A model generated the notes under the pieces. That model saw only the letters and a list, made by a program, of their open reading frames with translations. It made no database searches and had not been told where the DNA came from. From NCBI RefSeq assembly GCF_036046055.1, contig NZ_CP107939.1, forward strand, positions 3,658,001 to 3,722,000: a stretch of DNA of 64,000 nucleotides. Reading direction: 5' to 3'. Position 1 is the stretch's first letter. Each line of letters opens with the position of its first letter. This document shows positions 1-64,000 of the stretch, piece by piece. Position numbers and translations under genes: made by a program. This stretch comes from Nocardia sp. NBC_00403. GTDB taxonomy: Bacteria; Actinomycetota; Actinomycetes; Mycobacteriales; Mycobacteriaceae.

Positions 1-558
1 GACGGTGCCGAGTACTGGCAGCAACTGCAGTCCGATCACCGCCGCCGACCCACGCATGTATTCGCGCAACTCGGCCATCGTCGCGTAGCGGTCGCGGTAC
101 TGCGGCGTGCCGACGATGTCCATCCGCATCGCGTCCATGAACGTCCAGAAGTGCTGGTGGGCAATGTCGTAGCGTTCGATGGTGTCGGCGAGGGCGAGGA
201 GGACCCGGTCCCGCTGTTCGCCGATCTGCTCCGACAGCGGGTTGCCTTCCAGGCGAAGGCGCAGCTGCTTCTCGATCCGATCGAGCAGTCCGGCGCAGTC
301 CTCGCCGCGATAGGCGATCGCCGCAGGGTCGAGAGTTCCTTCGATGGCGTCCGTGTGGTCGACGATGTCATCGACTGTCCTCGCGAACGCGTAGAGCGCG
401 TGCACTGCGGGTCTTCGCTCGGCCGACAACAGGCGGGTCGCCAGGAAGTAGGTGCGGCCGTGCGCCGCGGCGATCTGCCGGCATTCGCGGTATGCGCCGG
501 GGAGTTCGGCGGCGAGATCTATCACGGAACCCGTTACGGCCGCGGCGGAACCGGTCAC
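1..558 (-). CDS. crtB: Phytoene synthase, 3' end beyond window
   Basis: This enzyme condenses two geranylgeranyl diphosphates head to head into phytoene, the first committed C40 carotenoid step. About 186 codons are visible and the C-terminal third lies off the left edge. The first Asp-rich substrate and Mg binding motif is clear (YAFARTVDDIVD, about residue 60), and the conserved helix MDAMRMDIVGTPQYRDRYAT follows near residue 145. The GTG start at 558 is chosen because it overlaps the mptA stop as GTGA, which implies translational coupling. Idsa/crtE and crtI in the same leftward unit support a carotenoid role over squalene synthesis. The missing end means the second Asp-rich motif cannot be checked. 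Confidence 0.9.
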   Translation of the reverse strand, partial: MTGSAAAVTGSVIDLAAELPGAYRECRQIAAAHGRTYFLATRLLSAERRPAVHALYAFARTVDDIVDHTDAIEGTLDPAAIAYRGEDCAGLLDRIEKQLRLRLEGNPLSEQIGEQRDRVLLALADTIERYDIAHQHFWTFMDAMRMDIVGTPQYRDRYATMAELREYMRGSAAVIGLQLLPVLGTV

Positions 559-2306
559 GGCCGGGACGGTGCCGGCGAATCCGCCGACGTGGTGGCCCGC
601 AAGCGCAACGGGTCCACCTTCCGCAGCGACAGTGCCGCCACCACGGCGACGAAGGTCGCGGCGGCCACGTGCCGGAAGTCGTACAGCCCGATCGAACCGT
701 CGGGCTGGAACACCAGCATGAGCCAGGTGCAGAGCCCGACCAGCACCATCAGGGTGGTGGTCGACAGCGCGAAGCCCGCGGCGAGCGCAAGCGGCCAGGA
801 GTAGTACCAGGGCAGCGCGGCGGGGGAGAGGATGACGATTCCGACGAAGGCAATGAGGATGCCGAGCACGGCCTCGCGTTCGCTGTGGCGGAACCGCCAC
901 CACGTCCACACCAACACCGCGACCAATGCCACCGCACAGATTGTCCTGGTCACGCCGAGCACCGATTCCGTCCGCCACGGGGTGACCCAGGTGGTGACAT
1001 GCGCCATGATCGTCGGAAGCGACAGCCAGTTGATGATCTTCTTCGAACCCGACAGCGCGGTCAGCCAGCCGATGCCGACACCGGCCGCCACCGAGGCCAC
1101 CGCAAAGACCACCGCGAACACGCTGAGCCCGAGTCCGGCGATCTTGGCGAACATCTGTGCGGGGTGGGGCATTTCCGCGCTGGACTTGGCCGCATCCGGC
1201 TCGCCTTCCAGCGGCGCAGTGGCGCCGGGGGAATTCGCGGCTCGCTCCAGCGCCCGGCGTTCCTTCTCGTGCAACATCCAGATCCACACCAGGAACGGCA
1301 GCGCGATCCCGGCGGTCGCCTTGATGGCAACGCCGATCGCCACGACCACGATGCCTGCCACATGGTGGCGCTCCAGCACCAGCGCGATGCCCGCGCACAT
1401 GAGGCCGACCATCAGCATCTCGTTGTGCACGCCGCCGATGAGGTGGATGAGCACCAGCGGATTGAGCACGGCCAGCCACAGCGCCACCGTCGGCTTACCG
1501 CCGAGATGTTTGGTCAGATACGGCACCGCCCACATCATCAGCGCGAGGCCGGGCAGCATGACCAGCCGCAGCGCGATCGTTCCCGCCACCACATTGTCTC
1601 CGGTGATGGCGGTGATCGCGCGGCCGAGTAGCAGGAAGACCGGACCGTAGGGCGCGGTCGTGGTGGTCCACACCGGGCTCACGTTGTCCAGCAGCACACC
1701 GGGATTGGCGACCGGGCCCACCTGGTAGGGGTCGAACCCGTCACGCAGCAGCGCACCCTGGGCCAGGTAGGAGTAGGCGTCGCGGCTGAACATCGGTGCG
1801 GCGAACAGCAGTGGGAAGATCCAGATGCCGACGATCGCGCGTAGCTCGTTGAGCGTGACGCCTGCCCCCGGCCGGTCTCCGAAGCCGATGGTGGTGCGGC
1901 CGAGCCGAACCCACGCGGTGATCATCAGCAGCACGCCGACCCAGATGACCATGGTGGACAACACCAAGCCGTGGCCGAATCGCAGCCAGGACAGGTGCAT
2001 CGCCTCGAGTAGCGGATCGCGTTTGCGGACGCTGCCCGCGCCGAATCCACCGAAGGTGATCATCACCGCGCCGAAGAAACCGAGCAGCGCCGAATGCCCT
2101 TCGGGGCTGCGAAGGAAATCGGCCGAGGTCCGCACCCACCATCGGAGTCCGTGCGCGGACGTCACGATGGGCGCGGCGGTCCTGGACGCGCCGCGTCGGC
2201 TCGGCCGGGCGTCCGGTGTGCTCGAGGTGCGGTCCGCGAGGCTCGTGTTGGTGTTGATGATCGAGTCCTCGGTGTCGGCTGCGGCGCTGGCTTCGGGGGG
2301 TGGCAT
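555..2306 (-). CDS. mptA: Alpha-1,6-mannosyltransferase MptA (GT-C, polyprenyl-phosphomannose dependent)
   Basis: A 583-residue polytopic membrane protein of the GT-C class that extends the alpha-1,6-mannan backbone of lipomannan using polyprenyl-phosphomannose outside the membrane. After a Ser/Pro-rich cytoplasmic N-terminus of about 70 residues there are roughly a dozen hydrophobic segments. The loop RDAYSYLAQGALLRDGFDPY (about residues 175-195) resembles the acidic catalytic loop of this family. The identity as MptA rather than MptB rests on context: the M. tuberculosis mptA (Rv2174) neighbours an isoprenyl diphosphate synthase and a MetF-like gene, as here. It lies between crtI and crtB and is coupled to crtB by GTGA. 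Confidence 0.85.
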   Translation of the reverse strand: MPPPEASAAADTEDSIINTNTSLADRTSSTPDARPSRRGASRTAAPIVTSAHGLRWWVRTSADFLRSPEGHSALLGFFGAVMITFGGFGAGSVRKRDPLLEAMHLSWLRFGHGLVLSTMVIWVGVLLMITAWVRLGRTTIGFGDRPGAGVTLNELRAIVGIWIFPLLFAAPMFSRDAYSYLAQGALLRDGFDPYQVGPVANPGVLLDNVSPVWTTTTAPYGPVFLLLGRAITAITGDNVVAGTIALRLVMLPGLALMMWAVPYLTKHLGGKPTVALWLAVLNPLVLIHLIGGVHNEMLMVGLMCAGIALVLERHHVAGIVVVAIGVAIKATAGIALPFLVWIWMLHEKERRALERAANSPGATAPLEGEPDAAKSSAEMPHPAQMFAKIAGLGLSVFAVVFAVASVAAGVGIGWLTALSGSKKIINWLSLPTIMAHVTTWVTPWRTESVLGVTRTICAVALVAVLVWTWWRFRHSEREAVLGILIAFVGIVILSPAALPWYYSWPLALAAGFALSTTTLMVLVGLCTWLMLVFQPDGSIGLYDFRHVAAATFVAVVAALSLRKVDPLRLRATTSADSPAPSRP

Positions 2307-2371
2307 ACGGTGTCGGTTCCCCCGGAGTGGTCGGCGGTCGCAACCGCGAGCGAATTAGGTCGGCGTTGAGT

Positions 2372-3955
2372 TTAGTGGTTCGCCGGGAACACTATCCCGG
2401 TGGTGCGTGGGGTTTCATCCCGAGCGGGGCTCGGAGCGCCGGTTATGCGGTTTGCTGCCAGTTTTCCAGATAGCAGAGTAGTGGGCACTCCCACACCTGG
2501 GGTGGTGCCGCAACCAGCGATAACTACATTGTCGCTGGTGCGTGGAAAATTGCGTGGACGAAATGGTCCGGTCTGCCGGAACAGGTGTGCCGCGGAGAAC
2601 GGGGTACCGGCCAGCATGCCTTGTGCGCGCCAGCCGCTCGGGGTGTCGAGATGATCGACGGTGAAGTGTTCGGCGATGCCGCGGTAGCCGCGTGATTCCA
2701 GGATGTTCAGTAGCTCGCGCAGATAGAACGGGCCTAGCCGGTCCCAATCCAGCGGCGCCGATTCGAGATTCGGGCACGGCGCGAGCAGCGAGAACGGCTC
2801 GTGGCGGCCGTCGGTCCTGTCGATGTAGAGGGTGCGGTCGGTGAGCGCGGGCCGCGTCAGCAGCAGCGACGGATCGCTCATCACCCTGCCCTTCCCGCGT
2901 CCCGCCGCGATCTCGGTGAACGTCCGATCCCACGCCGCGCCGAAATCGATGGTGTGGTGCGCCTGCACCGGCCAGGTGGCGGCGACCTGCGCGGGGACGG
3001 TGCCGTGCGCGACGACGGCCGACGGCGCGGCGCGCAGCGGTCGGCGGCGGCGCACCCCGAATCGTTCGATGGCGCCGAGATCGGCGGTGAGCACCAGGGC
3101 GTCGCAGTCGAAGGTCCGGCCGTCGGCGGTGCGGACCCGCCGTGCACGCCTGCCTGCGTAGTCGATCGCGGTGACCTCGGTGCTCAGTGCCAGGCAGCCG
3201 CCCGCGGCGGTGAAGGCGTCCGCCATGGCGGCGGCGATGGCGCGCATCCCGCCCTCGGGGAAGTAGACGCCCAATGACGTGTCCATATGGGGGATCGCGC
3301 CGTACACGGCAAGCGCTTCGGCGGGCGGCATGCCCGCATAGAGCGCCTGGAAGGTGAACAGGCGGGCCAGCCGCTGATCACGCAGGAACCGGCCGACACG
3401 CGGCCCGAGCCTGCCGAACCCGCCGAGCCGCACCAGCGCGGCGAGCGCACGCCGCTTCTCGGGCTTGCGGACCATGTCCAGCGGCGAATCGAAGTTCGTA
3501 TCCATGAACTCGCCGAACTCGGCCTCATAGATCTTCGCCAGCCAGGCGCGCAGTCGCCGATAGCCGCGCGCCTCCTCCGGCCCGCAGACCCGGGTCACTT
3601 CCTCGGCCATCGCCTCCGGGTCGGCGAACACTCGGATGGTGGCGCCGTCGGCGAATCGGGCGTGATAGCTCGGCGCGAGCCGGTGGACGCGCAGTGGCGG
3701 CGTGCAGGATTCCGGGGTCCGCCCCACGGCGGCAAGGGCGTCGGTGATCAGCTCCGGCAGCGTCAGCACGGTCGCGCCCGAGTCGATCTCGTAATCCGGT
3801 CCGCGGTACAGCCCGACGCGGCCGCCCGGGTGGTCGGCGCGCTCCAGTAGCGTCACGGTCCGGCCTGCGCCGGTCAGATACAACGCCGCGGCGAGCCCGG
3901 AAAGACCTGCGCCCACGACGACGACCCGATCGGTCGGTCCTGCAACGACTTTCAC
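2372..3955 (-). CDS. crtI: Phytoene desaturase
   Basis: A 527-residue FAD-dependent carotenoid desaturase converting phytoene stepwise to lycopene-type polyenes at the membrane. The N-terminus has the dinucleotide-binding fold VVVVGAGLSGLAAALYL followed by LLERADHPGGRVG. The C-terminal FAD segment ends in the conserved pattern AGCGTTPGVGVPTTLLSGKLAA. The length is usual for bacterial CrtI. The GTG start at 3955 overlaps the idsA stop as GTGA, supporting that start and coupled translation. Sixty-five bases separate it from mptA. Confidence 0.93.
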   Translation of the reverse strand: MKVVAGPTDRVVVVGAGLSGLAAALYLTGAGRTVTLLERADHPGGRVGLYRGPDYEIDSGATVLTLPELITDALAAVGRTPESCTPPLRVHRLAPSYHARFADGATIRVFADPEAMAEEVTRVCGPEEARGYRRLRAWLAKIYEAEFGEFMDTNFDSPLDMVRKPEKRRALAALVRLGGFGRLGPRVGRFLRDQRLARLFTFQALYAGMPPAEALAVYGAIPHMDTSLGVYFPEGGMRAIAAAMADAFTAAGGCLALSTEVTAIDYAGRRARRVRTADGRTFDCDALVLTADLGAIERFGVRRRRPLRAAPSAVVAHGTVPAQVAATWPVQAHHTIDFGAAWDRTFTEIAAGRGKGRVMSDPSLLLTRPALTDRTLYIDRTDGRHEPFSLLAPCPNLESAPLDWDRLGPFYLRELLNILESRGYRGIAEHFTVDHLDTPSGWRAQGMLAGTPFSAAHLFRQTGPFRPRNFPRTSDNVVIAGCGTTPGVGVPTTLLSGKLAANRITGAPSPARDETPRTTGIVFPANH

Positions 3956-5145
3956 GCCGCACGCCTCGTCGCCGCCAGTGCCATCGCGCGCAGCTGCTGC
4001 TTGGCCGCCTGGGTGGCGGAGCTGGATTCGATGGCGGCCAGGCCCTGTTCGGTGAGGTCGGTGATGCGGCGTTCCACCTCGTCGACCGCGCCGAGCCCGG
4101 TGAGTACGGCACGCAGGTGTTCCACCTCGTCGGCGGTGAGATCGGTGCCGATGTTCGCGCGCAGCAGGGCGGCGGCGTCCGGGTCGGTGCGGTCGGCGCG
4201 CTGTAGCGCCTCGGCGATCAGCACCGTGCGTTTGCCCTCGCGCAGGTCGTCGCCGGAGGGCTTGCCGGTGACGGCGGGGTCGCCGAAAACGCCGAGCAGG
4301 TCGTCGCGCAGCTGGAAGGCGACGCCGATGTCGGTGCCGAAGGTGCGGTAGTCCTCGACCAGCCGCGGCTCGGCGTCGGCGATGGCCGCGCCGAGGTGCA
4401 GCGGACGTTCGACGGTGTAGGCGGCCGTCTTGTATCGGTTGATTCGGATTGCGGCGGCCACCGATTCGTCGCCGCCTGCCTCGCCGTTGATATCGAGCAG
4501 TTGCCCGCCGAGCACCTCGGTGCGCATCAGCGCCCAGACCGGCGCGAACCTGGCGATGGCGGCGGGCTCCAGCCCGGAGGCGTGCACCATATCGTCGGCC
4601 CAGGCCAGCGCCAGGTCACCGATCAGAATGGCGACGCTGGCGCCGAAGTGCTCGGAATCACCTGCCCAGCCGCGGTCGCGGTGGCGCTGCTCGAAGTCGA
4701 CGTGCACGGTGGGGAAGCGGCGGCGGATGCGCGAGGAATCGATGATGTCGTCGTGGATCAGCGCGCACGCCTGCACCAATTCCAGTGCGGCACAGGCTTT
4801 CAGCACGGCCGCCGCGTCGGGTTCGGTGGGGTCGCCGCCCGCGCCGAGCCAACCTGTCCATGCGAATGCCGGTCTGGTCCGTTTGCCGCCGCGCAGAACG
4901 AACAGCACGAGTGCCTCGGCGGCCTGCACGAATACCGGTCCCAGTGGTTCGACCGCGGCTCGGCGGGTGCGGAAGAAGTCGGTGAGCGCCGCTTCGACGG
5001 CCTGGACGAAGGCGGGGGTACCGGCCTTCAGCGCTGCGTAGTCGATTGATGCGATGTCGCTGGACGCCGTCGACGTGCCTGCATCGGTCGACGGCGTGCC
5101 CCGAGGCGTATGGGTACCGGTTCCGGCGGACAGGGGAGCCTCCAA
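3952..5145 (-). CDS. idsA: Geranylgeranyl diphosphate synthase (polyprenyl synthetase family)
   Basis: An all-trans isoprenyl diphosphate synthase that feeds crtB. The family motifs are present: RGGKRTRPAF, the first Asp-rich motif in LIHDDIIDSSRIRR, and the second in FQLRDDLLGVFGD followed by GKPSGDDLREGK. The start is uncertain. The reading frame is open to 5412, but between a GTG there (and one at 5394) and the conserved core the only start codon is TTG at 5145, which gives 397 residues. It has no clear Shine-Dalgarno, but it lies about 115 bases downstream of a plausible -10 box (TATTCT, minus strand 5267-5262). Starts beyond 5337 would overlap the divergent metF-like gene. The gene is coupled to crtI by GTGA. 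Confidence 0.85.
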   Translation of the reverse strand: MEAPLSAGTGTHTPRGTPSTDAGTSTASSDIASIDYAALKAGTPAFVQAVEAALTDFFRTRRAAVEPLGPVFVQAAEALVLFVLRGGKRTRPAFAWTGWLGAGGDPTEPDAAAVLKACAALELVQACALIHDDIIDSSRIRRRFPTVHVDFEQRHRDRGWAGDSEHFGASVAILIGDLALAWADDMVHASGLEPAAIARFAPVWALMRTEVLGGQLLDINGEAGGDESVAAAIRINRYKTAAYTVERPLHLGAAIADAEPRLVEDYRTFGTDIGVAFQLRDDLLGVFGDPAVTGKPSGDDLREGKRTVLIAEALQRADRTDPDAAALLRANIGTDLTADEVEHLRAVLTGLGAVDEVERRITDLTEQGLAAIESSSATQAAKQQLRAMALAATRRAA

Positions 5146-5324
5146 GGTCGTGCGGGTCGTGGACGGCGTCGGGTGCGTGCTGTCCCGGACGCAGCAAGTT
5201 TTCGGTGCCGGGCTGTCGCGCGTGTTGCTCGGCGGTGGCGACGGCCATGCCGCCTGGTCGCAGAATACGCGGCCGCAGGAAACAGCGGCCCTGGCGACCC
5301 GGCGAGGCTGCGACTGCCCACCAC

Positions 5325-5330
5325 TACACT
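5325..5330 (+). promoter_or_regulatory. -10 box of leaderless metF-like gene
   Basis: TACACT is followed after six bases by the GTG start at 5337. This spacing places the transcription start at or next to the start codon, a leaderless arrangement common in actinobacteria. No convincing -35 box is visible. Confidence 0.55.
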
Positions 5331-5336
5331 GGACCG

Positions 5337-6338
5337 GTGACTTTCGACAACGTACGGGGACCCTCGACCCCTGGCCGACCGTCCCCGACGCCACCGAACG
5401 TCTCTGGAACACCCTCGGTTGTGCAGAGCCTGCGGACCCATTCGAGCACTGCGGTGCCGTTCTCCGTGGAATTCAACCCGCCGCGCGACGCCACGGCCGA
5501 GGCCAGGCTGTGGCGTGCGGTGCGACAGTTCGAGCGGATGCATCCGGCCTTCGTCTCGATGACCTACGGCGCGGGCGGGTCCACCCGCGACCGCACCGTG
5601 CGAGTGACCGGCGCCCTGGCGCAGGAGACCACGTTGCTGCCGGTGGCGCACCTGACCGCCGTCGAGCACAGCCTCGCCGAACTGCGCTCGCTGGTCGGCG
5701 CGTACGCCGATTCCGGTATCCGCAACATCCTGGTGCTGCGTGGTGACCCGCCGGGCGATCCGCTCGGCGAATGGACCAAGCACCCCGAGGGTGTCGCCTA
5801 TGCCGAGGAACTGGTGCGCATCGTGCGTGACCTCGGCGACTTCCACGTGGGCGTCGCGTCGTTCCCACAGGGCCATCACCGTTCGCCTGATCTGGATACC
5901 GATACCAGGTACCTGGCCGCGAAACTGCGTGCGGGCGCGGAGTATTCGATCACCCAGATGTTCTTCGACGTCGAGCACTACCTGCGCCTGCGCGATCGGA
6001 TGGCCGCGTGCGACCCGATCGAGGCTGCCAAGCCGATCATCCCCGAGCTGATGCCGATCACCTCCCTGCGCACCGTCGCGCGCGCCGAGGAACTGTGCGG
6101 CCGCCCGCTGCCCAGTGCGGTTATGGAGCGGCTGCACCGGGCCGCGGGCGACAACCCGGAAGCCAACCAGGCCGCGGTCCGCGAGGTCGGCATCGAGATC
6201 GCCACCGAAATGGGCCGGCGCCTCATCAACGAAGGCGCCCCCTGCCTGCACTTCATCACCCTCAACTTCGCGAAGGCGACCAGCGAGGTCCTCACCAACC
6301 TCGGCTACGGGGTGACGGCCGCGCCGATCAGCGCCTGA
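5337..6338 (+). CDS. Methylenetetrahydrofolate reductase-like protein (Rv2172c type)
   Basis: A 333-residue protein of the MetF TIM-barrel family, which reduces 5,10-methylene-THF to 5-methyl-THF for methionine synthesis. Family features are VPFSVEFNPPRD at the barrel entry (the catalytic-type Glu), MTYGAGGSTRDRT, NILVLRGDPPGD and the C-terminal PCLHFITLN. The GTG start at 5337 follows a -10 box directly, so the first roughly 40 Ser/Pro-rich residues may be a genuine extension. The mycobacterial relative next to mptA/idsA belongs to a group reported to work without bound flavin, so cofactor use should not be assumed. It is divergent from idsA. Confidence 0.85.
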   Translation: MTFDNVRGPSTPGRPSPTPPNVSGTPSVVQSLRTHSSTAVPFSVEFNPPRDATAEARLWRAVRQFERMHPAFVSMTYGAGGSTRDRTVRVTGALAQETTLLPVAHLTAVEHSLAELRSLVGAYADSGIRNILVLRGDPPGDPLGEWTKHPEGVAYAEELVRIVRDLGDFHVGVASFPQGHHRSPDLDTDTRYLAAKLRAGAEYSITQMFFDVEHYLRLRDRMAACDPIEAAKPIIPELMPITSLRTVARAEELCGRPLPSAVMERLHRAAGDNPEANQAAVREVGIEIATEMGRRLINEGAPCLHFITLNFAKATSEVLTNLGYGVTAAPISA

Positions 6339-6431
6339 TCGGTCGAGCCTGGATCAGTCGGTCGGGTCCACCAGCGCCCGCGCCCGCCGCATCGGGGTGG
6401 CTGCCGAGGTGACGCAATACCGGCGCAACAG

Positions 6432-6465
6432 CTCCCGGTGATAGCCGATCGACGGTCACCGGGAG
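6432..6465. terminator. Hairpin in convergent intergenic region
   Basis: Perfect 10-bp inverted repeat CTCCCGGTGA / TCACCGGGAG with a 14-base loop, between the end of the metF-like gene and the end of the leftward sulfur operon. There is no T-run. It is probably part of a bidirectional terminator. Confidence 0.5.
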
Positions 6466-6493
6466 ATTCGAGCCCGAAGTAGGACAGACAGGT

Positions 6494-6528
6494 GATCCGG
6501 CGGCCTCCTCGGTGGAGCCCGCCGGATC
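6494..6528. terminator. Second hairpin, bidirectional terminator candidate
   Basis: GATCCGGCGG pairs perfectly with CCGCCGGATC. An inner CTCC/GGAG stem closes a TCGGT loop after one mismatch. It lies 12 bases past the last gene of the leftward operon and could stop transcription from both sides. No U-tract is seen on either strand. Confidence 0.6.
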
Positions 6529-6540
6529 GGGTGCTGCGGT

Positions 6541-7692
6541 TCAGGCAGCGCGGGCTGCGCGCAGCCGCCATGCCTCGGCGAGCAGGCGATGGGATTCGAG
6601 GCGGTCCTCGTGGTCGTAGGCGATGCTGGTGACGAGGAGTTCGTCGGCGCCGGTGACGCGTTGCAGTGCGGCGAGCCGTTCGGTGACGGTGGCGGGTGCG
6701 CCGACGAACTGGGTGGCCAGGCGGTCGTCGACCAGGCGCTGCTGCTCCGGCGTCAGCGCAGTGGCCTGGTCCGGATCGAGATAGTCGGCGGCGCCCGCTC
6801 CGCTACGGATGCTGTGCACCCAGTGACCGTAGGTGGAGGCCCTGCGTCGTGCGGTGGCATCGTCCGGCGCGACGACCACATCCGCCGAAATCACCACATA
6901 GGGCTCGGCCAGCTGGGCCGACGGCCGGAAGGCCCCCCGATAGGCATCGACCGCGTCCAGCGCGGTACCCGGTGCGACGTGGTAAGCCGCGGCGAACGGC
7001 AGACCGAGTTGCCCGGCGAGTTCGGCACTTTCGCCTGCCGAGCTGCCGAACAGCCACAACTGCACCTGCGCGCCCTCGCCGGGAACCGCGTGCAACGCAA
7101 CACCATCGGCGCTCGTGTAGGTGCCGTCGAGCAGTGCGCGGACCTCGTCGACCTGGTCGGCGAAGTCCAGCGGCTGTGCGCCCTCCTGCTGCAGCGCGGC
7201 GATCGAAGCGATGAACTTCGACCGGTCGGCGATCCGGCCGGGATCGAACGGCGGCGGGACCACCACGCCGTCCCTGATCTCGGTGCGCCCGGTCACCGTG
7301 TCGAGCACCGGATGACTCTTCTTCGGATGCTCTGGTTGTGCACCGAACTGGGCGCGGCGGTGCCCGGACCGGCCCAGGCCGAGATCGAGGCGACCCGGGT
7401 GCAGGGCATCGATGGTGCCGAACGCCTCGACGATCGCCGCGGATGTGTGGTGCCCCACCTGCACCGCACCCGAGCCGACCCGGATGCGCGAGGTGGCCGC
7501 GGCGACTAGACCGATCAGCGTGATCGACGAGGAACTGGCCACCGAAACGAAATGGTGCTCGGCCAGCCAATACCGGTGATAGCCCCAGTCTTCGGCGTGT
7601 TGCGCGAGATCGATGGTGTTGCGGATGGCCTGCTGCGCGGTCGACCCGGCGCTGATCGGCGCGAGGTCGAGGATGGACAGTGGGACACTCAT
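6541..7692 (-). CDS. LLM-class flavin-dependent oxidoreductase (last gene of sulfur operon)
   Basis: A 383-residue luciferase-like TIM-barrel monooxygenase expected to use reduced FMN and O2. The N-terminus PLSILDLAPISAG and the segment YHRYWLAEHHF are typical of the group often annotated as MsnO8-type LLM enzymes. LGLGRSGHR (about residue 110) corresponds to the flavin phosphate region. The ATG at 7692 is preferred over upstream starts because it overlaps the DUF1684 stop as ATGA. It closes an overlapping gene chain starting near 21.5 kb. The substrate is not known; organosulfur oxidation is inferred from the operon. Confidence 0.85.
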   Translation of the reverse strand: MSVPLSILDLAPISAGSTAQQAIRNTIDLAQHAEDWGYHRYWLAEHHFVSVASSSSITLIGLVAAATSRIRVGSGAVQVGHHTSAAIVEAFGTIDALHPGRLDLGLGRSGHRRAQFGAQPEHPKKSHPVLDTVTGRTEIRDGVVVPPPFDPGRIADRSKFIASIAALQQEGAQPLDFADQVDEVRALLDGTYTSADGVALHAVPGEGAQVQLWLFGSSAGESAELAGQLGLPFAAAYHVAPGTALDAVDAYRGAFRPSAQLAEPYVVISADVVVAPDDATARRRASTYGHWVHSIRSGAGAADYLDPDQATALTPEQQRLVDDRLATQFVGAPATVTERLAALQRVTGADELLVTSIAYDHEDRLESHRLLAEAWRLRAARAA

Positions 7693-8495
7693 GCCGACCT
7701 GCCGAACCGCGGATTCTGCTCTCCCGCTTCGATGGCCACGCGCAGCCGGTTCTCCGCGGGCGCCAGCGGGCACGTCGCGAATTCGGTGAAGGCGCAGGGC
7801 AGGTTCGCCGCTCGGTTGAAGTCGAGCCGGACGGTGCCGTCGGAGTCGGGTGCGTCCACGGCCAGCGAGCGGGCCGCGGGGTAGGTGGTGACACCGCTGG
7901 TGGCGTCGGTGAACAGCACCCGCAGGTTCGCGGGCTCACCGAAGGCGATGACCCGTTCGGTCACCTCGCCGATGCGGAATTCGATAGTGCCCGCGGCAGT
8001 GTGGTGATGTTCGAGACCGTCGACAACGGCGCCGGTGGTCACCGTCTGCGGTGCGTCGAACGGAACGAATCGGCCCTCGACCACCCAGTGTGGATCGGGT
8101 GCGTAGGCCGGGATGCCGTCGAACCTCAGCAGTGTCGGCGCGGCCGGATCGTGTACTCGTACCGCGTACTGTCCGGTGCGGCGAATTACTTCCAGCACTC
8201 GATCCTCGTGCAGCACAGTGAGTCCGGGTGCACCTTCGGCGGGGGTGAGGATCTGCACGCCCGCGATGCCGGTGCCGTCGAACTCCAGCCGATCGGCGGG
8301 CTGTGCGGTGATGAATACCTTGTCGTCGGTCACCCACCAGGTTCCTGGCACCCCGGGCAGGCGCTCGGGTCGGTCGGTGAGCCAATGCAATCCGGTCAGA
8401 CTCAGGAAGCCGAGCGGGTCGCGCAGCTGATCCTCCCTGGCGTGCTGCCAGGAAGCCCACTCGGTCTCGAAAAGTGTTGTGGTGCTGGTGGTCAT
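7689..8495 (-). CDS. DUF1684 domain protein
   Basis: A 268-residue soluble protein covering the whole DUF1684 family. Recognisable conserved blocks are PLGFLSLTGLHWL near the N-terminus, VLFTDATSGVTTYPAARSL in the second half and LDFNRAANLPCAFTEFATCP near the C-terminus, with CAF and CPLAP cysteines as in the family. The biochemical role is not established. It overlaps both neighbours by ATGA (NtaA-like upstream, LLM downstream), so it is probably made in stoichiometry with monooxygenases. This suggests a role in handling their products, which is inference from position only. Confidence 0.85.
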   Translation of the reverse strand: MTTSTTTLFETEWASWQHAREDQLRDPLGFLSLTGLHWLTDRPERLPGVPGTWWVTDDKVFITAQPADRLEFDGTGIAGVQILTPAEGAPGLTVLHEDRVLEVIRRTGQYAVRVHDPAAPTLLRFDGIPAYAPDPHWVVEGRFVPFDAPQTVTTGAVVDGLEHHHTAAGTIEFRIGEVTERVIAFGEPANLRVLFTDATSGVTTYPAARSLAVDAPDSDGTVRLDFNRAANLPCAFTEFATCPLAPAENRLRVAIEAGEQNPRFGRSA

Positions 8496-9868
8496 GACGC
8501 TCGGGCTCCTTCGTGTGCGGTGCTGCGGTGGTTCTGGTGCGGGTGGGGCAGGCCGAGATGGTCGCGCAGGGTGGCGCCGGTGTACTCGGTGCGGAAACTG
8601 CCGCGTTCCTGCAGCTCCGGTACCACGCGCTCGACGAATTCATCGAGCCCCGCGGGGGTGAGATGCGGGACGAGGATGAAGCCGTCCGCGGCGTCTGCCT
8701 GTACATAGGTGTCGATCTGTTCGGCGACCGCGGCCGGCGTGCCGACGAACTGCTGGCGCGCGGTGACCTCGATGATCAGCTCACGGATGCTGAGCTGCTC
8801 CGCCTCGGCCTTCGCGCGCCATCCCTCGGCCACGGCGCGCGGGTCCTTGGCGTGGCGTACCCGGCCGCGGGTGATGGTGGCGTCGCCGGATGGTTCGACA
8901 TCGGGCAGCGGCCCGTCCGGGTCGTAGCCGGAAAGATCACGGCCCCACACCTGTTCGAGGAAGGCGATGGCGGTCTGCGGGCCGACCTGCTGGAGTCGGA
9001 TGTGCCTGGCCCGCTCCTGCGCGTCATCGGCGGTGTCGCCGAGCACGAAGGTCGCGGCGGGCAGAATCTTCAGCTCGTCGGGGGTGCGGCCGTATTTCGC
9101 CAAGCGGCCTTTTACATCCGCATAGAACTGCTGCCCGGCTGCCAGCGAGCCGTGCCCGGTGAAGATGGCGTCTGCGCTGGCCGCACCGAACTCCCGGCCC
9201 TCGTCGGAATCGCCTGCCTGCAGCAACACAGGGTGTCCCTGCGGACTCGGTGGCAGCACGAACCGGCCCGAGATATCGAATTGTGTATTGCGATAGCTGA
9301 TTTCGGGAACATCGCGGGCGAAAACGCCCGCCTCGCGATCTACCACCAGCGAATCGCCCGGCCAGCTGTCCCACAGCGCGCGGCTGACTTCGATAACCTC
9401 GGCGGCCCGCCGGTAGCGCTGACTGTGCTCGAGATAGCCGCCGCGCCGGAAATTTTCGCCGGTGAAGGCATCCGACGAGGTGACGACATTCCATGCCGCC
9501 CGACCACCCGAGAGATGATCCAACGTCGCGAACTGCTTGGCCAACTCGAAGGGCTCGTTGTAGGTGCTGTTGATTGTGCCCGCCAGCCCGAGCTTGTCGG
9601 TGACCGCGGCCAGTGCATTCAGCACGGTGAACGTATCCGGTCTGCCCACGACATCGAGATCGTGGATCCGTCCGAGATGTTCGCGCAGCCGCAGCCCCTC
9701 GGCAAGAAAGAAGAAGTCGAACAACCCGCGCTCGGCGGTCTGGGCCAGATGTACGAACGACTCGAAATCGATCTGACTCTTCGATGTCGGATCACTCCAC
9801 ACGGTGGTGTTGTTCACCCCCGGAAAGTGCGCGGCAAGATGAACCGCCTTGCGAGGTTTCCCACTCAT
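8492..9868 (-). CDS. NtaA/SnaA/DszA-type FMN-dependent monooxygenase
   Basis: A 458-residue enzyme of the two-component monooxygenase group that includes nitrilotriacetate monooxygenase A, DszA and Bacillus CmoJ/YxeK. Visible family blocks are FDFFFLAEGL, the segment around residues 85-115 with EPFELAKQFATLDHLSGGRA, AAWNVVTSSD, and PVLLQAGDSDEGREFGA. A reduced-flavin donor must come from elsewhere, as no flavin reductase gene lies in the operon. The ATG at 9868 shares a base with the preceding stop (TGATG) and has an AAGGGA ribosome site. In related operons such enzymes oxygenate S-alkylcysteines or sulfonates/sulfones. Confidence 0.88.
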   Translation of the reverse strand: MSGKPRKAVHLAAHFPGVNNTTVWSDPTSKSQIDFESFVHLAQTAERGLFDFFFLAEGLRLREHLGRIHDLDVVGRPDTFTVLNALAAVTDKLGLAGTINSTYNEPFELAKQFATLDHLSGGRAAWNVVTSSDAFTGENFRRGGYLEHSQRYRRAAEVIEVSRALWDSWPGDSLVVDREAGVFARDVPEISYRNTQFDISGRFVLPPSPQGHPVLLQAGDSDEGREFGAASADAIFTGHGSLAAGQQFYADVKGRLAKYGRTPDELKILPAATFVLGDTADDAQERARHIRLQQVGPQTAIAFLEQVWGRDLSGYDPDGPLPDVEPSGDATITRGRVRHAKDPRAVAEGWRAKAEAEQLSIRELIIEVTARQQFVGTPAAVAEQIDTYVQADAADGFILVPHLTPAGLDEFVERVVPELQERGSFRTEYTGATLRDHLGLPHPHQNHRSTAHEGARAS

Positions 9869-11076
9869 CACAGCGTCCCTTCCGAAGTAGCGGTGGAGGT
9901 TTGCGCGTAGCGGCTGGCGGGCCGCGCCAACCCGAGGCGTGACCGCAGCATTCCTGGGCTGCTGCTGTCCGCACGTGTTGTCGGGATTCGCACGCCTGCT
10001 GGGTGCCCTGAACGGGTGGGGACCCCGTGCAGGGGTGCTGTGGCGAGGAGGCGGAGGGCGGCAGGTGCGGCGAGGGGGCGCAGGATGACGCCGTCGGTGG
10101 CGCAAGCGCGGAGGGTGGTGATGAGCTCGCGCAGTGTGTCCGGAGTGCCGAGGTGGCGCAGCGTGTTCGGTGCGTTGGTGTCCGCCGTGGCGATCGGGTC
10201 GGCCCAGCGGTCCAGCTGAGCCACCTCGTCGTGCGCCGCAGCCACCGTGTCGGCCAGGTGGATGTCGATATCCAGCAGTACTCGGACCTTGTCCGGATCG
10301 CGGCCCGCGGCCGCGAGCGCGGCACGCAGCGCCGCGCGTCGTGCGGCCGCCGCGTCGAGATCGGCGGCGGCGACGCGGATCAGGTCGGCGTGGCGGACCG
10401 CTACCGCCGTGCTCGGTGCGTCGGCGGCGCGGATCGTGATGATCGGCAGACCCTGCGGAGCACGCGGGGTGATCGACGGGCCCTTGACCGAAAAGTTCTC
10501 GCCGACAAAGTCGATGTAGTGCAGCTTGTCCCTGTCGATGAAGCGGCCGGTCGACTGGTCGCGGATCTCCGCGTCGTCCTCCCAGCTGTCCCACAGCCGC
10601 GTGACCACGTCGATCGCCTCGTCCGCCTCGTGCCACAGCGCCGCGCCCGCCTGGGCGTCCTTGCGGCCGAATACCCGTGCCTGCTCGGCGCCTTCGGAGA
10701 CGGTGACCTCCCAGCCCGCGCGGCCGAGCGAGGCGAAATCGAGGCTCGCGATCGCCTTGGACAGATGGAACGGTTCGGTGTGTGTTACCGCAGCCTGTGC
10801 GATCAGTCCGATGCCGTGGGTGCGCGCGGCGACCCTGGCGGCGATCGCGATCGCATCGAGCACGCCCCTGGCGACCCCGGCCCCGCCCTGCTGCACGCCG
10901 AACGAGTCGGGCACGAAAACCGCGTCCACCCCGGCGCTTTCGGCGGCCGCGACCGTATCCACCCAGTAGCCGCCGGTGAACAGATCCTCGGCTCGTGAAT
11001 CGTCGCGCCGCCACGACGCCGGATGCACACCGGTTCCGGTGAGCTCCACACCGAGGAAGAAATCCGAATCAGGCAT
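9868..11076 (-). CDS. LLM-class flavin-dependent oxidoreductase
   Basis: A 402-residue luciferase-like protein, more divergent than its neighbours. The N-terminal part contains GYWVDTVAAAESAGVDAVFV and THTEPFHLSKAIASLDFASL, the latter matching the HP-hS(K)ATLD-type segment of NtaA-related enzymes. The last 60 residues are Arg/Ser/Thr-rich and probably disordered. The ATG at 11076 has an upstream GGAAAGGA-like site and lies within the small preceding frame. Its stop shares a base with the next start. Substrate unknown; probably a second oxygenase of the sulfur salvage route. Confidence 0.8.
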   Translation of the reverse strand: MPDSDFFLGVELTGTGVHPASWRRDDSRAEDLFTGGYWVDTVAAAESAGVDAVFVPDSFGVQQGGAGVARGVLDAIAIAARVAARTHGIGLIAQAAVTHTEPFHLSKAIASLDFASLGRAGWEVTVSEGAEQARVFGRKDAQAGAALWHEADEAIDVVTRLWDSWEDDAEIRDQSTGRFIDRDKLHYIDFVGENFSVKGPSITPRAPQGLPIITIRAADAPSTAVAVRHADLIRVAAADLDAAAARRAALRAALAAAGRDPDKVRVLLDIDIHLADTVAAAHDEVAQLDRWADPIATADTNAPNTLRHLGTPDTLRELITTLRACATDGVILRPLAAPAALRLLATAPLHGVPTRSGHPAGVRIPTTRADSSSPGMLRSRLGLARPASRYAQTSTATSEGTL

Positions 11077-11170
11077 CAGCGCGATCCTTTCCAGTCGATT
11101 CGAGGGGCGGGTAGTGCGCTGCGGTGGCGATCTGTGCGCCGTGGCGGCCGGGTCCGGCGAGGATGTGCAT
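11069..11170 (-). CDS. Tiny coupled open frame (33 residues)
   Basis: The ATG at 11170 shares a base with the stop of the ABC ATPase (TGATG), and its TGA falls eight bases inside the following LLM gene. The frame begins [20 protein letters not shown] and then turns polar. No family is recognised. It may be a real small protein, a decayed N-terminus, or a relay that carries ribosomes across a 93-base gap. Similar stop-start chaining by tiny frames occurs elsewhere in this window. Confidence 0.4.
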   Translation of the reverse strand: MHILAGPGRHGAQIATAAHYPPLESTGKDRADA

Positions 11171-12957
11171 CAGAACTGCCCTTTCGTGACGGCGGCGTGG
11201 GCGGGGATGGCCGACAACAGTTCCCGGGTGTACTCGTGCTGGGGGTTGTCGAAAATGTCGGCGGTGTGGCCGGTTTCGACGATGCGTCCGTTGCGCATCA
11301 CCGCGACCCGGTCGCTGATCCGGCGCACCACTGCCAGGTCGTGCGAGATGAACAGGTAGCTCAATCGCAGTTCGGCCTGGAGGCGCTCGAGCAGTTCCAG
11401 GATCTGGGCCTGCACCGAAGCGTCGAGCGCGGAGACCGGTTCGTCGAGTACGAGCAGGTCGGGGTGCAGCGCGAGCGCTCGCGCGATGGCGACCCGCTGC
11501 CGCTGCCCGCCGGACAGTTCGGCGGGTCGCCGCCGGCTGAACTGCTCCGGCAGCGCAACCTGTCCGAGTAGTTCCCGCACCCGCGTCTGCCGGGCCTTGC
11601 GGTCGCCGACTCCATACGCGCGCAACGGTTCCTCGATGATCGACCCGACGCGCCAGCGTGGGTCGAGGGAGGCGTAGGGGTTCTGGTACACCACCTGGAA
11701 GCGCCGGCGCAGCGCCCGCAGCTCGGGTCCCCGGACCGTTGTCAGCTCGCGTCCATCGAAGGTGACCGCACCGCTGTCGGGTTCGCAGAGCCGTAGGGCG
11801 ATGCGTGCGGTGGTGGACTTGCCGGAGCCGGATTCGCCGACGAGCGACAGCGTTTCGCCCCGTCCGAGGTCGAAGCCGACGCCGGCGACCGCGGTCACCG
11901 ATCCGCCGGAGTGCGCACGGAAGCGCTTGTGCACCTCGCGGACCGAGAGCAGCGGCTTTTCTTCGGGGTGGCGGCGCGGCCGGAACCCGCCGAACGGAGC
12001 CAGGCTCGGCGATGCCGCGAGCAGGCGCCTCGTGTAGGGGTGCCGCGGTTCGGCGAGCACGGCTGCGGTGGGACCGGTTTCGACGATCTCGCCGCCGTTC
12101 AGCACCACCAGGCGATCGGCCCGCTCGGCGGCCACCGCGAGATCGTGGGTGATCAGCAGGACGGCCGTGCCGCGGGCAGCGATCTGCGCGGCAAGCCCAT
12201 CGAGCACCCGGCGCGCCACCGTCGCATCCAGCGCACTGGTCGGCTCGTCGGCGATCACCAGCTCCGGCCCGCAGATCAGCGCGGCCGCGATCAGCACCCG
12301 CTGTCGCTGTCCGCCGGACAACTCGTGCGGATACTGCGTGGCCCGCAGTTCCGGCCGATCGAGCCCGGCCTCGGTGAGCAACTCCACGGCCCGCCGCTCG
12401 GCATCGCGCCGGTCGGCCAGACCATGCACGATCAACGCCTCGGCGACCTGATCGCCCACCCGCTGTACCGGATTCAACGACAGCCCGGGATCCTGCGGGA
12501 CGAATCCGATCCGAGCCCCGCGCAGTCGCCGCACCGCCCGTTCGGACCCGGTGTCCACGATCTCCCCGTCGAAAGTGACCGTCCCGCCGTTGATCTCGGC
12601 ATTCGGCCCGAGCAACCCGATCACTGCCTGCGCGAGCGTCGACTTACCGGAACCGGATTCACCGACCAAGGCGACAACCTCACCACGTGCCACGGTGAGC
12701 GAGGCACCGGCCAACGCGGTGACGGGACCGGAGTCGGACCGGTAGCGAACATGGAGACCGTCGATGCGAAGGAGCGCGGCATCGGGTGCCGATGATTCGA
12801 CCCCGATCGCGCCGGGGGCGACCGGGTCGGCGCTGGTACCTACCGGCGCTTCGGCGACCGTCACCAGCGGCCGGCCGCCGGCCGGCCCGTCACCTTCGCT
12901 CGTTTGTACCGCGTGGTGATCGGCCGGATGGACGCTGCGGAAATCGTTGTCGCTCAT
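11170..12957 (-). CDS. ABC transporter ATPase with two fused nucleotide-binding domains (DppD-DppF type)
   Basis: A 595-residue fusion of two peptide/opine/nickel-type ATPases energising the adjacent permeases. After a variable N-terminus of about 60 residues, domain 1 has GESGSGKST, the signature LSGGQRQR and ADEPTSALD. Domain 2 starts near residue 330 with [17 protein letters not shown] and LDEPVSALD. Each domain ends with the family-typical HPYTRRLL or HEYTRELL. Such DF fusions are common in actinobacteria. It overlaps dppC-like by ATGA. Confidence 0.93.
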
Positions 12958-13826
12958 GCGTGCTCACTCCCGCTGACGGTGCGGCCGAGGCGCTGGGCGG
13001 CCAGGACGACCGCGATGATCACCAGGCCGGGCAGTGTGGTCATCCACCAGGCGGTGGCGAGGTAGTTGCGGCCCTCGGAGATCAGTGAGCCCCATTCGGG
13101 AGTAGGCGGTTTCGCGCCGTAGCCGAGGAAGCTCAACGCCGAGACCGAGAGCACCGCCATGCCGAACTCGACGGCGGCAAGAGCGAGCACCGGCTGGTAG
13201 GCGTTGGGCAGCACGTGCCGGGCGAGCACGCTGTACCAGCGGACGCCGGAGGCGTGCGCCGCCTCCACGAACGGTGCTTGGCGTACCCGCAGCACTTCCG
13301 AGCGCATCACCCTGGCGAAGTTGGCGACCAGCGAAACACCCACGGCGATAGCCACATTGCGGGTGCCGAACCCGAGCGCGGTGACCAGAGCCAGCGAAAG
13401 CAGCAGCGCGGGAATCGACAGCAGCACGTCGACGAATCGCATGATGAGGGTGTCGACGACGCCGCCGATCGACCCGGACAGCAAGCCGAGCACCGACCCG
13501 GCGACCAGCGCGATCGCCACCGCCGAAAGCGTTGCGGTCAGCGAAAGTCCCGCACCGTGCACCATCCGTGTGTAGAGATCGCGGCCGAGATTGTCGGTGC
13601 CGAACCAGTGCTGAGCGCTCGGCCCGCGGAACTTCTCGGCGGGCACGCCGGTCAGCGGATCGCCACTGGCGAACACCGACGGCGACAACGCCCACCCCAG
13701 CGCGATCAGCACGACCAGGACGGCGATGATCTGCGCCGCATTGCCGCGCAAGGTCTTCCCTCGCAATACTGGCCGCCGCAACCACGGCGCTGCCACGCTG
13801 CGCCGCTCGTCGAGTACGTCAACCAT
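12954..13826 (-). CDS. ABC transporter permease, DppC type
   Basis: A 290-residue inner-membrane permease with about six membrane helices. The N-terminal DppC/OppC segment is followed by [20 protein letters not shown], diagnostic for this subfamily, and the EAA-loop region has [23 protein letters not shown]. It pairs with the DppB-type permease, the DppDF ATPase and the family 5 binding protein. Unlike the rest of this tight operon, 227 bases separate it from the upstream permease gene. Confidence 0.92.
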
Positions 13827-14053
13827 GGACGTTCACCTCCGCAATGTTGTCGATGCGCAGCCACGGCGCGAAGGCGAAGCCGAGGGAAGGCCATTCCGGC
13901 AGCAGAGCCAGTACGGTGTTGTCGTGCACGACGGGTGCATCGCGCCACTGCGCTGATCTGCGGTCGGCCGGAAAGGTGTGTGGAGCCGGCGTCGATGGGG
14001 TAGTGCGGCGCCACGAGAGCCCCAGTCTTTTCGGCAGCGATGCCGCGGGTAGA
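13827..14053 (-). other. Gap inside tight operon with a protein-like open frame
   Basis: Between the two permease genes there is no full-length gene. One minus-strand frame stays open across the gap and stops at 13819, eight bases inside the dppC-like gene. Its last 36 codons, from a GTG at 13929, read like protein (LPEWPSLGFAFAPWLRIDN). I recognise no family, and it may be a gene remnant or a short uncharacterised peptide. Confidence 0.35.
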
Positions 14054-15055
14054 TCAGGCACGGGCACCCACCTCCGCGCCGGTGGTGCTGTCGGCGGTGG
14101 TCCGGTTCGGCGCACGACGGGTGCGCCCCGCGATGCGCGGATCCAGCAGCGGATAGAGCAGGTCCACCGCGAGATTGACCGTGACGAAGACAGCCGAGGT
14201 CAGCAGCACGATGCCTTGCACGACCGGAATGTCCTGAGCGAGCACGGACGTCTGGGTGAGACGTCCGACGCCGGTGCGGGCGAACACGGTCTCCACCACC
14301 ACCGATCCGGCCAGCATGTTGCCGACCAGTACACCCGCGATGGTGAAGGTGGGCAGCGCCGCCGAGCGCAGCACATGCTTGCGCTGCACCCACCAGCGCG
14401 AACCGCCCTTGGCCACGGCCACATCGACGAACGGCTGCCGCCACGTCGATTCCAGTCCGGTCGCGAGCACCTGGGCGATCACCGCGCCGATCGGGATGGC
14501 GAGGGTAATGGCGGGCAGAATGGTTCCTGCGAAGCCGTGGCCACCGAATGCCGGCACAAGCCGGAACTGGAACGAGAACAGTTGCAGCAGAAGCAGTCCG
14601 GTCCAGAAGGTCGGCACCGAAACGCCGAGCGAAGGCAGCGACCGCAGCGTGTTGCGCAGCCAGGGGCGCCGCGAGTACGTCGCGGCGAAGGCCACCGACA
14701 CACCACCGACGGTCGCGAAAAGCAATGCCGGCGATGCCAATCCGAGCGTCGAGGGCAGCGCGTCACCGATCGCGTCGGTGACCGGTTGGCCGGTCGAGAT
14801 GGAATGACCGAGGTCGCCGCGCACCGCCTGCGTCAGCGCCGTCCAGTACTGCTCCCACAGTGGACGATCCAGCCCATACCTGGCCTGCAGTTCCGCGACC
14901 GCGGCCTTGTCCACCGCCGTGCCCGAACCGCCCGCGTCGGCGGCGATGGACACCGGGTCGGCGGGCAGGAGGTAGAGCACCACGAACGAGATGCTGAAGG
15001 CCGCCCACAGCACTCCCACCGCCTGCAGTGCTCGCAGCGTCACGTAGCGTGCCAT
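14054..15055 (-). CDS. ABC transporter permease, DppB type
   Basis: A 333-residue permease of the peptide/opine/nickel class. It begins MARYVTLRALQAVGVLWAAF, the usual first helix. It contains ELQARYGLDRPLWEQYW and GDLGHSISTGQPVTDAI, both hallmark DppB segments, and an EAA loop with FVDVAVAKGGSRWWV. The ATG at 15055 lies two bases after the stop of the binding-protein gene, which fixes the start and excludes upstream alternatives within that gene. It forms the membrane channel with the DppC-type permease. Confidence 0.92.
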   Translation of the reverse strand: MARYVTLRALQAVGVLWAAFSISFVVLYLLPADPVSIAADAGGSGTAVDKAAVAELQARYGLDRPLWEQYWTALTQAVRGDLGHSISTGQPVTDAIGDALPSTLGLASPALLFATVGGVSVAFAATYSRRPWLRNTLRSLPSLGVSVPTFWTGLLLLQLFSFQFRLVPAFGGHGFAGTILPAITLAIPIGAVIAQVLATGLESTWRQPFVDVAVAKGGSRWWVQRKHVLRSAALPTFTIAGVLVGNMLAGSVVVETVFARTGVGRLTQTSVLAQDIPVVQGIVLLTSAVFVTVNLAVDLLYPLLDPRIAGRTRRAPNRTTADSTTGAEVGARA

Positions 15056-15057
15056 CG

Positions 15058-16677
15058 CTACCGCCCACTCAGCCAGGTGTCGAAGAACTGCAGTCGCGCC
15101 GAGGCCTCGAACTTCAGATCCTGCACGTTGCCGCCGGCACCGATGGCCTGCGACAGTTCGACCGTCGGAATCCACAGACCCGAATCCAGTACTGCCTGCT
15201 GCGCGGTGCGGATGAGGGCGTTGCGTGCGGCGGCGTCGCCGGTGCTCAACTGTCCGTCGAGTGCGTCGTCCAGCGTCGGGATACGCTCGCGCACATTGAG
15301 ATTGCGACTATCCACGCTGAATGCGCTGCGCAGGATGTCGCCGTCGGCGCGGGTGCTGTTGTAGTAGACACTGTCGTAGTCCTTGGCGTTCTGCCGCGCG
15401 GTGTACTCCGCGGCCGCGACCAGATCCAACCGCAGTTCGACGCCGATCTGGCGCAGCTGCTGCTGCACCAGTTCGAGGATCGCCTGATTGCCCGCGAACA
15501 CCTGGCTGAACAGGACCGAGAAGGTCAGCCGCTCACCGTTCTTCACGCGAATGCCGTCGCCGCCCGGTGTCCAGCCCGCCTGCTCGAGGATGCTGCGTGC
15601 CTTGGCTTGGTCGAAGGGCAGTGTGGCCGACAGATCCTGATAGCCCGGCGTGGTGCTGGCCAGCGAGCTCGTCGCGGTCTTGAATTGCGGGCCGAGCACG
15701 GTGTCGATGAGCTGCTCGCGGTCGATGGCAGGCAGCAGCGCCTGGCGGACCGCCGGATCGCGCAGTGGTCCGCGGGTGACATTGGGCTGGAAGCCGAACG
15801 GCACGCCCGGGTTCGCGGTGCTCAGCACGCGCCCGCCGGTCGCCTCGATCTGGGGCGCGTCCTGCGGCAGGGCGTCGCTGATGGCATCGAGTTGATTGGA
15901 GCCGAGACTTCCGGTGCGGACTCCGGACTCGGGGACGACGGTGAACTCGATCTTGTCGAGGTAGGCCTCGCCGCGGTGCGCGAACACCGCCGAACCCCAG
16001 TGGTATCCGGCGCGTTTGGCCAGCGTCGCCGAGGCATCCTGCCGGTAGTTCGCGTAGGTGAACGGGCCGCTGCCGACGTTGTCGCCCGCGCAGCGTTGTT
16101 CGGCGGGTTTCGCGGTGGTGACGTCGGCGAGGATGCCGAGCTGCGCGGTCGAGGTGGCCTGCAGGAATTGGGCATTCGGCTTGCTGAACTCCACGCGGGC
16201 GGTGAGCTTGTCCACCGGAGTGGTCGCAACATAGTTGGTGAGATAGCTCGCGCCGAGCGGCGCCTTCGCCGCGCCCAGCTCGAGGACCGAGTCGAAGGTC
16301 TTCTGCACCGATTCCGCGGTCAGCGGCGTGCCGTCGCTGAAGGTGACGCCGTCGAAGAGGTGGAAGGTGAAGACCTTCGCGTCGGGGGTGACCTCCCAGC
16401 TCTGCGCAAGCCAGGGCTTCAGTTCGCCGGTCTTCGGATCCTGATCGGTCAGCGAATCCACGATCTGACGGCTGACATACAGCGTCTGATTGGTGCCAGA
16501 CTGTGCGGGATCCGAGCAGGTCGGCGCCACCGACAGGCCGTAGCGCAGCGTGCCACCCGGCTTGGGCGGGCCCGCGTCCGCGCCGGTCCCTGCCGAATCA
16601 CTGCCGCAGGCGGCGAGGCTCGCGGCCGCGGTGACGGCTGCGGCCACGGCCGCGATTCGATAGCGGGGTCGGATCAC
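15058..16677 (-). CDS. Family 5 extracellular solute-binding lipoprotein
   Basis: A 539-residue lipoprotein with a signal peptide ending in the lipobox SLAAC (lipidated Cys at about residue 24). The mature protein starts with a Gly/Ala-rich linker and then GGTLRYGLSVAPTCSDP, the usual first strand of SBP family 5 (peptide, opine, nickel and other ligands). Further family blocks are PWLAQSWEVTPDAKVFTFHL and GVTFSDGTPLTAESV. The GTG start overlaps the LLM stop as GTGA. The ligand is not predictable from sequence; the setting suggests an organosulfur compound. Confidence 0.92.
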   Translation of the reverse strand: MIRPRYRIAAVAAAVTAAASLAACGSDSAGTGADAGPPKPGGTLRYGLSVAPTCSDPAQSGTNQTLYVSRQIVDSLTDQDPKTGELKPWLAQSWEVTPDAKVFTFHLFDGVTFSDGTPLTAESVQKTFDSVLELGAAKAPLGASYLTNYVATTPVDKLTARVEFSKPNAQFLQATSTAQLGILADVTTAKPAEQRCAGDNVGSGPFTYANYRQDASATLAKRAGYHWGSAVFAHRGEAYLDKIEFTVVPESGVRTGSLGSNQLDAISDALPQDAPQIEATGGRVLSTANPGVPFGFQPNVTRGPLRDPAVRQALLPAIDREQLIDTVLGPQFKTATSSLASTTPGYQDLSATLPFDQAKARSILEQAGWTPGGDGIRVKNGERLTFSVLFSQVFAGNQAILELVQQQLRQIGVELRLDLVAAAEYTARQNAKDYDSVYYNSTRADGDILRSAFSVDSRNLNVRERIPTLDDALDGQLSTGDAAARNALIRTAQQAVLDSGLWIPTVELSQAIGAGGNVQDLKFEASARLQFFDTWLSGR

Positions 16678-17813
16678 TGTGGTACTCCAGATGTTTCGGT
16701 GCGGACGAGGTCGCCCTGCGAATCGAGGTCGTAGTCGGTGGTGGGTCGAACGGGATGGTCGGTGGCCGAGTTCACGGCCAATGGCCTGCTCTGAATCCGC
16801 CTGCGCAGTTCCGGGGCAACTGCGGACTGGAACAGCTCGAGGCTGTCGCGGTGCGCAATTGCGGTGCGTCCGTCGCGATCCGCGGCCAAGTGGGTCACCT
16901 CGTGGCCGAAGTGCTCGTGCTGACGGCTGACCTTGTCGATCACCTGCTCCGGGCTGCCGACCAACGCCGAGCTACGGGCGAGGAAGTCGTCGAGGGTCTC
17001 GAACACCACCGGCAACCCGAGCTTGCGGGCCAGCGCGAGTCGCGCCTCGAAGATCGGCCGGAACACCTCCGCGGCCTCCTGCGAGGTTTTGGCCACGTGG
17101 AATCCGGCGGTACCCGCGCCGACCATGGCATCGGCGGGGTCGTGCCCGTAGAACTCCCACCGCTCCCGGTAGTGGCGCACCAGCTCGGCATACGGCTCGA
17201 TGGGATTGGTGACGTTCGCCGAGAACAGCGGATCACCGTGGCGCGCGGCCAGTTCCACCGAGTCGCGACTCGTCGCGCTGCCGTGCCAGATGCGGATGCG
17301 CGGCTGCCACGGCCGTGGCAGCGCCTTGGCCGCGCGGAGTTCGGGCCGGAACCGGCCGGACCATGTCACGCTGTCGCTGGCCCAGAGCTCCCGGAACAGC
17401 TCGTAGCCTTCACGATTGCGGTCCCACTGATCGTCGGTGGTGACGTGGAACAGCTCCGCCTGCGCACTGCCGTTGCCCTTGCCGATGATCAGTTCGAGTC
17501 TGCCGCCGGAGAGATTGTCCAGCGTCGAGTAGTCCTCGAAGGCGCGCACCGGATCCAGCAGGCTCAGCGTGGTGACCGCGGTGAACAACGAGATGCGCGA
17601 GGTGACCGCGGCGATGTGGCTCAGGATCACCGGCGGTGCCGCCGACAGGAACGGATCCTCGTGCCGCTCACCGACGGCGAACCCGTCGTAGCCGAGCTCT
17701 TCGGCGATGCCCGCCTGCTCGATGACATTGCGCAGGCGCTCCCTGGTGCCGGGCAGCCGTCCGGTTATCGGGTCCGGAACCCGGGTGACCAGGGTGAAAA
17801 GCAGGAACTTCAT
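16674..17813 (-). CDS. LLM-class flavin-dependent oxidoreductase
   Basis: A 379-residue bacterial-luciferase-like protein. The N-terminus MKFLLFTLVTRVPDPITG and the stretch YDGFAVGERHEDPFLSAAPP carry the conserved ExH-type active-site region. LIIGKGNGSAQAELF is the flavin phosphate-binding loop. It lies directly between the GNAT (ATGA overlap) and the family 5 binding protein (GTGA overlap). A GNAT next to an LLM enzyme is also found in the Bacillus ytmI operon (snaA, cmoO), supporting a role in acylated S-alkylcysteine breakdown by analogy. Confidence 0.88.
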   Translation of the reverse strand: MKFLLFTLVTRVPDPITGRLPGTRERLRNVIEQAGIAEELGYDGFAVGERHEDPFLSAAPPVILSHIAAVTSRISLFTAVTTLSLLDPVRAFEDYSTLDNLSGGRLELIIGKGNGSAQAELFHVTTDDQWDRNREGYELFRELWASDSVTWSGRFRPELRAAKALPRPWQPRIRIWHGSATSRDSVELAARHGDPLFSANVTNPIEPYAELVRHYRERWEFYGHDPADAMVGAGTAGFHVAKTSQEAAEVFRPIFEARLALARKLGLPVVFETLDDFLARSSALVGSPEQVIDKVSRQHEHFGHEVTHLAADRDGRTAIAHRDSLELFQSAVAPELRRRIQSRPLAVNSATDHPVRPTTDYDLDSQGDLVRTETSGVPQ

Positions 17814-18373
17814 GCGTGGGCTCCTACCGGGTCGGAGGCGGGATGTGGGGCGGGCAGGTACTTCTCGAAGGGATGCGGGCCGATCTCTTCCGACGGGATG
17901 TCCGGGTCGTAGAGCGCGGTGTAACCGTGGGCCAGATACAGGGCGACGGCCTCGGGCTGGCGCGGACCCGTGATCAGGTAGATGCGGCGGTAGCTACGCC
18001 GTGCGATCTCGGTCTCCAGCTGTTCGAGCACGAAGAGCCCGAGTCCCTGCCTGCGGTGCTCACGTGCGGTCCAGATGCGTTTCAGCTCGGCGGTGTCGTC
18101 GTCGTAGCGTCGGAAAGCGCCACCTGCCACGGGTTCGCCGTCGCGGGTGACGACCAGCAGCGCACCGTCCGGCGCCGCGAACTCCGCGGCCGGATAGTCG
18201 CGCAGCGAGTCGTGCACCGCACCGACGGTCCGGCCGTAGCGCCTGCTGTATTCGACGGCGAGTTCTGCGAGCAGGGGCGTGGCCAACGGATCGTCCTGGG
18301 CGACCGCGTGCACGCACAGCTCGGGTCGTGTTGCCGGGGAAAGTCGCCGATTCGAGGAAAGTCGCTGTGTCAT
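17810..18373 (-). CDS. GNAT-family N-acetyltransferase
   Basis: A 187-residue acetyltransferase. The acetyl-CoA loop is readable as RIWTAREHRRQGLGLFVLEQLE (motif A, R/Q-x-x-G-x-G/A form), followed by the family end YLAHGYTALYD. In organosulfur salvage operons a GNAT acetylates the amino group of the imported S-alkylcysteine before monooxygenase attack and the acetyl group is later removed. No deacetylase is seen here, so one would have to be encoded elsewhere. The ATG at 18373 is seven bases after the binding-protein stop. Confidence 0.85.
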   Translation of the reverse strand: MTQRLSSNRRLSPATRPELCVHAVAQDDPLATPLLAELAVEYSRRYGRTVGAVHDSLRDYPAAEFAAPDGALLVVTRDGEPVAGGAFRRYDDDTAELKRIWTAREHRRQGLGLFVLEQLETEIARRSYRRIYLITGPRQPEAVALYLAHGYTALYDPDIPSEEIGPHPFEKYLPAPHPASDPVGAHA

Positions 18374-18380
18374 CGGGCTG

Positions 18381-19355
18381 TCACGACTTCTTCGGCAGGC
18401 CGGGCGGGTTGATCCGCGAGCTGGTCACCGTTTCGGTCTTCAGCCCCCACCGGTCGATGACCTGCTGGTAGGTGCCCGACCGGATGGCGTGGTCGATGGC
18501 CTTGTGCACCGCGCCGATCAGCCCGTTGTCCTTCTTGGTGAGCACGCCGATCTCGCCCTGGAGCGCCTCGCCCGCGCCGGAGAAGGTGGCCACGATCTTG
18601 GTCTGATCCGCGGTTGCCGCGTGGTAGATCGCGGTGGGGTTGGGTCCGATGTAGCCGTCGAGGCGATGCGAGGCGAGCGCCAGATAGTAGTCGCTGGTCT
18701 TGTCGAAGTAGGCGATGTCGATGGCGGGCAGTTTGTCGGCGGCGTTCTGCTCGTTCCACTTCACCAGCAGCTGTTCCTGGTTGGTGCCGGTGCCGACGCC
18801 GATACGCTTGCCTGCCAGGCTCTTACGATCCCGGTAGTCGAGCGTGCTGTCCTTGGGGATCTCGAGTGCGACGTTGTCGGTGCGGTAGGTGGCGAAGTCG
18901 TACTTCTCTTTGCGTTCCTCGGTGACGGTGACATTGCTGATGAACGCGTCCACCTCGCCGGAATCCACCCGGACGAAGTTCTGTGTCCAATCTGCCACCG
19001 TCGCTTCGAGTTTCAGTCCGAGGATGTCGGCGATCAGGGTGGCGAAGTCGATCTCGGAACCCACCACGGTCTTGTCGTCGGTGGCGTAGAAGCGCAGTGG
19101 AGGTGCGGTGCCGGACGCGCCGGTCACCACCAGGGTGCCGCGGTCGCGAATGGATCGGGGCACCTCGGCGGCGATGGCGTCGACCTTGGCTGTGTGCACC
19201 CGGCCCGATTGGGCGGGGGAGAGGTCGAAGGCGACCGTGCCCGCAGGCGCGACGACGGTATCCTCGTCGGGATCGGTGCCGCAGCCGGAGACCAGCACAG
19301 CGACCGTGGCGGCGACGCCGACCAGGGCGGAGAACTTCATCGAATACCTGTTCAT
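18381..19355 (-). CDS. Family 3 amino acid/cystine-type solute-binding lipoprotein
   Basis: A 324-residue binding protein of the polar amino acid class. The signal peptide ends in VLVSGC, so the lipidated Cys is near residue 25. Family segments are FYATDDKTVVGSEIDFATLIADILG, EVDAFISNVTVTEERKEKYDFA and the closing TYQQVIDRWGLKTE. Three in-frame ATGs are possible (19370, 19355, 19340). I use 19355, but 19340 gives an equally normal signal peptide. Cystine or a cysteine adduct is the likely ligand, given the cysteine leader at the head of the operon. Confidence 0.88.
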   Translation of the reverse strand: MNRYSMKFSALVGVAATVAVLVSGCGTDPDEDTVVAPAGTVAFDLSPAQSGRVHTAKVDAIAAEVPRSIRDRGTLVVTGASGTAPPLRFYATDDKTVVGSEIDFATLIADILGLKLEATVADWTQNFVRVDSGEVDAFISNVTVTEERKEKYDFATYRTDNVALEIPKDSTLDYRDRKSLAGKRIGVGTGTNQEQLLVKWNEQNAADKLPAIDIAYFDKTSDYYLALASHRLDGYIGPNPTAIYHAATADQTKIVATFSGAGEALQGEIGVLTKKDNGLIGAVHKAIDHAIRSGTYQQVIDRWGLKTETVTSSRINPPGLPKKS

Positions 19356-19377
19356 CAGGGGAGCGCGCATCGTGCGC

Positions 19378-20181
19378 TCAGCGGACTCGGGACAGAAATG
19401 CGCGGGTGCGCGGATGTTCGGGGTTGTCGAGAACCGCGGCGGGTGCGCCCTGCTCGACGATCGCGCCCGCATCGAGGAACACGACAGTGTCGGCTACCTC
19501 GCGGGCGAAACCGATCTCGTGGGTGACGATGACCAGCGCGGTGCCGCCGTCGGCAAGTCCGCGGATCACGTCGAGAACCTCGCCGACCAGCTCGGGGTCC
19601 AGCGCGGAGGTGGGTTCGTCGAAGAGGATCACCGGCGGTCGCAGCGCCAACGCCCGTGCGATCGCCACCCGTTGCTGCTGTCCGCCGGACAGCCGCCGCG
19701 GGTAGACATCGGCGAGCTCGCCGATGCCGACGCGGTCCAGCAGCGCCTTCGCCTCGCGCTCGATCTCCTGACGGGGGCGGCCCTGCGCGGAAATCGGCGC
19801 GAGCGTGACGTTGTCGAGCACTGTCAGATGCGGGAAGAGATTGAATTGCTGGAACACGAAACCGATGTGCGAGCGCTGCTTGCGGACCTCGCGGTCGGAC
19901 AGTGCGTGCAGAGTGTTGCGGCGCTGCCGATATCCGATCAGCTCGCCGTCGATGTGTACGGTGCCCGCCGCTAGCGGCTCCAGATGGTTGATCACCCGCA
20001 GCAGTGTCGATTTGCCGGAACCGGAGGGGCCGATCACGGCGACCACTTCGCCTCTGGCGACGGTCAGATCGATGCCGCGAAGCACCTCGTGTGCGCCGTA
20101 CGATTTGCGCACGCCACGGACCTCGACGGCGGGAGCCGCTCCGGTGCGCTGCTCGACTGTGTCGAGTGCCCCGGCGCTCAT
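19378..20181 (-). CDS. Polar amino acid ABC transporter ATPase
   Basis: A 267-residue ATPase of the GlnQ/TcyN class. Walker A is GPSGSGKST, the Q-loop segment is GFVFQQFNLFPHLTVLDNV, the signature is LSGGQQQR, and Walker B is [19 protein letters not shown] followed by the H-loop VTHEIGFA. The ATG at 20181 overlaps the permease stop as ATGA. It powers the upstream permease with the family 3 binding protein downstream. Confidence 0.95.
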   Translation of the reverse strand: MSAGALDTVEQRTGAAPAVEVRGVRKSYGAHEVLRGIDLTVARGEVVAVIGPSGSGKSTLLRVINHLEPLAAGTVHIDGELIGYRQRRNTLHALSDREVRKQRSHIGFVFQQFNLFPHLTVLDNVTLAPISAQGRPRQEIEREAKALLDRVGIGELADVYPRRLSGGQQQRVAIARALALRPPVILFDEPTSALDPELVGEVLDVIRGLADGGTALVIVTHEIGFAREVADTVVFLDAGAIVEQGAPAAVLDNPEHPRTRAFLSRVR

Positions 20182-21368
20182 CGGGTCGCTCCACGCGGTG
20201 CGGCCGAACCGATGTCGGCAATCTCGCGCAGCCGCTGCCAGGCCCGCTGCCACGGTGTCGGCGGCGGTGTGCGCTGCGCGCCCCTGGCGTAGTGACGTTC
20301 GATGTAGAACTGCGCCACCGACAGGATCGTGGTCAGGATGATGTACCAGACCGTGGCGACCATCAACAGCGGCACCACTCGGCCATTGCGGCCGTAGACC
20401 ACCTGGACCTGGTAGAAGAGTTCGGCGATCGCCATCACCGACACGATCGAGGTGCCCTTGAACAGGCTGATCACCTCGTTGGTCGCGTTCGGCAGGATGG
20501 AGCGCATCGCTTGGGGAACGACGATGGTGCGGAACTGGCGCAGCCGCGGAATACCGAGCGCCGCCGCCGCTTCCAGCTGGCCGGGATCGACGGAGATGAA
20601 ACCGGCGCGGATGATCTCGGCCGAGTACGCCGCCTGGTGCAGTGCCAACCCGATCACTGCCGCGCTGAACCCGCTGATCACGCCGTTCACCTCGAAGGTC
20701 AGGAATGAAGGGCCGAACGGGATTCCGAGGGACAGGGTGTTGTACAGGTAGGCGAGGTTGAACCAGAACAGCAGCTGCACGATCAACGGAATCGATCGGA
20801 ACGCCCAGATGTAGACCCACGAGATCACCCGCAGCACGGGATTGTTCGACAGTCGTGCGATCGCGAGCAGGGTACCGATCAGGAACCCGAGCGCCGTGCC
20901 CCACAGCGTGAGCTCCAGCGTGACCCGCAGCGCCGACAGCACCGACTTCGCGGTGAAGTACTTCGCGAACGTGGACCAATCCCAGCCGGGATTGGTCACC
21001 AAACCATGGACGAACTGTGCAAGCAGCACCAGCGCCACCGCACTGATCACCCACCGCCACGGATGCCGCGTCGGAGCAACCTTCAGCGCGGGCGTGCTGC
21101 GTGCGGCCGCCACGTTCTCGGTCGCGGTGGTTGCGGGCACACCGATGGCGGCGGTGGATCGTCCAGCGGAGGTCGTCGCACCCGCGTTGGGCGGATGGGC
21201 GATGCCACGGGACTCGACGGTGCCGGAAGTGGCGGATTCGCCGGATGCCGGGGTGGCGGGCTCGCCGGGTGCAGCCGTTGTGCCGGGCGCGTCGGGGGAG
21301 CCGGGTGCACCGCCGACGGCGGCGGCTGGGCCGAAGACGGCTGCGCCGGATGCGATGGACGCACTCAT
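20178..21368 (-). CDS. Polar amino acid/cystine ABC permease with long low-complexity N-terminus
   Basis: A 396-residue permease of the HisM/GlnP/TcyL type. The C-terminal 290 residues form the normal domain, with ALRVTLELTLWGTALGFLIG and the EAA segment GQLEAAAALGIPRLRQFRTIVVPQAMR. The first 95 or so residues are an Ala/Pro/Gly/Ser-rich cytoplasmic tail not needed for the fold and unusual in length. An AGGA ribosome site precedes the ATG. It is the first structural gene after the cysteine leader peptide, 92 bases downstream. One permease gene is present, so it probably works as a homodimer. Confidence 0.9.
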   Translation of the reverse strand: MSASIASGAAVFGPAAAVGGAPGSPDAPGTTAAPGEPATPASGESATSGTVESRGIAHPPNAGATTSAGRSTAAIGVPATTATENVAAARSTPALKVAPTRHPWRWVISAVALVLLAQFVHGLVTNPGWDWSTFAKYFTAKSVLSALRVTLELTLWGTALGFLIGTLLAIARLSNNPVLRVISWVYIWAFRSIPLIVQLLFWFNLAYLYNTLSLGIPFGPSFLTFEVNGVISGFSAAVIGLALHQAAYSAEIIRAGFISVDPGQLEAAAALGIPRLRQFRTIVVPQAMRSILPNATNEVISLFKGTSIVSVMAIAELFYQVQVVYGRNGRVVPLLMVATVWYIILTTILSVAQFYIERHYARGAQRTPPPTPWQRAWQRLREIADIGSAAPRGATR

Positions 21369-21395
21369 ATCGAGGTCCTTCGAAGAAACGAACGA

Positions 21396-21418
21396 GACCG
21401 GCCCCTCATCAGGCGGTC
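21396..21418 (-). promoter_or_regulatory. Candidate attenuator hairpin between leader peptide and permease
   Basis: GACCG and CGGTC can pair, extended by CC/GG after a bulge, in the 92 bases between the leader stop and the permease start. A second weak pairing, GTCAC with GTGAC, lies just upstream in the transcript. The stems are short, so an attenuator function is tentative. Confidence 0.35.
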
Positions 21419-21460
21419 ACATCACCCGGCCAGTGACGGGTGCTCAGTCTGGCGGTGCGG

Positions 21461-21544
21461 TCAGTCGCGACAGCTCGCGGCGGTGATGTGGCACTGGTCG
21501 ACATGGCGACGTGCCCAGCGGTTGACGCATTGCTCGGTGATCAT
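21461..21544 (-). CDS. Cysteine leader peptide (27 residues), operon attenuator
   Basis: An ATG with a near-perfect GGAGGA ribosome site seven bases upstream starts a 27-codon frame containing cysteine codons at positions 6, 18 and 25. Its middle, RWARRHVDQCHITAASCRD, matches the RRxHVD...C pattern of the short leader peptides found ahead of sulfur-assimilation operons in Streptomyces and mycobacteria. There, ribosome stalling at Cys codons under cysteine shortage is reported to raise expression of downstream genes. The strong ribosome site, the Cys content and the downstream cystine-type importer agree. Structure-level regulation was not tested here. Confidence 0.8.
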   Translation of the reverse strand: MITEQCVNRWARRHVDQCHITAASCRD

Positions 21545-21928
21545 TTCGGTTCCTCCATCGTTCCCGGCGGAAGCACCCGCACCCGGCGAGCGGGGGGTTG
21601 CTGCGACGTCGACGAGCCAGGTCTCTCGGTCGCTCTGGATGGTGCGACCCGCGGCGAGCGCGGGCCGTCGAAGGTCTAGCCGAAATAGCATGCGAAGTAA
21701 GGGCACTCCAGAACAAGGTTACGAATCAGCGTGAGCGCAGCCCTTGTCCGAGCGTCCGGTGCCCGCGATCATTGAGCCCGTCGTCGCGAGTAGCGCCTAC
21801 GTTCTGGCCCGAAGCGCAGATCACGGGTGTGCGACGCGCCGGAAAGTTGCTATCTCGAAGAATTCCTGCTGTACGAGTTTGCTGAAGTACCCTGACCTCG
21901 ATCGTGCCGACGTTGAGGAGGGTCCACA
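21545..21928. other. Divergent intergenic region of the sulfur operon and a secreted protein gene
   Basis: These 384 bases should contain promoters for the leader peptide and sulfur operon (leftward) and the secreted protein (rightward). On the leftward strand TTGTTC and a TATTTC or TAGACC element are present, but the spacing is poor and I cannot assign a promoter. No clear operator palindrome was seen. Confidence 0.4.
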
Positions 21929-22666
21929 GTGACCGTTGTGCGCCGTCTGACCACGCTTACCGCCATCGCGGCCAGTGCTGCCGCGCTGGCCCTTGCCGCC
22001 CCTGCCACCGCCTTCGGCGCCCCGGCTGCTCCCGCTGCCCCTGCGGCTCCGGCTGCTCCGGCAGCGTCCGCCGAGCAGCCCGGTCTTGCCCGGACGGTCG
22101 CGCCCAACGATCTGGCCGGCACGTACCAGTCGGCAGTCGAGGCGCTGCGCGTCCTCGGCATGGACCCGTTCCTGTACCCGACCGCCGCGGCATTCTGCTC
22201 CGACGCCACTACTCTCGGCCTGGTCCCCGCCGTCGCGGGCGCCATCCCGGGCCCGTGGCCCAAGAACGCCATGAAGATCCCCGGCCTGGACCTCACCGCC
22301 GTCGAAAAGGGCGAGGTCATGTTCACTTTCGTGCCCTATGGCGTCGCCCCCGACACCTCGACCGAGTCCGGCATGCGTGTCGCCTGGGTGAACCTGAAGA
22401 ACGGGCGCAGCGGCCTCACCTCGATGGGCCCACTCTCCGATATTTTCCGGGCTATGGTCCCCGACCAGGTCCCCGCGGAAGTCCGCCCTCTCGTCGAGCG
22501 GGCGATCCAGGACTTCTTCTTCGCCACCCTCCCGGCCGGCGGCATCCGCGCCGTCCCCGTGGACACAGGCTCGGGAACGGTGCTCGCCGCGATCTTCGGC
22601 ACCGTCGAAAACGACGGCAACACCTGCTTCTTCCTCCCGACCATCGGCATCACCACGGTCAAATAG
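21929..22666 (+). CDS. Secreted protein of unknown function with Ala/Pro repeat
   Basis: A 245-residue exported protein. The N-terminus has two Arg, a hydrophobic core of about 20 residues and a likely cleavage near ATAFG|AP, followed by several APA-type units. The mature domain has two cysteines, one in AAAFCSDATTLGL and one in GNTCFFLPTIG near the C-terminus, which could form one disulfide. I recognise no named family; similar small secreted proteins occur in Nocardia and Rhodococcus. The GTG start has a GAGGAGG site seven bases upstream. It is divergent from the sulfur operon. Confidence 0.8.
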   Translation: MTVVRRLTTLTAIAASAAALALAAPATAFGAPAAPAAPAAPAAPAASAEQPGLARTVAPNDLAGTYQSAVEALRVLGMDPFLYPTAAAFCSDATTLGLVPAVAGAIPGPWPKNAMKIPGLDLTAVEKGEVMFTFVPYGVAPDTSTESGMRVAWVNLKNGRSGLTSMGPLSDIFRAMVPDQVPAEVRPLVERAIQDFFFATLPAGGIRAVPVDTGSGTVLAAIFGTVENDGNTCFFLPTIGITTVK

Positions 22667-22689
22667 CCAGCCCGGCCCGACCCTTTCGG

Positions 22690-22767
22690 CCGTCCATCCG
22701 CCGCACCGTGTCACCACCGGGCACCCTGTGTAGAAGGTGTCCGGTCGCGACACGGTGCGGCGGACGG
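22690..22767. terminator. Large inverted repeat between convergent genes
   Basis: GCCGCACCGTGTC (22700-22712) pairs perfectly with GACACGGTGCGGC (22749-22761). CCGTCC and GGACGG extend the stem outward after a four-base bulge, and an imperfect inner stem (ACCGGGCACC / GGTGTCCGGT) fills the loop. It is symmetrical and placed between a rightward and a leftward gene, as expected for a bidirectional terminator. Confidence 0.7.
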
Positions 22768-22874
22768 GCCGGGTGGAAGTGATGCAGCCGAGAGGCAGCC
22801 AACTCTCTGGGCTCGGTGGGTTCCAGCGGCCGGCTATGCAGGAGCCTCGGAGAATATCCACTGGGCGCGGCTGG

Positions 22875-24059
22875 TCAGGCAGTGACCGCGCGGTCTTTCC
22901 AACGGAGCGTGCCATGCCGATGAGCGCGGCGGGATGCTATCCATAGACCCAGGTATGCGCCGATGGACAGTGGATGAGCAAGGGCTGCAAGGGTATCCGC
23001 TGCTGCGATAGGCCAAGGGAGCTCGGTGGAACGGGACAGTAAACGTCCTGCCACGGCGGCGAAGTAGCCGAGCAGACCGGCTTTACGGACCGCGCCGCTG
23101 CCCACGACGGCAGCCAGCGGCGGAATCCAATAGCCCAGCGCAGCAATCGCTCCGACGGCCGCTCCGGCCGCTGCGGAGCCGCCGTAGGTCGACCACAGCC
23201 ATCGGGTGTAGCCCGCTTCCAGTTCAGCGGCGCCACAGTACATTCTGGTCTCCGCCTGGCGTCCCGCGGCGACCAGCGCGGTGCGGAAGCCATTGCGGCG
23301 CAAGACTCGAGCGATATCCAGGTCCTCGGTGGGACTGGCCGCCACCGCGCCATGGCCGCCGACGGCGCGGTAGGCGGCGGTATCGAAGACGAGGAACTGC
23401 CCGCAGGCGACCGCTGTCGACGGTTTGCTGCTGCGGTTGGCGATCGAAATCGGCAGCGTGGACGCCCACGACCAGCACAGCAGCGGTTGCACCACGGCCT
23501 CGGGCACCGATCCGGTTCGCTGTCTCGGCCACGGCGACAGCAGTGCGACACCACGACGGTGGAATTCGGCTGACGCCGAAGCGATCGCATGCGGTGCCAG
23601 CCGGACATCGGCATCGAGAAAGATCACCGTGGGTGCGTCGACGAGCTCGGCCAACCGTGCGCAAGCCGCGGCCTTGCCCGTCCACCCCGGACCGGGCTCG
23701 ATCTCGTTGCGCAACACCATGAATCGCTCGTCGCCTGCTATCGCGTCGATGGCTGCGGCATAGGTGTCATCGATGGAGGCGTCATCGAGGATCAGCACCC
23801 GCAATCGGGGGACCCCGACCTGCGCCCGCAGATCGCCGATCAGCGCGGGTAGCCGCACCGCCTCGTTACGCGCAGGAACGCAGACGGCGATCGGTTCGAC
23901 GACAGGGGTGGCGACCTCGGGCAGTCTGGACACGGTCAACCGGTTGTAGAGCGCGATCGCACTGCCGGTCAGCGCAATACCGGTGCCGAACCGGGTCAGC
24001 GCCAGTGCCGATGGACAGAGATCCGCGTCGGCGGGCCGTCGGGTCACGCGCTCGGTCAC
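22875..24059 (-). CDS. cruG: Family 2 membrane glycosyltransferase, probable carotenoid glycosyltransferase CruG
   Basis: A 394-residue GT2 enzyme. The GT-A core runs from CVPARNEAVRLPALIGDL through LILDDASIDDT and FLDADVRL (DxD) to SPTEDLDIARVLRRNG (acceptor ED motif). The GWTGKAAACARLAE block resembles CrtQ/HpnB-like transferases. Three or four hydrophobic segments at the C-terminus anchor it to the membrane. Position in an operon with a CruF-type hydratase and a CrtO-like enzyme suggests it glycosylates the 2'-hydroxyl of a carotenoid, as cyanobacterial CruG does. The exact sugar cannot be told. The GTG start is four bases after lppM. Confidence 0.75.
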   Translation of the reverse strand: MTERVTRRPADADLCPSALALTRFGTGIALTGSAIALYNRLTVSRLPEVATPVVEPIAVCVPARNEAVRLPALIGDLRAQVGVPRLRVLILDDASIDDTYAAAIDAIAGDERFMVLRNEIEPGPGWTGKAAACARLAELVDAPTVIFLDADVRLAPHAIASASAEFHRRGVALLSPWPRQRTGSVPEAVVQPLLCWSWASTLPISIANRSSKPSTAVACGQFLVFDTAAYRAVGGHGAVAASPTEDLDIARVLRRNGFRTALVAAGRQAETRMYCGAAELEAGYTRWLWSTYGGSAAAGAAVGAIAALGYWIPPLAAVVGSGAVRKAGLLGYFAAVAGRLLSRSTELPWPIAAADTLAALAHPLSIGAYLGLWIASRRAHRHGTLRWKDRAVTA

Positions 24060-24063
24060 TGGC

Positions 24064-24831
24064 TCAGCGGCGCCGCCGCGGCTGCCACAAGCTGCTGAAC
24101 GAGAAGCCCTCGGGCGCGCCGGGCGGCGCGGGGTTGCGGTTCATGAAGGCCAGCGCGGCGACGATCGCGGCGACCGCAAGGGTGATGCCGCCGACGATGC
24201 CCGCCCATCCTGCGAAGGAGCGGGTGTTCGGGTCGGCGTAGCTGACCTCGGCGCGCAACGTGGACACATCACCGGGCGGCAGTTTCCACGACACGGTGGA
24301 ATCGTCTTCGCGGTTGCCGTTGGTCTTGGCGACGCGCGACGGGAACGCCACCGTGAACTGCACGTCCGAGCCGTGCGGCGGAACGGATTTCAGGTCGACC
24401 CTGCCGGTGAGACTGACCAGGTCGCCGGTGCGCTGGAACTGCAGGTTGAACATGCCCTGTGTCTGTTCGGACAGGCCGCCGAGTTGGGAGACCTCACCGA
24501 AGGAAAGATCCTCGAAGAACACCTTGCTGCCTACATACCCGTCCTGGTTGTAGGGCTCCACCCGGACCTTCGCCGCCAGCGAGTCGGGCGACTTCAGCTG
24601 CGGGCCCTTGTCGTTGGGGTCGACCGGGACGACCGCGGCGACGATCCGTCCCGACACCCGGTCATTGGACGACACGCCCATCGATACCTGCACGCGCAGG
24701 CAGCCGGCGAGCACGGGCACCAGCAATGCCGCCAGCAGAACTGCCGCCGCGACCCTGACCCCTAAGCGAGGCGAGCGCGGCGAGGGTAGAACCTGAGCAT
24801 CTAGCGGCGTGGTGAGAGGACTCGGCTGCAC
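24064..24831 (-). CDS. lppM: LppM-domain (DUF3153) lipoprotein
   Basis: A 255-residue lipoprotein. A hydrophobic signal segment ends in VPVLAGC (lipidated Cys near residue 44), a conserved ectodomain follows, and a C-terminal membrane helix (GIVGGITLAVAAIVAALAF) is near residues 213-231. It matches mycobacterial LppM (Rv2171) closely, including CLRVQVSM, NQDGYVGSKVFFEDLSF and YADPNTRSF. In M. tuberculosis LppM is linked to phagosome survival and lipoglycan binding; its function here is inferred. Its placement inside a carotenoid operon is unusual. GTG start with a longer N-region than Rv2171. Confidence 0.88.
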   Translation of the reverse strand: MQPSPLTTPLDAQVLPSPRSPRLGVRVAAAVLLAALLVPVLAGCLRVQVSMGVSSNDRVSGRIVAAVVPVDPNDKGPQLKSPDSLAAKVRVEPYNQDGYVGSKVFFEDLSFGEVSQLGGLSEQTQGMFNLQFQRTGDLVSLTGRVDLKSVPPHGSDVQFTVAFPSRVAKTNGNREDDSTVSWKLPPGDVSTLRAEVSYADPNTRSFAGWAGIVGGITLAVAAIVAALAFMNRNPAPPGAPEGFSFSSLWQPRRRR

Positions 24832-24857
24832 GGGTCACATCGTGCCAGGCCATCGGT

Positions 24858-25805
24858 TCAGATGGCCACGCGACGGGCGGAACCGTCCCCGTTGTGTCGC
24901 CCTCGGGACCGACGCAGCCGCACTACCAGCGGTACTCCGAGAATCCCGAGCCCGATCCCGCCGTAACAGGCCGAGGCGGGCAGCCCCAAGAACACCGCGT
25001 GTGCGAGCGCGGACCCGAGCCAGGTCCACAGGAAAACAACGACCGGGACCGCGATGGTCGACCGCGACGGCCGCACGTCGCGCGCGGTGCGTTCCCAACC
25101 GGTCAGCGCCAGGGCCATCAGCAGCGCCACCGCGAACCAGCCCAGATAATTGGTATATGGAATCCCGGCGAGCCCTGGCAGCCCCGAATCGCCATCGCAC
25201 CAGCTCCACTGCCCATCGGCGACCATCTGTGGATCCAGAAACAGGTCCCACCCCACCGTACCCACCGCCGTCAACCCGATCCGGCCGACCGCCCGGCGCG
25301 TGAGGAAACCGGCCACCACCCAGACCGGATACAGCCCGCCGGTCCACGCCAGCGCCACCACCAGCGGCACCCCGGCCACGGCAGGACCGAGTCTGCCGTC
25401 CGCGTAGTCGTAACAGCCGAACGGGAAACCCGTTGCGGTGCCGATGATCTCGGCAAGCAGCCCCGACCCCGACACGATGACCAGAAATCCGGCGGCATAT
25501 CTCGGTCCTCGAGTCATCCCGGCATGGACCAGCGCGGTGGCCGCCGAAAGCAACACCACCACGACGGTCACCTGATCGCGGCCGACCCCCGAGGTCAGCG
25601 GATAGGCGATCTGCGCGAGGACCAACAGCATCGCCGAGAGCGCGGGAATCAGGTCTCGCGGCCGTGGTGTAACAGCGGTCGCGTCAGCGGATCCCGTCGT
25701 CGCGAGTTGCCGCAGGAGCGTCGCGGCATAACGCCCCACTCTGCCCGGGCCGCCTGGATCGGCCACTGGTCGACGCGGCGCATTCTGCCGAGTGGGGTCG
25801 GTCAT
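24858..25805 (-). CDS. cruF: Carotenoid 1',2'-hydratase-like protein (CruF, DUF422)
   Basis: A 315-residue polytopic membrane protein with about seven helices. Conserved family blocks are GFPFGCYDYADGRLGPAVAGVPLVVALAW, LDPQMVADGQWSW and GIPYTNYLGWFAV, typical of CruF, which hydrates the 1',2' double bond of gamma-carotene or lycopene ends. The N-terminal 60 residues are variable. The ATG overlaps the crtO-like stop as ATGA. With CruG downstream, the pair predicts a 1'-hydroxy carotenoid glycoside. Confidence 0.85.
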   Translation of the reverse strand: MTDPTRQNAPRRPVADPGGPGRVGRYAATLLRQLATTGSADATAVTPRPRDLIPALSAMLLVLAQIAYPLTSGVGRDQVTVVVVLLSAATALVHAGMTRGPRYAAGFLVIVSGSGLLAEIIGTATGFPFGCYDYADGRLGPAVAGVPLVVALAWTGGLYPVWVVAGFLTRRAVGRIGLTAVGTVGWDLFLDPQMVADGQWSWCDGDSGLPGLAGIPYTNYLGWFAVALLMALALTGWERTARDVRPSRSTIAVPVVVFLWTWLGSALAHAVFLGLPASACYGGIGLGILGVPLVVRLRRSRGRHNGDGSARRVAI

Positions 25806-27370
25806 CGTCTACGTAGTCGAGGGCATCGATTCCGGCGCTGGTCGCGCAGGACCAGCTGCGCGGCGCTGCGCCCGCTCGCCCCGGAAACACCGCCGCCTGG
25901 ATGGGTCGATGCGCCGGTCAGATACAGCCCCGGCGCGTCCGGCACCCTTTGCCCCGAGAGCTCGGGCAGTGGTCGCCACAGCATCATTTGATCCAGCGAC
26001 ATTTCGATGTGCATCACATTGCCGCCGCGCAGGCCCATCTCGCGCTCGAGGTCGATCGGAGTCTGCACATGGCGTCGCAGCACCGAGTCGGCGAAACCCG
26101 GTGCGTAAGAATCGACTTCGGCGATGATGCGGTCGGCCTCGTGGTCGGCGTGCTGGGACCAGTCGGTGCCGTCGGCAAGTTGGTAAGGGTGCCATTGGGC
26201 CCACAGTGAAAGCTGGTGTTCCCCGGGGGCGGCGATGGTCGGGTCGAGTGCGCTGAAGCTCATCGCGAGCACGACAGGGCGCGGTGGCAGGTCGCCCGCC
26301 AGCGCGGCGCCGTGCGCCCGCCGCAGCTGTCGCCGATCGGACACCAGCAATTGCAGGCCGTGCGCGGACTCTTCGGTCGAGCTGCCGGGATATTTCGGCA
26401 GCGATCGAGTCGCCAGCCGCACCACCATCCCGATGCCGGGCCCGACCCGGATGCGGCGCTGCCAGTCGTCGAGCACGGCGGGGTCGTATCCGCCTTCGCG
26501 CAGCAGGTCCAGGGTGGTCAGCACATGGGCGCCCGCGATCACGATGTCCGCATGCAGGTTTCGACCGGATGCGGTGCGCACGCGCCAGCCGGCGCCCGCG
26601 CGTTCCAGCGCGGTGACCGCATCGCCCGCAGACACGTCGCCGCCGTCGGCACGCAAGCGCGCGACGAGCGCGGCGGACAGCGCACCACTGCCACCGACGG
26701 CGCGGCCGGGCGGCACGGTGTGCATGAGCGCGGCGAAGCCGACCATGGGCGCGGTGCCCGGCTCCGACATGGGCGGACCCGACTGCGCGCCGAACCAGGC
26801 CAGCGACGCTTTGAGCCGCTCGTCGTCGAAGTAACTGTCCAGCAGGGCATCCCCGGTCTGTAGAAACTCCCGCGACAACGCACTGCCGCCGGCACGTGCG
26901 TCGAGCCCCCAGAACGAGCGCAGTAACCGGCCCGGCGTGGGGGAGCCGCCGAACGCGCGCATCACCCGTGCGCTGCGCGGCCCCCAGACCTCCACGAAAC
27001 GTCGGTAGGCGGCAGCGTCGCGCGCACCGCAGGCCGTCGCGATCGAGGCACAGGTTCGATCGAGATCGCGATGGAACACAATCGGTGCGCCGCCGCCCGG
27101 ACCTGCCGGTGTGAACCCCCACGGGTCGCAATCGATGTACCGCAGCCCGAACCGGGCCAGCTCGAGTTCCTCGATGATCCCGGTGTGGCGCACCATGATG
27201 TGCGCGGAGGACCCGCGATCGACCAGATGGCCAGGAAAGCGCTCGACGGTCGATACCGCGCCGCCGAGCACCTCGTCGCGCTCGAGCACCTCGACCCGGT
27301 GTCCGGCGCGCGCCAGGTAGCAGGCCGCGACGAGCGCGTTGTGGCCCGACCCGACCACCACAACCGTCAC
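25802..27370 (-). CDS. crtO: CrtO-like carotenoid oxidoreductase (FAD)
   Basis: A 522-residue FAD enzyme of the CrtI/CrtO family, distinct from crtI at 2.4-4 kb. The N-terminal fold is VVVVGSGHNALVAACYLARAGHRVEVLERD, where the GHN after the glycine pair is typical of the CrtO branch. The C-terminus has GLYLTGASTHPGGGVSGASGRSAA, also the CrtO form. CrtO proteins are reported as beta/gamma-carotene 4-ketolases in Rhodococcus, but members with other substrates exist. The GTG start at 27370 has a GAGGG site six bases upstream. Confidence 0.8.
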   Translation of the reverse strand: MTVVVVGSGHNALVAACYLARAGHRVEVLERDEVLGGAVSTVERFPGHLVDRGSSAHIMVRHTGIIEELELARFGLRYIDCDPWGFTPAGPGGGAPIVFHRDLDRTCASIATACGARDAAAYRRFVEVWGPRSARVMRAFGGSPTPGRLLRSFWGLDARAGGSALSREFLQTGDALLDSYFDDERLKASLAWFGAQSGPPMSEPGTAPMVGFAALMHTVPPGRAVGGSGALSAALVARLRADGGDVSAGDAVTALERAGAGWRVRTASGRNLHADIVIAGAHVLTTLDLLREGGYDPAVLDDWQRRIRVGPGIGMVVRLATRSLPKYPGSSTEESAHGLQLLVSDRRQLRRAHGAALAGDLPPRPVVLAMSFSALDPTIAAPGEHQLSLWAQWHPYQLADGTDWSQHADHEADRIIAEVDSYAPGFADSVLRRHVQTPIDLEREMGLRGGNVMHIEMSLDQMMLWRPLPELSGQRVPDAPGLYLTGASTHPGGGVSGASGRSAAQLVLRDQRRNRCPRLRRR

Positions 27371-27410
27371 GTGACCCTCACTGGCGCACTCCGCCGCTCG
27401 CCGCGCATTC

Positions 27411-28022
27411 TCACAGCGGCAGCCGTCGTCCGAGGATGGCAAAGGGTCTGGTGTCGCCCGCGAAGACGAAGTTCCTGACCACATCGGTGAAACCCTGTCT
27501 GCGGTACAGCCGCCACGCCCGGTTGCTCTCCTTCTCCACCTCCGGGGTGGACAGCAGCACCGCCCGTTCGGGCCGGTCCTGCAGTAGCCGGGCGAGGAGG
27601 GTCGCGCCGATGCCGCGGCCCTGCGCGGTCGGGTGCACGTGTAGCTCGGTGAGCTCGAAATAGTCCGAGAGTAGTTCGCGCGCAGAGTGTTCCGGCCAGC
27701 CCGAGCGTCGCATGCCGCTGTGCACCTGCTGGTGCCACCACTGATGTGCGGCGCCGCGGTAGCCGTAGGCGATCGCGACGATCGGCGACGATCGTAGGTC
27801 GATGTGCCCGGAATCGTCGGGTACGACGGCGGCGACCGCCTGCCAGCCGGGACGGGTGGTGTGCTCGGTCCACATCGGCGCGCGGTGCTGCTCGGTGCCG
27901 CGCGGGTAATCCATCGCCGCGACATACACGGCCAGCGCATCGTGGAGCCGGGAGCGCAGGGCCGCGACCGAGAGGTCGACGACGACGGGTGCGGGGGTGT
28001 GGTTGGGCTTGACGGCAGTCAT
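27411..28022 (-). CDS. GNAT acetyltransferase, Rv2170 type
   Basis: A 203-residue protein with a single GNAT fold. The acetyl-CoA loop is HVHPTAQGRGIGATLLARLL, and WRLYRRQGFTDV is the end motif. N-terminal residues 35-75 (MDYPRGTEQHRAPMWTEH) are a conserved feature of Rv2170-like proteins; Rv2170 has been reported to acetylate lysines in isocitrate dehydrogenase. The ATG at 28022 is preferred, with a GAGAG site. It is the probable first gene of the leftward crtO-cruF-lppM-cruG unit (40-base gap to crtO). A LexA-like box overlaps its upstream region. Confidence 0.82.
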   Translation of the reverse strand: MTAVKPNHTPAPVVVDLSVAALRSRLHDALAVYVAAMDYPRGTEQHRAPMWTEHTTRPGWQAVAAVVPDDSGHIDLRSSPIVAIAYGYRGAAHQWWHQQVHSGMRRSGWPEHSARELLSDYFELTELHVHPTAQGRGIGATLLARLLQDRPERAVLLSTPEVEKESNRAWRLYRRQGFTDVVRNFVFAGDTRPFAILGRRLPL

Positions 28023-28094
28023 GGCTCTCGTCGGGCCGCGCTGGCGCGGAAGTTTGTCGGTGGGTGTCTCTATATTCAATCTCAATTCAAACGT

Positions 28095-28110
28095 TCGAAT
28101 ACCTGTTCGA
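28095..28110. promoter_or_regulatory. LexA (SOS) box
   Basis: TCGAATACCTGTTCGA matches 11 of the 12 fixed positions of the mycobacterial SOS box TCGAAC-N4-GTTCGA. It lies almost midway between the divergent GNAT start (28022) and the HEPN start (28182). TATAGA (minus strand, 28074-28069) could be the -10 of the GNAT gene, which would put the box near its -35. TATATT at 28071-28076 could serve the other direction. Confidence 0.6.
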
Positions 28111-28181
28111 TCCGCGCGGTGCTGGGAAGTCGGCTCCCGTGCACACGATGGGCCAGGTGCGCGATTGTGGAGGGACGGCTG

Positions 28182-28622
28182 ATGTCTGGTCGGATCGAAC
28201 ATGCGGGACAACCCGGTCGGGCGGGAAAACTGCTGAAGAAGGCCGACGGCCTGCTGATGCAGGCGGCGGGCGAGGAGGATCCGCGAGAACGATTCCGGAC
28301 CGCGTACCTCGCGGCATTGCGCGGCGCGGGCGCGGTGCTCGCGTTCACGGGTGCTGACGCCGCGCCGCGGACGCGGTCACGCAGCGCCTGGGTGCTCCTG
28401 CAACGCGCGGCCCCCGAATTCGTCATGTGGGCGGACTACTTCAGTGCCCGCTCGGAGACGCGCGCCGCGCTGGAGGCGGGACTCGATCGTGATGTCGACG
28501 ATCGGCAGGCCGACGAGTTCTATTCGCGGGTAGGCGCATTCCTGCACGATGTGGAAGATCTCATCGACGCGGGGGCTCGTTTGCGTCCGATTCCGGGCTG
28601 GAACAACGGCATGACCGCATAG
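28182..28622 (+). CDS. SAV_6107-family HEPN domain protein
   Basis: A 146-residue helical protein of the actinobacterial SAV_6107 HEPN group. It contains GKLLKKADGLLMQAAGEEDPRERFRTAYLAALRGAGAVLAF, the typical first helices, and RSAWVLLQRAAPEFVMWADYF. The canonical RNase motif R-x4-6-H of toxin HEPNs is not evident, so nuclease activity should not be assumed. The ATG at 28182 is preceded by GGAGGG about nine bases away. Function unknown; the LexA-like box upstream suggests DNA-damage control. Confidence 0.8.
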   Translation: MSGRIEHAGQPGRAGKLLKKADGLLMQAAGEEDPRERFRTAYLAALRGAGAVLAFTGADAAPRTRSRSAWVLLQRAAPEFVMWADYFSARSETRAALEAGLDRDVDDRQADEFYSRVGAFLHDVEDLIDAGARLRPIPGWNNGMTA

Positions 28623-28763
28623 TCGTCGGCGCGCCGCCGACTGTCGCGTCTGCCCTGCGCCCGCCGCAATTTGGCGACAGACTCGGCTGGCTGGGCCCAT
28701 TAGGTGGTACGGCATTGATCGAACTCGTATCATTGGTGACAGATAGCCGCCAAGGTCGGCTGT

Positions 28764-28787
28764 CTGTCGCCTACCCGGAGGCGACAG
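28764..28787 (+). promoter_or_regulatory. 5' hairpin upstream of DUF3040 gene
   Basis: CTGTCGCC and GGCGACAG form an 8-bp stem with an 8-base loop, 27 bases before the GTG start. A further GGCGACAG copy is near 28673. There is no T-run. It may be an RNA structure in the leader or an operator; function unknown. Confidence 0.4.
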
Positions 28788-28814
28788 CCAAGTCCTAGTG
28801 CCGGGGGAGGTACC

Positions 28815-29237
28815 GTGCCACTCTCCGAGCACGAGCAGCGCATGCTCGAACAGATCGAGAGCGCTCTCTATGCTGAGGATCCGAAGTTCGCCTCGTCCGT
28901 CCGCGGCGGACGCCTTCGCTCGACCTCGAGTCGTCGCAGACTCCAGGCCGCAGCTTTGTTCGTCCTTGGTCTGTTTCTACTCGTCGCCGGCATTGCCGCT
29001 CCTGTGAAGCTGGGCGACTTTCCGATCATCAGCCTGATCGGATTCATTGTCATGTTCGCCGCAGGCGTGCTGCTACTGCTCGGCAGTTCGAAGAGCATTG
29101 CCAAGGGCGACCGGTCGGGCGAAGCCCAATCCGGTGGCGCGAGCGGCGGATCGAGCGGACGTGGGCGCCAGCGCAAGTCCGGTGGTTTCTCCGAGCGCAT
29201 GGAGGATCGATTCCGGCGACGGTTCGAGCAGGAGTAG
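28815..29237 (+). CDS. DUF3040 membrane protein (Rv2169c type)
   Basis: A 140-residue protein with the diagnostic N-terminus PLSEHEQRMLEQIESALYAEDPKFAS and two adjacent membrane helices (about residues 46-63 and 70-91). The tail is basic, Gly/Ser-rich, ending in RMEDRFRRRFEQE. DUF3040 proteins are common in actinobacteria just upstream of mraZ, as here, but have no assigned role. The GTG start has a GGGGGAGG site four bases away. Confidence 0.85.
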   Translation: MPLSEHEQRMLEQIESALYAEDPKFASSVRGGRLRSTSSRRRLQAAALFVLGLFLLVAGIAAPVKLGDFPIISLIGFIVMFAAGVLLLLGSSKSIAKGDRSGEAQSGGASGGSSGRGRQRKSGGFSERMEDRFRRRFEQE

Positions 29238-29266
29238 CTCGGGCTTAGCCGACATCTCACAGCACA

Positions 29267-29305
29267 GACGGCGACGCCGCACCGATTCGGTGCGGCGTCG
29301 CCGTC
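29267..29305 (+). terminator. Strong intrinsic-type terminator after DUF3040 gene
   Basis: A perfect 18-bp stem (GACGGCGACGCCGCACCG with its complement) closes an ATT loop, 29 bases past the stop. The following bases (TTGTGTG) are only weakly T-rich. It isolates the mraZ promoter region from upstream transcription. Confidence 0.8.
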
Positions 29306-29565
29306 TTGTGTGCGAAACGCCGAACGGTCAGATGATCTCCGGTCGGGTTTCGTCCGATCCCCCACATCGCCCCACGAAGATCCCCCACCACGCACCGATC
29401 ATCCGGTGAATAGGGTGACACCAGGGCGTTTGCTGGTTGTTGTCGGGCGCCCACCCAGCTGGGCGGTGCGTGTCGGCGAGCACCCGAAAAGTTCTCCACC
29501 GCGGTGATAGCTGGGATGACCTGCGCAATCGCCGACGCGGGGAGCCAGATCACCCCGCGTTTCGA

Positions 29566-29601
29566 TTGAAAGTGGGGGAAAGTGGGGTAATGTGGAGCGC
29601 G
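29566..29601 (+). promoter_or_regulatory. dcw operon promoter with MraZ boxes
   Basis: TTGAAA (29566-29571) and TAATGT (29588-29593) are spaced by 16 bases and form a good sigma-70-type promoter. Three direct repeats of GTGGG/GTGGA start at 29572, 29582 and 29592, a 10-base period, overlapping the spacer and the -10. MraZ is known to bind such TGGG-type direct repeats and repress its own operon, so this is the expected autoregulatory site. Confidence 0.75.
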
Positions 29602-29674
29602 CACTACAGGAAAGTCATACATCCGAGGTGATCGTGCTCCCCGCGCAGGTGGGGTTGATCCGGGAGGTATCGAG

Positions 29675-30106
29675 TTGTTTCTCGGTACGTACACACCTCG
29701 GCTGGACGACAAGGGGCGACTCACGTTGCCTGCAAAGTTTCGAGACGATCTGGCGGGAGGGTTGATGGTCACGAAGGGTCAGGACCACAGCCTTGCCGTG
29801 TATCCCAAGGAAGAGTTCACCGCGCTCGCTCGTCGAGCTGCGGCGGCGTCTCGGAGCAACCCGCAGGCTCGCGCATTCGTCCGCGCGCTGGCAGCCGGAA
29901 CCGATGAGCAACGGCCGGATGCCCAAGGCCGGATTGTGTTGTCGGCCGACCATCGTCGTTACGCAAACCTGGACAAGGAATGCGTCGTGATCGGATCGGT
30001 CGACTTCCTGGAGATATGGGATAAGCAGGCGTGGGATTCCTACCTCGCCGAGCACGAGGAGGACTACGCGGAAGCGAGAGACGAGTCGCTGGGCGGAATC
30101 TTCTAA
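29675..30106 (+). CDS. mraZ: Transcriptional regulator MraZ
   Basis: A 143-residue AbrB-like regulator with two MraZ (SpoVT) domains, which forms a ring and represses the dcw operon. It begins [23 protein letters not shown], and the second half repeats the pattern as [19 protein letters not shown]. The start is TTG with GGGAGG seven bases upstream. The family nearly always starts M-F-LG, so TTG is reliable. GTGGG repeats upstream fit autorepression. Confidence 0.96.
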
Positions 30107-30319
30107 CCGAGCGAACGAGTGCCACGCGGCCTCTGCCCGGACGTGGACCCTGACGTACTTCCCCGACGCCAGGTGCCGTGTTTCGGACAGAGACCACGCG
30201 GCATTCGTATTTTCGAAAGCAGCTGTCTATCAAGGCGACCCGTACGATGGTCGGACTTTCATCCGCCCAGGCGCTCCAAGTAGTGCAGGACGACGCGAGG
30301 CAAATCCCGGGAGGTCGAG

Positions 30320-31297
30320 GTGAACCGTGAACAGCACGGTCCCCGTCATGTTCCGGTTCTGCTCGGGCGAGCTGATGAACTGCTCGGACCGGCGCTGGGT
30401 GAGCCGGGCGCCGTCTATGTAGACGCCACTCTCGGACTCGGCGGACATGCCGAGCACTTCCTGCGCACCTATCCGCAGATCCGGCTGGTCGGGCTCGATC
30501 GTGACACCTCGGCGCTGGCGCTGGCCGCTGAGCGACTACGTCCGTTCGAGGACCGAATCACCTTGGTGCACACGCGATATGACGGTATCGCCGACGCGCT
30601 GCAAGAGGCCGGGTTTGCGAGCACCGGCTCGGTGAGCGCGATCCTGATGGACCTCGGCGTTTCCTCGATGCAGCTGGACGAGGCCGATCGCGGCTTCGCC
30701 TATTCCGTCGACGCGCCGTTGGACATGCGGATGGATCCGACCACTGGTATCACCGCGGCCGACGTGCTCAACACCTACAGCCACGGTGACCTGGCTCGGG
30801 TGCTGAAAACCTATGGGGAGGAACGCTTCGCGGGCCGGATAGCGTCGGAGGTGGTGCGGCGGCGACAGCAGAAGCCGTTCACTACGAGCGCCGAACTCGT
30901 CGAGGTGCTCTACGCCTCGATCCCGGCCGCGACGAGGCGGACCGGCGGGCATCCCGCCAAACGGACCTTCCAGGCGTTGCGGGTGGAGGTCAACCACGAG
31001 CTCGATTCGCTGCGGGCCGCGCTGCCCGCGGCACTGGATTCGCTGCGGGTCGGCGGACGGATCGTGGTGATGTCCTATCAGTCGCTCGAGGACAAGGTCG
31101 TCAAGCAGGAGCTCGCGCCGCGCACGACATCGCGCAGCCCGGTCGACCTACCGGTCGAATTGCCCGGTATGGGACCGGAATTCAAGCTGTTGACCCGTGG
31201 TGCCGAGAAGGCGACCGAGCAGGAGATCGAGGAGAACCCGCGCGCGGCGCCGGTACGGATGCGTGCGGCGGAGAGAATCCAGGAGGGGAATTCATGA
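30320..31297 (+). CDS. rsmH: 16S rRNA (cytosine1402-N4)-methyltransferase
   Basis: A 325-residue S-adenosylmethionine methyltransferase modifying C1402 in the ribosomal P site. Motifs are [13 protein letters not shown] at the start, [16 protein letters not shown] (SAM loop), [19 protein letters not shown] and the conserved end [15 protein letters not shown]. The GTG start has GGGAGG eight bases upstream. The 213-base gap from mraZ has no gene; a TACGAT at 30242 could be a -10 but lacks a partner. Confidence 0.96.
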
Positions 31298-32181
31298 GTG
31301 TTCGGGCGCGTGCCGTCGAGGCGCCGGGCCGGGTCGCCCGCCGGGTTCAGGCCGCCGAGCGGGTCAAATCCGGTGCGGCGCAACGTGCTTATGCCCGCCG
31401 CCGACTGCGCGCCGAACAGCTCACCGACACGCCCGACCTGCCGACTCGGCGGGTGTCTGCCATGGCGACCCGAATCCCGTTCGTGGCGGCCATCATTGCG
31501 CTGCTGGGCTGTGGTCTCGCCGGTACGCTGCTGCTGACCACGAGGGCGGCGGAGGACAGCTATCAGCTCGGCGACGCCAGGCAGATCAACAGGAAGCTCT
31601 CGGAAGAGCGCGCCGCGCTGCAGCGTGAGGTGGAGGCCGCCGACTCGGCGCCCGCACTGGCGGCACGAGCCCGTGAGTTCGGCATGATCCCCGCCAAGGA
31701 TCCGGCCCGCATCGTCGTTGCCCCGGACGGTACGGTGACGGTGATCGGCAAACCGACTCCGGCGCAGGGGCCCCCGGTGCCGCCGTTGAATACCGCGCCA
31801 TCGGCGCCGCTCGCCTCGCAGCCGGGACATGTGCTGGCACAGGGCGAACGAGTGGTGCCGGTTTCGACCCCCCGGCAGCCGACCGTGCCAGGGCAGCCGA
31901 ATACCGAGCAGGCCAATGGCGCCCAGGCGCATACCTCCAGTTCGAGCCCGACACCGACGAGCCCCGCCGCCGCGAGCCAGATGCCCGTCGCGGCGCCGCC
32001 GACGGCACAGCAGGCCACGCCGCCCGCGTCCGCGGCGCCTGTCGATGTGCCGCAGCCGGAGTCGCCGCAGCCACAGCTCGAATCGCCGCAGCCACAGCCG
32101 GAAACACCGCAGGCCGCCGGAGTCCAGCCCCAGGCCACGGCGCCGCAGGATCAGCCCGCCTCCGACGGAGGCCCCCGTTGA
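31294..32181 (+). CDS. FtsL-like division membrane protein with Pro/Gln-rich tail
   Basis: A 295-residue single-pass protein between rsmH and pbpB, the usual place of FtsL. A basic cytoplasmic segment of about 60 residues is followed by one helix ([21 protein letters not shown]) and a short leucine-zipper-like coiled coil ([21 protein letters not shown]). The last 140 residues are Pro/Gln/Ala-rich, with repeats such as ESPQPQ. The corresponding Rv2164c shares this plan. It probably joins the FtsQ-FtsB-FtsL divisome complex. ATGA overlap with rsmH and TTGA overlap with pbpB. Confidence 0.8.
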
Positions 32182-34067
32182 CACAGACCAGGCCCGCGCC
32201 GCAGCGCCGCGGGCCTGAACCATCACGTGCTCCGAGACCGCGGACCGCCACCGTGGCGACCATGGAGCGGCCATTGCGGCTACGCCTCGGCGTCGGCCGG
32301 ATCGTGATGCTGGTTGCGCTGACGGTCGTCGCTATCCAATTGCTCTGGGTGCAGAGCATTTCCGCGCCCGCCCTGTCCGCGCAGGCAGCCAGTCAGCGCA
32401 TCACCCACGAGCCCGATTACGCCACCCGAGGCCCGATCACCGATCGCAACGGCAAGTTACTCGCCTTCACCACCCCTGCCAAAGCGCTGACTTTCCAACC
32501 GGTTCAGGTTCGTAAAGACCTCGAGGCCGCACGCTCGAAGAGCGATAAGGCTCCTGATCCGGAGGAACGGCTCAAAGCCATCGCCAAGACCATTCACGAA
32601 AAGCTCGGCAAGCAGGCGCCGTCGGAGACGGCATTGCTGAACAAGTTGAAGAGCGACGAGGAATTCGTGTACCTGGCTCGCGACGTCGATGCGCGGATCG
32701 CCTCCGAGATCAGGTTGCAGTACCGGGAGGTGGGTGCCGAAGCGCAGCCACTGCGGAAGTATCCAGGTGGTTCGCTGGCCGCCAATGTGATCGGCTCCAC
32801 CGGCTGGGACGGGCATGGCCTCATCGGCCTCGAGTCGTCGATGGACTCGGTGCTGGCCGGTACCGACGGCTCGCAAACCTACGACCGCGGCTCCGACGGC
32901 GCTGTCATTCCTGGTAGCTGGCGGGATAAGCAGCCCGTGGTCAACGGCAACGGTGTCGAACTGACCCTGGATTCGGATCTGCAGTACTACGTGCAGCAGC
33001 AGGTTCAGCAGGCCCGTGAAATATCCGGCGCCCAGGGCGCGTCCGCGGTGGTGCTGGACGCCAAGAGCGGCCAGGTCATGGCCATGGCCAACGACAGCAC
33101 CTTTAATCCGGAACTCGGCCCACAGAACTGGAACTCGGCCACCACGAAGAACGCATCGGTGTCCGATGTGTACGAGCCGGGATCGGTCAACAAGATCGTT
33201 ACCGCGGCCGCGGCGATCGAATACGGGCTGACGAATCCCGATGAGGTGCATCAGGTTCCGGGCTCGATCTCCATGGGTGGAGTCATTGTCAATGACGCTT
33301 GGGTGCACGGCGTTGCGCCGTACACCACCACTGGAATCTTCGGGCGATCCTCGAACGTGGGCACGCTGATGCTGGCGCAGCGGATCGGCGAGGAACGGTA
33401 CGCCGACATGTTGAAACGTTTCGGGCTCGGGCAGCGCACCGGTGTCGGGTTGCCCGGCGAGAGCTCCGGCGTCGTGCCTGCCCGTGACCAGTGGTCCGGT
33501 TCCACCTTCGCCAACCTGCCCATCGGACAGGGCCTTTCGATGACGACGCTGCAGATGACCGGCATGTATCAGGCCATTGCCAACGACGGTGTCCGCATCC
33601 CGCCGCGCATCGTGAAGGCCGAGATCGCGCCGGACGGCACTCGCACCGAGGAACCGCAGCCGGACGGCGTCCGCGTCGTGAGTCCGCAAACCGCCGCTAC
33701 CCTGCGGACCATGTTCCAGTCCGTTGTTCAGCGCGACCGTGTGGATGGAAATCAGACCGGGACGGGCGCGCCCGCAGCCATCGAGGGCTACCAGATCGCC
33801 GGTAAGACGGGCACCGCACAGGCGATCGACCCCAGCTGCAAGTGCTACTCCACTTCCAGATACTGGATCACTTTCGCGGGCATCGCGCCGGCCGACAACC
33901 CCCGCTACGTAGTCGGCCTCATGCTCGACGCGCCCATGCGTAGCTCGGATGGCAGTGGCGGGGGTTCTGTTGCCCCCCTGTTCCACAACATCGCCTCCTG
34001 GGCACTCCAGCGCGACCGCATTCCGCCGTCGGAGCCGCCGAAGCGATTCGTGCTGCAGGCCGGGTGA
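32178..34067 (+). CDS. pbpB: Penicillin-binding protein PbpB (FtsI), septal transpeptidase
   Basis: A 629-residue class B PBP that crosslinks septal peptidoglycan. A membrane anchor is near residues 40-58, then the N-terminal pedestal with RGPITDRNGKLLAFT and the transpeptidase. Catalytic motifs are SVNK (Ser336, Lys339), SSN (391-393) and KTG (543-545). A pair CKC lies near residue 555. The TTG start is chosen because it overlaps the FtsL-like stop and has GGAGG six bases upstream; an internal ATG gives a shorter tail. In mycobacteria it is recruited by FtsW and Wag31. Confidence 0.95.
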   Translation: MTQTRPAPQRRGPEPSRAPRPRTATVATMERPLRLRLGVGRIVMLVALTVVAIQLLWVQSISAPALSAQAASQRITHEPDYATRGPITDRNGKLLAFTTPAKALTFQPVQVRKDLEAARSKSDKAPDPEERLKAIAKTIHEKLGKQAPSETALLNKLKSDEEFVYLARDVDARIASEIRLQYREVGAEAQPLRKYPGGSLAANVIGSTGWDGHGLIGLESSMDSVLAGTDGSQTYDRGSDGAVIPGSWRDKQPVVNGNGVELTLDSDLQYYVQQQVQQAREISGAQGASAVVLDAKSGQVMAMANDSTFNPELGPQNWNSATTKNASVSDVYEPGSVNKIVTAAAAIEYGLTNPDEVHQVPGSISMGGVIVNDAWVHGVAPYTTTGIFGRSSNVGTLMLAQRIGEERYADMLKRFGLGQRTGVGLPGESSGVVPARDQWSGSTFANLPIGQGLSMTTLQMTGMYQAIANDGVRIPPRIVKAEIAPDGTRTEEPQPDGVRVVSPQTAATLRTMFQSVVQRDRVDGNQTGTGAPAAIEGYQIAGKTGTAQAIDPSCKCYSTSRYWITFAGIAPADNPRYVVGLMLDAPMRSSDGSGGGSVAPLFHNIASWALQRDRIPPSEPPKRFVLQAG

Positions 34068-34527
34068 CCCGGCTGTCGACTACGTCTGGAAGAACGACGG
34101 AGAGCGTGGCCGACAGCTCCCTACGGATGTCCGCGATACAGCGCAATAGTGGTGGTGTCTTGCCCGGAGTTGTATCGGAAGGTTCGCGGCGGGACAGGTA
34201 TCGGTATCGACGAGATTCCTGTCGCGATGCCGACCTCCGAACCGGTCGGATGAGCTGACAGGCGTCAAATCTATTAATTCGATGAGGCATCGCTCGTGAT
34301 ATGCGGTGGCCTGTGAAAGGTTGCCTTCGAATCCTCGATAATTGATGAAGGGGTCGCGCAATCGCGTGGACGCAGGTGCTCTGTTTCCTGCTGTTCGTCT
34401 CCTGTGTGTTCGCTGCAAACATATCGAGCACAGAGGCCGCGGTATTTACTTCCGATCGGAACCCCAGTACTGTCGAGGTGCCCCCAGTAGGTTGTGGACA
34501 TGGGGAGTGAGTCAGGGAGGGTTCATC

Positions 34528-34659
34528 TTGACGAGAATTGTTCCTGCCATATCGATCGCCGCTGTATCGGCGATTGGATTGGGCGGATCGGGTGCTGCAA
34601 ATGCGTACCCTCTGGATTATCGTGGGGTAGGAGTGCGCCTGCCGGCGGGTGGTGCGTAA
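34528..34659 (+). CDS. Small secreted peptide, possibly frameshifted
   Basis: A TTG start with a strong GGGAGGG site six bases upstream opens a 43-residue frame. It reads as a signal peptide (TRIVPAISIAAVSAIGLGG) with likely cleavage after AANA, then YPLDYRGVGVRLPAGG and a stop. Shifting one frame just before the stop would continue into about 20 more residues with three cysteines, ending at 34715. So either this is a very short secreted peptide or a one-base deletion truncated a small Cys-rich protein. Confidence 0.5.
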   Translation: MTRIVPAISIAAVSAIGLGGSGAANAYPLDYRGVGVRLPAGGA

Positions 34660-34914
34660 CCAAAAGAGCTTTGCGAGTCACGGTTTACTGTGGAGTGTCC
34701 GAGCCTTGCGGATGACGGGCTGTTCTATCCCCGGGGGAATCCACCCCGTATCAGCGCGGATCCTCGTCGTTCCTGCTGCCTGATCACTCGGCCGGGCTGT
34801 GCCCGGGAGTTTTACCTCGGAAGATGTTCGGCAGGCTGTAGATTATATTTACGCGTTTGTCGCATTATCTTTGTTGAAATGTATCTATTATCAGTAAAAG
34901 AAAGTTGGATAACT

Positions 34915-35162
34915 ATGCTGGAACGAATAAGTGCAGCCGGTATTCAACGCGCCTGTACTCATCTTGCGTTCGGTATCGTACTGGTCGGGGGAAGTTTGTA
35001 GGTTTCGGAATCGGCGCAGGGACCGCTTCTGCCGACATATTCTGCAACTCGGATGGCCATATGCAGACGTGCCATCAGACGGATCCGTCGAAGTGTGCTG
35101 CGTTGAATAATCCTCCGCAGAATCCGTCGGATCCTTGTACCTGGGTCGAACCTGCACACTGA
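34915..35162 (+). pseudogene. Frameshifted small cysteine-rich secreted protein
   Basis: From the ATG at 34915 the frame encodes the start of a signal peptide (MLERISAAGIQRACTHLAFG) and stops at 35001. The next frame (-1) continues smoothly with VGFGIGAGTASADIF, a plausible signal end, then a mature part with four Cys (FC, TC, KC, PC) ending at 35162. Adding one base near 34985-35000 would restore a protein of about 80 residues. A TTG at 34905 opens the second frame but gives no signal peptide. A sequencing error in the G5 run is possible. Confidence 0.5.
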
Positions 35163-35222
35163 CCCACGTAGCCGAGGTGGTGTGGCGTAGTCGGAATGAA
35201 GGAATCGCCCCGGTCTGATCGT

Positions 35223-35259
35223 CTGTGCCCCGTCCGCATTGCATGTGGACGGGGCACAG
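35223..35259 (+). terminator. Perfect 13-bp hairpin
   Basis: CTGTGCCCCGTCC and GGACGGGGCACAG pair fully around an 11-base loop, 60 bases past the small Cys-rich gene. No T-run follows on the plus strand. It is a probable terminator that would separate the slot from murE. Confidence 0.7.
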
Positions 35260-35542
35260 GTGTATTCCGCTCATGCGGCGCCGCGTCCATTGCCGCCCCC
35301 GGCGTGCGCCACACCACGCTGGTTGCACGGTGACGGAGTGCTCGGCAGCCATGGCGAAACCGGCCCGGCCGGTTACCGGTTGTGTGCCATGGGCAGCGTG
35401 GCGGAGCCCGCGGATGAGGTGCGGGGGTCGTAGGGTTCGAGGGCGGTGTCTTGATGCTGCGGTGGGGCTGCCTGGCCGTGCCGGGAGCCGTCACCGGTAA
35501 CCTGACACGTCGATCACCGCCCCCGAGAGGAGCCTGGTTTCT

Positions 35543-37153
35543 GTGCAGTCTGGTCAACCGCGCGCGTTGCGGCCCGAGTGCCCACCGGCGTCATTGTTGA
35601 CGACTCTGGCTAACTCGGTCGCCGCAGAGTTACGCGGTGCGCCGACTGCGCGTGAGGTGTCGGTCACCGGCATCGAGCAGCGCTCGAATGCCGTGCTGCC
35701 GGGAGACCTGTTCGCCGCGCTGCCCGGTGCGCAAGCGCACGGAGCGCGATTCGCCCGTGACGCTGTCGAGCGTGGTGCGGTCGCGGTTTTCACCGACGCA
35801 GCGGGCGCGGAACTGGCGGGCGAGGTCGGCGTGCCGGTGCTGGTGCGCGAACAGCCGCGCGCGGTACTCGGCGAACTGTCGGCCGCCATCTACGGCAACC
35901 CCTCGCAGCGGCTCCGTATCATCGGCATTACCGGCACCTCCGGCAAAACCACGACGTCCTATCTCGTGGAGGCCGGGCTCGCCGCCGCGGGCCGGTCCAC
36001 CGCGCTGATCGGCACGATCGAGACCAGGATCGGCGGCCGTCGGGTGCCGAGTGCGCTGACCACCCCCGAAGCGCCGCAGCTGCACGCGATGTTCGCGCTG
36101 ATGGTCGAGCAGGGCGTGGACGCGGTCGTGATGGAGGTCTCCAGCCACGCACTCGCGCTGGGCCGGGTCGACGGCGTGCGCTTCGCGGTGGGTGCGTTCA
36201 CCAATCTGTCGCAGGACCACCTGGACTTCCACGCCGACTTCGAGGACTACTTCGCCGCCAAGCGGCGGCTGTTCGAACCGGATTCGCCGGTCGCCGCGCG
36301 CACCGCAGTCGTTTGCGTCGACAGTGAGTGGGGCAGGCGGTTGGCCGCCGACATCGATGCCCCGATCACCGTGGCCACGATCGATGGGATCGGGGCGGCG
36401 AGCAGCACCTGGCATCTGACCGGTCCGGTGGTGGCACACGGCGGCGAGCAGGAGTTCAGCGCTGCCGGACCCGGTGTGAATGTGGATGTGCGCCTACGTC
36501 TTCCGGGGAGCTATAACGTCGCGAACGGACTGCTCGCGGTTGCAGTGTGCGCGGCCGCCGATGTCGATCCCGCGATCGCTGGGCCCGCGCTGGCTACCGT
36601 CGATGTGCCGGGCCGGATGCAGCGGGTCGACCGGGGCCAGGACTTCCTCGCCATCGTCGACTACGCGCACAAGCCCGCCGCGCTGGAATCGGTGATCGCG
36701 ACCCTGCGCGGGCACCTCGCCGCCGACAATCCGGAAGCTCCCGGCAGGCTGGCCGTTGTCGTCGGCGCCGGTGGTGACCGCGATGCGGGCAAGCGGTCAT
36801 TGATGGGCGCGGCCGGGGCGCGCGGCGCCGACCTGCTGATTATTACCGATGACAATCCACGCTCGGAGGACCCGGCGGCGATCCGGGCGGCGCTGAGCGC
36901 AGGTGCACTGGCGATTCCGGCCGGCGACCGTGGCGAGGTGCGTGAGATCGGCGACCGTGCCGAGGCGATCGCCGCGGCCGTCGACTGGGCCCGCGTCGGC
37001 GATGTGGTGCTGATCGCGGGTAAGGGGCACGAGCCAGGCCAGGAGATCCAGGGCGTCAAGCATCGCTTCGACGACCGTGACGTGCTTGCGGAGGCGTTGG
37101 AGGGCCGCGCCGGGCACGTGCGGGAGTCGAGTGTCAGCGAGGCGCAGCGATGA
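35543..37153 (+). CDS. murE: UDP-MurNAc-tripeptide synthetase (meso-DAP adding)
   Basis: A 536-residue Mur ligase that adds meso-diaminopimelate to UDP-MurNAc-L-Ala-D-Glu with ATP. The P-loop is GITGTSGKTTTSY, the SSHAL and TNLSQDHLDFH blocks of the central domain follow, and the C-terminal domain has the DNPR motif (TDDNPRSEDP) specific for meso-DAP. The GTG start has a GAGAGGAG site about nine bases away. The last residues (SVSEAQR) belong to a repeat seen at other gene junctions. The stop overlaps a tiny frame by ATGA. Confidence 0.96.
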   Translation: MQSGQPRALRPECPPASLLTTLANSVAAELRGAPTAREVSVTGIEQRSNAVLPGDLFAALPGAQAHGARFARDAVERGAVAVFTDAAGAELAGEVGVPVLVREQPRAVLGELSAAIYGNPSQRLRIIGITGTSGKTTTSYLVEAGLAAAGRSTALIGTIETRIGGRRVPSALTTPEAPQLHAMFALMVEQGVDAVVMEVSSHALALGRVDGVRFAVGAFTNLSQDHLDFHADFEDYFAAKRRLFEPDSPVAARTAVVCVDSEWGRRLAADIDAPITVATIDGIGAASSTWHLTGPVVAHGGEQEFSAAGPGVNVDVRLRLPGSYNVANGLLAVAVCAAADVDPAIAGPALATVDVPGRMQRVDRGQDFLAIVDYAHKPAALESVIATLRGHLAADNPEAPGRLAVVVGAGGDRDAGKRSLMGAAGARGADLLIITDDNPRSEDPAAIRAALSAGALAIPAGDRGEVREIGDRAEAIAAAVDWARVGDVVLIAGKGHEPGQEIQGVKHRFDDRDVLAEALEGRAGHVRESSVSEAQR

Positions 37154-37221
37154 CCGAGCCGATCGTGTGCCTGCGTGCTCGACACCCGTCGGAGCCGAGC
37201 GTCAGCAAGGCGCGAGTATGA
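37150..37221 (+). CDS. Tiny relay frame murE-side (23 residues)
   Basis: The ATG overlaps the murE stop as ATGA, and the TGA overlaps the next small ATG the same way. The encoded MTEPIVC...SEPSVSKARV shares the SEPS-type pattern with the small frames before yggS and sepF. At DNA level the GGAGCCGAGCGTCAGCAAGG stretch matches those junctions and the murE 3' end. Probably a repeat that keeps ribosomes coupled; a functional peptide is unlikely. Confidence 0.4.
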   Translation: MTEPIVCLRARHPSEPSVSKARV

Positions 37222-37364
37222 GTCGAACAGCCTACGCAGACAACGACTTCGGGTCTGACAGAGCTGGACGAGGACGAGACGCCCGCGGTGGCGCAACACA
37301 ACATTTCCAGTCGGCACAGCGAAGTCCGCACGGTACGGACGCGGAGGACTTGACGGTTTCATGA
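37218..37364 (+). CDS. Small frame linking to murF (48 residues)
   Basis: This frame begins with an ATGA overlap at the previous tiny frame and ends with an ATGA overlap at the murF start (ATG 37361). It is hydrophilic and rich in Arg, Gly and Asp, with no recognised domain. It bridges a 207-base murE-murF gap that in other mycobacteriales is zero or near zero. It may only serve translational coupling. Confidence 0.35.
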   Translation: MSRTAYADNDFGSDRAGRGRDARGGATQHFQSAQRSPHGTDAEDLTVS

Positions 37365-39049
37365 TCGAGATGACACTGCGGGAGATCGCGGACGTCGTCG
37401 GCGGCACGCTGCACGACGTCCCTGACCCGGAGGTGACGGTTACGGGTTCGGTCGAATTCGATTCGCGCCGAATCGGTTCCGGAGATCTGTTCCTTGCCCT
37501 GCCCGGCGAGCACGCCGACGGGCACGATTTCGCCGCAGCGGCGGTTGCCGCGGGCGCGGTTGCGGTCCTGGCCGCTCGGCCGGTCGGGGCGCCCGCCATC
37601 GTGGTGACGCCGGCCGCGGGCGCGGTGCCGGCGACTTCGGTTGCACTGGCCCATGATTCGGACGGCTCGGGCGCTGCGGTCCTGGCCGCGTTGGCCACGC
37701 TGGCGCGGGTCAGCGTCGAACGGCTTTCCGCGGCGGGCGCGACGGGCTCGGAGGAGGTAGCGGAGCGTGACCACGCAGAGCCCCGCGAGCGCCGCCAATC
37801 CAACACCGCGGCGGGCGCGACGGGCTCGGAGGAGGTAGCGGAGCGTGACCACGCAGAGCCCCGCGAGCGCCGCCAATCCAGCACCGCGGCGGGCGGACTC
37901 ACGGTCATCGGGGTGACCGGTTCCTCCGGCAAGACCTCGACCAAGGACCTGCTCGCCGCCGTGCTCGCTCCGCTCGGCCCGGTGGTGGCCCCGCCGGGAT
38001 CGTTCAACAACGAGCTCGGTCATCCGTGGACCGCGCTACGCGCTGATGCCGACACCCGATTCCTGGTGTTGGAGCTGTCCGCCCGCGGCCCTGGCCATAT
38101 CGCCGCTCTCGCGAAGGTTGCGCCACCGAGGATCGGCGTCGTACTCAATGTCGGCACCGCCCACCTCGGCGAATTCGGCAGTCGCGAGGCGATCGCCCAG
38201 GCAAAGGGCGAACTGGTGGAGGCGTTGCCGATCGCCGGACTCGCCGTGCTCAATGCCGATGATCAGCAGGTCGCCGCAATGGCCGACCGCACGACTGCAC
38301 GCGTGGTCACCGTCGGGCAGTCCGAGCGTGCCGACATCCGAGCCACCGATATTCGGCTCGACGACCAAGCGCGGGCAGCCTTCACGCTGCACACGCCGTC
38401 TGGCAGCATCCCGATACAACTGGCCGTGCACGGCGAACATCAGGTCGGCAATGCCCTTTCCGCCGTCGCGGTAGCCCTGGAATGCGGCGCCGATCTCGAT
38501 ACCATCACTCGAGCGCTCTCCGGCGCTCATGCTGCATCGGCCCGTCGAATGGATGTGCGGACCACCACCGACGGCGTCACCGTGGTCAACGATTCCTACA
38601 ACGCCAATCCTGATTCGGTGCGGGCCGCACTCAAGGCGCTTGTCACCATGTCGCGCGCGGGTGATACCGCGCGGCGCAGTTGGGCAGTGCTCGGCGAAAT
38701 GGGCGAACTCGGCGAGGAGTCGGTGATCGAGCACGACCGGATCGGACGCTTGGCGGTACGCCTCGATGTCGACCGGCTGATCGTGGTCGGGACCGGAAGG
38801 CCGTCCCGGGCGATGCACCAGGGAGCGGTGATGGAAGGCTCATGGGGCGAGGAGTCGATCATCGTTCCCGATATCGGCTCGGCAATCGCGCTGCTCGACG
38901 AGGAAGTCGAGGCGGGCGATGTGGTGCTGGTCAAGGCATCGAAGTCGGTTGGCCTGTGGGAGGTTGCCGAACATCTGACCGGTACGGAGCGTGCGCGGGG
39001 TCACGTGGGTGGGACCAGGGCGGGATCTGACACGGAGGCAGCAGGATGA
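37361..39049 (+). CDS. murF: UDP-MurNAc-pentapeptide synthetase with linker duplication
   Basis: A 562-residue Mur ligase adding D-Ala-D-Ala. The N-terminal domain starts [15 protein letters not shown] with [15 protein letters not shown]. The central domain P-loop [15 protein letters not shown] lies near residue 190, and [15 protein letters not shown] marks the C-terminal domain. It is longer than the usual 450-510 residues because a linker rich in Glu/Arg before the P-loop is duplicated (26 residues twice). The ATG at 37361 overlaps the small frame by ATGA. Its stop overlaps mraY as ATGA. Confidence 0.95.
37728..37895 (+). repeat. In-frame 78-bp tandem repeat inside murF
   Basis: Two complete 78-base copies plus 12 bases of a third; the copies differ by one base (CAACACC versus CAGCACC). 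Each encodes 26 residues including [18 protein letters not shown]. The unit lies in the linker just ahead of the MurF P-loop. Read on the other strand it resembles GC-rich intergenic repeats, suggesting an element inserted in frame and then duplicated. Confidence 0.85.
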
Positions 39050-40122
39050 GGCAGATTCTATTCGCGGCGGGCATCGCGCTAGCGGTGTCGATCCTGCTGA
39101 CGCCGCTACTTATTCGGACCTTCGCCAAGCAGGGGTTCGGCCAGGAGATCCGGGTCGACGGCCCGGCCAGCCACCAGGCCAAGCGCGGCACCCCGACCAT
39201 GGGCGGTGTCGCCATCCTGATCGGCCTGTGGGCCGGCTACCTCGGCTCGCATCTGATCGGCATAGGCTACGACGCCGAGGGCCCGTCCGCGTCGGGACTG
39301 CTGGTGCTCGGACTGACCACCGCACTCGGCCTCGTCGGCTTCCTCGACGACTTCATCAAGCTGCGCAAGCAGCGCAATCTCGGGCTGACCGCCGCAGGCA
39401 AGTACCTCGGCCAGCTGGCCGCCGCGGTGATCTTCGGTGTCCTCGCCCTACAGTTCCGCGGCGCGAACGGGCTCACCCCGGCGAGCAGGCACCTGTCCTA
39501 CGTCCGTGACATCACCACGGTGTCGATGGGCGCGATCATTTTCCTGGCGTTCGTCTGCATCATCGTGGTCGCCTGGTCCAACGCGGTGAACCTCACCGAC
39601 GGTCTCGACGGTCTCGCCGCAGGCTCGATGAGTCTGGTACTCGGCGGCTACGTGGTCATCTCGTTCTGGCAGTACTACCACGCCTGCGCGATCAAACCGG
39701 AAGCCGGTTGCTACAACGTGCGCGACCCGCTGGACCTGGCCCTGGTCTGTGCCGCGGGTGCTGCCGCGTGCGTCGGGTTCCTCTGGTGGAACGCCGCGCC
39801 CGCCAAGATCTTCATGGGTGACACCGGCTCACTCGCGCTGGGCGGCATGCTGGCGGGCTTGTCCATCACCACCAGGACCGAGCTGCTGATGGTCGTCATC
39901 GGCGCGTTGTTCGTGGCGGAGGCGGCCTCGGTGGTGCTGCAGGTGGCGGTGTACCGCACTACGCGCAACCGGCTGTTCAAGATGGCGCCGTTCCATCATC
40001 ACTTCGAGCTGAGCAAATGGGCTGAAACTACGGTGATCATCCGATTCTGGTTGCTGGCGGCGATCGCTTCCGCGGTCGGACTCGGGTTGTTCTATAGCGA
40101 ATATCTCTCCGCGGTCGGGTGA
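39046..40122 (+). CDS. mraY: Phospho-MurNAc-pentapeptide transferase
   Basis: A 358-residue membrane enzyme that makes lipid I from UDP-MurNAc-pentapeptide and undecaprenyl phosphate. About ten helices are present. Catalytic blocks are [13 protein letters not shown] near residue 47, [14 protein letters not shown] (DD, about 105), [15 protein letters not shown] (about 182), [12 protein letters not shown] and the cytoplasmic HHHFEL. Starts by ATGA overlap with murF. Seven bases separate it from murD. Confidence 0.97.
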
Positions 40123-40129
40123 ACTAGCG

Positions 40130-41617
40130 ATGGTCGAACATTCTCCGAGGGCCCTGCGAACGCCGGGGCCCATGCTCGAATTTCTGCGTGGCCGTGATGT
40201 TCTCGTGGCAGGCTGGGGCGTCTCCGGACGCTCGCTGATCGAGCCGCTACGCGATATCGGCGCCCGGCCGGTGGTCACCGACGGTGGTGCGTCCGCGCTC
40301 GCCGAGGCGGCCGGTCTAGGCCTCGACATCGCGACGTGCACCGAACTGGAGTCCGCGGACTGGAGCCGCTTCGCGCTGGTCATCACCAGCCCGGGCTGGC
40401 GGCCGGACTCGCCGGTGCTCGCCGCGGCCGTGACCGAGGGCACCCCGGTGTGGGGCGACGTCGAATTCGCCTGGTGGGTCGATCAGGCCAGGATCTACGG
40501 TCCGGTCCGCAAGTGGCTGGTGGTGACCGGAACCAACGGCAAGACCACTACCACCTCGATGGTGCATTCGATCCTGCGCGCCGCGGGCATCGCCAGTGTG
40601 GCGTGCGGCAATATCGGGCTGCCGATCCTGGATGCGCTGCGGCGCAACCCCGGTCCGCAGGTGCTCGCGGTCGAACTGTCCTCGTTCCAGTTGCACTGGG
40701 CGCCTTCGGTGCGACCGGAGGCAGGCGTGGTGCTGAATGTGGCAGAGGATCACCTGGATTGGCACGGCGGCCTCGACGCCTACGCCGCCGCGAAGGCACG
40801 CGCGCTGGTCGGGCGGATCGGTGTGGTCGGACTCGACGATCCGGTCGCCGCCTCGCTCGCGCGCCGTGCGAAAGCCCGTCGGGTTATCGGTTTCCGGATC
40901 GGCGTGCCCGCCGACGGTGAGCTCGGTGTCGTCGACGGCAAGTTGCTCGATCGTGCCTTCACCAAGGCAGCGATCCTGGCCGAAGTCGGCGACATCAGCC
41001 CGCAGGGACCCGCAGGGATCGCCGATGCACTGGCGGCGTCGGCGCTGACCCGGGCCATCGATGTCGCCCCGCAGTTCGTGCGCGAGGGGCTGATCGAGCA
41101 CAAGGTCGGTCCGCATCGCGCGGCCTTCGTGCGTGAGCTGGACGGCGTCGAGTTCATCGACGATTCCAAGGCCACCAATCCGCATGCCGCGCGGTCGTCG
41201 ATCCTGGCCCACGCACAGGTGATCTGGCTCGCCGGTGGGCAATTGAAGGGCGCGGCGGTCGAGGATCTCGTCCAAGAGGTTGCCGACCGTTTGGTCGCCG
41301 CGGTGCTGTTCGGGGTCGACGCGCCGATAATCGCGGCTGCGTTGGCGCGACACGCGCCCGAGATCCCGGTCGTCGAGGTGCGCGCGGGAGACGATGCAAG
41401 AATGGGTAGAACCGAGAAGGCCGACGCCGTCATGGCCGAGGCCGTGCGCGCGGCGGCCGGGTTCGCCCGTCAAGGCGATACCGTGCTTTTGGCTCCGGCC
41501 GCGGCCTCACTGGACATGTTCGCCGACTACACGCACCGCGGGCGCAGCTTCGCTGCGGCGGTGCACGCTCTGGAAGACGGTGATCTGGGAACCGCTGAGG
41601 CCGGGGAATTCCGATGA
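40130..41617 (+). CDS. murD: UDP-MurNAc-L-alanine:D-glutamate ligase
   Basis: A 495-residue Mur ligase adding D-Glu. It has the Rossmann-like start VLVAGWGVSGRSL, the P-loop VTGTNGKTTTTSM, the ELSSFQLHWAPSVRP block and the C-terminal EFIDDSKATNPHAARSSI motif typical of MurD. The ATG at 40130 is taken; the leading 25 residues before the fold are Arg/Pro-rich and the real start could be slightly downstream. It is followed by a 177-base gap before ftsW. Confidence 0.95.
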   Translation: MVEHSPRALRTPGPMLEFLRGRDVLVAGWGVSGRSLIEPLRDIGARPVVTDGGASALAEAAGLGLDIATCTELESADWSRFALVITSPGWRPDSPVLAAAVTEGTPVWGDVEFAWWVDQARIYGPVRKWLVVTGTNGKTTTTSMVHSILRAAGIASVACGNIGLPILDALRRNPGPQVLAVELSSFQLHWAPSVRPEAGVVLNVAEDHLDWHGGLDAYAAAKARALVGRIGVVGLDDPVAASLARRAKARRVIGFRIGVPADGELGVVDGKLLDRAFTKAAILAEVGDISPQGPAGIADALAASALTRAIDVAPQFVREGLIEHKVGPHRAAFVRELDGVEFIDDSKATNPHAARSSILAHAQVIWLAGGQLKGAAVEDLVQEVADRLVAAVLFGVDAPIIAAALARHAPEIPVVEVRAGDDARMGRTEKADAVMAEAVRAAAGFARQGDTVLLAPAAASLDMFADYTHRGRSFAAAVHALEDGDLGTAEAGEFR

Positions 41618-41794
41618 TCTCCGTGATACGCGCTCAGTACGTGGGGCCCCTTTCGCTCGAGACCGAGCGAAAGGCCCGGTGGCTGTCGCGGATTGATCAG
41701 GTCGTGACAGGATCGACCGCTATCGGTGCGGTTGCTGGTCATACCTGTGACTGCCGCCGCGGAGATACCGGCCCGAAGAAGTCGGCGTGACCGC

Positions 41795-43309
41795 ATGAGT
41801 AAGCCCGGGAAATCTGCGCCGACAGGTAGCTCGCAGAAGGTGAGCGGGCCGTCGTCATCGGCTCGGTGGCTGGGCGCGCGCGCCGGTTCATGGCTGGCGC
41901 GGCCGCTTGCGTCATTCCATCTGGTTGTCACTATTGCCACGCTGCTCACGACACTCGGCCTGGTGATGGTCCTCTCGGCGTCTGGGGTCGTGGAGTATGC
42001 GGGGGGCGGCTCGGCGTATTCATTGTTCAATCAGCAGGCGCTGTTCGCAGTGTTCGGCGCCGTGCTGTTCTACATCGCGCTGCGAATCCCGTTGCGCCTG
42101 TTGAGACAAGCGTCGTTCCCGATATTTGCGCTATCGGTGCTCGCGCTGCTGCTGGTGCTGGTTCCCGGCATCGGTACCAGCGTGCAGGGCGCGCGACGCT
42201 GGTTGATGTTCGGTCCGGTATCGGTACAGCCGTCGGAGATCGTGAAGGTCACGTTGATCGTGTGGGGCGCGCATCTACTTGCTTCCCGACGGTCCGATCA
42301 GGCGAGCCTCAAAGACATTCTGGTGCCCCTTGTCCCGGCTGGCCTGCTGGTCTGCCTGTTGATTGTGGTACAGCCGAATCTCAGCACTACGGTCGCGGTA
42401 GGTCTCATCCTCGGCTCGCTGTTGTGGTACGGAGGATTGCCGGTTCGGCTCTTTGTGACCATCGCGATCTCAGGTGTGATCGCGGCGGGCGTTCTCGCGA
42501 TGTCTGCTGGCTATCGATCGAATCGGGTTCGGTCCTTCTTCAACCCCGGTACCGACACACAGGGCGATAACTACCAAGCACGGCAGGCGCTGTACTCGCT
42601 TGCCGATGGCGGCATCTGGGGTCGAGGACTGGGACAGAGCCGAGCCAAGTGGAGTTACCTTCCGAATGCCCACAATGACTTCATCTTCGCGATCATCGGC
42701 GAGGAACTCGGCTTTCTGGGCTGCGGTCTGGTGCTCGCCTTACTTGCTCTCTTCGTCTATACCGGCATCCGTATCGCCAGCCGCTCCGCGGATCCGTTCT
42801 TGCGGCTGCTGACTGCGTCCGCAACGACATGGATCGCGGGCCAGGCCCTGATCAACATCGGTTATGTGGTCGGGTTGCTTCCGGTTACCGGACTACAGCT
42901 GCCACTCGTTTCGGCCGGCGGCTCATCGCTGGCGATCACTCTTTTGATGTTCGGCCTCATTGCCAACGCCGCCCGGCACGAACCGGAGGCGGTCGCCGCG
43001 CTGCATGCCGGGCAGGACGGCCGGTTCAGCAGGTTGCTGCGGCTGCCGAAGCCGGAGGTGTATTCCCCCGCACGGGCGGACGCGGCCAGGGCGCGCTCGG
43101 CCGCGGCCAGGGCGGCCAGGTCCGCAGAGAAGGCCCGTGCCGATCGGGCACGACAGGCGCCGCCGCCCGCGCGGCGTCCGCAGCCCGGCTCCGATTCCGG
43201 CAGACGTCGTGCCCCGGAGCGCCGGGGCACGAGTTCGCTGCGGGCGACCAGGGCTTGGGAGCCGAATTATCCGGTGAATCATGCGAGAGATCGGGGAAGA
43301 TCCAGGTGA
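41795..43309 (+). CDS. ftsW: Septal peptidoglycan glycosyltransferase FtsW (SEDS)
   Basis: A 504-residue SEDS protein that polymerises glycan strands at the septum together with PbpB. About ten helices are seen. Family blocks are [66 protein letters not shown] and the closing [15 protein letters not shown]. The C-terminal 100 residues are an Arg/Ala-rich tail typical of mycolate actinobacteria. I use the ATG at 41795 since the open frame further upstream (GTG 41726) has no ribosome site, but neither start has a good one. GTGA overlap with murG. Confidence 0.92.
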
Positions 43310-44436
43310 GTGACGTGCGGCCCGCAGGCCGACCGCTGTCGGTGATTGTCGCGGGTGGTGGCACCGCGGGACATATCGAGCCGGCACTCGCCGTCGCCGA
43401 TGCGCTCAAACGCCTCGACGATTCGATCCGGGTGACCGCCCTCGGCACCGAGCGCGGACTGGAAACTCGCCTCGTGCCCGAGCGCGGCTATCCGCTCGAG
43501 CTGATCCCGCCGGTGCCGTTGCCGCGTAAGCCGACCGCCGATCTGCTGCGGCTGCCCGGTCGTGTCCGTGCCTCGGTGGCCAGGACGAGGGCGATCATCG
43601 ATGCGGTCGAGGCCGATGTGATCGTCGGCTTCGGCGGCTACGTCGCGTTGCCCGCCTACCTGGCCGCGGGCAAAGGGGTGCTGCGGCGCAGGCGTGCCGT
43701 GCCGGTGGTGGTGCACGAGGCGAATGCGAAAGCAGGCATTGCCAATAAGGTCGGCGCCCGCCGCGCGGACCGCGTGCTCGCTGCGGTGCCCGATTCCGGG
43801 CTCGCGCATGCCGAGGTCGTCGGCATTCCGGTGCGCGGCTCCATTACGTCGCTGGACCGTGCGGCCTTGCAGGCCGAGGCGCGCGCACACTTCGGCCTGC
43901 CCGTCACGGGCCCGGTGCTGCTGGTGTTCGGCGGCTCGCAGGGTGCGCGGACACTGAACGAGGCGGTCTCCGCCGCCGCGCCGCAGCTGGCCGCGGCAGG
44001 CATCTCGGTGCTGCACGCGCACGGCCCCAAGAACACGCTCGATGTCGCGGACTCGGGTGACGATCGATCGCGGTATGTCGCCGTGCCGTATCTTTCCCGC
44101 ATGGACCTGGCCTACGCCGCCGCGGACGCGGTCGTCTGCCGGTCCGGCGCGATGACCGTCGCCGAGGTGTCGGCAGTCGGTCTGCCCGCGTTCTATGTGC
44201 CGCTGCCACACGGCAACGGCGAGCAGGAGCTCAACGCCAGGCCGGTCGTCGGCCAAGGCGGTGGCAGAATTGTGGCGGATTCCGAACTGACCCCGAAATA
44301 TGTGATCGATGAGGTGATCCCACTGCTGACCGACCCCGCACGGCTGATCGAGATGAGCCTGTCCGCCGCAGGCGCCGGGCACCGTGATGCCGCGGACGAA
44401 GTCGCGCGGATCGTCGTGCAGGTGTCGGGCCGATGA
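43306..44436 (+). CDS. murG: MurG, lipid II synthase (GlcNAc transferase)
   Basis: A 376-residue GT28 enzyme that transfers GlcNAc from UDP-GlcNAc to lipid I on the inner face. The first Gly-rich loop [20 protein letters not shown] is near the N-terminus, the second [15 protein letters not shown] is near residue 205, and the UDP-GlcNAc region has [12 protein letters not shown] near 300. The GTG at 43306 overlaps the ftsW stop. Its stop overlaps murC by ATGA. Confidence 0.96.
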
Positions 44437-45956
44437 GCGAATCGAGCGTTAATCAGGTGGAAGCCGCCGCCGTGGACGCGCGGTCGGCGCTGCCGCCCGA
44501 ACTCGAGCGGGTGCACATGGTCGGCATCGGCGGTGCGGGCATGTCCGGCATCGCGCGCATTCTGCTCGCGCGCGGCGGTGCGGTATCCGGCTCGGACGCC
44601 AAGGAGAGTCGCGGCGTGCTCGCGCTGCGCGCTCGTGGTGCGCAAGTGCGCATCGGCCACGACGGCAGCGCGCTCGACCTGCTGCCCGGTGGCCCGACCG
44701 CGGTGGTCACCACCTATGCCGCCATCCCGAAGACCAATCCCGAACTGGTCGAGGCGAATCGTCGCGGGATCCCGGTGCTGTTGCGTCCCACCGTGCTCGC
44801 CTCGCTCATGCAGGGGCATCGCACGCTGCTGGTTTCCGGCACGCACGGTAAGACGTCCACCACGTCGATGCTGATCGTGGCCCTGCAGCACTGCGGGCTC
44901 GATCCGTCCTTCGCCGTCGGTGGTGAACTCAACGAGGCGGGCACCAACGCCCACCATGGCACCGGTGAGATCTTCGTCGCCGAGGCCGACGAGAGCGACG
45001 GCTCGCTGCTGCAATACGACCCGCACGTCGCGGTGGTCACCAATATCGAATCCGATCACCTGGATTTCTTCGGCTCGGACGAGGCCTATGTGCAGGTCTT
45101 CGACGATTTCGCCGATCGGCTCTCCGCGGGCGGACTGCTGGTGGTGTGCTTGGACGATCCCGGTTCGCTGGCACTGGCCGAACGCGTCGGCGCCCGGCTC
45201 GCGGAGAAGAACATTCGGGTGCTCGGCTACGGCTCGGGCGAGCTGTCCGACGCGCCGGTGCCGGTCGGGGTGCGCCTGCACAGCTGGGAGCCGCGCGATG
45301 TCGGTGGCGTCGTTCAGTTCCAGCTCGCCGATGAGCCCGCGCCGCGCACCCTGCGGCTCTCGGTGCCCGGCAGGCATATGGCGCTCAACGCGCTCGCCGC
45401 GCTGCTCGCGGCCCGCGCCGCGGGCGCAGACGTGGCCGAAATCGTCCAGGGCCTGGAGGGTTTCGGCGGGGTACACCGCCGGTTCCAGTTCGCGGGACGG
45501 GAAAACGGCGTCCGCGTCTTCGACGACTACGCCCACCATCCGACCGAGGTACGTGCGGTGCTCGGCGCCGCCGCCGAGCTGGTCCAGCAGGAAGCCCGCG
45601 ATGGCGCCCGTTCCAGGCAGGGTCGGGTCATCGTGGTGTTTCAGCCGCACCTCTACAGCCGCACCGCCACTTTCGCCGATGACTTCGGCGCCGCGCTGAG
45701 CCTGGCCGACGAGGTGGTCGTGCTCGATGTCTATGGCGCGCGAGAAAAGCCGCTGCCCGGGGTGAATGGTGCGCTTGTCGCGCAGTCGGTCACCAAACCT
45801 GTGCACTACCAACCGGATATGTCGCGGGTCGGCCGTCAGGTCGCGGCGCTGGCGCTGCCGGGCGATGTGGTGATCACCATGGGTGCAGGTGATGTCACGA
45901 TGCTCGGCAGCCAAATTCTCGATGGGCTGCGAGCTCGTCCACAGTACGGGCGGTGA
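44433..45956 (+). CDS. murC: UDP-MurNAc:L-alanine ligase
   Basis: A 507-residue Mur ligase adding the first residue, L-Ala. Motifs are [18 protein letters not shown], the P-loop [27 protein letters not shown], and [14 protein letters not shown] in the C-terminal domain, followed by [15 protein letters not shown] overlap with murG; six bases before ftsQ. Confidence 0.97.
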
Positions 45957-45962
45957 GACGCG

Positions 45963-46625
45963 ATGCCGTGGCGACGAATCCGGCTGTGGGGATCGCTCGG
46001 TGTGTGCGTGCTCGTCGTTCTCGGTGTCCTGGCCTGGTTCACGCCCATGCTTTCGGTGCGCACCGTCCGGATCGCCGGGTTGGTCGCGGTGTCCGAACAG
46101 CAGGTGCGCGAGCAGTTGGAGATCCCGTCGGGTCGTTCGATGCTGCGTATCGATACGACATCGGTGGCGGGGCGGGTGGCCGGCATCCCGAAGGTGCACA
46201 CGGTTCGGGTGCAGCGGGTATTTCCGTCGACCGTCAAGGTCACGGTGGAGGAGCGCACCCCCGTGTTGTTCTTCGACAGCCCGCAGGGGGCGCATCTGGT
46301 GGATGGCGAAAGCGTCGAATTCGCAATCGAGCCCGCCCCGATCGGTGTGCCGAAACTGCTCACCGGGCATCCCGGCGCCGACGATCCCGTCACCCGGGCC
46401 GCGGTATCGGTGCTGGTTGCGCTGCCGCCCGCGGTGAGTGTTCAGGTGGGCGAGGTTGTCGCGCGGTCGATTTCGGATATTTCGCTGAATCTGCACGATG
46501 GCCGCACGGTACTGTGGGGCGGGACGAACGACGCCCAACGCAAAGCGGCTGTGGTTTTGCCGCTGCTCACCAGGGACGGCACGGTCTACGACGTTTCGAG
46601 TCCGAATCTCGTCACGGTAAGGTGA
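45963..46625 (+). CDS. ftsQ: Cell division protein FtsQ
   Basis: A 220-residue bitopic divisome protein. After a very short cytoplasmic tail there is one helix (LWGSLGVCVLVVLGVLAWF, about residues 8-26), then the POTRA domain beginning LSVRTVRIAGLVAVSEQQV with MLRIDTTSVAGRVAGIPKVHTVRVQRVFPS. The tail is shorter than in M. tuberculosis FtsQ. It links FtsL/FtsB to the divisome. Confidence 0.9.
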   Translation: MPWRRIRLWGSLGVCVLVVLGVLAWFTPMLSVRTVRIAGLVAVSEQQVREQLEIPSGRSMLRIDTTSVAGRVAGIPKVHTVRVQRVFPSTVKVTVEERTPVLFFDSPQGAHLVDGESVEFAIEPAPIGVPKLLTGHPGADDPVTRAAVSVLVALPPAVSVQVGEVVARSISDISLNLHDGRTVLWGGTNDAQRKAAVVLPLLTRDGTVYDVSSPNLVTVR

Positions 46626-46936
46626 TCGACACCCATTGCGCCCGGGGAATTTTCGGTGGACTGCTCCGCTTTCGGAGGTGGTCGCCGAGACGGGGCGCCG
46701 GGGGCAACCGTCCACGATAGTGTGTGTTGTGCGGCGAGACGAGAGGGATCACACAAGATTCTCCTCACTCGTTTCGGCGCGCCTGCGCACGGATCGCGGC
46801 GGCGGCGAATAGCGTTCCGCACCAGTCGGATACTTGACATAACGCCAACCCTATGGTTGAGGTTTAGGGTTTGCTCCCGGCCGAGTGTCGAGAATCCGAA
46901 AACGACAGGCTTTAGATCGAAGGAAGGCGAGAGCCA
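46626..46936 (+). promoter_or_regulatory. ftsZ upstream region with promoter elements
   Basis: These 311 bases contain no gene. TTGACA at 46834-46839 is a consensus -35, but the best AT-rich -10 candidates (TATGGT at 46852, TTTAGG at 46863) give spacings of 12 and 23, so pairing is unclear. A CAACC-CTAT-GGTTG inverted repeat (46846-46859) sits in between and resembles a conserved segment upstream of ftsZ in related genera, perhaps an operator. Confidence 0.5.
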
Positions 46937-48178
46937 ATGACGCCCCCGCACAACTACCTTGCAGTGATCAAGGTCGTCGGTATCGGCGGCGGCGGTGTGA
47001 ATGCCGTCAACCGGATGATCGAACAAGGTCTCAAGGGAGTCGAGTTCATCGCGGTCAACACTGACGCGCAGGCCCTGCTGATGAGCGATGCCGATGTCAA
47101 GCTCGACGTCGGTCGTGAACTCACTCGCGGCCTGGGCGCCGGTGCCGACCCCGAGGTCGGCCGCAAGGCCGCCGAGGATCACAAGGACGAGATCGAAGAG
47201 GTGCTCAAGGGCGCCGACATGGTCTTCGTCACCGCGGGCGAGGGCGGTGGCACCGGCACCGGTGGTGCGCCGGTCGTCGCTCAGATCGCGCGCAAGCTCG
47301 GAGCCCTCACGATCGGTGTGGTGACCAGGCCGTTCTCCTTCGAGGGCAAGCGGCGCGGTAACCAGGCCGAGGTGGGCATCAACCTACTGCGCGAGTCCTG
47401 CGACACGCTGATCGTCATCCCGAACGATCGGCTGTTGCAGCTCGGCGATGCCGCGGTGAGTCTGATGGATGCCTTCCGCTCTGCCGACGAGGTACTGCTC
47501 AACGGTGTGCAGGGCATCACCGACCTGATCACCACCCCCGGCCTGATCAACGTCGACTTCGCCGACGTCAAGAGCGTGATGTCCGGCGCGGGCAGCGCGC
47601 TGATGGGCATCGGTTCGGCGCGTGGTGAGGGTCGGTCGGTGAAAGCCGCGGAGTCGGCCATCAATTCACCGCTGCTCGAGGCGTCCATGGACGGGGCGCA
47701 CGGTGTGCTGCTTTCGATCGCGGGCGGCTCCGACCTGGGCCTGTTCGAGATCAACGAGGCGGCCTCGCTGGTGCAGGAGGCCGCGCACATCGAGGCCAAC
47801 ATCATCTTCGGCACGGTGATCGACGACTCGCTCGGCGACGAAGTACGCGTCACCGTGATCGCGGCGGGCTTCGACAGCGGCGCGCCCGCGCGGCGTACTT
47901 TCGAACCCGCGAACCGGGGCACGATCGGTTCCGCGCGCGCAGGCGAAATCGCGCAGAGCCGCGCCAGCGAGGCGGCGGCGTCTTCGCGTGCCGAAACCTC
48001 TTCTGCCGCAAGCCAGTCAGCCTCCACTCGGGGATCCGTGCCCAGCTATCGGGACAGCGAACGCGCACGCACCCTCGCCGAGCCGACGATCGCCAACAAC
48101 TCGCGCACGCACATCGAACCCCCGGATTCGGGTGACGATGATGACGACGTCGACGTGCCCTCGTTCATGCGCAGGTAA
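46937..48178 (+). CDS. ftsZ: Tubulin-like division GTPase FtsZ
   Basis: A 413-residue GTPase that polymerises into the Z ring. The tubulin signature GGGTGTG is at residues 103-109. Other blocks are [16 protein letters not shown] and [11 protein letters not shown] near the start and [20 protein letters not shown] in the catalytic T7-loop region. The tail after residue 320 is Ser/Ala-rich with an acidic [17 protein letters not shown] end, the usual SepF-binding tip in actinobacteria. A GAAGGAAGG site precedes the ATG. Confidence 0.98.
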
Positions 48179-48299
48179 AGAAGCAGGATCCGGCGGGGGC
48201 CGGGTCCCGGTGGCCGCCGGGACGACGGGGGCCGAAAACGGCTGTGACGTGGGATACGCGCATTCGGGGCCGAGCGGCGCCGGCCGTTAGGCTGGTGTC

Positions 48300-49028
48300 A
48301 TGACAATTGCGCCGACGCTGACCGTTCGACGGGTGACCACCACGCGAGCGGGGGGCTTCTCGGCGCCGCCGTACGATTCGTTCAATCTCGGCGATCATGT
48401 GGGGGACAATCCGGCGACGGTGCAGCGCAATCGGGATCGGCTGGCCGATGGAATCGGGCTGGCGCCCGAGCGGCTGGTGTGGATGGAACAGATCCACGGC
48501 CGCAATGTCGAAATTGTCGATGGACCGAGGTCCGAGCCGGTTCCTGCGACCGATGCGCTGGTGACCTCCGTGCCGGGGCTCGCGCTGGTGGTCCTGAGCG
48601 CGGACTGTGTGCCGATTCTGCTCTCCGATGACGAAGCGGGCGTGGTCGCCGCCGTACACGCGGGACGCATCGGCGCTCGGATCGGCATCGTGCCACGGGT
48701 ACTCGACGCGATGATCTCCGTCGGTGCCCGGCTCGATCGGATCGGCGCCTTCCTCGGCCCGGCGGCCTCCGGCCGCCAGTACGAGGTGCCCGCCGCGATG
48801 CGTGCCGATGTCGAAGCGCATCTGCCCGGCAGCGCGACCACCACCCTGCGCGGCACCCCCGCGCTGGACCTGCGCGCCGGAATCCGCAGGCAGCTCACCG
48901 AGGCCGGTGTCGCCGCCGTCGCGGTCGATCCACGCTGCACCATCGAGGATCGCACCCTGTTCAGTCACCGCCGCGGCGCGCCTACCGGCAGGATAGGCAG
49001 TGTGATCTGGGCACAGGCGGGCGCATGA
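48300..49028 (+). CDS. pgeF: Peptidoglycan editing factor PgeF / multicopper polyphenol oxidase family
   Basis: A 242-residue protein of the YfiH/DUF152 family, thought to remove wrong residues (for example Ser for Ala) from peptidoglycan precursors. Conserved blocks are QIHGRNVEIVD, LSADCVPILLSDDEAGVVAAVHAG and the C-terminal CTIEDRTLFSHRR. The usual HAGWRG motif reads HAGRIG here, an actinobacterial variant. The stop overlaps a tiny frame by ATGA. Confidence 0.9.
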   Translation: MTIAPTLTVRRVTTTRAGGFSAPPYDSFNLGDHVGDNPATVQRNRDRLADGIGLAPERLVWMEQIHGRNVEIVDGPRSEPVPATDALVTSVPGLALVVLSADCVPILLSDDEAGVVAAVHAGRIGARIGIVPRVLDAMISVGARLDRIGAFLGPAASGRQYEVPAAMRADVEAHLPGSATTTLRGTPALDLRAGIRRQLTEAGVAAVAVDPRCTIEDRTLFSHRRGAPTGRIGSVIWAQAGA

Positions 49029-49099
49029 GCGAGCGAACCATCGGCGCAGCCGCATCGGCGGCTTCGACGGAGCCGAGCGCCGGGGCGGCGGTGTCATGA
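49025..49099 (+). CDS. Tiny relay frame pgeF-yggS (24 residues)
   Basis: ATGA overlaps on both sides link pgeF to this frame and the frame to yggS. The peptide starts MSERTIGAAA and ends with the [10 protein letters not shown] pattern shared with the frame before sepF. At DNA level it includes the ATGAGCGAGCG and ACGGAGCCGAGCG segments found in the sepF junction. A junction repeat is the likely explanation. Confidence 0.4.
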   Translation: MSERTIGAAASAASTEPSAGAAVS

Positions 49100-49857
49100 G
49101 TGCTACGGCGGAGTCGGAAACCATTGCGGCCGAGCCAGTAGACGGCCGGACCGCCGAGCTGGCGGAGAACCTGGCCGGGCTGAACAAGCGGATCGGCGCG
49201 GCCTGTCGAGTGGCAGGCCGTGATCCGGCGTCGGTCCGGCTGCTACCGGTGACGAAATTCTTCCCGGCCGCCGATGTCGCCATCCTGCACCGATTGGGCT
49301 GCCGCGAGTTCGGCGAGTCGAGGGAGCAGGAGGCCACCGCGAAGGCGGTCGAGCTGGGCGGGCTGGTGGATGTGCGCTGGCACATGATCGGCCGATTGCA
49401 GCGCAACAAGGCACGCACCGTTGCGCGCTGGGCCTATGCGGTGCACTCGGTGGACAGCGAACGACTGGCAATGGCTCTTGACACCGCGGCGCGCGCCGCG
49501 GTGGATGCGGGGGAGCGGACCGACCCGGTCGAGGTGCTCGTTCAGGTCAGCCTCGACGAGGATCCCGGCCGCGGCGGCGTCGCACCGGAAGAGCTTGCGG
49601 CGCTGGCGGACCGGGTTGCCGACGCCGCAGGGCTGCGGCTGGCTGGGCTGATGGCTATTCCGCCGCTCGATGTCGACCCCACCGCCGCGTTCGCCCGCCT
49701 TGCCGCGGTGCATGCCCGGCTACTGCGTGACCATCCCGGCGCACGAGAACTTTCCGCCGGAATGTCCGGTGATCTGGAATCGGCGATTGAACACGGTTCC
49801 ACGTGTGTGCGTGTCGGAACCGCCTTGATGGGCGCCCGACCGATAACCTCGGCGTAG
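49096..49857 (+). CDS. yggS: PLP-binding homeostasis protein YggS/PLPBP
   Basis: A 253-residue single-domain TIM barrel that binds pyridoxal 5'-phosphate and helps B6 and amino-acid homeostasis. The PLP lysine is in LLPVTKFFP (about residue 54). [26 protein letters not shown] and the phosphate-binding end [20 protein letters not shown] are all present. The ATG overlaps the previous tiny frame by ATGA. Confidence 0.93.
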
Positions 49858-49964
49858 CAAAGAAACCTCATCAGTCACATTCGACACATATGCTTGGGGC
49901 AGAAGAGGGCTGAGCAAGACTTCAACACCCGGCCGCCACCGGGGCCGAAGGAAGGTCGACCAGA

Positions 49965-50048
49965 ATGAGCGAGCGCAGCGAGCGAGTAACCGACGCAGCC
50001 ACAATCGTGGTCATGACGGAGCCGAGCGACAGCGAGGCGCAGTCATGA
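49965..50048 (+). CDS. Tiny relay frame before sepF (27 residues)
   Basis: The ATG has a GAAGGAAGG site upstream, and its stop overlaps the sepF ATG as ATGA. The peptide [20 protein letters not shown] continues with the SDSEAQS ending, like the murE terminus. Such MSERSER frames look like a repeat recurring at gene starts. Coding value as a peptide is doubtful. Confidence 0.4.
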
Positions 50049-50830
50049 GCACGCTGCACAAGTTCAAGGCGTACTTCGGCATGGTTCCGCTCGAGGATTA
50101 CGAAGACGACTATGTCGCCGAGCATGCCCCTCGTGGCGTGGACGAGCGTGCCACCCGTAGGCCCCGTGACTACTCCGACCGTGGGGGCTATGGCGCCCCC
50201 CGTTATTCGGACGATCGGTACGGTGCCGATCGCTTCGATGACGAATCCGATTACCCGGAGCCGGCTTACAAGTCTCCGTACAAGGCCGGGTACCCGGTGT
50301 CCCGTCGGGACGACTATGCCGACGAGCCCTACGGTGACGACCGCTACGAGGCGCCGCGTCGCCCGACCCGGATCGAGTCCGCACCGACCGCGGGCCGATT
50401 CCGTGCCGGTGGCAACGCGCCGATGATGCGGGGAGCCACCAGGGGTGCGCTCGCCGTCGATCCCGATGCCGAGGAGCGGCGGCTGGAGGAGCGCGTGCGC
50501 CCCGAGCCCGCCCCTGCGCGTCGTCCTGGGATCTTCGAGGACGGAGGTCCCTTGTCCAAGATCACGACGCTGCGCCCGCGTGACTACAGCGAGGCCCGCA
50601 TCATCGGTGAGCGGTTCCGTGAGGGCAACCCGGTGATCATGGACCTGGTCGACCTGAGCAACGCCGATGCCAAGCGGCTCGTCGATTTCGCCGCAGGCCT
50701 GGCCTTCGCCCTGCGTGGCTCATTCGACAAGGTCGCCACCAAAGTGTTCCTGCTCTCACCGGCCGACGTGGACGTATCGGCCGAGGAGCGGCGCAGGATC
50801 GCGGAAACCGGCTTCTACAACCAGAAATAG
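50045..50830 (+). CDS. sepF: Cell division protein SepF
   Basis: A 261-residue FtsZ anchor. It starts with the amphipathic membrane-targeting segment [22 protein letters not shown], has a long Asp/Arg/Tyr-rich disordered middle and ends in the conserved beta domain [21 protein letters not shown] through [22 protein letters not shown]. FtsA is absent from this cluster, as in actinobacteria generally, so SepF is expected to be the main FtsZ membrane tether. Confidence 0.95.
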
Positions 50831-50919
50831 CGGTGTGATCCGGGGGTGGTCTCAGACCTGTCACGCATGGGGCGGTGTGGTCATTTTGCGCGGCGGGGAT
50901 TTTCGGGCAGAGTGAAGTC

Positions 50920-51222
50920 GTGGCCTTGTTCGCGGTGCTGTACTTCGTACTGTTCATCTTCTGGCTGTTGCTGATCAGCCGGGTGATCGTCGAGTTCATC
51001 CGTAGTTTTGCTCGCGACTGGCGCCCGAGCGGCTTCGTCGTCGTCATCCTCGAGGTGATCTTCACGATCACAGACCCTCCGGTGAAACTCCTGAGGCGGT
51101 TGATACCACCGGTGTCACTGGGGGGAATTCGACTCGATCTGTCGATTATGGTCTTGCTTTTCATCGTCTTCATCCTGATGTCGATCGTGGGCAGGCTCGG
51201 GCAACCGGTAGCCCCGGTGTGA
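50920..51222 (+). CDS. yggT: YggT-family membrane protein
   Basis: A 100-residue protein with two hydrophobic helices (LFAVLYFVLFIFWLLLISRVIV and LSIMVLLFIVFILMSIV) and the family motif FTITDPPVKLLRRLIPP in between. Its role, possibly osmotic tolerance or envelope assembly, is not settled. The GTG at 50920 gives the family length (Rv2146c is about the same), while an earlier ATG at 50875 would add a non-conserved extension. Confidence 0.88.
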   Translation: MALFAVLYFVLFIFWLLLISRVIVEFIRSFARDWRPSGFVVVILEVIFTITDPPVKLLRRLIPPVSLGGIRLDLSIMVLLFIVFILMSIVGRLGQPVAPV

Positions 51223-51246
51223 CAGAATGAACCGAGAAGATAGCTT
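51219..51246 (+). promoter_or_regulatory. Candidate wag31 promoter
   Basis: GTGACA (51219-51224) and TAGCTT (51241-51246) are 16 bases apart, 46 bases before wag31. Just downstream a GCTAGATCT unit occurs twice in tandem (51247-51265), perhaps an operator. Confidence 0.4.
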
Positions 51247-51291
51247 GCTAGATCTGCTAGATCTCCAAAAGACGCGTGAAGGGATCCTTCC

Positions 51292-52149
51292 ATGCCGCTG
51301 ACCCCAGCCGATGTGCACAACGTCGCGTTCAGCAAACCGCCGATCGGGAAGCGCGGCTACAACGAGGATGAAGTAGACGCCTTCCTGGATCTCGTGGAGC
51401 AGGAGCTCTCGCGGCTGATCGAGGAGAACGCCGACCTGCGTCAACGGGTCGCCGAGCTGGACGCGGAACTGGCCGATGCCAAGAAGAATCGCGGCCCTGC
51501 CAGCCCTAATGCGGTGAAAGCTCCGGTGCAGCAGGCCCCGCCGCCGGAGCCCATCAAGCCTCCGGTGCAGCAGGCCCCGCCGCCCGCCCCGATGCCGGTG
51601 GCCCCGCCCGTCGCCAAGGAAGCGCCGAGCGCCGATGCGAACCTGCAAGCGGCCAAGGTGCTCAGCCTCGCCCAGGAGATGGCGGACCGGCTGACCAGCG
51701 ATGCCAAGTCCGAAGCGGAGAACCTGCTTTCGAACGCTCGGGCAAATTCCGAGCGACTCGTCGGAGATGCCCGTACTCGCTCCGAGGCCATGATTGCCGA
51801 CGCTCGTCAGAAGTCGGATGCGATGCTGTCGGACGCGCAGACCCGCTCGGACAACCAGCTGCGTCAGGCCAAGGAAAAGGCCGACGCGCTGCAGGCGGAC
51901 GCCGAGCGCAAGCACACCGAGATCATGGCGACCATCACTCAGCAGCGCAGCGTGCTGGAGAGCCGGATCGAGCAGCTCAAGACCTTCGAACGCGAATACC
52001 GCGTGCGGCTGAAGTCGTACCTGGAATCGCAGCTCGAGGAGCTGGAGAACCGTGGCTCTGCCGTCCCGGTCGATGGCGACGGCGCCTTCGCCGATGCCAA
52101 TACTGCCAATAATCTCGCGCCGGCCTCGTTTGCCAAGGGTGGCAAGTAG
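51292..52149 (+). CDS. wag31: Polar growth scaffold Wag31 (DivIVA)
   Basis: A 285-residue coiled-coil protein marking cell poles and directing apical growth. The N-terminal DivIVA domain reads [32 protein letters not shown] Pro/Gln-rich linker contains two copies of a 13-residue unit (PVQQAPPP, 39-bp period, about 51518-51590). The coiled coil runs from about residue 115 to 265. In mycobacteria it is phosphorylated by PknA near the linker. It follows yggT as in M. tuberculosis. Confidence 0.97.
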
Positions 52150-52214
52150 TCTCGTTATCAGGCCGACATGGCCGCCTTTGTAGTCCTGCCGCCTGGCATG
52201 CCTAGGGGGTCAAC

Positions 52215-52415
52215 ATGCTCGTCTTGACGCTCGTCCTTGCCGCTATCGGCTTTGCCCTGCTAGTGGCCGCGCTGACCACCGGATCGGTGGTGTGGGCGTG
52301 GGGATGCATCGTTGTCTGTGTACTGGGTGCCGTGCTGCTGTTGGTGAGTGCGCTTTCCATGCGGAGCCCGGACAGCGATTCCGCACCACCGCCGGGACGA
52401 CACGCTAAACGTTGA
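52215..52415 (+). CDS. Small two-helix membrane protein (Rv2144c type)
   Basis: A 66-residue protein with two hydrophobic helices (LVLTLVLAAIGFALLVAAL and CIVVCVLGAVLLLVSAL) and a basic Ser/Pro/Lys-rich tail. No named domain. It sits just after wag31 where M. tuberculosis has Rv2144c. A GGGGG site lies seven or eight bases upstream of the ATG. Confidence 0.75.
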   Translation: MLVLTLVLAAIGFALLVAALTTGSVVWAWGCIVVCVLGAVLLLVSALSMRSPDSDSAPPPGRHAKR

Positions 52416-52450
52416 GGTCGGGCCACCAGAACTGGTTTGACCACGGTGGC

Positions 52451-52456
52451 TAGAAT
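52451..52456 (+). promoter_or_regulatory. -10 box of the T-box-ileS transcript
   Basis: TAGAAT is a consensus-like -10 and would start transcription near 52463, just before the T-box stem I. No good -35 is in register; TTGACC at 52437 is too close. Confidence 0.6.
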
Positions 52457-52462
52457 CAAACA

Positions 52463-52662
52463 TATGCGGCGTTGATCCGGCCATCACCGGGGAGTCTTCG
52501 GAAGAACGGCGGCACGAGCGAACACTCGGCACGCTCAGTAGAACCGAACGGGTGAGCCCGTCACAGCTTGCAACGAGAGGTCCGGCGCAGTTGCCGCTGG
52601 ACAAGCGGGGTGGTACCGCGGTATCGGCGCAACCGGCGCCGGAATCGTCCCCGTGCTGACAC
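52463..52662 (+). promoter_or_regulatory. Isoleucine T-box riboswitch
   Basis: A tRNA-sensing leader upstream of ileS. A short stem I contains GGCCATCACCGGGGAGTCTT, in which ATC at 52483-52485 is placed as the isoleucine specifier codon. The conserved T-box GGGGTGGTACCGCGG lies at 52607-52621, followed by GTCCCCGTGCTGA. This layout matches the short-stem actinobacterial class that acts on translation initiation: uncharged tRNA-Ile should free the ileS ribosome site. No Rho-independent terminator follows the T-box, in keeping with that. Confidence 0.9.
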
Positions 52663-52705
52663 ATACGCGCCTACGGCGCGGCGGCACGAGGAGACGGCAT
52701 CCGCG

Positions 52706-55700
52706 ATGGCGGACGACACTTCCAGTAGCGCATACCCACGCGTCGACCTCGGCGCAGGCACCGGGGCGTCCTTCCCTGACCTGGAGCGACGTGTCCTCGA
52801 CGCTTGGTCGGCCGATGACACCTTCCGCGCCAGCATCGAAAACCGTTCGGGTGCAGTGTCATTGGTGGCCGCGGAGTCCTCCGTGGTTACGCAGGCTGCC
52901 TCCTCCGGGCCCGTCGCTCCCGCCGGGGAGTTCGTCTTCTATGACGGCCCGCCGTTTGCCAACGGTCTGCCGCATTACGGGCATTTGCTCACCGGCTATG
53001 TGAAGGATCTCGTTCCGCGTTTCCAGACGATGCGCGGTAAGCGCGTCGATCGGCGATTCGGTTGGGACTGCCACGGATTGCCCGCGGAAATCGAGGCGGA
53101 AAAGCAGCTCGGTATCACGGACAAATCACAGATCGATGCGATGGGGCTGGCGGAATTCAACGCCGCCTGTAAATCTTCGGTACTGCGCTACACCGGTGAA
53201 TGGCGCGATTACGTGACGCGTCAGGCGCGCTGGGTCGACTTCGACAACGACTACAAGACACTGGATCTCGACTTCATGGAGTCGGTGATGTGGGCGTTCA
53301 AGTCGCTGTACGAGAAGGGCCTCATCTATCAGGGCTTCCGGGTGCTGCCCTACAGCTGGTACGAGCAGACTCCACTGTCCAATCAGGAGACCCGGCTCGA
53401 CGACGCCTACAAGATGCGTCAGGATCCGGCCGTCACCGTCGACATGGTGCTGCGAGTGCCCGCCGAGCACCCGCTGCACGCGCTCGACGGCGCCAACGCG
53501 CTGATCTGGACCACCACGCCGTGGACCCTGCCCTCCAACCTGGCCATCGCGGTGCACCCCGATGTGCGCTACGTGCAGGTGCGCGCGTCCGACGGCAAGC
53601 GGTATGTGCTGGCCGCCGAACGGGTCTCGCATTACGCCCGCGAGTTCGGCGAGGAGCCGGAGGTGCTCGCGGAGTACGACGGCGCCGCGCTCGCCGATCT
53701 GTCCTACGAGCCACCGTTCGATTTCTTCGTCGGTCACCCGCGCGCTCACCGGGTGCTGACCGCCGACTACGTGACCACCGACTCCGGTACCGGAATCGTC
53801 CATCTCGCTCCCGCTTTCGGTGAGGAGGATATGGATGTCGCCATCGCCAACGGCATCGAGCTGGTGCAGCCGCTGGATCCGGGCGGCAAGTTCACCTCGA
53901 TGGTGCCGCCGTATGAGGGTCTGATGGTCTTCGACGCCAACCCGGTGATCATCAAGGACCTCAAGGCCGCGGGAAAGCTGTTGCGGCACGAGACGATCGA
54001 GCACTCCTACCCGCACAGCTGGCGGTCGGGCCAGCCGCTGATCTACATGGCGGTGCCGTCCTGGTTCGTTGCGGTCACCACGTTCCGCGACCGGATGGTG
54101 GAGCTGAACAAGCAGATCACCTGGGTGCCCGAGCACATCCGCGACGGCCAGTTCGGCAAGTGGCTGGAGGGTGCGCGGGACTGGAACATCAGCCGCAACC
54201 GCTACTGGGGCAGCCCGATCCCGGTGTGGGTGTCCGACGATCCGGCCTACCCGCGCACCGACGTCTACGGCTCGCTCGATGAGCTGGAGCGTGATTTCGG
54301 CGTGCGCCCGACCGACCTGCACCGGCCGATGATCGACGATCTGACCAGGCCCAACCCCGACGATCCGACCGGCAGGTCGACCATGCGGCGGGTGCCGGAG
54401 GTGCTGGACTGCTGGTTCGAGTCGGGCTCGATGCCGTATGCCCAGGTGCACTACCCGTTCGAGAACAAGGAGTGGTTCGACGGCCACTTCCCCGGTGATT
54501 TCATTGTCGAGTACAACGGGCAGACCCGCGGCTGGTTCTACACGCTGCACGTGCTCTCGACCGCGCTCTTCGACAGCCCCGCCTTCAAAACCGTTGCTGC
54601 GCACGGCATCGTGCTCGGTGATGACGGGCTGAAGATGAGCAAGTCCAAGGGCAACTACCCGGATGTGAACGAGGTGTTCGACCGGGACGGCTCCGATGCG
54701 ATGCGCTGGTTCCTGATGAGCTCGCCGATCCTGCGCGGCGGCAACCTCATCGTCACCGAGCGCGGCATCCGCGAAGGCGTCAGCCATGCGCTGCGCCCGC
54801 TGTGGAATGCGTGGACGTTCCTGCAGCTCTACGCATCCCGGCCGGGCACCTGGCGCACCGACTCTACGAATGTGCTCGATCGCTACATCCTGGCCAAGCT
54901 GGCCGCCACCAGGGATGTGATGACCGAGGCGCTGGAGGGGTACGACATCGCGGGCGCCTGCGACGAGCTGCGCTCGTTCGCCGACGCGCTCACCAATTGG
55001 TATGTGCGCCGGTCGCGTTCGCGGTTCTGGAGCGAGGACCGCGATGCCGTCGACACCCTGCACACGGTGCTGGAGGTGGTTACCCGGCTGGCCGCCCCGC
55101 TGCTGCCGTTGATCTCCGAGGTGATCTGGCGCGGCCTGACCGGCGAGCAGTCGGTGCATCTGGCCGATTGGCCCGAGGAGGGGGAGCTGCCGCAGGATCC
55201 GCAGCTGGTCGCCGCGATGGACGAGGTCCGCGTGGTCTGCTCGACAGTGCTGAGCCTGCGCAAGGCCCAGAACCTGCGAGTGCGGCTGCCGCTGGCCGAG
55301 GCGACCATCGCCGCGCCCGACGCCGACCGACTGCGCCCGTACGCCGACATCATCGCCGACGAGGTGAACGTCAAGAAGGTCGATCTGACCACCGACGTCG
55401 CCGTACACGGCCGGTTCGAGCTGGTCGTCAATGCCCGTGCCGCGGGTCCGCGCCTCGGCAAGGACGTGCAGACGGTGATCAAGGCGGTCAAGGCGGGCGA
55501 GTGGTCCGAGGATCCCGACGGCGTTGTCACGGCGGCGGGCATCCAACTGCTGCCGGAGGAGTACACCCAGCGCCTGGTTGCCGCCGAGCCCGAGTCCACC
55601 GCGGCGCTGCCGGGCAATGCCGGGCTGGTGGTGCTGAATTCGGTGGTGACCGAGGAGTTGGAGGCGGAGGGCTGGGCCCGCGATGTGATCCGCGATCTGC

Positions 55701-55906
55701 AGGAGACCCGAAAGTCCGCCGGGCTGGATGTTTCCGACCGTATCACGGTGGTCCTCGGGGTGCCCGCCGAGCAGGCGGCCTGGGCACAGACCCATCGCGA
55801 CCTCATCGCCGGTGAAATCTTGGCCACCGAGCTGACTTTCGGTGACCCGGGCGCGGATGCCGCCGACATCGTCGGCGGCGTGCGGGTGTCCATCGCCAAG
55901 GTCTGA
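52706..55906 (+). CDS. ileS: Isoleucyl-tRNA synthetase, long (eukaryote-like) form
   Basis: A 1066-residue class I synthetase. The ATP-binding motifs are HYGH (in [12 protein letters not shown], about residue 95) and KMSKS (in [12 protein letters not shown], about 645). The editing domain CP1 lies between, with [27 protein letters not shown] precedes the second half, and the C-terminal anticodon region has [14 protein letters not shown]. The HYGH form and length point to the IleRS2 group, which in general resists mupirocin. The ATG at 52706 is chosen; GAGGAG is 11-12 bases upstream. Expression is set by the T-box. Confidence 0.96.
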
Positions 55907-55924
55907 CCGGTATTCGATCGACAG

Positions 55925-55962
55925 CGCGGGGCGGGACCGATTCGGTCCCGCCCCGCGTTTTT
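55925..55962 (+). terminator. Intrinsic terminator of ileS
   Basis: A 15-bp perfect stem (CGCGGGGCGGGACCG and complement) with an ATT loop, immediately followed by five T. It is 19 bases after the stop and the clearest rho-independent terminator in the window. Confidence 0.92.
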
Positions 55963-56307
55963 GTAGGCGTTCTCGGTGTGTGGGATGAGAAGGCCGATGT
56001 TCGGCTCGTGGCCTCGCTCCTCGCGAAGGCCTCACCCGACCGTAGTGATTGTGATCAAGATCACATGCTGAAGATTTGCTGGAATGCTTGTCGTGATCTT
56101 GGAAGGCCCGGCACAATCAACAATGTTGCTGCTGGTGCGTAGCAGTACTCCTGTGACGGCAGTGACTGTTCGTGCTGTACTGATCCACCTGAAATACCTT
56201 GTGCCGACGCCATATTCGCGTCTGGCGCAGGTGCTGTTATGCGCGGCTCCACCCCATCGACGAGGCCGGTGCCGCGCGGTAGCCGGGTCGACGGAAGGGG
56301 CGAGCAC
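55963..56307 (+). other. Intergenic region upstream of nlpC/P60 gene
   Basis: 345 bases without a gene. It holds the CRP/GlxR palindrome at 56050-56065 and weak promoter-like elements (TTGGAA at 56099 with AATGTT 17 bases on). No other feature is visible. Confidence 0.5.
56050..56065. promoter_or_regulatory. CRP/GlxR binding site
   Basis: TGTGATCAAGATCACA is a perfect 16-bp palindrome and an exact match to the CRP/GlxR consensus TGTGA-N6-TCACA used in mycobacteria and corynebacteria. It is 242 bases before the peptidoglycan hydrolase gene, in an otherwise gene-free region after the ileS terminator. GlxR and Crp are known to control Rpf and NlpC-type wall hydrolases in these groups. Confidence 0.7.
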
Positions 56308-56865
56308 GTGACGAGAAAACCATTGCGCCGGATAGCCATCGGGTTTCTGGTGTCCACGGTCGTGACGTTCCTACTGGCCGGACCGGTGCACGGTGATTCG
56401 GGGAGCGCATCGGGTTCGGGAGGTTCCGGGTCGGGTTCGGGCAATTCCGGGTCGGGTTCGGGCAGTTCCGGGTCGGGTTCGGGCAGTTCCAGCGGCTCCG
56501 CAATGCTGCCGCTGCCGAGTACCGCTGGACTCGGCGCGTTGACCGCGGCCGCGACGCAGGTCGGCAAGCCCTACGAATGGGGTGCGACGGGACCCTTCAC
56601 CTGGGACTGCTCGGGCCTGGTCCAGTGGGCCTTCCGTCAGGTCGGGGTCAAGCTGCCGCGCACCACCTGGGAGCAGGCAAGGGTCGGGTCTGCGGTCCCG
56701 TTCGCCGCGCTCTCGCCGGGTGACGTCGTCATCCTCAACGACGACGCCTCCCATGTCGGCATCTACGCCGGCTTCGGACAGATCCTCGACGCCCACGATT
56801 GGGGCGTGCCCGTCGGTCTGCACCCGCTCGGCGAGTTCGACATCTTCACCATCCGCCGCTTCTGA
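56308..56865 (+). CDS. Secreted NlpC/P60 peptidoglycan endopeptidase
   Basis: A 185-residue exported cysteine peptidase expected to cut the D-Glu-mDAP bond. The signal peptide (TRKPLRRIAIGFLVSTVVTF) is followed by a Gly/Ser repeat linker, then the NlpC/P60 domain. Catalytic residues are visible: Cys in WDCSGLVQWAF, His in DDASHVGIYAG and a polar third residue in ILDAHDWG. The GTG start has GGAAGGGG seven bases upstream; earlier in-frame ATG lacks one. A CRP/GlxR site lies upstream. Confidence 0.9.
   Translation: MTRKPLRRIAIGFLVSTVVTFLLAGPVHGDSGSASGSGGSGSGSGNSGSGSGSSGSGSGSSSGSAMLPLPSTAGLGALTAAATQVGKPYEWGATGPFTWDCSGLVQWAFRQVGVKLPRTTWEQARVGSAVPFAALSPGDVVILNDDASHVGIYAGFGQILDAHDWGVPVGLHPLGEFDIFTIRRF
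56424..56490 (+). repeat. 21-bp tandem repeat encoding SGSGSGN/S linker
   Basis: Three copies of a 21-base unit TTCCGGGTCGGGTTCGGGCA(A/G) plus four bases of a fourth, coding for Ser/Gly units in the hydrolase linker. Copy number is likely to vary between strains. Confidence 0.8.
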
Positions 56866-56909
56866 AACCGGTGCTGCCTCGGGTCGCGGCCGACCGGCGC
56901 CGCGGTTTC
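56864..56909. terminator. Inverted repeat between convergent hydrolase and galU
   Basis: GAAACCG and CGGTTTC pair at the base, and an inner GGTCG/CGACC stem forms within the loop. It overlaps the hydrolase stop codon region and lies between convergent genes. Moderate evidence for a terminator. Confidence 0.4.
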
Positions 56910-57027
56910 CGGTGTCCGCATTCGTTGTGAGGCAAGGTTTTACGAACCCGGCGCGGCTGGTCGCCGACGGGAGGCAGCCGGATCGGGTGCCGGTCGGAGC
57001 CGCTTTTGGCGGGGTGGCTGCGCGTTG

Positions 57028-57903
57028 TCAGTCGAAGAGCGTGCGCAGCCTCGGTCCGTATTCGGGATGGGCGAGGGCCGAGGCGAATTGGGCGACCAGG
57101 TAGTCGGCGGGGTTGCCGGTGTCGTACCAGCGGCCGCGGATGACCTGGCCGAAGACCGGGTTCTCTGCGGCGTGCACGTTGATGGCATCGGTCAGGTAGA
57201 CCTCGCCCGCACGGTGCTGATACCAGCGTTCGGTCTGCCTACGCAGCTCATCGATAATGCCGGGGGTGACCACGTAGCCGCCGATCGCGGCGAAGCCGGA
57301 GGGCGCGTCCTCGGGCTTGGGCTTCTCCATCAGGCCGGTGATGCGCAGCAGGCCGTTGCCCTGGTCGTCGGCGACCACCGGTACGCCGTAACGCTGGGAT
57401 TCGGCCGGGTCCATCGGCATCAGTGCGAGCACCGGGGAGCCGGTGGCCTCGTAGGCGTCGATGAGCTGCTGGGCACGCGGCACCTCGGCGACGAAGACGT
57501 CGTCGGGCCACAGCACCAGCATCGGCTCGTCGCCGGCATTGCGGGCCGCGTTCAGGACCGGGGTGCCGTTGCCGTAAGGGCCGTGCTGGTCGAGGTAGGT
57601 GATGTGGCCGAGCCGGGAGAGTTCACCGACCTCTTCGACGGCGTCGGCGTAGGCGGTCTTGCCGTCCGCGCGCAGCTGCGCGACCAATGCCGGGTTGGGG
57701 CGGAAGTGGTCTTGAATCAACGACTTTCCGCTGCTGACGACGATGGTGATGTCGGTGATACCCGACGCGACCAGCTCGCGGACGGTGTGCTCGATGACCG
57801 GCTTGTCGCCGACGGGCAGCATCTCTTTGGGGATGGCCTTGGTCAGCGGGAGGAGTCGGGAGCCGATTCCGGCGGCCGGGATCACGGCCTTGCGGATCTT
57901 CAT
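57028..57903 (-). CDS. galU: UTP-glucose-1-phosphate uridylyltransferase
   Basis: A 291-residue nucleotidyltransferase making UDP-glucose for wall and envelope sugars. The nucleotide loop is AAGIGSRLLPLTKAIPKEMLP, followed by GPYGNGTPVL, VLWPDDVF and GLMEKPKPEDAPSGFA. Length is standard. The ATG at 57903 starts at the conserved IRKAVIPAAG and is preferred over an upstream start. It is convergent with the hydrolase and divergent from dinB. Confidence 0.94.
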   Translation of the reverse strand: MKIRKAVIPAAGIGSRLLPLTKAIPKEMLPVGDKPVIEHTVRELVASGITDITIVVSSGKSLIQDHFRPNPALVAQLRADGKTAYADAVEEVGELSRLGHITYLDQHGPYGNGTPVLNAARNAGDEPMLVLWPDDVFVAEVPRAQQLIDAYEATGSPVLALMPMDPAESQRYGVPVVADDQGNGLLRITGLMEKPKPEDAPSGFAAIGGYVVTPGIIDELRRQTERWYQHRAGEVYLTDAINVHAAENPVFGQVIRGRWYDTGNPADYLVAQFASALAHPEYGPRLRTLFD

Positions 57904-58133
57904 GAACCGATCATCACATATCGGTGTGGCCGAAAAGCCCGATCCCGGCAAGTGATGGTTGGGCAGTCGGATGCGGATACGTCGGGCGTTGGGCCGGATC
58001 GGGGCAGGTCACGGCGTGTTCGCGGGATCGCCGCGCCGCGGTCACGCGGCAGTGCGGCCGTTACCTGATACCTATAGCAACCCGACAGTGACCGCCCAGA
58101 CCCGTGCATGCCGGATCTGTCGGTAGGGCGGCG

Positions 58134-58139
58134 TAGATT
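58134..58139 (+). promoter_or_regulatory. -10 box of leaderless dinB
   Basis: TAGATT ends seven bases before the GTG at 58147, the spacing expected of a leaderless transcript. No LexA box is seen close to it. Confidence 0.55.
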
Positions 58140-58146
58140 TCGGGTC

Positions 58147-59607
58147 GTGAGCACCGACGACACCACCATCGCCGCAGGCGCGACAGGTGGCGACGTGGGC
58201 GCGACGGGTGGAAAAGCGGCAGGTGTCGCGGCGTCTGTCACCGGCCGCACGGCCCGCCGGTGGGTGCTGCACATCGATATGGACGCCTTCTTCGCTTCGG
58301 TCGAGCAACTGACCCGTCCGACGCTGCGCGGGCGTCCCGTTCTGGTGGGCGGCACCGGCGGGCGCGGTGTCGTGGCGGGAGCGAGTTACGAGGCGCGGGT
58401 GTACGGTGCGCGCTCGGCGATGCCGATGCATCAGGCCCGGCGGCTGGTCGGCGTCGCCGCGGTGGTGGTGCCGCCGCGCGGCCCGGTCTACAGCATGCTG
58501 AGCGTGCAGGTGTTCGATGCGTTGCGCAGCCGGATCCCGGTGCTGGAGACGCTGTCGTTCGACGAGGCGTTCGGCGAGCCCGCCGAACTGGCAGGAGCGA
58601 GCGCGCTGCAGGTGCACGAATTCTGCGAGCAACTGCGGGCGCTGGTCCGCGAGCGGACCGGACTGGTCGCCTCGGTCGGCGCCGGAACCGGTAAGCAGCT
58701 GGCCAAAATTGCCTCCGGTCTGGCCAAACCCGATGGCATCCGAGTGGTTTCGCCGGAGGAACAACAGCAGCTGCTCGCCGGTCTTCCAGTGCGCAAACTG
58801 TGGGGGATCGGGCCGGTCGCCGAGAGCAGGCTGCGCTCGCTCGGAATCGAGACCGTCGGCGCGTTCGCGGCGCTGCCGGAGTCGGAGGCGGTATCGATTC
58901 TCGGCGGCAGTATCGGTGCGGCGCTGCACCGGCTGGCCCGCGGCATCGACGACCGTCCGGTGGCCGAACGCGCCGAGGCCAAACAGATCAGCGCCGAAAC
59001 CACTTACGAGAGCGACATTGTCACCCTCGCCCAGCTGCGGCCCGCGATCGAGGCGATGGCCGGCGCCGCCCACACCAGGCTCGGCAAGGACGGCCGCGCC
59101 GCCCGTACGGTGGTGCTGAAGCTCAAGAAATCCGACATGAGCATCGTGACGAGATCGTTCACCCTGCCTTACGCCACGGCCGACCTGGCCACCCTGTGCA
59201 CCGCCGCGCAGCGCTCCGCGATCGATCCTGCCGAGCTCGGCCCGATCCGGTTGGTCGGCGTGAGCTTCGGTGGGCTCTCGACGGTGCGGCAGGAATCGCT
59301 GTTCCCCGAACTGGATCAATCGCCTGTCGAGGAGCACACCGAGGAGCCCGAATGGGTGCCCGCGCCCGCCGTCAGGTCGGATTCCGAGGCGCCGCAAGAC
59401 GATTCGACGGCGCGGCGGGCAACCCAGTGGTATCCGGGCATGGACGTGGCGCATCCCGAATTCGGACACGGCTGGGTGCAGGGCGCGGGACTGGGTGTGG
59501 TCACCGTCCGGTTCGAGACCAGCTCGACAGGGCCCGGCCCGGCGCGTACGTTCGCTGCCGACGACATCAGTTTGTCCCGGGCTGATCCACTAGGCAGTCT
59601 CCGCTGA
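58147..59607 (+). CDS. dinB: DNA polymerase IV (Y family)
   Basis: A 486-residue translesion polymerase. Catalytic acids are in [13 protein letters not shown] (about residue 40) and [10 protein letters not shown] (about 140). The thumb helix-hairpin-helix region is [21 protein letters not shown], and a beta-clamp motif QESLFPEL lies near residue 385. The last 90 residues extend beyond the usual PolIV length. The GTG at 58147, chosen for the -10 spacing, leaves a 35-residue variable N-terminus. It corresponds to DinX (Rv1537), adjacent to ileS in M. tuberculosis too. Confidence 0.92.
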
Positions 59608-59697
59608 CCGGTAGCCTGTGATACTCGTGCAGCGTTGCCGTTCGGTTGGACGCTGTCCGTGTTGACCCGTACCTACTCGAACGTAAAGGACGAGCAG

Positions 59698-60204
59698 TTG
59701 AAGCTTCGTAAGACTGGACGCATCGCGATCGCCGGCCTGGCCATCGCCGCCACGCTGAGCATGACCGCTTGTGGTGGCGACGACAACAAGGACACCGCCA
59801 AGCCGGCCCGCACTACGACCAGCGCCAAGGCTGCGGCGTCGGCGAGCCCGAACCTGCCGCCGGTCCCGACCGTGTCGGAGCTGAACACGGCACTGCAGAA
59901 GGCGCTGGATCCGTCGATCCCGAATGCCGAGAAGCTCGACATGGTCCAGGGCGCGCAGGCCGACCCGGAGCTGCCCAACCGTCTTGCCGATGCCGCCAAG
60001 AGCGCCAACATCCAGGTCGCCGTCACCGAGGTGACCCCCTTCGGTGACAGCGTCAACGCCAAGGCGAACTTCACCCTCAACGGCCAGACCAATATCGTCG
60101 ACGTGCCTTTCGTCGCCGAAGACGGCAAGTGGAAGGTCCAGAAGACCTGGGCCTGCACCATGCTGAGCAACCTCGGCCAGCAGTCGGTGGCCTGCACCAG
60201 CTAG
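59698..60204 (+). CDS. Mtb12-like lipoprotein (low molecular weight antigen family)
   Basis: A 168-residue lipoprotein. The signal peptide (LRKTGRIAIAGLAIAATLSM) ends in a TAC lipobox. An Ala/Thr/Lys linker precedes the Mtb12 domain, with ELNTALQKALDPSIPNAEKLDMVQGAQADPEL and a C-terminal WACTMLSNLGQQSVACTS pair of Cys likely forming a disulfide. Function unknown; related mycobacterial antigens are secreted. The TTG at 59698 has AAAGGACGAG upstream; an upstream alternative would put a basic tail before the signal. Confidence 0.88.
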   Translation: MKLRKTGRIAIAGLAIAATLSMTACGGDDNKDTAKPARTTTSAKAAASASPNLPPVPTVSELNTALQKALDPSIPNAEKLDMVQGAQADPELPNRLADAAKSANIQVAVTEVTPFGDSVNAKANFTLNGQTNIVDVPFVAEDGKWKVQKTWACTMLSNLGQQSVACTS

Positions 60205-60217
60205 TTCTTCGGGCGGT

Positions 60218-60242
60218 CGGCCCCCGCTCCGCTCGGGGGTCG
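60218..60242 (+). terminator. Hairpin after the Mtb12-like gene
   Basis: CCCCCG pairs with CGGGGG around a seven-base loop, and flanking pairs give about nine bp in all. It lies 14 bases after the stop, before the emb gene, without a T-run. Confidence 0.6.
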
Positions 60243-60281
60243 GCCGCACAGGCAACACCTTTCGCAGGCAAACTATTCCGC

Positions 60282-60287
60282 TACTAT
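60282..60287 (+). promoter_or_regulatory. -10 box of leaderless emb gene
   Basis: TACTAT followed after eight bases by GTG at 60296, with no ribosome site between. A leaderless start is the simplest reading. Confidence 0.6.
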
Positions 60288-60295
60288 CGGGCACC

Positions 60296-63200
60296 GTGGC
60301 TGACACGATGGTGTGGGCGGGGCAGCCGCCCGTCGAGGCATCCGAATCCGGGACGGCACAACCGAACAGACGCGGTGGATGGGCCGGGCCCCTCGCACTG
60401 ATTGCCGGTTTGCTCGGCGCGCTGTTCGCGGTCGCCGTGCCATTGCTGCCGGTTCGTGTGGACGCAGCGACGCTGACCTGGCCGCAAGCCGGATCCGCAC
60501 GCAGCATCGAAGCCCCGCTGGTCTCCTATGCGCCACTGACTTTCGATGCCACCCTGCCCTGCACGGCGATCAACCAGCTCAGCGCGAAAGGTGGGGTGCT
60601 CGCTGCCACCGGACCGGCAGGAGCGCCTAATCTCGAGCGGTACGGGTTCGTCGCGCGGGTGCAGCCGCCCCGCGGCGACACTGCCGCTCGACTCGACGTT
60701 GTGCTGCGAAACCAGGCACTGCTCAGCGTTCCGGTCGACGAACTGATCCCTGGTTGCGAGCTCACCGTGCATGCCGACACCACCAGCGCCACCGCCACCC
60801 TGGTGGGATTCGAAGCACCCGGCTTCCCCGTCGTGCTCAACGGCGACTATCGGCCGCAGCTGGTCGGCATCTTCAGCGATCTGGCCAGTGCCGACGGTGC
60901 CCGTGTCACCGCGGCGCTCGACACCAGATTCTCCTCGACCCCCACTCCGATCAAGCGAGCGGCGATCTGGCTCGCCGTGCTGTGCACCCTTGTTTCGCTG
61001 GTCGCGCTGTACCGGCTCGATCGCCGTGACGGCAGGCGCACTCGGCAGGTCCTTCCGCAGCGCTGGTGGACGTTCTCCCTGCTCGACGGCGTGGTGCTCG
61101 GGACGATGGTGTTGTGGTACTTCATCGGTTCCACCACCTCCGACGACGGATACCAGTTCGGCATGGCGCGTGCGTCCGGTGTCGCGGGCTACATGGCCAA
61201 CTACTTCGCGTACTTCGGAGTGCCCGAAAATCCGGTCGGGACACCGTATTACGACTTGATCCGGCTCATGACCGAGGTGAGCACCGCAAGCCCGTGGGTG
61301 CGGCTGCCCGCCTTGCTCTGTGGTGTGTCGATGTGGCTGCTGCTCAGCCGTGAGGTGGCACCCCGGCTCGGAGTTGCGGTGCGGCACAACCGGATCGCGA
61401 TGTGGACCGGGGCGCTCGGCTTTCTGACCATCTGGTTGGCCTACGACAACGGCCTGCGCCCCGAACCGCCGGTGGCACTCGGGCTGCTGCTCACCTGGTG
61501 TCTTGTCGAGCGTGCCATCGGGACTCGGCGGTTGCTGCCCGCCGGGCTGGCGATACTGGTCGCGGCATTCAGTTGCACGGCAGGGCCTTCCGGCGTCATT
61601 TGTATCGCAGCGCTGCTCGCGGGGTTGCGACCGGTTGCGCGAATCATCATGGCCCGCATCGGTAATCAGCGTTCGGTGCGCGATCGGGTTATCGAGTACG
61701 CGATCTTGCTCGCACCGCTGCTTGCGGCAGGGGCCGTCGCGCTGGCGGTGATGTTCGCCGATCAGCCGCTCGCGGCGATGTTCGAGATGAAGCGCGTGCA
61801 TCACATCGTCGGCCCGGATGTGCAGTGGTTCGACGACTATCTGCGCTATCAGTACCTGTTCCAAGGCGAGACCGACGGTTCGGTCGGCCGCAGGATCGGC
61901 GTCTTCGCGATGTTCGTCGGACTGGCCGTGTGCGTGCTCATGGTGCTGCGCAAGGGCGGTCGGATTCCGCAGACCGCGGCGGGCCCGACGCGGCGCATTC
62001 TCGGTGTCACCGTCGGCGCGCTGTTTCTTGTCATGGTCACGCCCACCAAGTGGACTCATCATTTCGGCGTGTACGCGGGGGTGGCCGGAGCCGTCGCGAT
62101 GGTCACGGCCATGGCGGTCGGCCCGCGGGTGCTGCGTGCGCCGCGCAACCGTGCCCTGTTCGCCGCCTTGATCGCATTCGTGCTCGCGCTGGTGTTCTCG
62201 GGCCCCAACAAGTGGTGGTACGTCTCGTCTTACGGCATTCCGTGGTGGGACAAGCCGCCCGTCGTCGCCGGATTCGGGCTCAACAAGTTGTTCCTCGTCG
62301 CCACGGTCCTGCTGCTCGTCGGGTCCGCGTGGTGGCACATTCATGCTCCGGAACCTGGTACGCCGCACCGGATTTCGCGATTCAGCTGGCGTGTTTCGTT
62401 GCTCCCGCCGCTGACCATCGCGCTGGCGCTGCTGGTGGTCTGGGACGTCGGCTCGTTCGCCAAGGCGGCCCTCGCCCAGTATCCGGCGTTCTCGCTGGCG
62501 CGCTCGAATATCGCTGCGGTGTCTGGGGATACGTCGGGCCTGGCGGGCCAGGTGTTGGTCGAGACCGACCCGAACGCGGGCATGCTGCGGCCGCTGATCG
62601 GCGACGCGATCAGCACGTTGTCGGGCAGCGGAACCGGATTCAGCGGCAACGGGGTTGCCGAGGACCTACGCCCCGACGATGAAGCGAGCTCCTCCGGCAG
62701 TATCGCGGACGCACTCAGCAGCAAGTCGGCCACCGAGAACACCGCGGGAACCGCAAGCGCCACCCTGCCGTTCGGTCTCGACCCGGCCACCACGCCGATG
62801 CTGGGCACCTATCGCTCCGGCGACGCCGGGCCCGCCGACCTGACCACCGGCTGGTATCACCTGCCCGACCCCGACGATCGCGCGAGCATCATCGCGCTGA
62901 GCGCGGCAGGGCGCATCAGGTCCGTCGATGCCGACGGCATCGTCACGCCGGGTCAATCGCTCGAAATCGAGTACGGCGCCACCGATTCCGCGACGACCGC
63001 GCAATCCATGGGCCGGGTCACCCCGATCGATATCGGTCCCGCGCCGTCGTGGCGGAACTTGCGGGTGCCGTTCACCGAGATCCCGGATCGCGCCGACGTG
63101 ATCCGGATTGTCGCTGTCGATCGCGACCGCAACCCGAAACAGTGGCTGGCGCTGACCCCGCCGCGGGTGCCGCAGACCAAGACGCTCGACGAGGTCGTCG

Positions 63201-63562
63201 GCTCGAAGGCCCCCGTGCTGACCGATTGGATGGTCGGACTTCAGTTCCCGAGCCAGCGCCCTTATGACCACCACAACGGCATTGCCGAAATCCCGGCCTA
63301 CCGCATCCTGCCCGACCGCCCCGGCGCCGAAATCACCAGCCTGTGGCAGAGCCACGACGGCGGCGGCCCCCTCGGCTGGACCGACATGCTGCTGCGCTCG
63401 CGCAGCCTGGCCACCTACCTGAACAACGACTGGCGTCGTGACTGGGGCGAACTCCAGCAGTTCAGCAGGATCGATGCGAGCGCGGACCCCGCACGGCCCA
63501 CGATCGCCGGACAAGACCACTCCGGACTCTGGACCCCCGGGCGCATCATCACCGACTACTGA
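60296..63562 (+). CDS. Arabinosyltransferase, EmbA/B/C family
   Basis: A 1088-residue GT-C enzyme that builds arabinan of arabinogalactan or lipoarabinomannan from decaprenyl-phosphoarabinose. An N-terminal periplasmic CBM-like domain (residues about 55-205) follows the first helix. The core has around a dozen helices, with the catalytic-site DD at 283-284 in TTSDDGYQFGMARA. A C-terminal carbohydrate-binding domain spans about 780-1088. The ethambutol target motif region is near this loop. Which of EmbA, EmbB or EmbC cannot be settled here; only one copy is in the window. Confidence 0.92.
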   Translation: MADTMVWAGQPPVEASESGTAQPNRRGGWAGPLALIAGLLGALFAVAVPLLPVRVDAATLTWPQAGSARSIEAPLVSYAPLTFDATLPCTAINQLSAKGGVLAATGPAGAPNLERYGFVARVQPPRGDTAARLDVVLRNQALLSVPVDELIPGCELTVHADTTSATATLVGFEAPGFPVVLNGDYRPQLVGIFSDLASADGARVTAALDTRFSSTPTPIKRAAIWLAVLCTLVSLVALYRLDRRDGRRTRQVLPQRWWTFSLLDGVVLGTMVLWYFIGSTTSDDGYQFGMARASGVAGYMANYFAYFGVPENPVGTPYYDLIRLMTEVSTASPWVRLPALLCGVSMWLLLSREVAPRLGVAVRHNRIAMWTGALGFLTIWLAYDNGLRPEPPVALGLLLTWCLVERAIGTRRLLPAGLAILVAAFSCTAGPSGVICIAALLAGLRPVARIIMARIGNQRSVRDRVIEYAILLAPLLAAGAVALAVMFADQPLAAMFEMKRVHHIVGPDVQWFDDYLRYQYLFQGETDGSVGRRIGVFAMFVGLAVCVLMVLRKGGRIPQTAAGPTRRILGVTVGALFLVMVTPTKWTHHFGVYAGVAGAVAMVTAMAVGPRVLRAPRNRALFAALIAFVLALVFSGPNKWWYVSSYGIPWWDKPPVVAGFGLNKLFLVATVLLLVGSAWWHIHAPEPGTPHRISRFSWRVSLLPPLTIALALLVVWDVGSFAKAALAQYPAFSLARSNIAAVSGDTSGLAGQVLVETDPNAGMLRPLIGDAISTLSGSGTGFSGNGVAEDLRPDDEASSSGSIADALSSKSATENTAGTASATLPFGLDPATTPMLGTYRSGDAGPADLTTGWYHLPDPDDRASIIALSAAGRIRSVDADGIVTPGQSLEIEYGATDSATTAQSMGRVTPIDIGPAPSWRNLRVPFTEIPDRADVIRIVAVDRDRNPKQWLALTPPRVPQTKTLDEVVGSKAPVLTDWMVGLQFPSQRPYDHHNGIAEIPAYRILPDRPGAEITSLWQSHDGGGPLGWTDMLLRSRSLATYLNNDWRRDWGELQQFSRIDASADPARPTIAGQDHSGLWTPGRIITDY

Positions 63563-63708
63563 GTACTCCAGACGCCAAGAACCGACCGGAAGGTACGCGT
63601 AGTTGATGGAGTGCGCTTGCCGGCTGCTGTGGGTCGAGACCGCACTGCGAGGAGATTGCCGGCGGAAAGGCGCTTCACCGGTGTGCGAATGACTGTCGGA
63701 TAGCTGCG

Positions 63709-64000
63709 CTACGCATCGGGTGTGTGGGTCGGTGCGGGCGTCATGGCGCCGGCCTTCGGATTTCGCCTGCCGTTGCGGGCGCGGCGCAGTGCGTCGGTGG
63801 TGAAAATGGCCAGGGCCGCCCAGATCAGCGCGAAACCGGCCCAGCGGGATGCCGGCATGGGTTCGTGGGCGACGGCGACGCCCCAGGCCATCTGGAGAGC
63901 CGGAGTGAGGTACTGGAGCAGCCCCATGGTGGACAGCGGAACGCGCTGCGCGGCAACGGCGAACAACAGGAGCGGAACGAGGGTGATCGGACCGGTGGAC
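63709..64000 (-). CDS. rarD: EamA/RarD-family transporter, partial (5' end beyond window)
   Basis: The last 97 codons of a membrane transporter of the EamA drug/metabolite superfamily. The segment GPITLVPLLLFAVAAQRVPLSTMGLLQYLTPALQ is typical of RarD (last EamA repeat), then a final helix WAGFALIWAALAIFTTDAL and a basic tail. The N-terminal part is off the right edge. RarD proteins have been annotated as chloramphenicol-sensitive exporters, but the substrate is unknown. It is convergent with the emb gene, 146 bases apart, and that gap shows nothing notable. Confidence 0.85.
   Translation of the reverse strand, partial: STGPITLVPLLLFAVAAQRVPLSTMGLLQYLTPALQMAWGVAVAHEPMPASRWAGFALIWAALAIFTTDALRRARNGRRNPKAGAMTPAPTHTPDA

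Follow-up and report, generated by a model that had tools for sequence, protein, structure and literature searches.

Metabolite sensing by riboswitches is usually considered apart from sensing by leader peptides. Classical S-box leaders finish in a transcription terminator, and in the leaderless poly-Cys attenuator of mycobacteria ribosome stalling makes the downstream ribosome-binding site accessible. The B12 riboswitch of Mycobacterium tuberculosis acts on an upstream ORF (uORF), which, to our knowledge, is not known as a second metabolite sensor. The ytmI operon of Bacillus has YtlI/CymR as its regulators and includes a deacetylase. A study of leaderless mycobacterial transcripts proposed that a short Cys ORF sets the expression of downstream sulfur genes (Shell et al. 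2015, PMC4633059).

We analysed a window (the whole stretch of DNA studied, 64,000 nucleotides) from Nocardia sp. NBC_00403. A sequence-only reading of it had placed an organosulfur operon behind a Cys-containing leader peptide, and had missed the SAM riboswitch that adjoins this leader upstream.

Operon organization

Thirteen protein genes and the leader ORF, all on the minus strand, run from 21544 to 6541 (ORF coordinates in the window), which bears out the single run of fourteen genes described earlier. Two importers, a GNAT, four luciferase-like monooxygenases and a DUF1684 protein had also been named, and family profile matches recovered all of them. From the head of the operon, the genes are:

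20178..21368, minus: amino-acid ABC permease (cystine-like), first operon gene; family profile match
19378..20181, minus: amino-acid ABC ATPase; family profile match
18381..19370, minus: amino-acid binding lipoprotein, SBP_bac_3; family profile match
17810..18373, minus: GNAT acetyltransferase; family profile match
16674..17813, minus: luciferase-like monooxygenase, CE1758-like; 249.6 bits, below the CE1758-like cut-off
15058..16677, minus: peptide/nickel-type binding protein, SBP_bac_5; family profile match
14054..15055, minus: peptide-type ABC permease B; family profile match
12954..13826, minus: peptide-type ABC permease C; family profile match
11170..12957, minus: double peptide-type ABC ATPase; family profile match
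9868..11076, minus: second NtaA/DmoA-like monooxygenase; 224 bits, cut-off of 279.7 not reached
8492..9868, minus: NtaA/DmoA family monooxygenase; 417.7 bits, above cut-off; closest solved relative YtnJ
7689..8495, minus: DUF1684 protein; 152.3 bits
6541..7692, minus: MsnO8 family luciferase-like monooxygenase; 307.3 bits, above cut-off

For the permease and the SBP_bac_3 protein the best NCBIfam equivalogs are the cystine ones, with scores under those cut-offs. Of the 12 gene junctions, six overlap by 4 nt, one overlaps by 1 nt, three are gaps of 2-7 nt and two are gaps of 93 and 227 nt, counts that rest on the start codons that we chose. The statement that most genes overlap is therefore right for 7/12 junctions, but the remaining 5/12 are gaps. 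The NtaA-type monooxygenase matches the structure of Bacillus subtilis YtnJ (1tvl) with 297.4 bits (E 1.8e-87), as a YtnJ-type enzyme would. With YtnJ as the closest solved relative of this oxygenase, a SAM-I riboswitch at the operon head and a real, conserved Cys leader, the link to sulfur that was first proposed has become stronger, and the sequence evidence supports a sulfur role for the operon.

The SAM-I riboswitch and the Cys leader peptide

The control region reaches to at least 21645, because the riboswitch sits directly before the leader. Its features are:

21725..21735, minus: operator-like palindrome CTCACGCTGAT, differing from ATCANNNTGAT at one position; the aptamer begins about 90 nt downstream
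21552..21645, minus: SAM-I riboswitch aptamer, RF00162; 50.1 bits, E 1.6e-8 over the window
21552..21556, minus: GGAGG, Shine-Dalgarno (SD) of the leader ORF; first two G inside the P1 closing helix
21461..21544, minus: Cys leader peptide MITEQCVNRWARRHVDQCHITAASCRD; three Cys codons, RRHVD; in-frame conservation
21423..21453, minus: post-leader element, nearly invariant; the overlapping pairs GCCAG/CTGGC and CACCCG/CGGGTG are perhaps alternative stems
21396..21418, minus: possible third stem GACCG/CGGTC, then a T-rich stretch; not scored as a terminator
21376..21381, minus: GAAGGA, likely SD of the first operon gene, from sequence

The aptamer belongs to RF00162 by its covariance model score (50.1 against a gathering score of 44.4 bits), which it exceeds by a mere 6 bits, and it is the only match to this family in the whole genome. 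The core bases GCAACC and GGTGC are invariant across 29 aligned Nocardia aptamers, and the aptamer probably binds SAM. The aptamer end reads CGATGGAGG in 59/60 Nocardia loci. Seven nucleotides lie between GGAGG and the leader ATG, the same 7 nt that separate aptamer and leader, and in the window the leader SD is inside P1 in part only. Within 160 nt upstream, the palindrome ATCANNNTGAT occurs with at most one mismatch at 49/89 sites, compared to 2.2 expected after shuffling.

The leader evolves as a protein, judging from its substitution pattern: pN/pS is 0.15 in frame versus 1.48 and 4.33 out of frame for 17 Nocardia leaders, and 0.40 versus 1.09 and 2.32 for 64 leaders outside Nocardia. The consensus in relatives is W-x-R-x-H-[VI]-D-[LQ]-C-R-x6-C (70 distinct peptides from nine genus-level groups), with Nocardia forms having Q in place of L in the RxHVDLCR-like motif, and the H and first Cys of the motif are invariant in 26/26 peptides (alignment A3). 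Since leaders of the same type precede the orthologous permease in other genera and are conserved in frame, this ORF is beyond what chance would give. The window leader is a short ORF with an RxHVDLCR-like motif and Cys upstream of sulfur genes, as in the NCBIfam family NF042934; it scores 9.8 bits against this model and so misses the cut-off of 27, compared to 34.5-37.4 bits for Rhodococcus leaders at the equivalent place. Three of four leaders scored singly are above the cut-off, and 25/26 leaders from tandems match with E values of 1 or lower. The RHVDL-type pattern has 31 matches in the genome itself versus 13 in a reversed control, and among 30 such loci examined one (L126) resembles a Cys leader without riboswitch and the others resemble chance. 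The description of the operon as cysteine-leader-controlled thus captured a real and conserved leader, but only half of the control, as the leader SD overlaps P1 of the SAM riboswitch.

Conservation and variants of the tandem

We read 183 distinct SAM-I sites in relatives. At 85 of them a Cys leader comes immediately after the aptamer and is served by GGAGG or GGAAGG at the aptamer's 3' end, and at 59 sites this SD serves a long ORF directly; both arrangements fit translational control by the same helix. The distance from the end of the aptamer to the leader start is between -3 and 10 nt, a near-fixed spacing, and the leader motif is found at 57/89 sites versus 0/6166 shifted positions. SAM-I is above the gathering score at 14 sites in the loci of ten relatives. 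The architecture and conservation of the riboswitch-leader pair are shown by these data. Clusters in Nocardia and Rhodococcus again contain both importers, the GNAT and oxygenases. The double importer is therefore shared beyond this genome, and the suggestion of a wider actinobacterial version of sulfur scavenging holds.

In several Rhodococcus each operon half has a tandem of its own; the clusters L162, L180 and L184 carry two tandems, one before the amino-acid importer and one before the peptide importer. In Nakamurella the leader is kept with SAM-IV upstream instead of SAM-I. This combination is not the rule, because no Cys leader was found behind SAM-IV in 21 readable loci (30 were taken; L222 and L247 were read at a doubtful place); SAM-IV is present in 150/246 genomes of the class, and the SAM-I/IV variant (RF01725) was found in 0/246. 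Leader-less or vestigial forms (MIIEDPS, MNICTCTHA) also occur, and the permease tree requires at least nine changes of leader or riboswitch state.

The region after the leader

No intrinsic terminator was found in the window, including the hairpin with U run after the leader that would mark a terminator attenuator, and no consensus promoter was found there. The fold of the whole leader region in the window is no better than that of shuffled sequences (z +1.56, with 95/100 shuffles at least as stable). The post-leader element is almost invariant in 12 Nocardia sequences and therefore has no covariation support; for the three Nocardia stems, covariation was not significant (140/500 shuffles equally high). 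A general post-leader hairpin was rejected (80 nt after the leader, mean z -0.26, n = 69). The predicted access to the downstream SD showed no consistent change with ribosome position (means 0.339, 0.363, 0.337 and 0.341, n = 60). Base composition differs between clades: over the 60 nt that follow the leader, C exceeds G for 53/56 leaders outside Nocardia (33/56 inside the leader, 36/56 at the operon start) versus just 8/15 Nocardia leaders.

A probable two-input RNA gate

We think it probable that the head of the operon works as an RNA gate with two inputs: SAM would prevent translation of the leader, the ribosome on the leader would respond to cysteine, and the operon would be expressed only if both metabolites are scarce. 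At high SAM, P1 would be closed and the leader untranslated, which would leave the operon off, as in classical attenuators. When SAM is low, the leader would be translated and its ribosome would read cysteine, reaching the stop codon if cysteine is present (operon off or low), or stalling at a Cys codon if it is absent, which would allow expression of the downstream genes. The cell would thus produce the organosulfur importers and oxygenases only under a shortage of both SAM and cysteine. The off mechanism, inferred as are SAM binding and cysteine stalling, may vary by clade, with the conserved hairpin region as a candidate in Nocardia and perhaps Rho at the C-rich, G-poor stretch in others.

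The leader might also be an arrest peptide, in which the nascent chain would halt the ribosome in place of mere slow decoding of Cys codons; the cofactor would be cysteine or some other sulfur or redox signal, the SAM gating being unchanged. That would suit the conserved residues, few of which are Cys (R, H, [VI] and D round one invariant Cys), and the Cys codons of the window leader, which are dispersed and form no run. However, many relatives have added a Cys near the C-terminus of the leader (CxC), as expected of a codon sensor, and NCBIfam names NF042934 only as a cis_reg_atten putative leader peptide (actinobacterial). We regard an arrest peptide as unlikely. We consider it distinctly improbable that the two sensors work in parallel, the riboswitch stopping the whole transcript with no need of the leader and the leader attenuating by itself. 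Upstream of the same permease each element can stand alone, since 23/81 rows have SAM-I but no Cys leader (vestigial leaders included) and 2/81 have the leader but no SAM-I. However, the 3' end of the aptamer is the leader SD, the spacing is near-fixed, and no terminator was found in the 7 nt that separate aptamer and leader in the window. The sign of the control is not fixed by sequence alone, and the predicted folds have no clear on state, so leader translation could in principle repress the operon, with SAM halting translation and turning the operon on. This would be senseless for scavenging, and where the same helix and SD stand before a long ORF, a closed P1 should lower expression; we give such opposite logic very little credence. 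Least probable of all is an unselected remnant leader beside a riboswitch that alone matters, for although leader-less and vestigial forms and repeated state changes exist, the leader is under in-frame purifying selection, is conserved across genera, and occurs without a riboswitch in L168 and L173.

The two-input gate places one sensor inside the ribosome-binding site of the other, and translation of one sulfur-metabolite sensor would thereby become conditional on another metabolite. We hold it somewhat likelier than an even chance that the sole direct output of this SAM riboswitch is translation of a cysteine-reading sensor, forming a serial, protein-free two-metabolite gate, which Mycobacteriales lineages have doubled within a cluster, reduced to a plain riboswitch, or rebuilt with SAM-IV (Nakamurella). 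If so, RNA by itself can compare the cysteine and SAM pools of a single pathway, nature provides a logic gate for which many variants already exist, and the gate tells when Nocardia and its relatives scavenge organic sulfur. Widespread, uncharacterised putative leader peptides would also gain a directly testable context.

Comparison with known systems

A thin literature search returned no earlier description of a SAM riboswitch-Cys leader tandem, and we do not claim its absence from print. The operon shares the GNAT, amino-acid ABC importer and luciferase-like monooxygenases with the ytmI/YtnJ system of Bacillus subtilis, but adds a peptide-type importer, four oxygenases, DUF1684 and RNA control, and family profiles found no deacetylase among its 13 proteins. 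Like classical SAM-I (S-box) riboswitches, the aptamer is above the curated score and keeps the core; unlike them, it carries at its 3' end an SD for a leader ORF with a regulatory role, with no enzyme-gene SD and no terminator. NF042934 leaders are similar, but the leader here is placed under a SAM riboswitch. With the mycobacterial Cys-rich uORFs (Shell et al. 2015), the locus shares a short Cys ORF upstream of sulfur genes; those uORFs come from a study of leaderless transcripts, whereas the Nocardia leader has a 5' UTR and an SD inside a riboswitch, and this order of elements tends to speak against a leaderless transcript. The M. tuberculosis B12 riboswitch also has a short upstream ORF as its direct target, but its ligand and genes are others. 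The tandem is a novel variant built from known parts.

A SAM-I riboswitch in tandem with the cysteine leader

The sequence-only reading placed the operon under the control of a cysteine leader peptide; the leader stands on its in-frame conservation, but a SAM-I riboswitch immediately upstream of it was overlooked. This riboswitch is the only RF00162 match in the whole genome (8.73 Mb, a single contig), which belongs to Nocardia since its operon permease shares 88-92% identity with permeases from named Nocardia. The operon head is arranged as follows:

6541-21368, minus strand: operon of 13 genes
21461-21544, minus strand: cysteine leader ORF
21552-21645, minus strand, as the operon: SAM-I riboswitch (Rfam RF00162, 50.1 bits, gathering threshold 44.4, E 1.6e-8 over the window)
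21725-21735: palindrome, within one mismatch of ATCANNNTGAT

The aptamer ends in GATGGAGG, in which the 3' side of the closing helix (P1) continues into GGAGG, and the leader ATG lies 7 bases beyond that end, so the closing helix and the leader's predicted ribosome-binding site occupy one stretch.

For 17 Nocardia leaders, pN/pS across the 11 codons surrounding the leader motif is 0.15 in frame versus 1.48 and 4.33 out of frame; the corresponding values for 64 non-Nocardia leaders are 0.40 versus 1.09 and 2.32. This conservation indicates that the leader is translated. Among 26 chosen leader peptides the motif H and the first Cys are invariant, with R, D, R and the final Cys nearly so, and NF042934 ("putative leader peptide") recognises 25 of them with E no higher than 1; the window's own leader, in which Q replaces L, scores 9.8, below the cut-off of 27.

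With up to one mismatch allowed, the palindrome recurs ahead of 49 of 89 SAM-I sites (2.2 expected from shuffled sequence; 15 perfect copies versus none in shuffled), mostly about 50-100 nt from the aptamer, and is probably an operator adding a third input through a transcription factor. Elsewhere in the window, 22684-22780 forms a long, near-perfect inverted repeat, whose microRNA family matches are mere hairpin matches far below gathering, and 30111-30216 carries an mraW RNA motif (RF01746, 68.9 bits).

Distribution of the tandem

RF00162 is present in 148 of 198 relatives, by a hand count from the table 72 of 118 Nocardia and 76 of 80 from other families of the order. We fetched 60 of the 73 Nocardia sites (hand count). 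The aptamer ends in CGATGGAGG in 59 of these loci, and 59 have two or more of the 13 operon proteins downstream; one locus (L087) has none, and another (L032) only relatives at 47-53%. The cysteine leader is the first ORF after the aptamer in 12 of the 60, extending beyond the usual stop in one of them (L040), and others have a permease, GNAT, monooxygenase or binding protein immediately behind the aptamer. The pattern RRH[IV]DQC occurs at 19 places in 18 of 150 Nocardia genomes: 16 are cysteine leaders after an aptamer, two are chance occurrences, and one, in genome G087, follows an aptamer with its reading frame broken.

A model derived from the aptamers of Nocardia matched at least 91 of 301 family genomes and at least 12 of 31 genera; 84 sites were read among the matches listed. 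The best 80 loci by permease among the matches listed gave 94 model matches, of which 88 were used and six weak ones (25-45 bits) dropped; Rfam confirmed RF00162 at 14 sites in ten loci (47.3-57.2 bits). Leaders such as MNYLARPAWRRRHIDLCRTTSCHC and MDRALWRRLHVDLCRAGTCVCTQV follow the aptamer in Rhodococcus, Rhodococcoides and Williamsia, and leaders occur under at least nine genus codes, g1 included. Five of the loci with weak matches (24-45 bits) are L189, L208, L178, L185 and L212; the match is in sense just before the permease in four and antisense in L212, and these are perhaps decayed aptamers.

The 60, 88 and 84 sites, a non-random sample that leaves out the window's own site, reduce to 183 distinct SAM-I sites: a leader stands behind 85 (70 distinct peptides), a direct long ORF behind 59, another short ORF behind 35 and nothing behind 4. 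These classes are approximate, because GC-rich genomes may yield spurious long ORFs and the short class is mixed, including remnants (MIIEDPS, MNICTCTHA) and at least one leader missed by the motif (L196, HVDFG). The leader test was positive at 57 of 89 aptamers versus 0 of 6166 positions shifted by 300-3000 bases. Seven Rhodococcus-type loci (L310, L314, L318, L319, L323, L324, L333) have SAM-I directly before an IVGxGPRGTGVLERxLA protein, apparently FAD-binding.

The cluster forms a single unit in Nocardia and some Rhodococcus (L170). In L162, L180 and L184 it is split into an amino-acid importer plus GNAT unit and a peptide importer unit, and a separate SAM-I and leader pair precedes each of the two; in L174, L186 and L203 a third aptamer lies immediately upstream of the GNAT gene. 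On a permease tree of 81 rows, made by a quick method, 36 rows carry the tandem, 23 SAM-I without a cysteine leader, 2 a leader without an aptamer, 19 neither and 1 SAM-IV plus leader; the tandem requires at least nine changes, five of them forced by well-supported branches. In Nakamurella leprariae (L218) a SAM-IV riboswitch (98.8 bits) lies about 39 nt upstream of a CRHIDLCRSDSALCRV leader.

Several further arrangements were seen. Rhodococcus zopfii and Rhodococcus sp. HM1 (L168, L173) have an RRRHIDLCR leader without an aptamer before the orthologous permease. Our own genome (contig C1) has three SAM-IV riboswitches (C1:1643020, 572411, 2395033) and, at C1:3129936-3129949 (L126), a second Cys-rich leader-like ORF, MRGSGVRLVARRHVDFKRVCSACCLPDCPR, about 137 nt ahead of a 440-codon ORF, with no SAM-I at the site. 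L162, L165, L170, L180 and others have a second mini-ORF (e.g. MSVISGEGA, MYAQPRWSR) just before the permease, with Shine-Dalgarno AAAGG; its end overlaps the permease start by GTGA, which probably couples translation of the permease to the mini-ORF.

A proposed gate

At direct sites, where a long ORF stands immediately behind the aptamer, closure of P1 should have its expected effect of hiding the Shine-Dalgarno sequence; in the tandem, the sequence hidden would be the leader's. In classical attenuation theory an operon stays off when its leader is untranslated, and SAM should therefore mean off at any cysteine level. Plentiful SAM would thus make cysteine irrelevant, and when SAM is low cysteine would decide through the leader ribosome.

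No terminator was found in the window at the leader region, folding was not unusual there or in post-leader stretches, predicted changes in downstream Shine-Dalgarno accessibility were not consistent among the leaders examined, and no covariation was found in the near-invariant Nocardia post-leader element. The 60 nt after non-Nocardia leaders contain C at 0.402 and G at 0.238, with C exceeding G in 53 of 56, compared with 33 of 56 for the leader and 36 of 56 for the operon start; this C-rich, G-poor stretch would suit Rho. In Nocardia, C exceeds G there in 8 of 15.

Comparison with known systems

Literature matching the subject of SAM riboswitches, leader peptides and cysteine includes PMC8079986 and PMC1273637. 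In S. lividans, a SAM-I and a SAM-IV riboswitch are described alongside eight leader peptides, and the relevant passages call none of these peptides cysteine-dependent (PMC8079986). Mycobacterial Cys-rich upstream ORFs have been proposed as attenuators, in passages where the word "riboswitch" is absent (PMC4633059).

The 13 genes behind the leader encode an amino-acid ABC permease, ATPase and binding protein, a GNAT and a CE1758-like monooxygenase (1-5); a peptide-type binding protein, two permeases and a double ATPase (6-9); and two NtaA-type monooxygenases, DUF1684 and an MsnO8-type monooxygenase (10-13). The operon is tight except for a 227-nt gap (13827-14053) between the two peptide-type permeases, in which inspection by eye recognised no feature. 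The sulfur role proposed by the sequence-only reading is well supported, because SAM-I control and protein family content both point to it. No deacetylase is present among the 13 proteins. B. subtilis YtnJ is the top solved relative of the NtaA-type oxygenase (297.4 bits), and the set of a GNAT, an amino-acid importer and oxygenases of this type is reminiscent of the Bacillus ytmI pathway.
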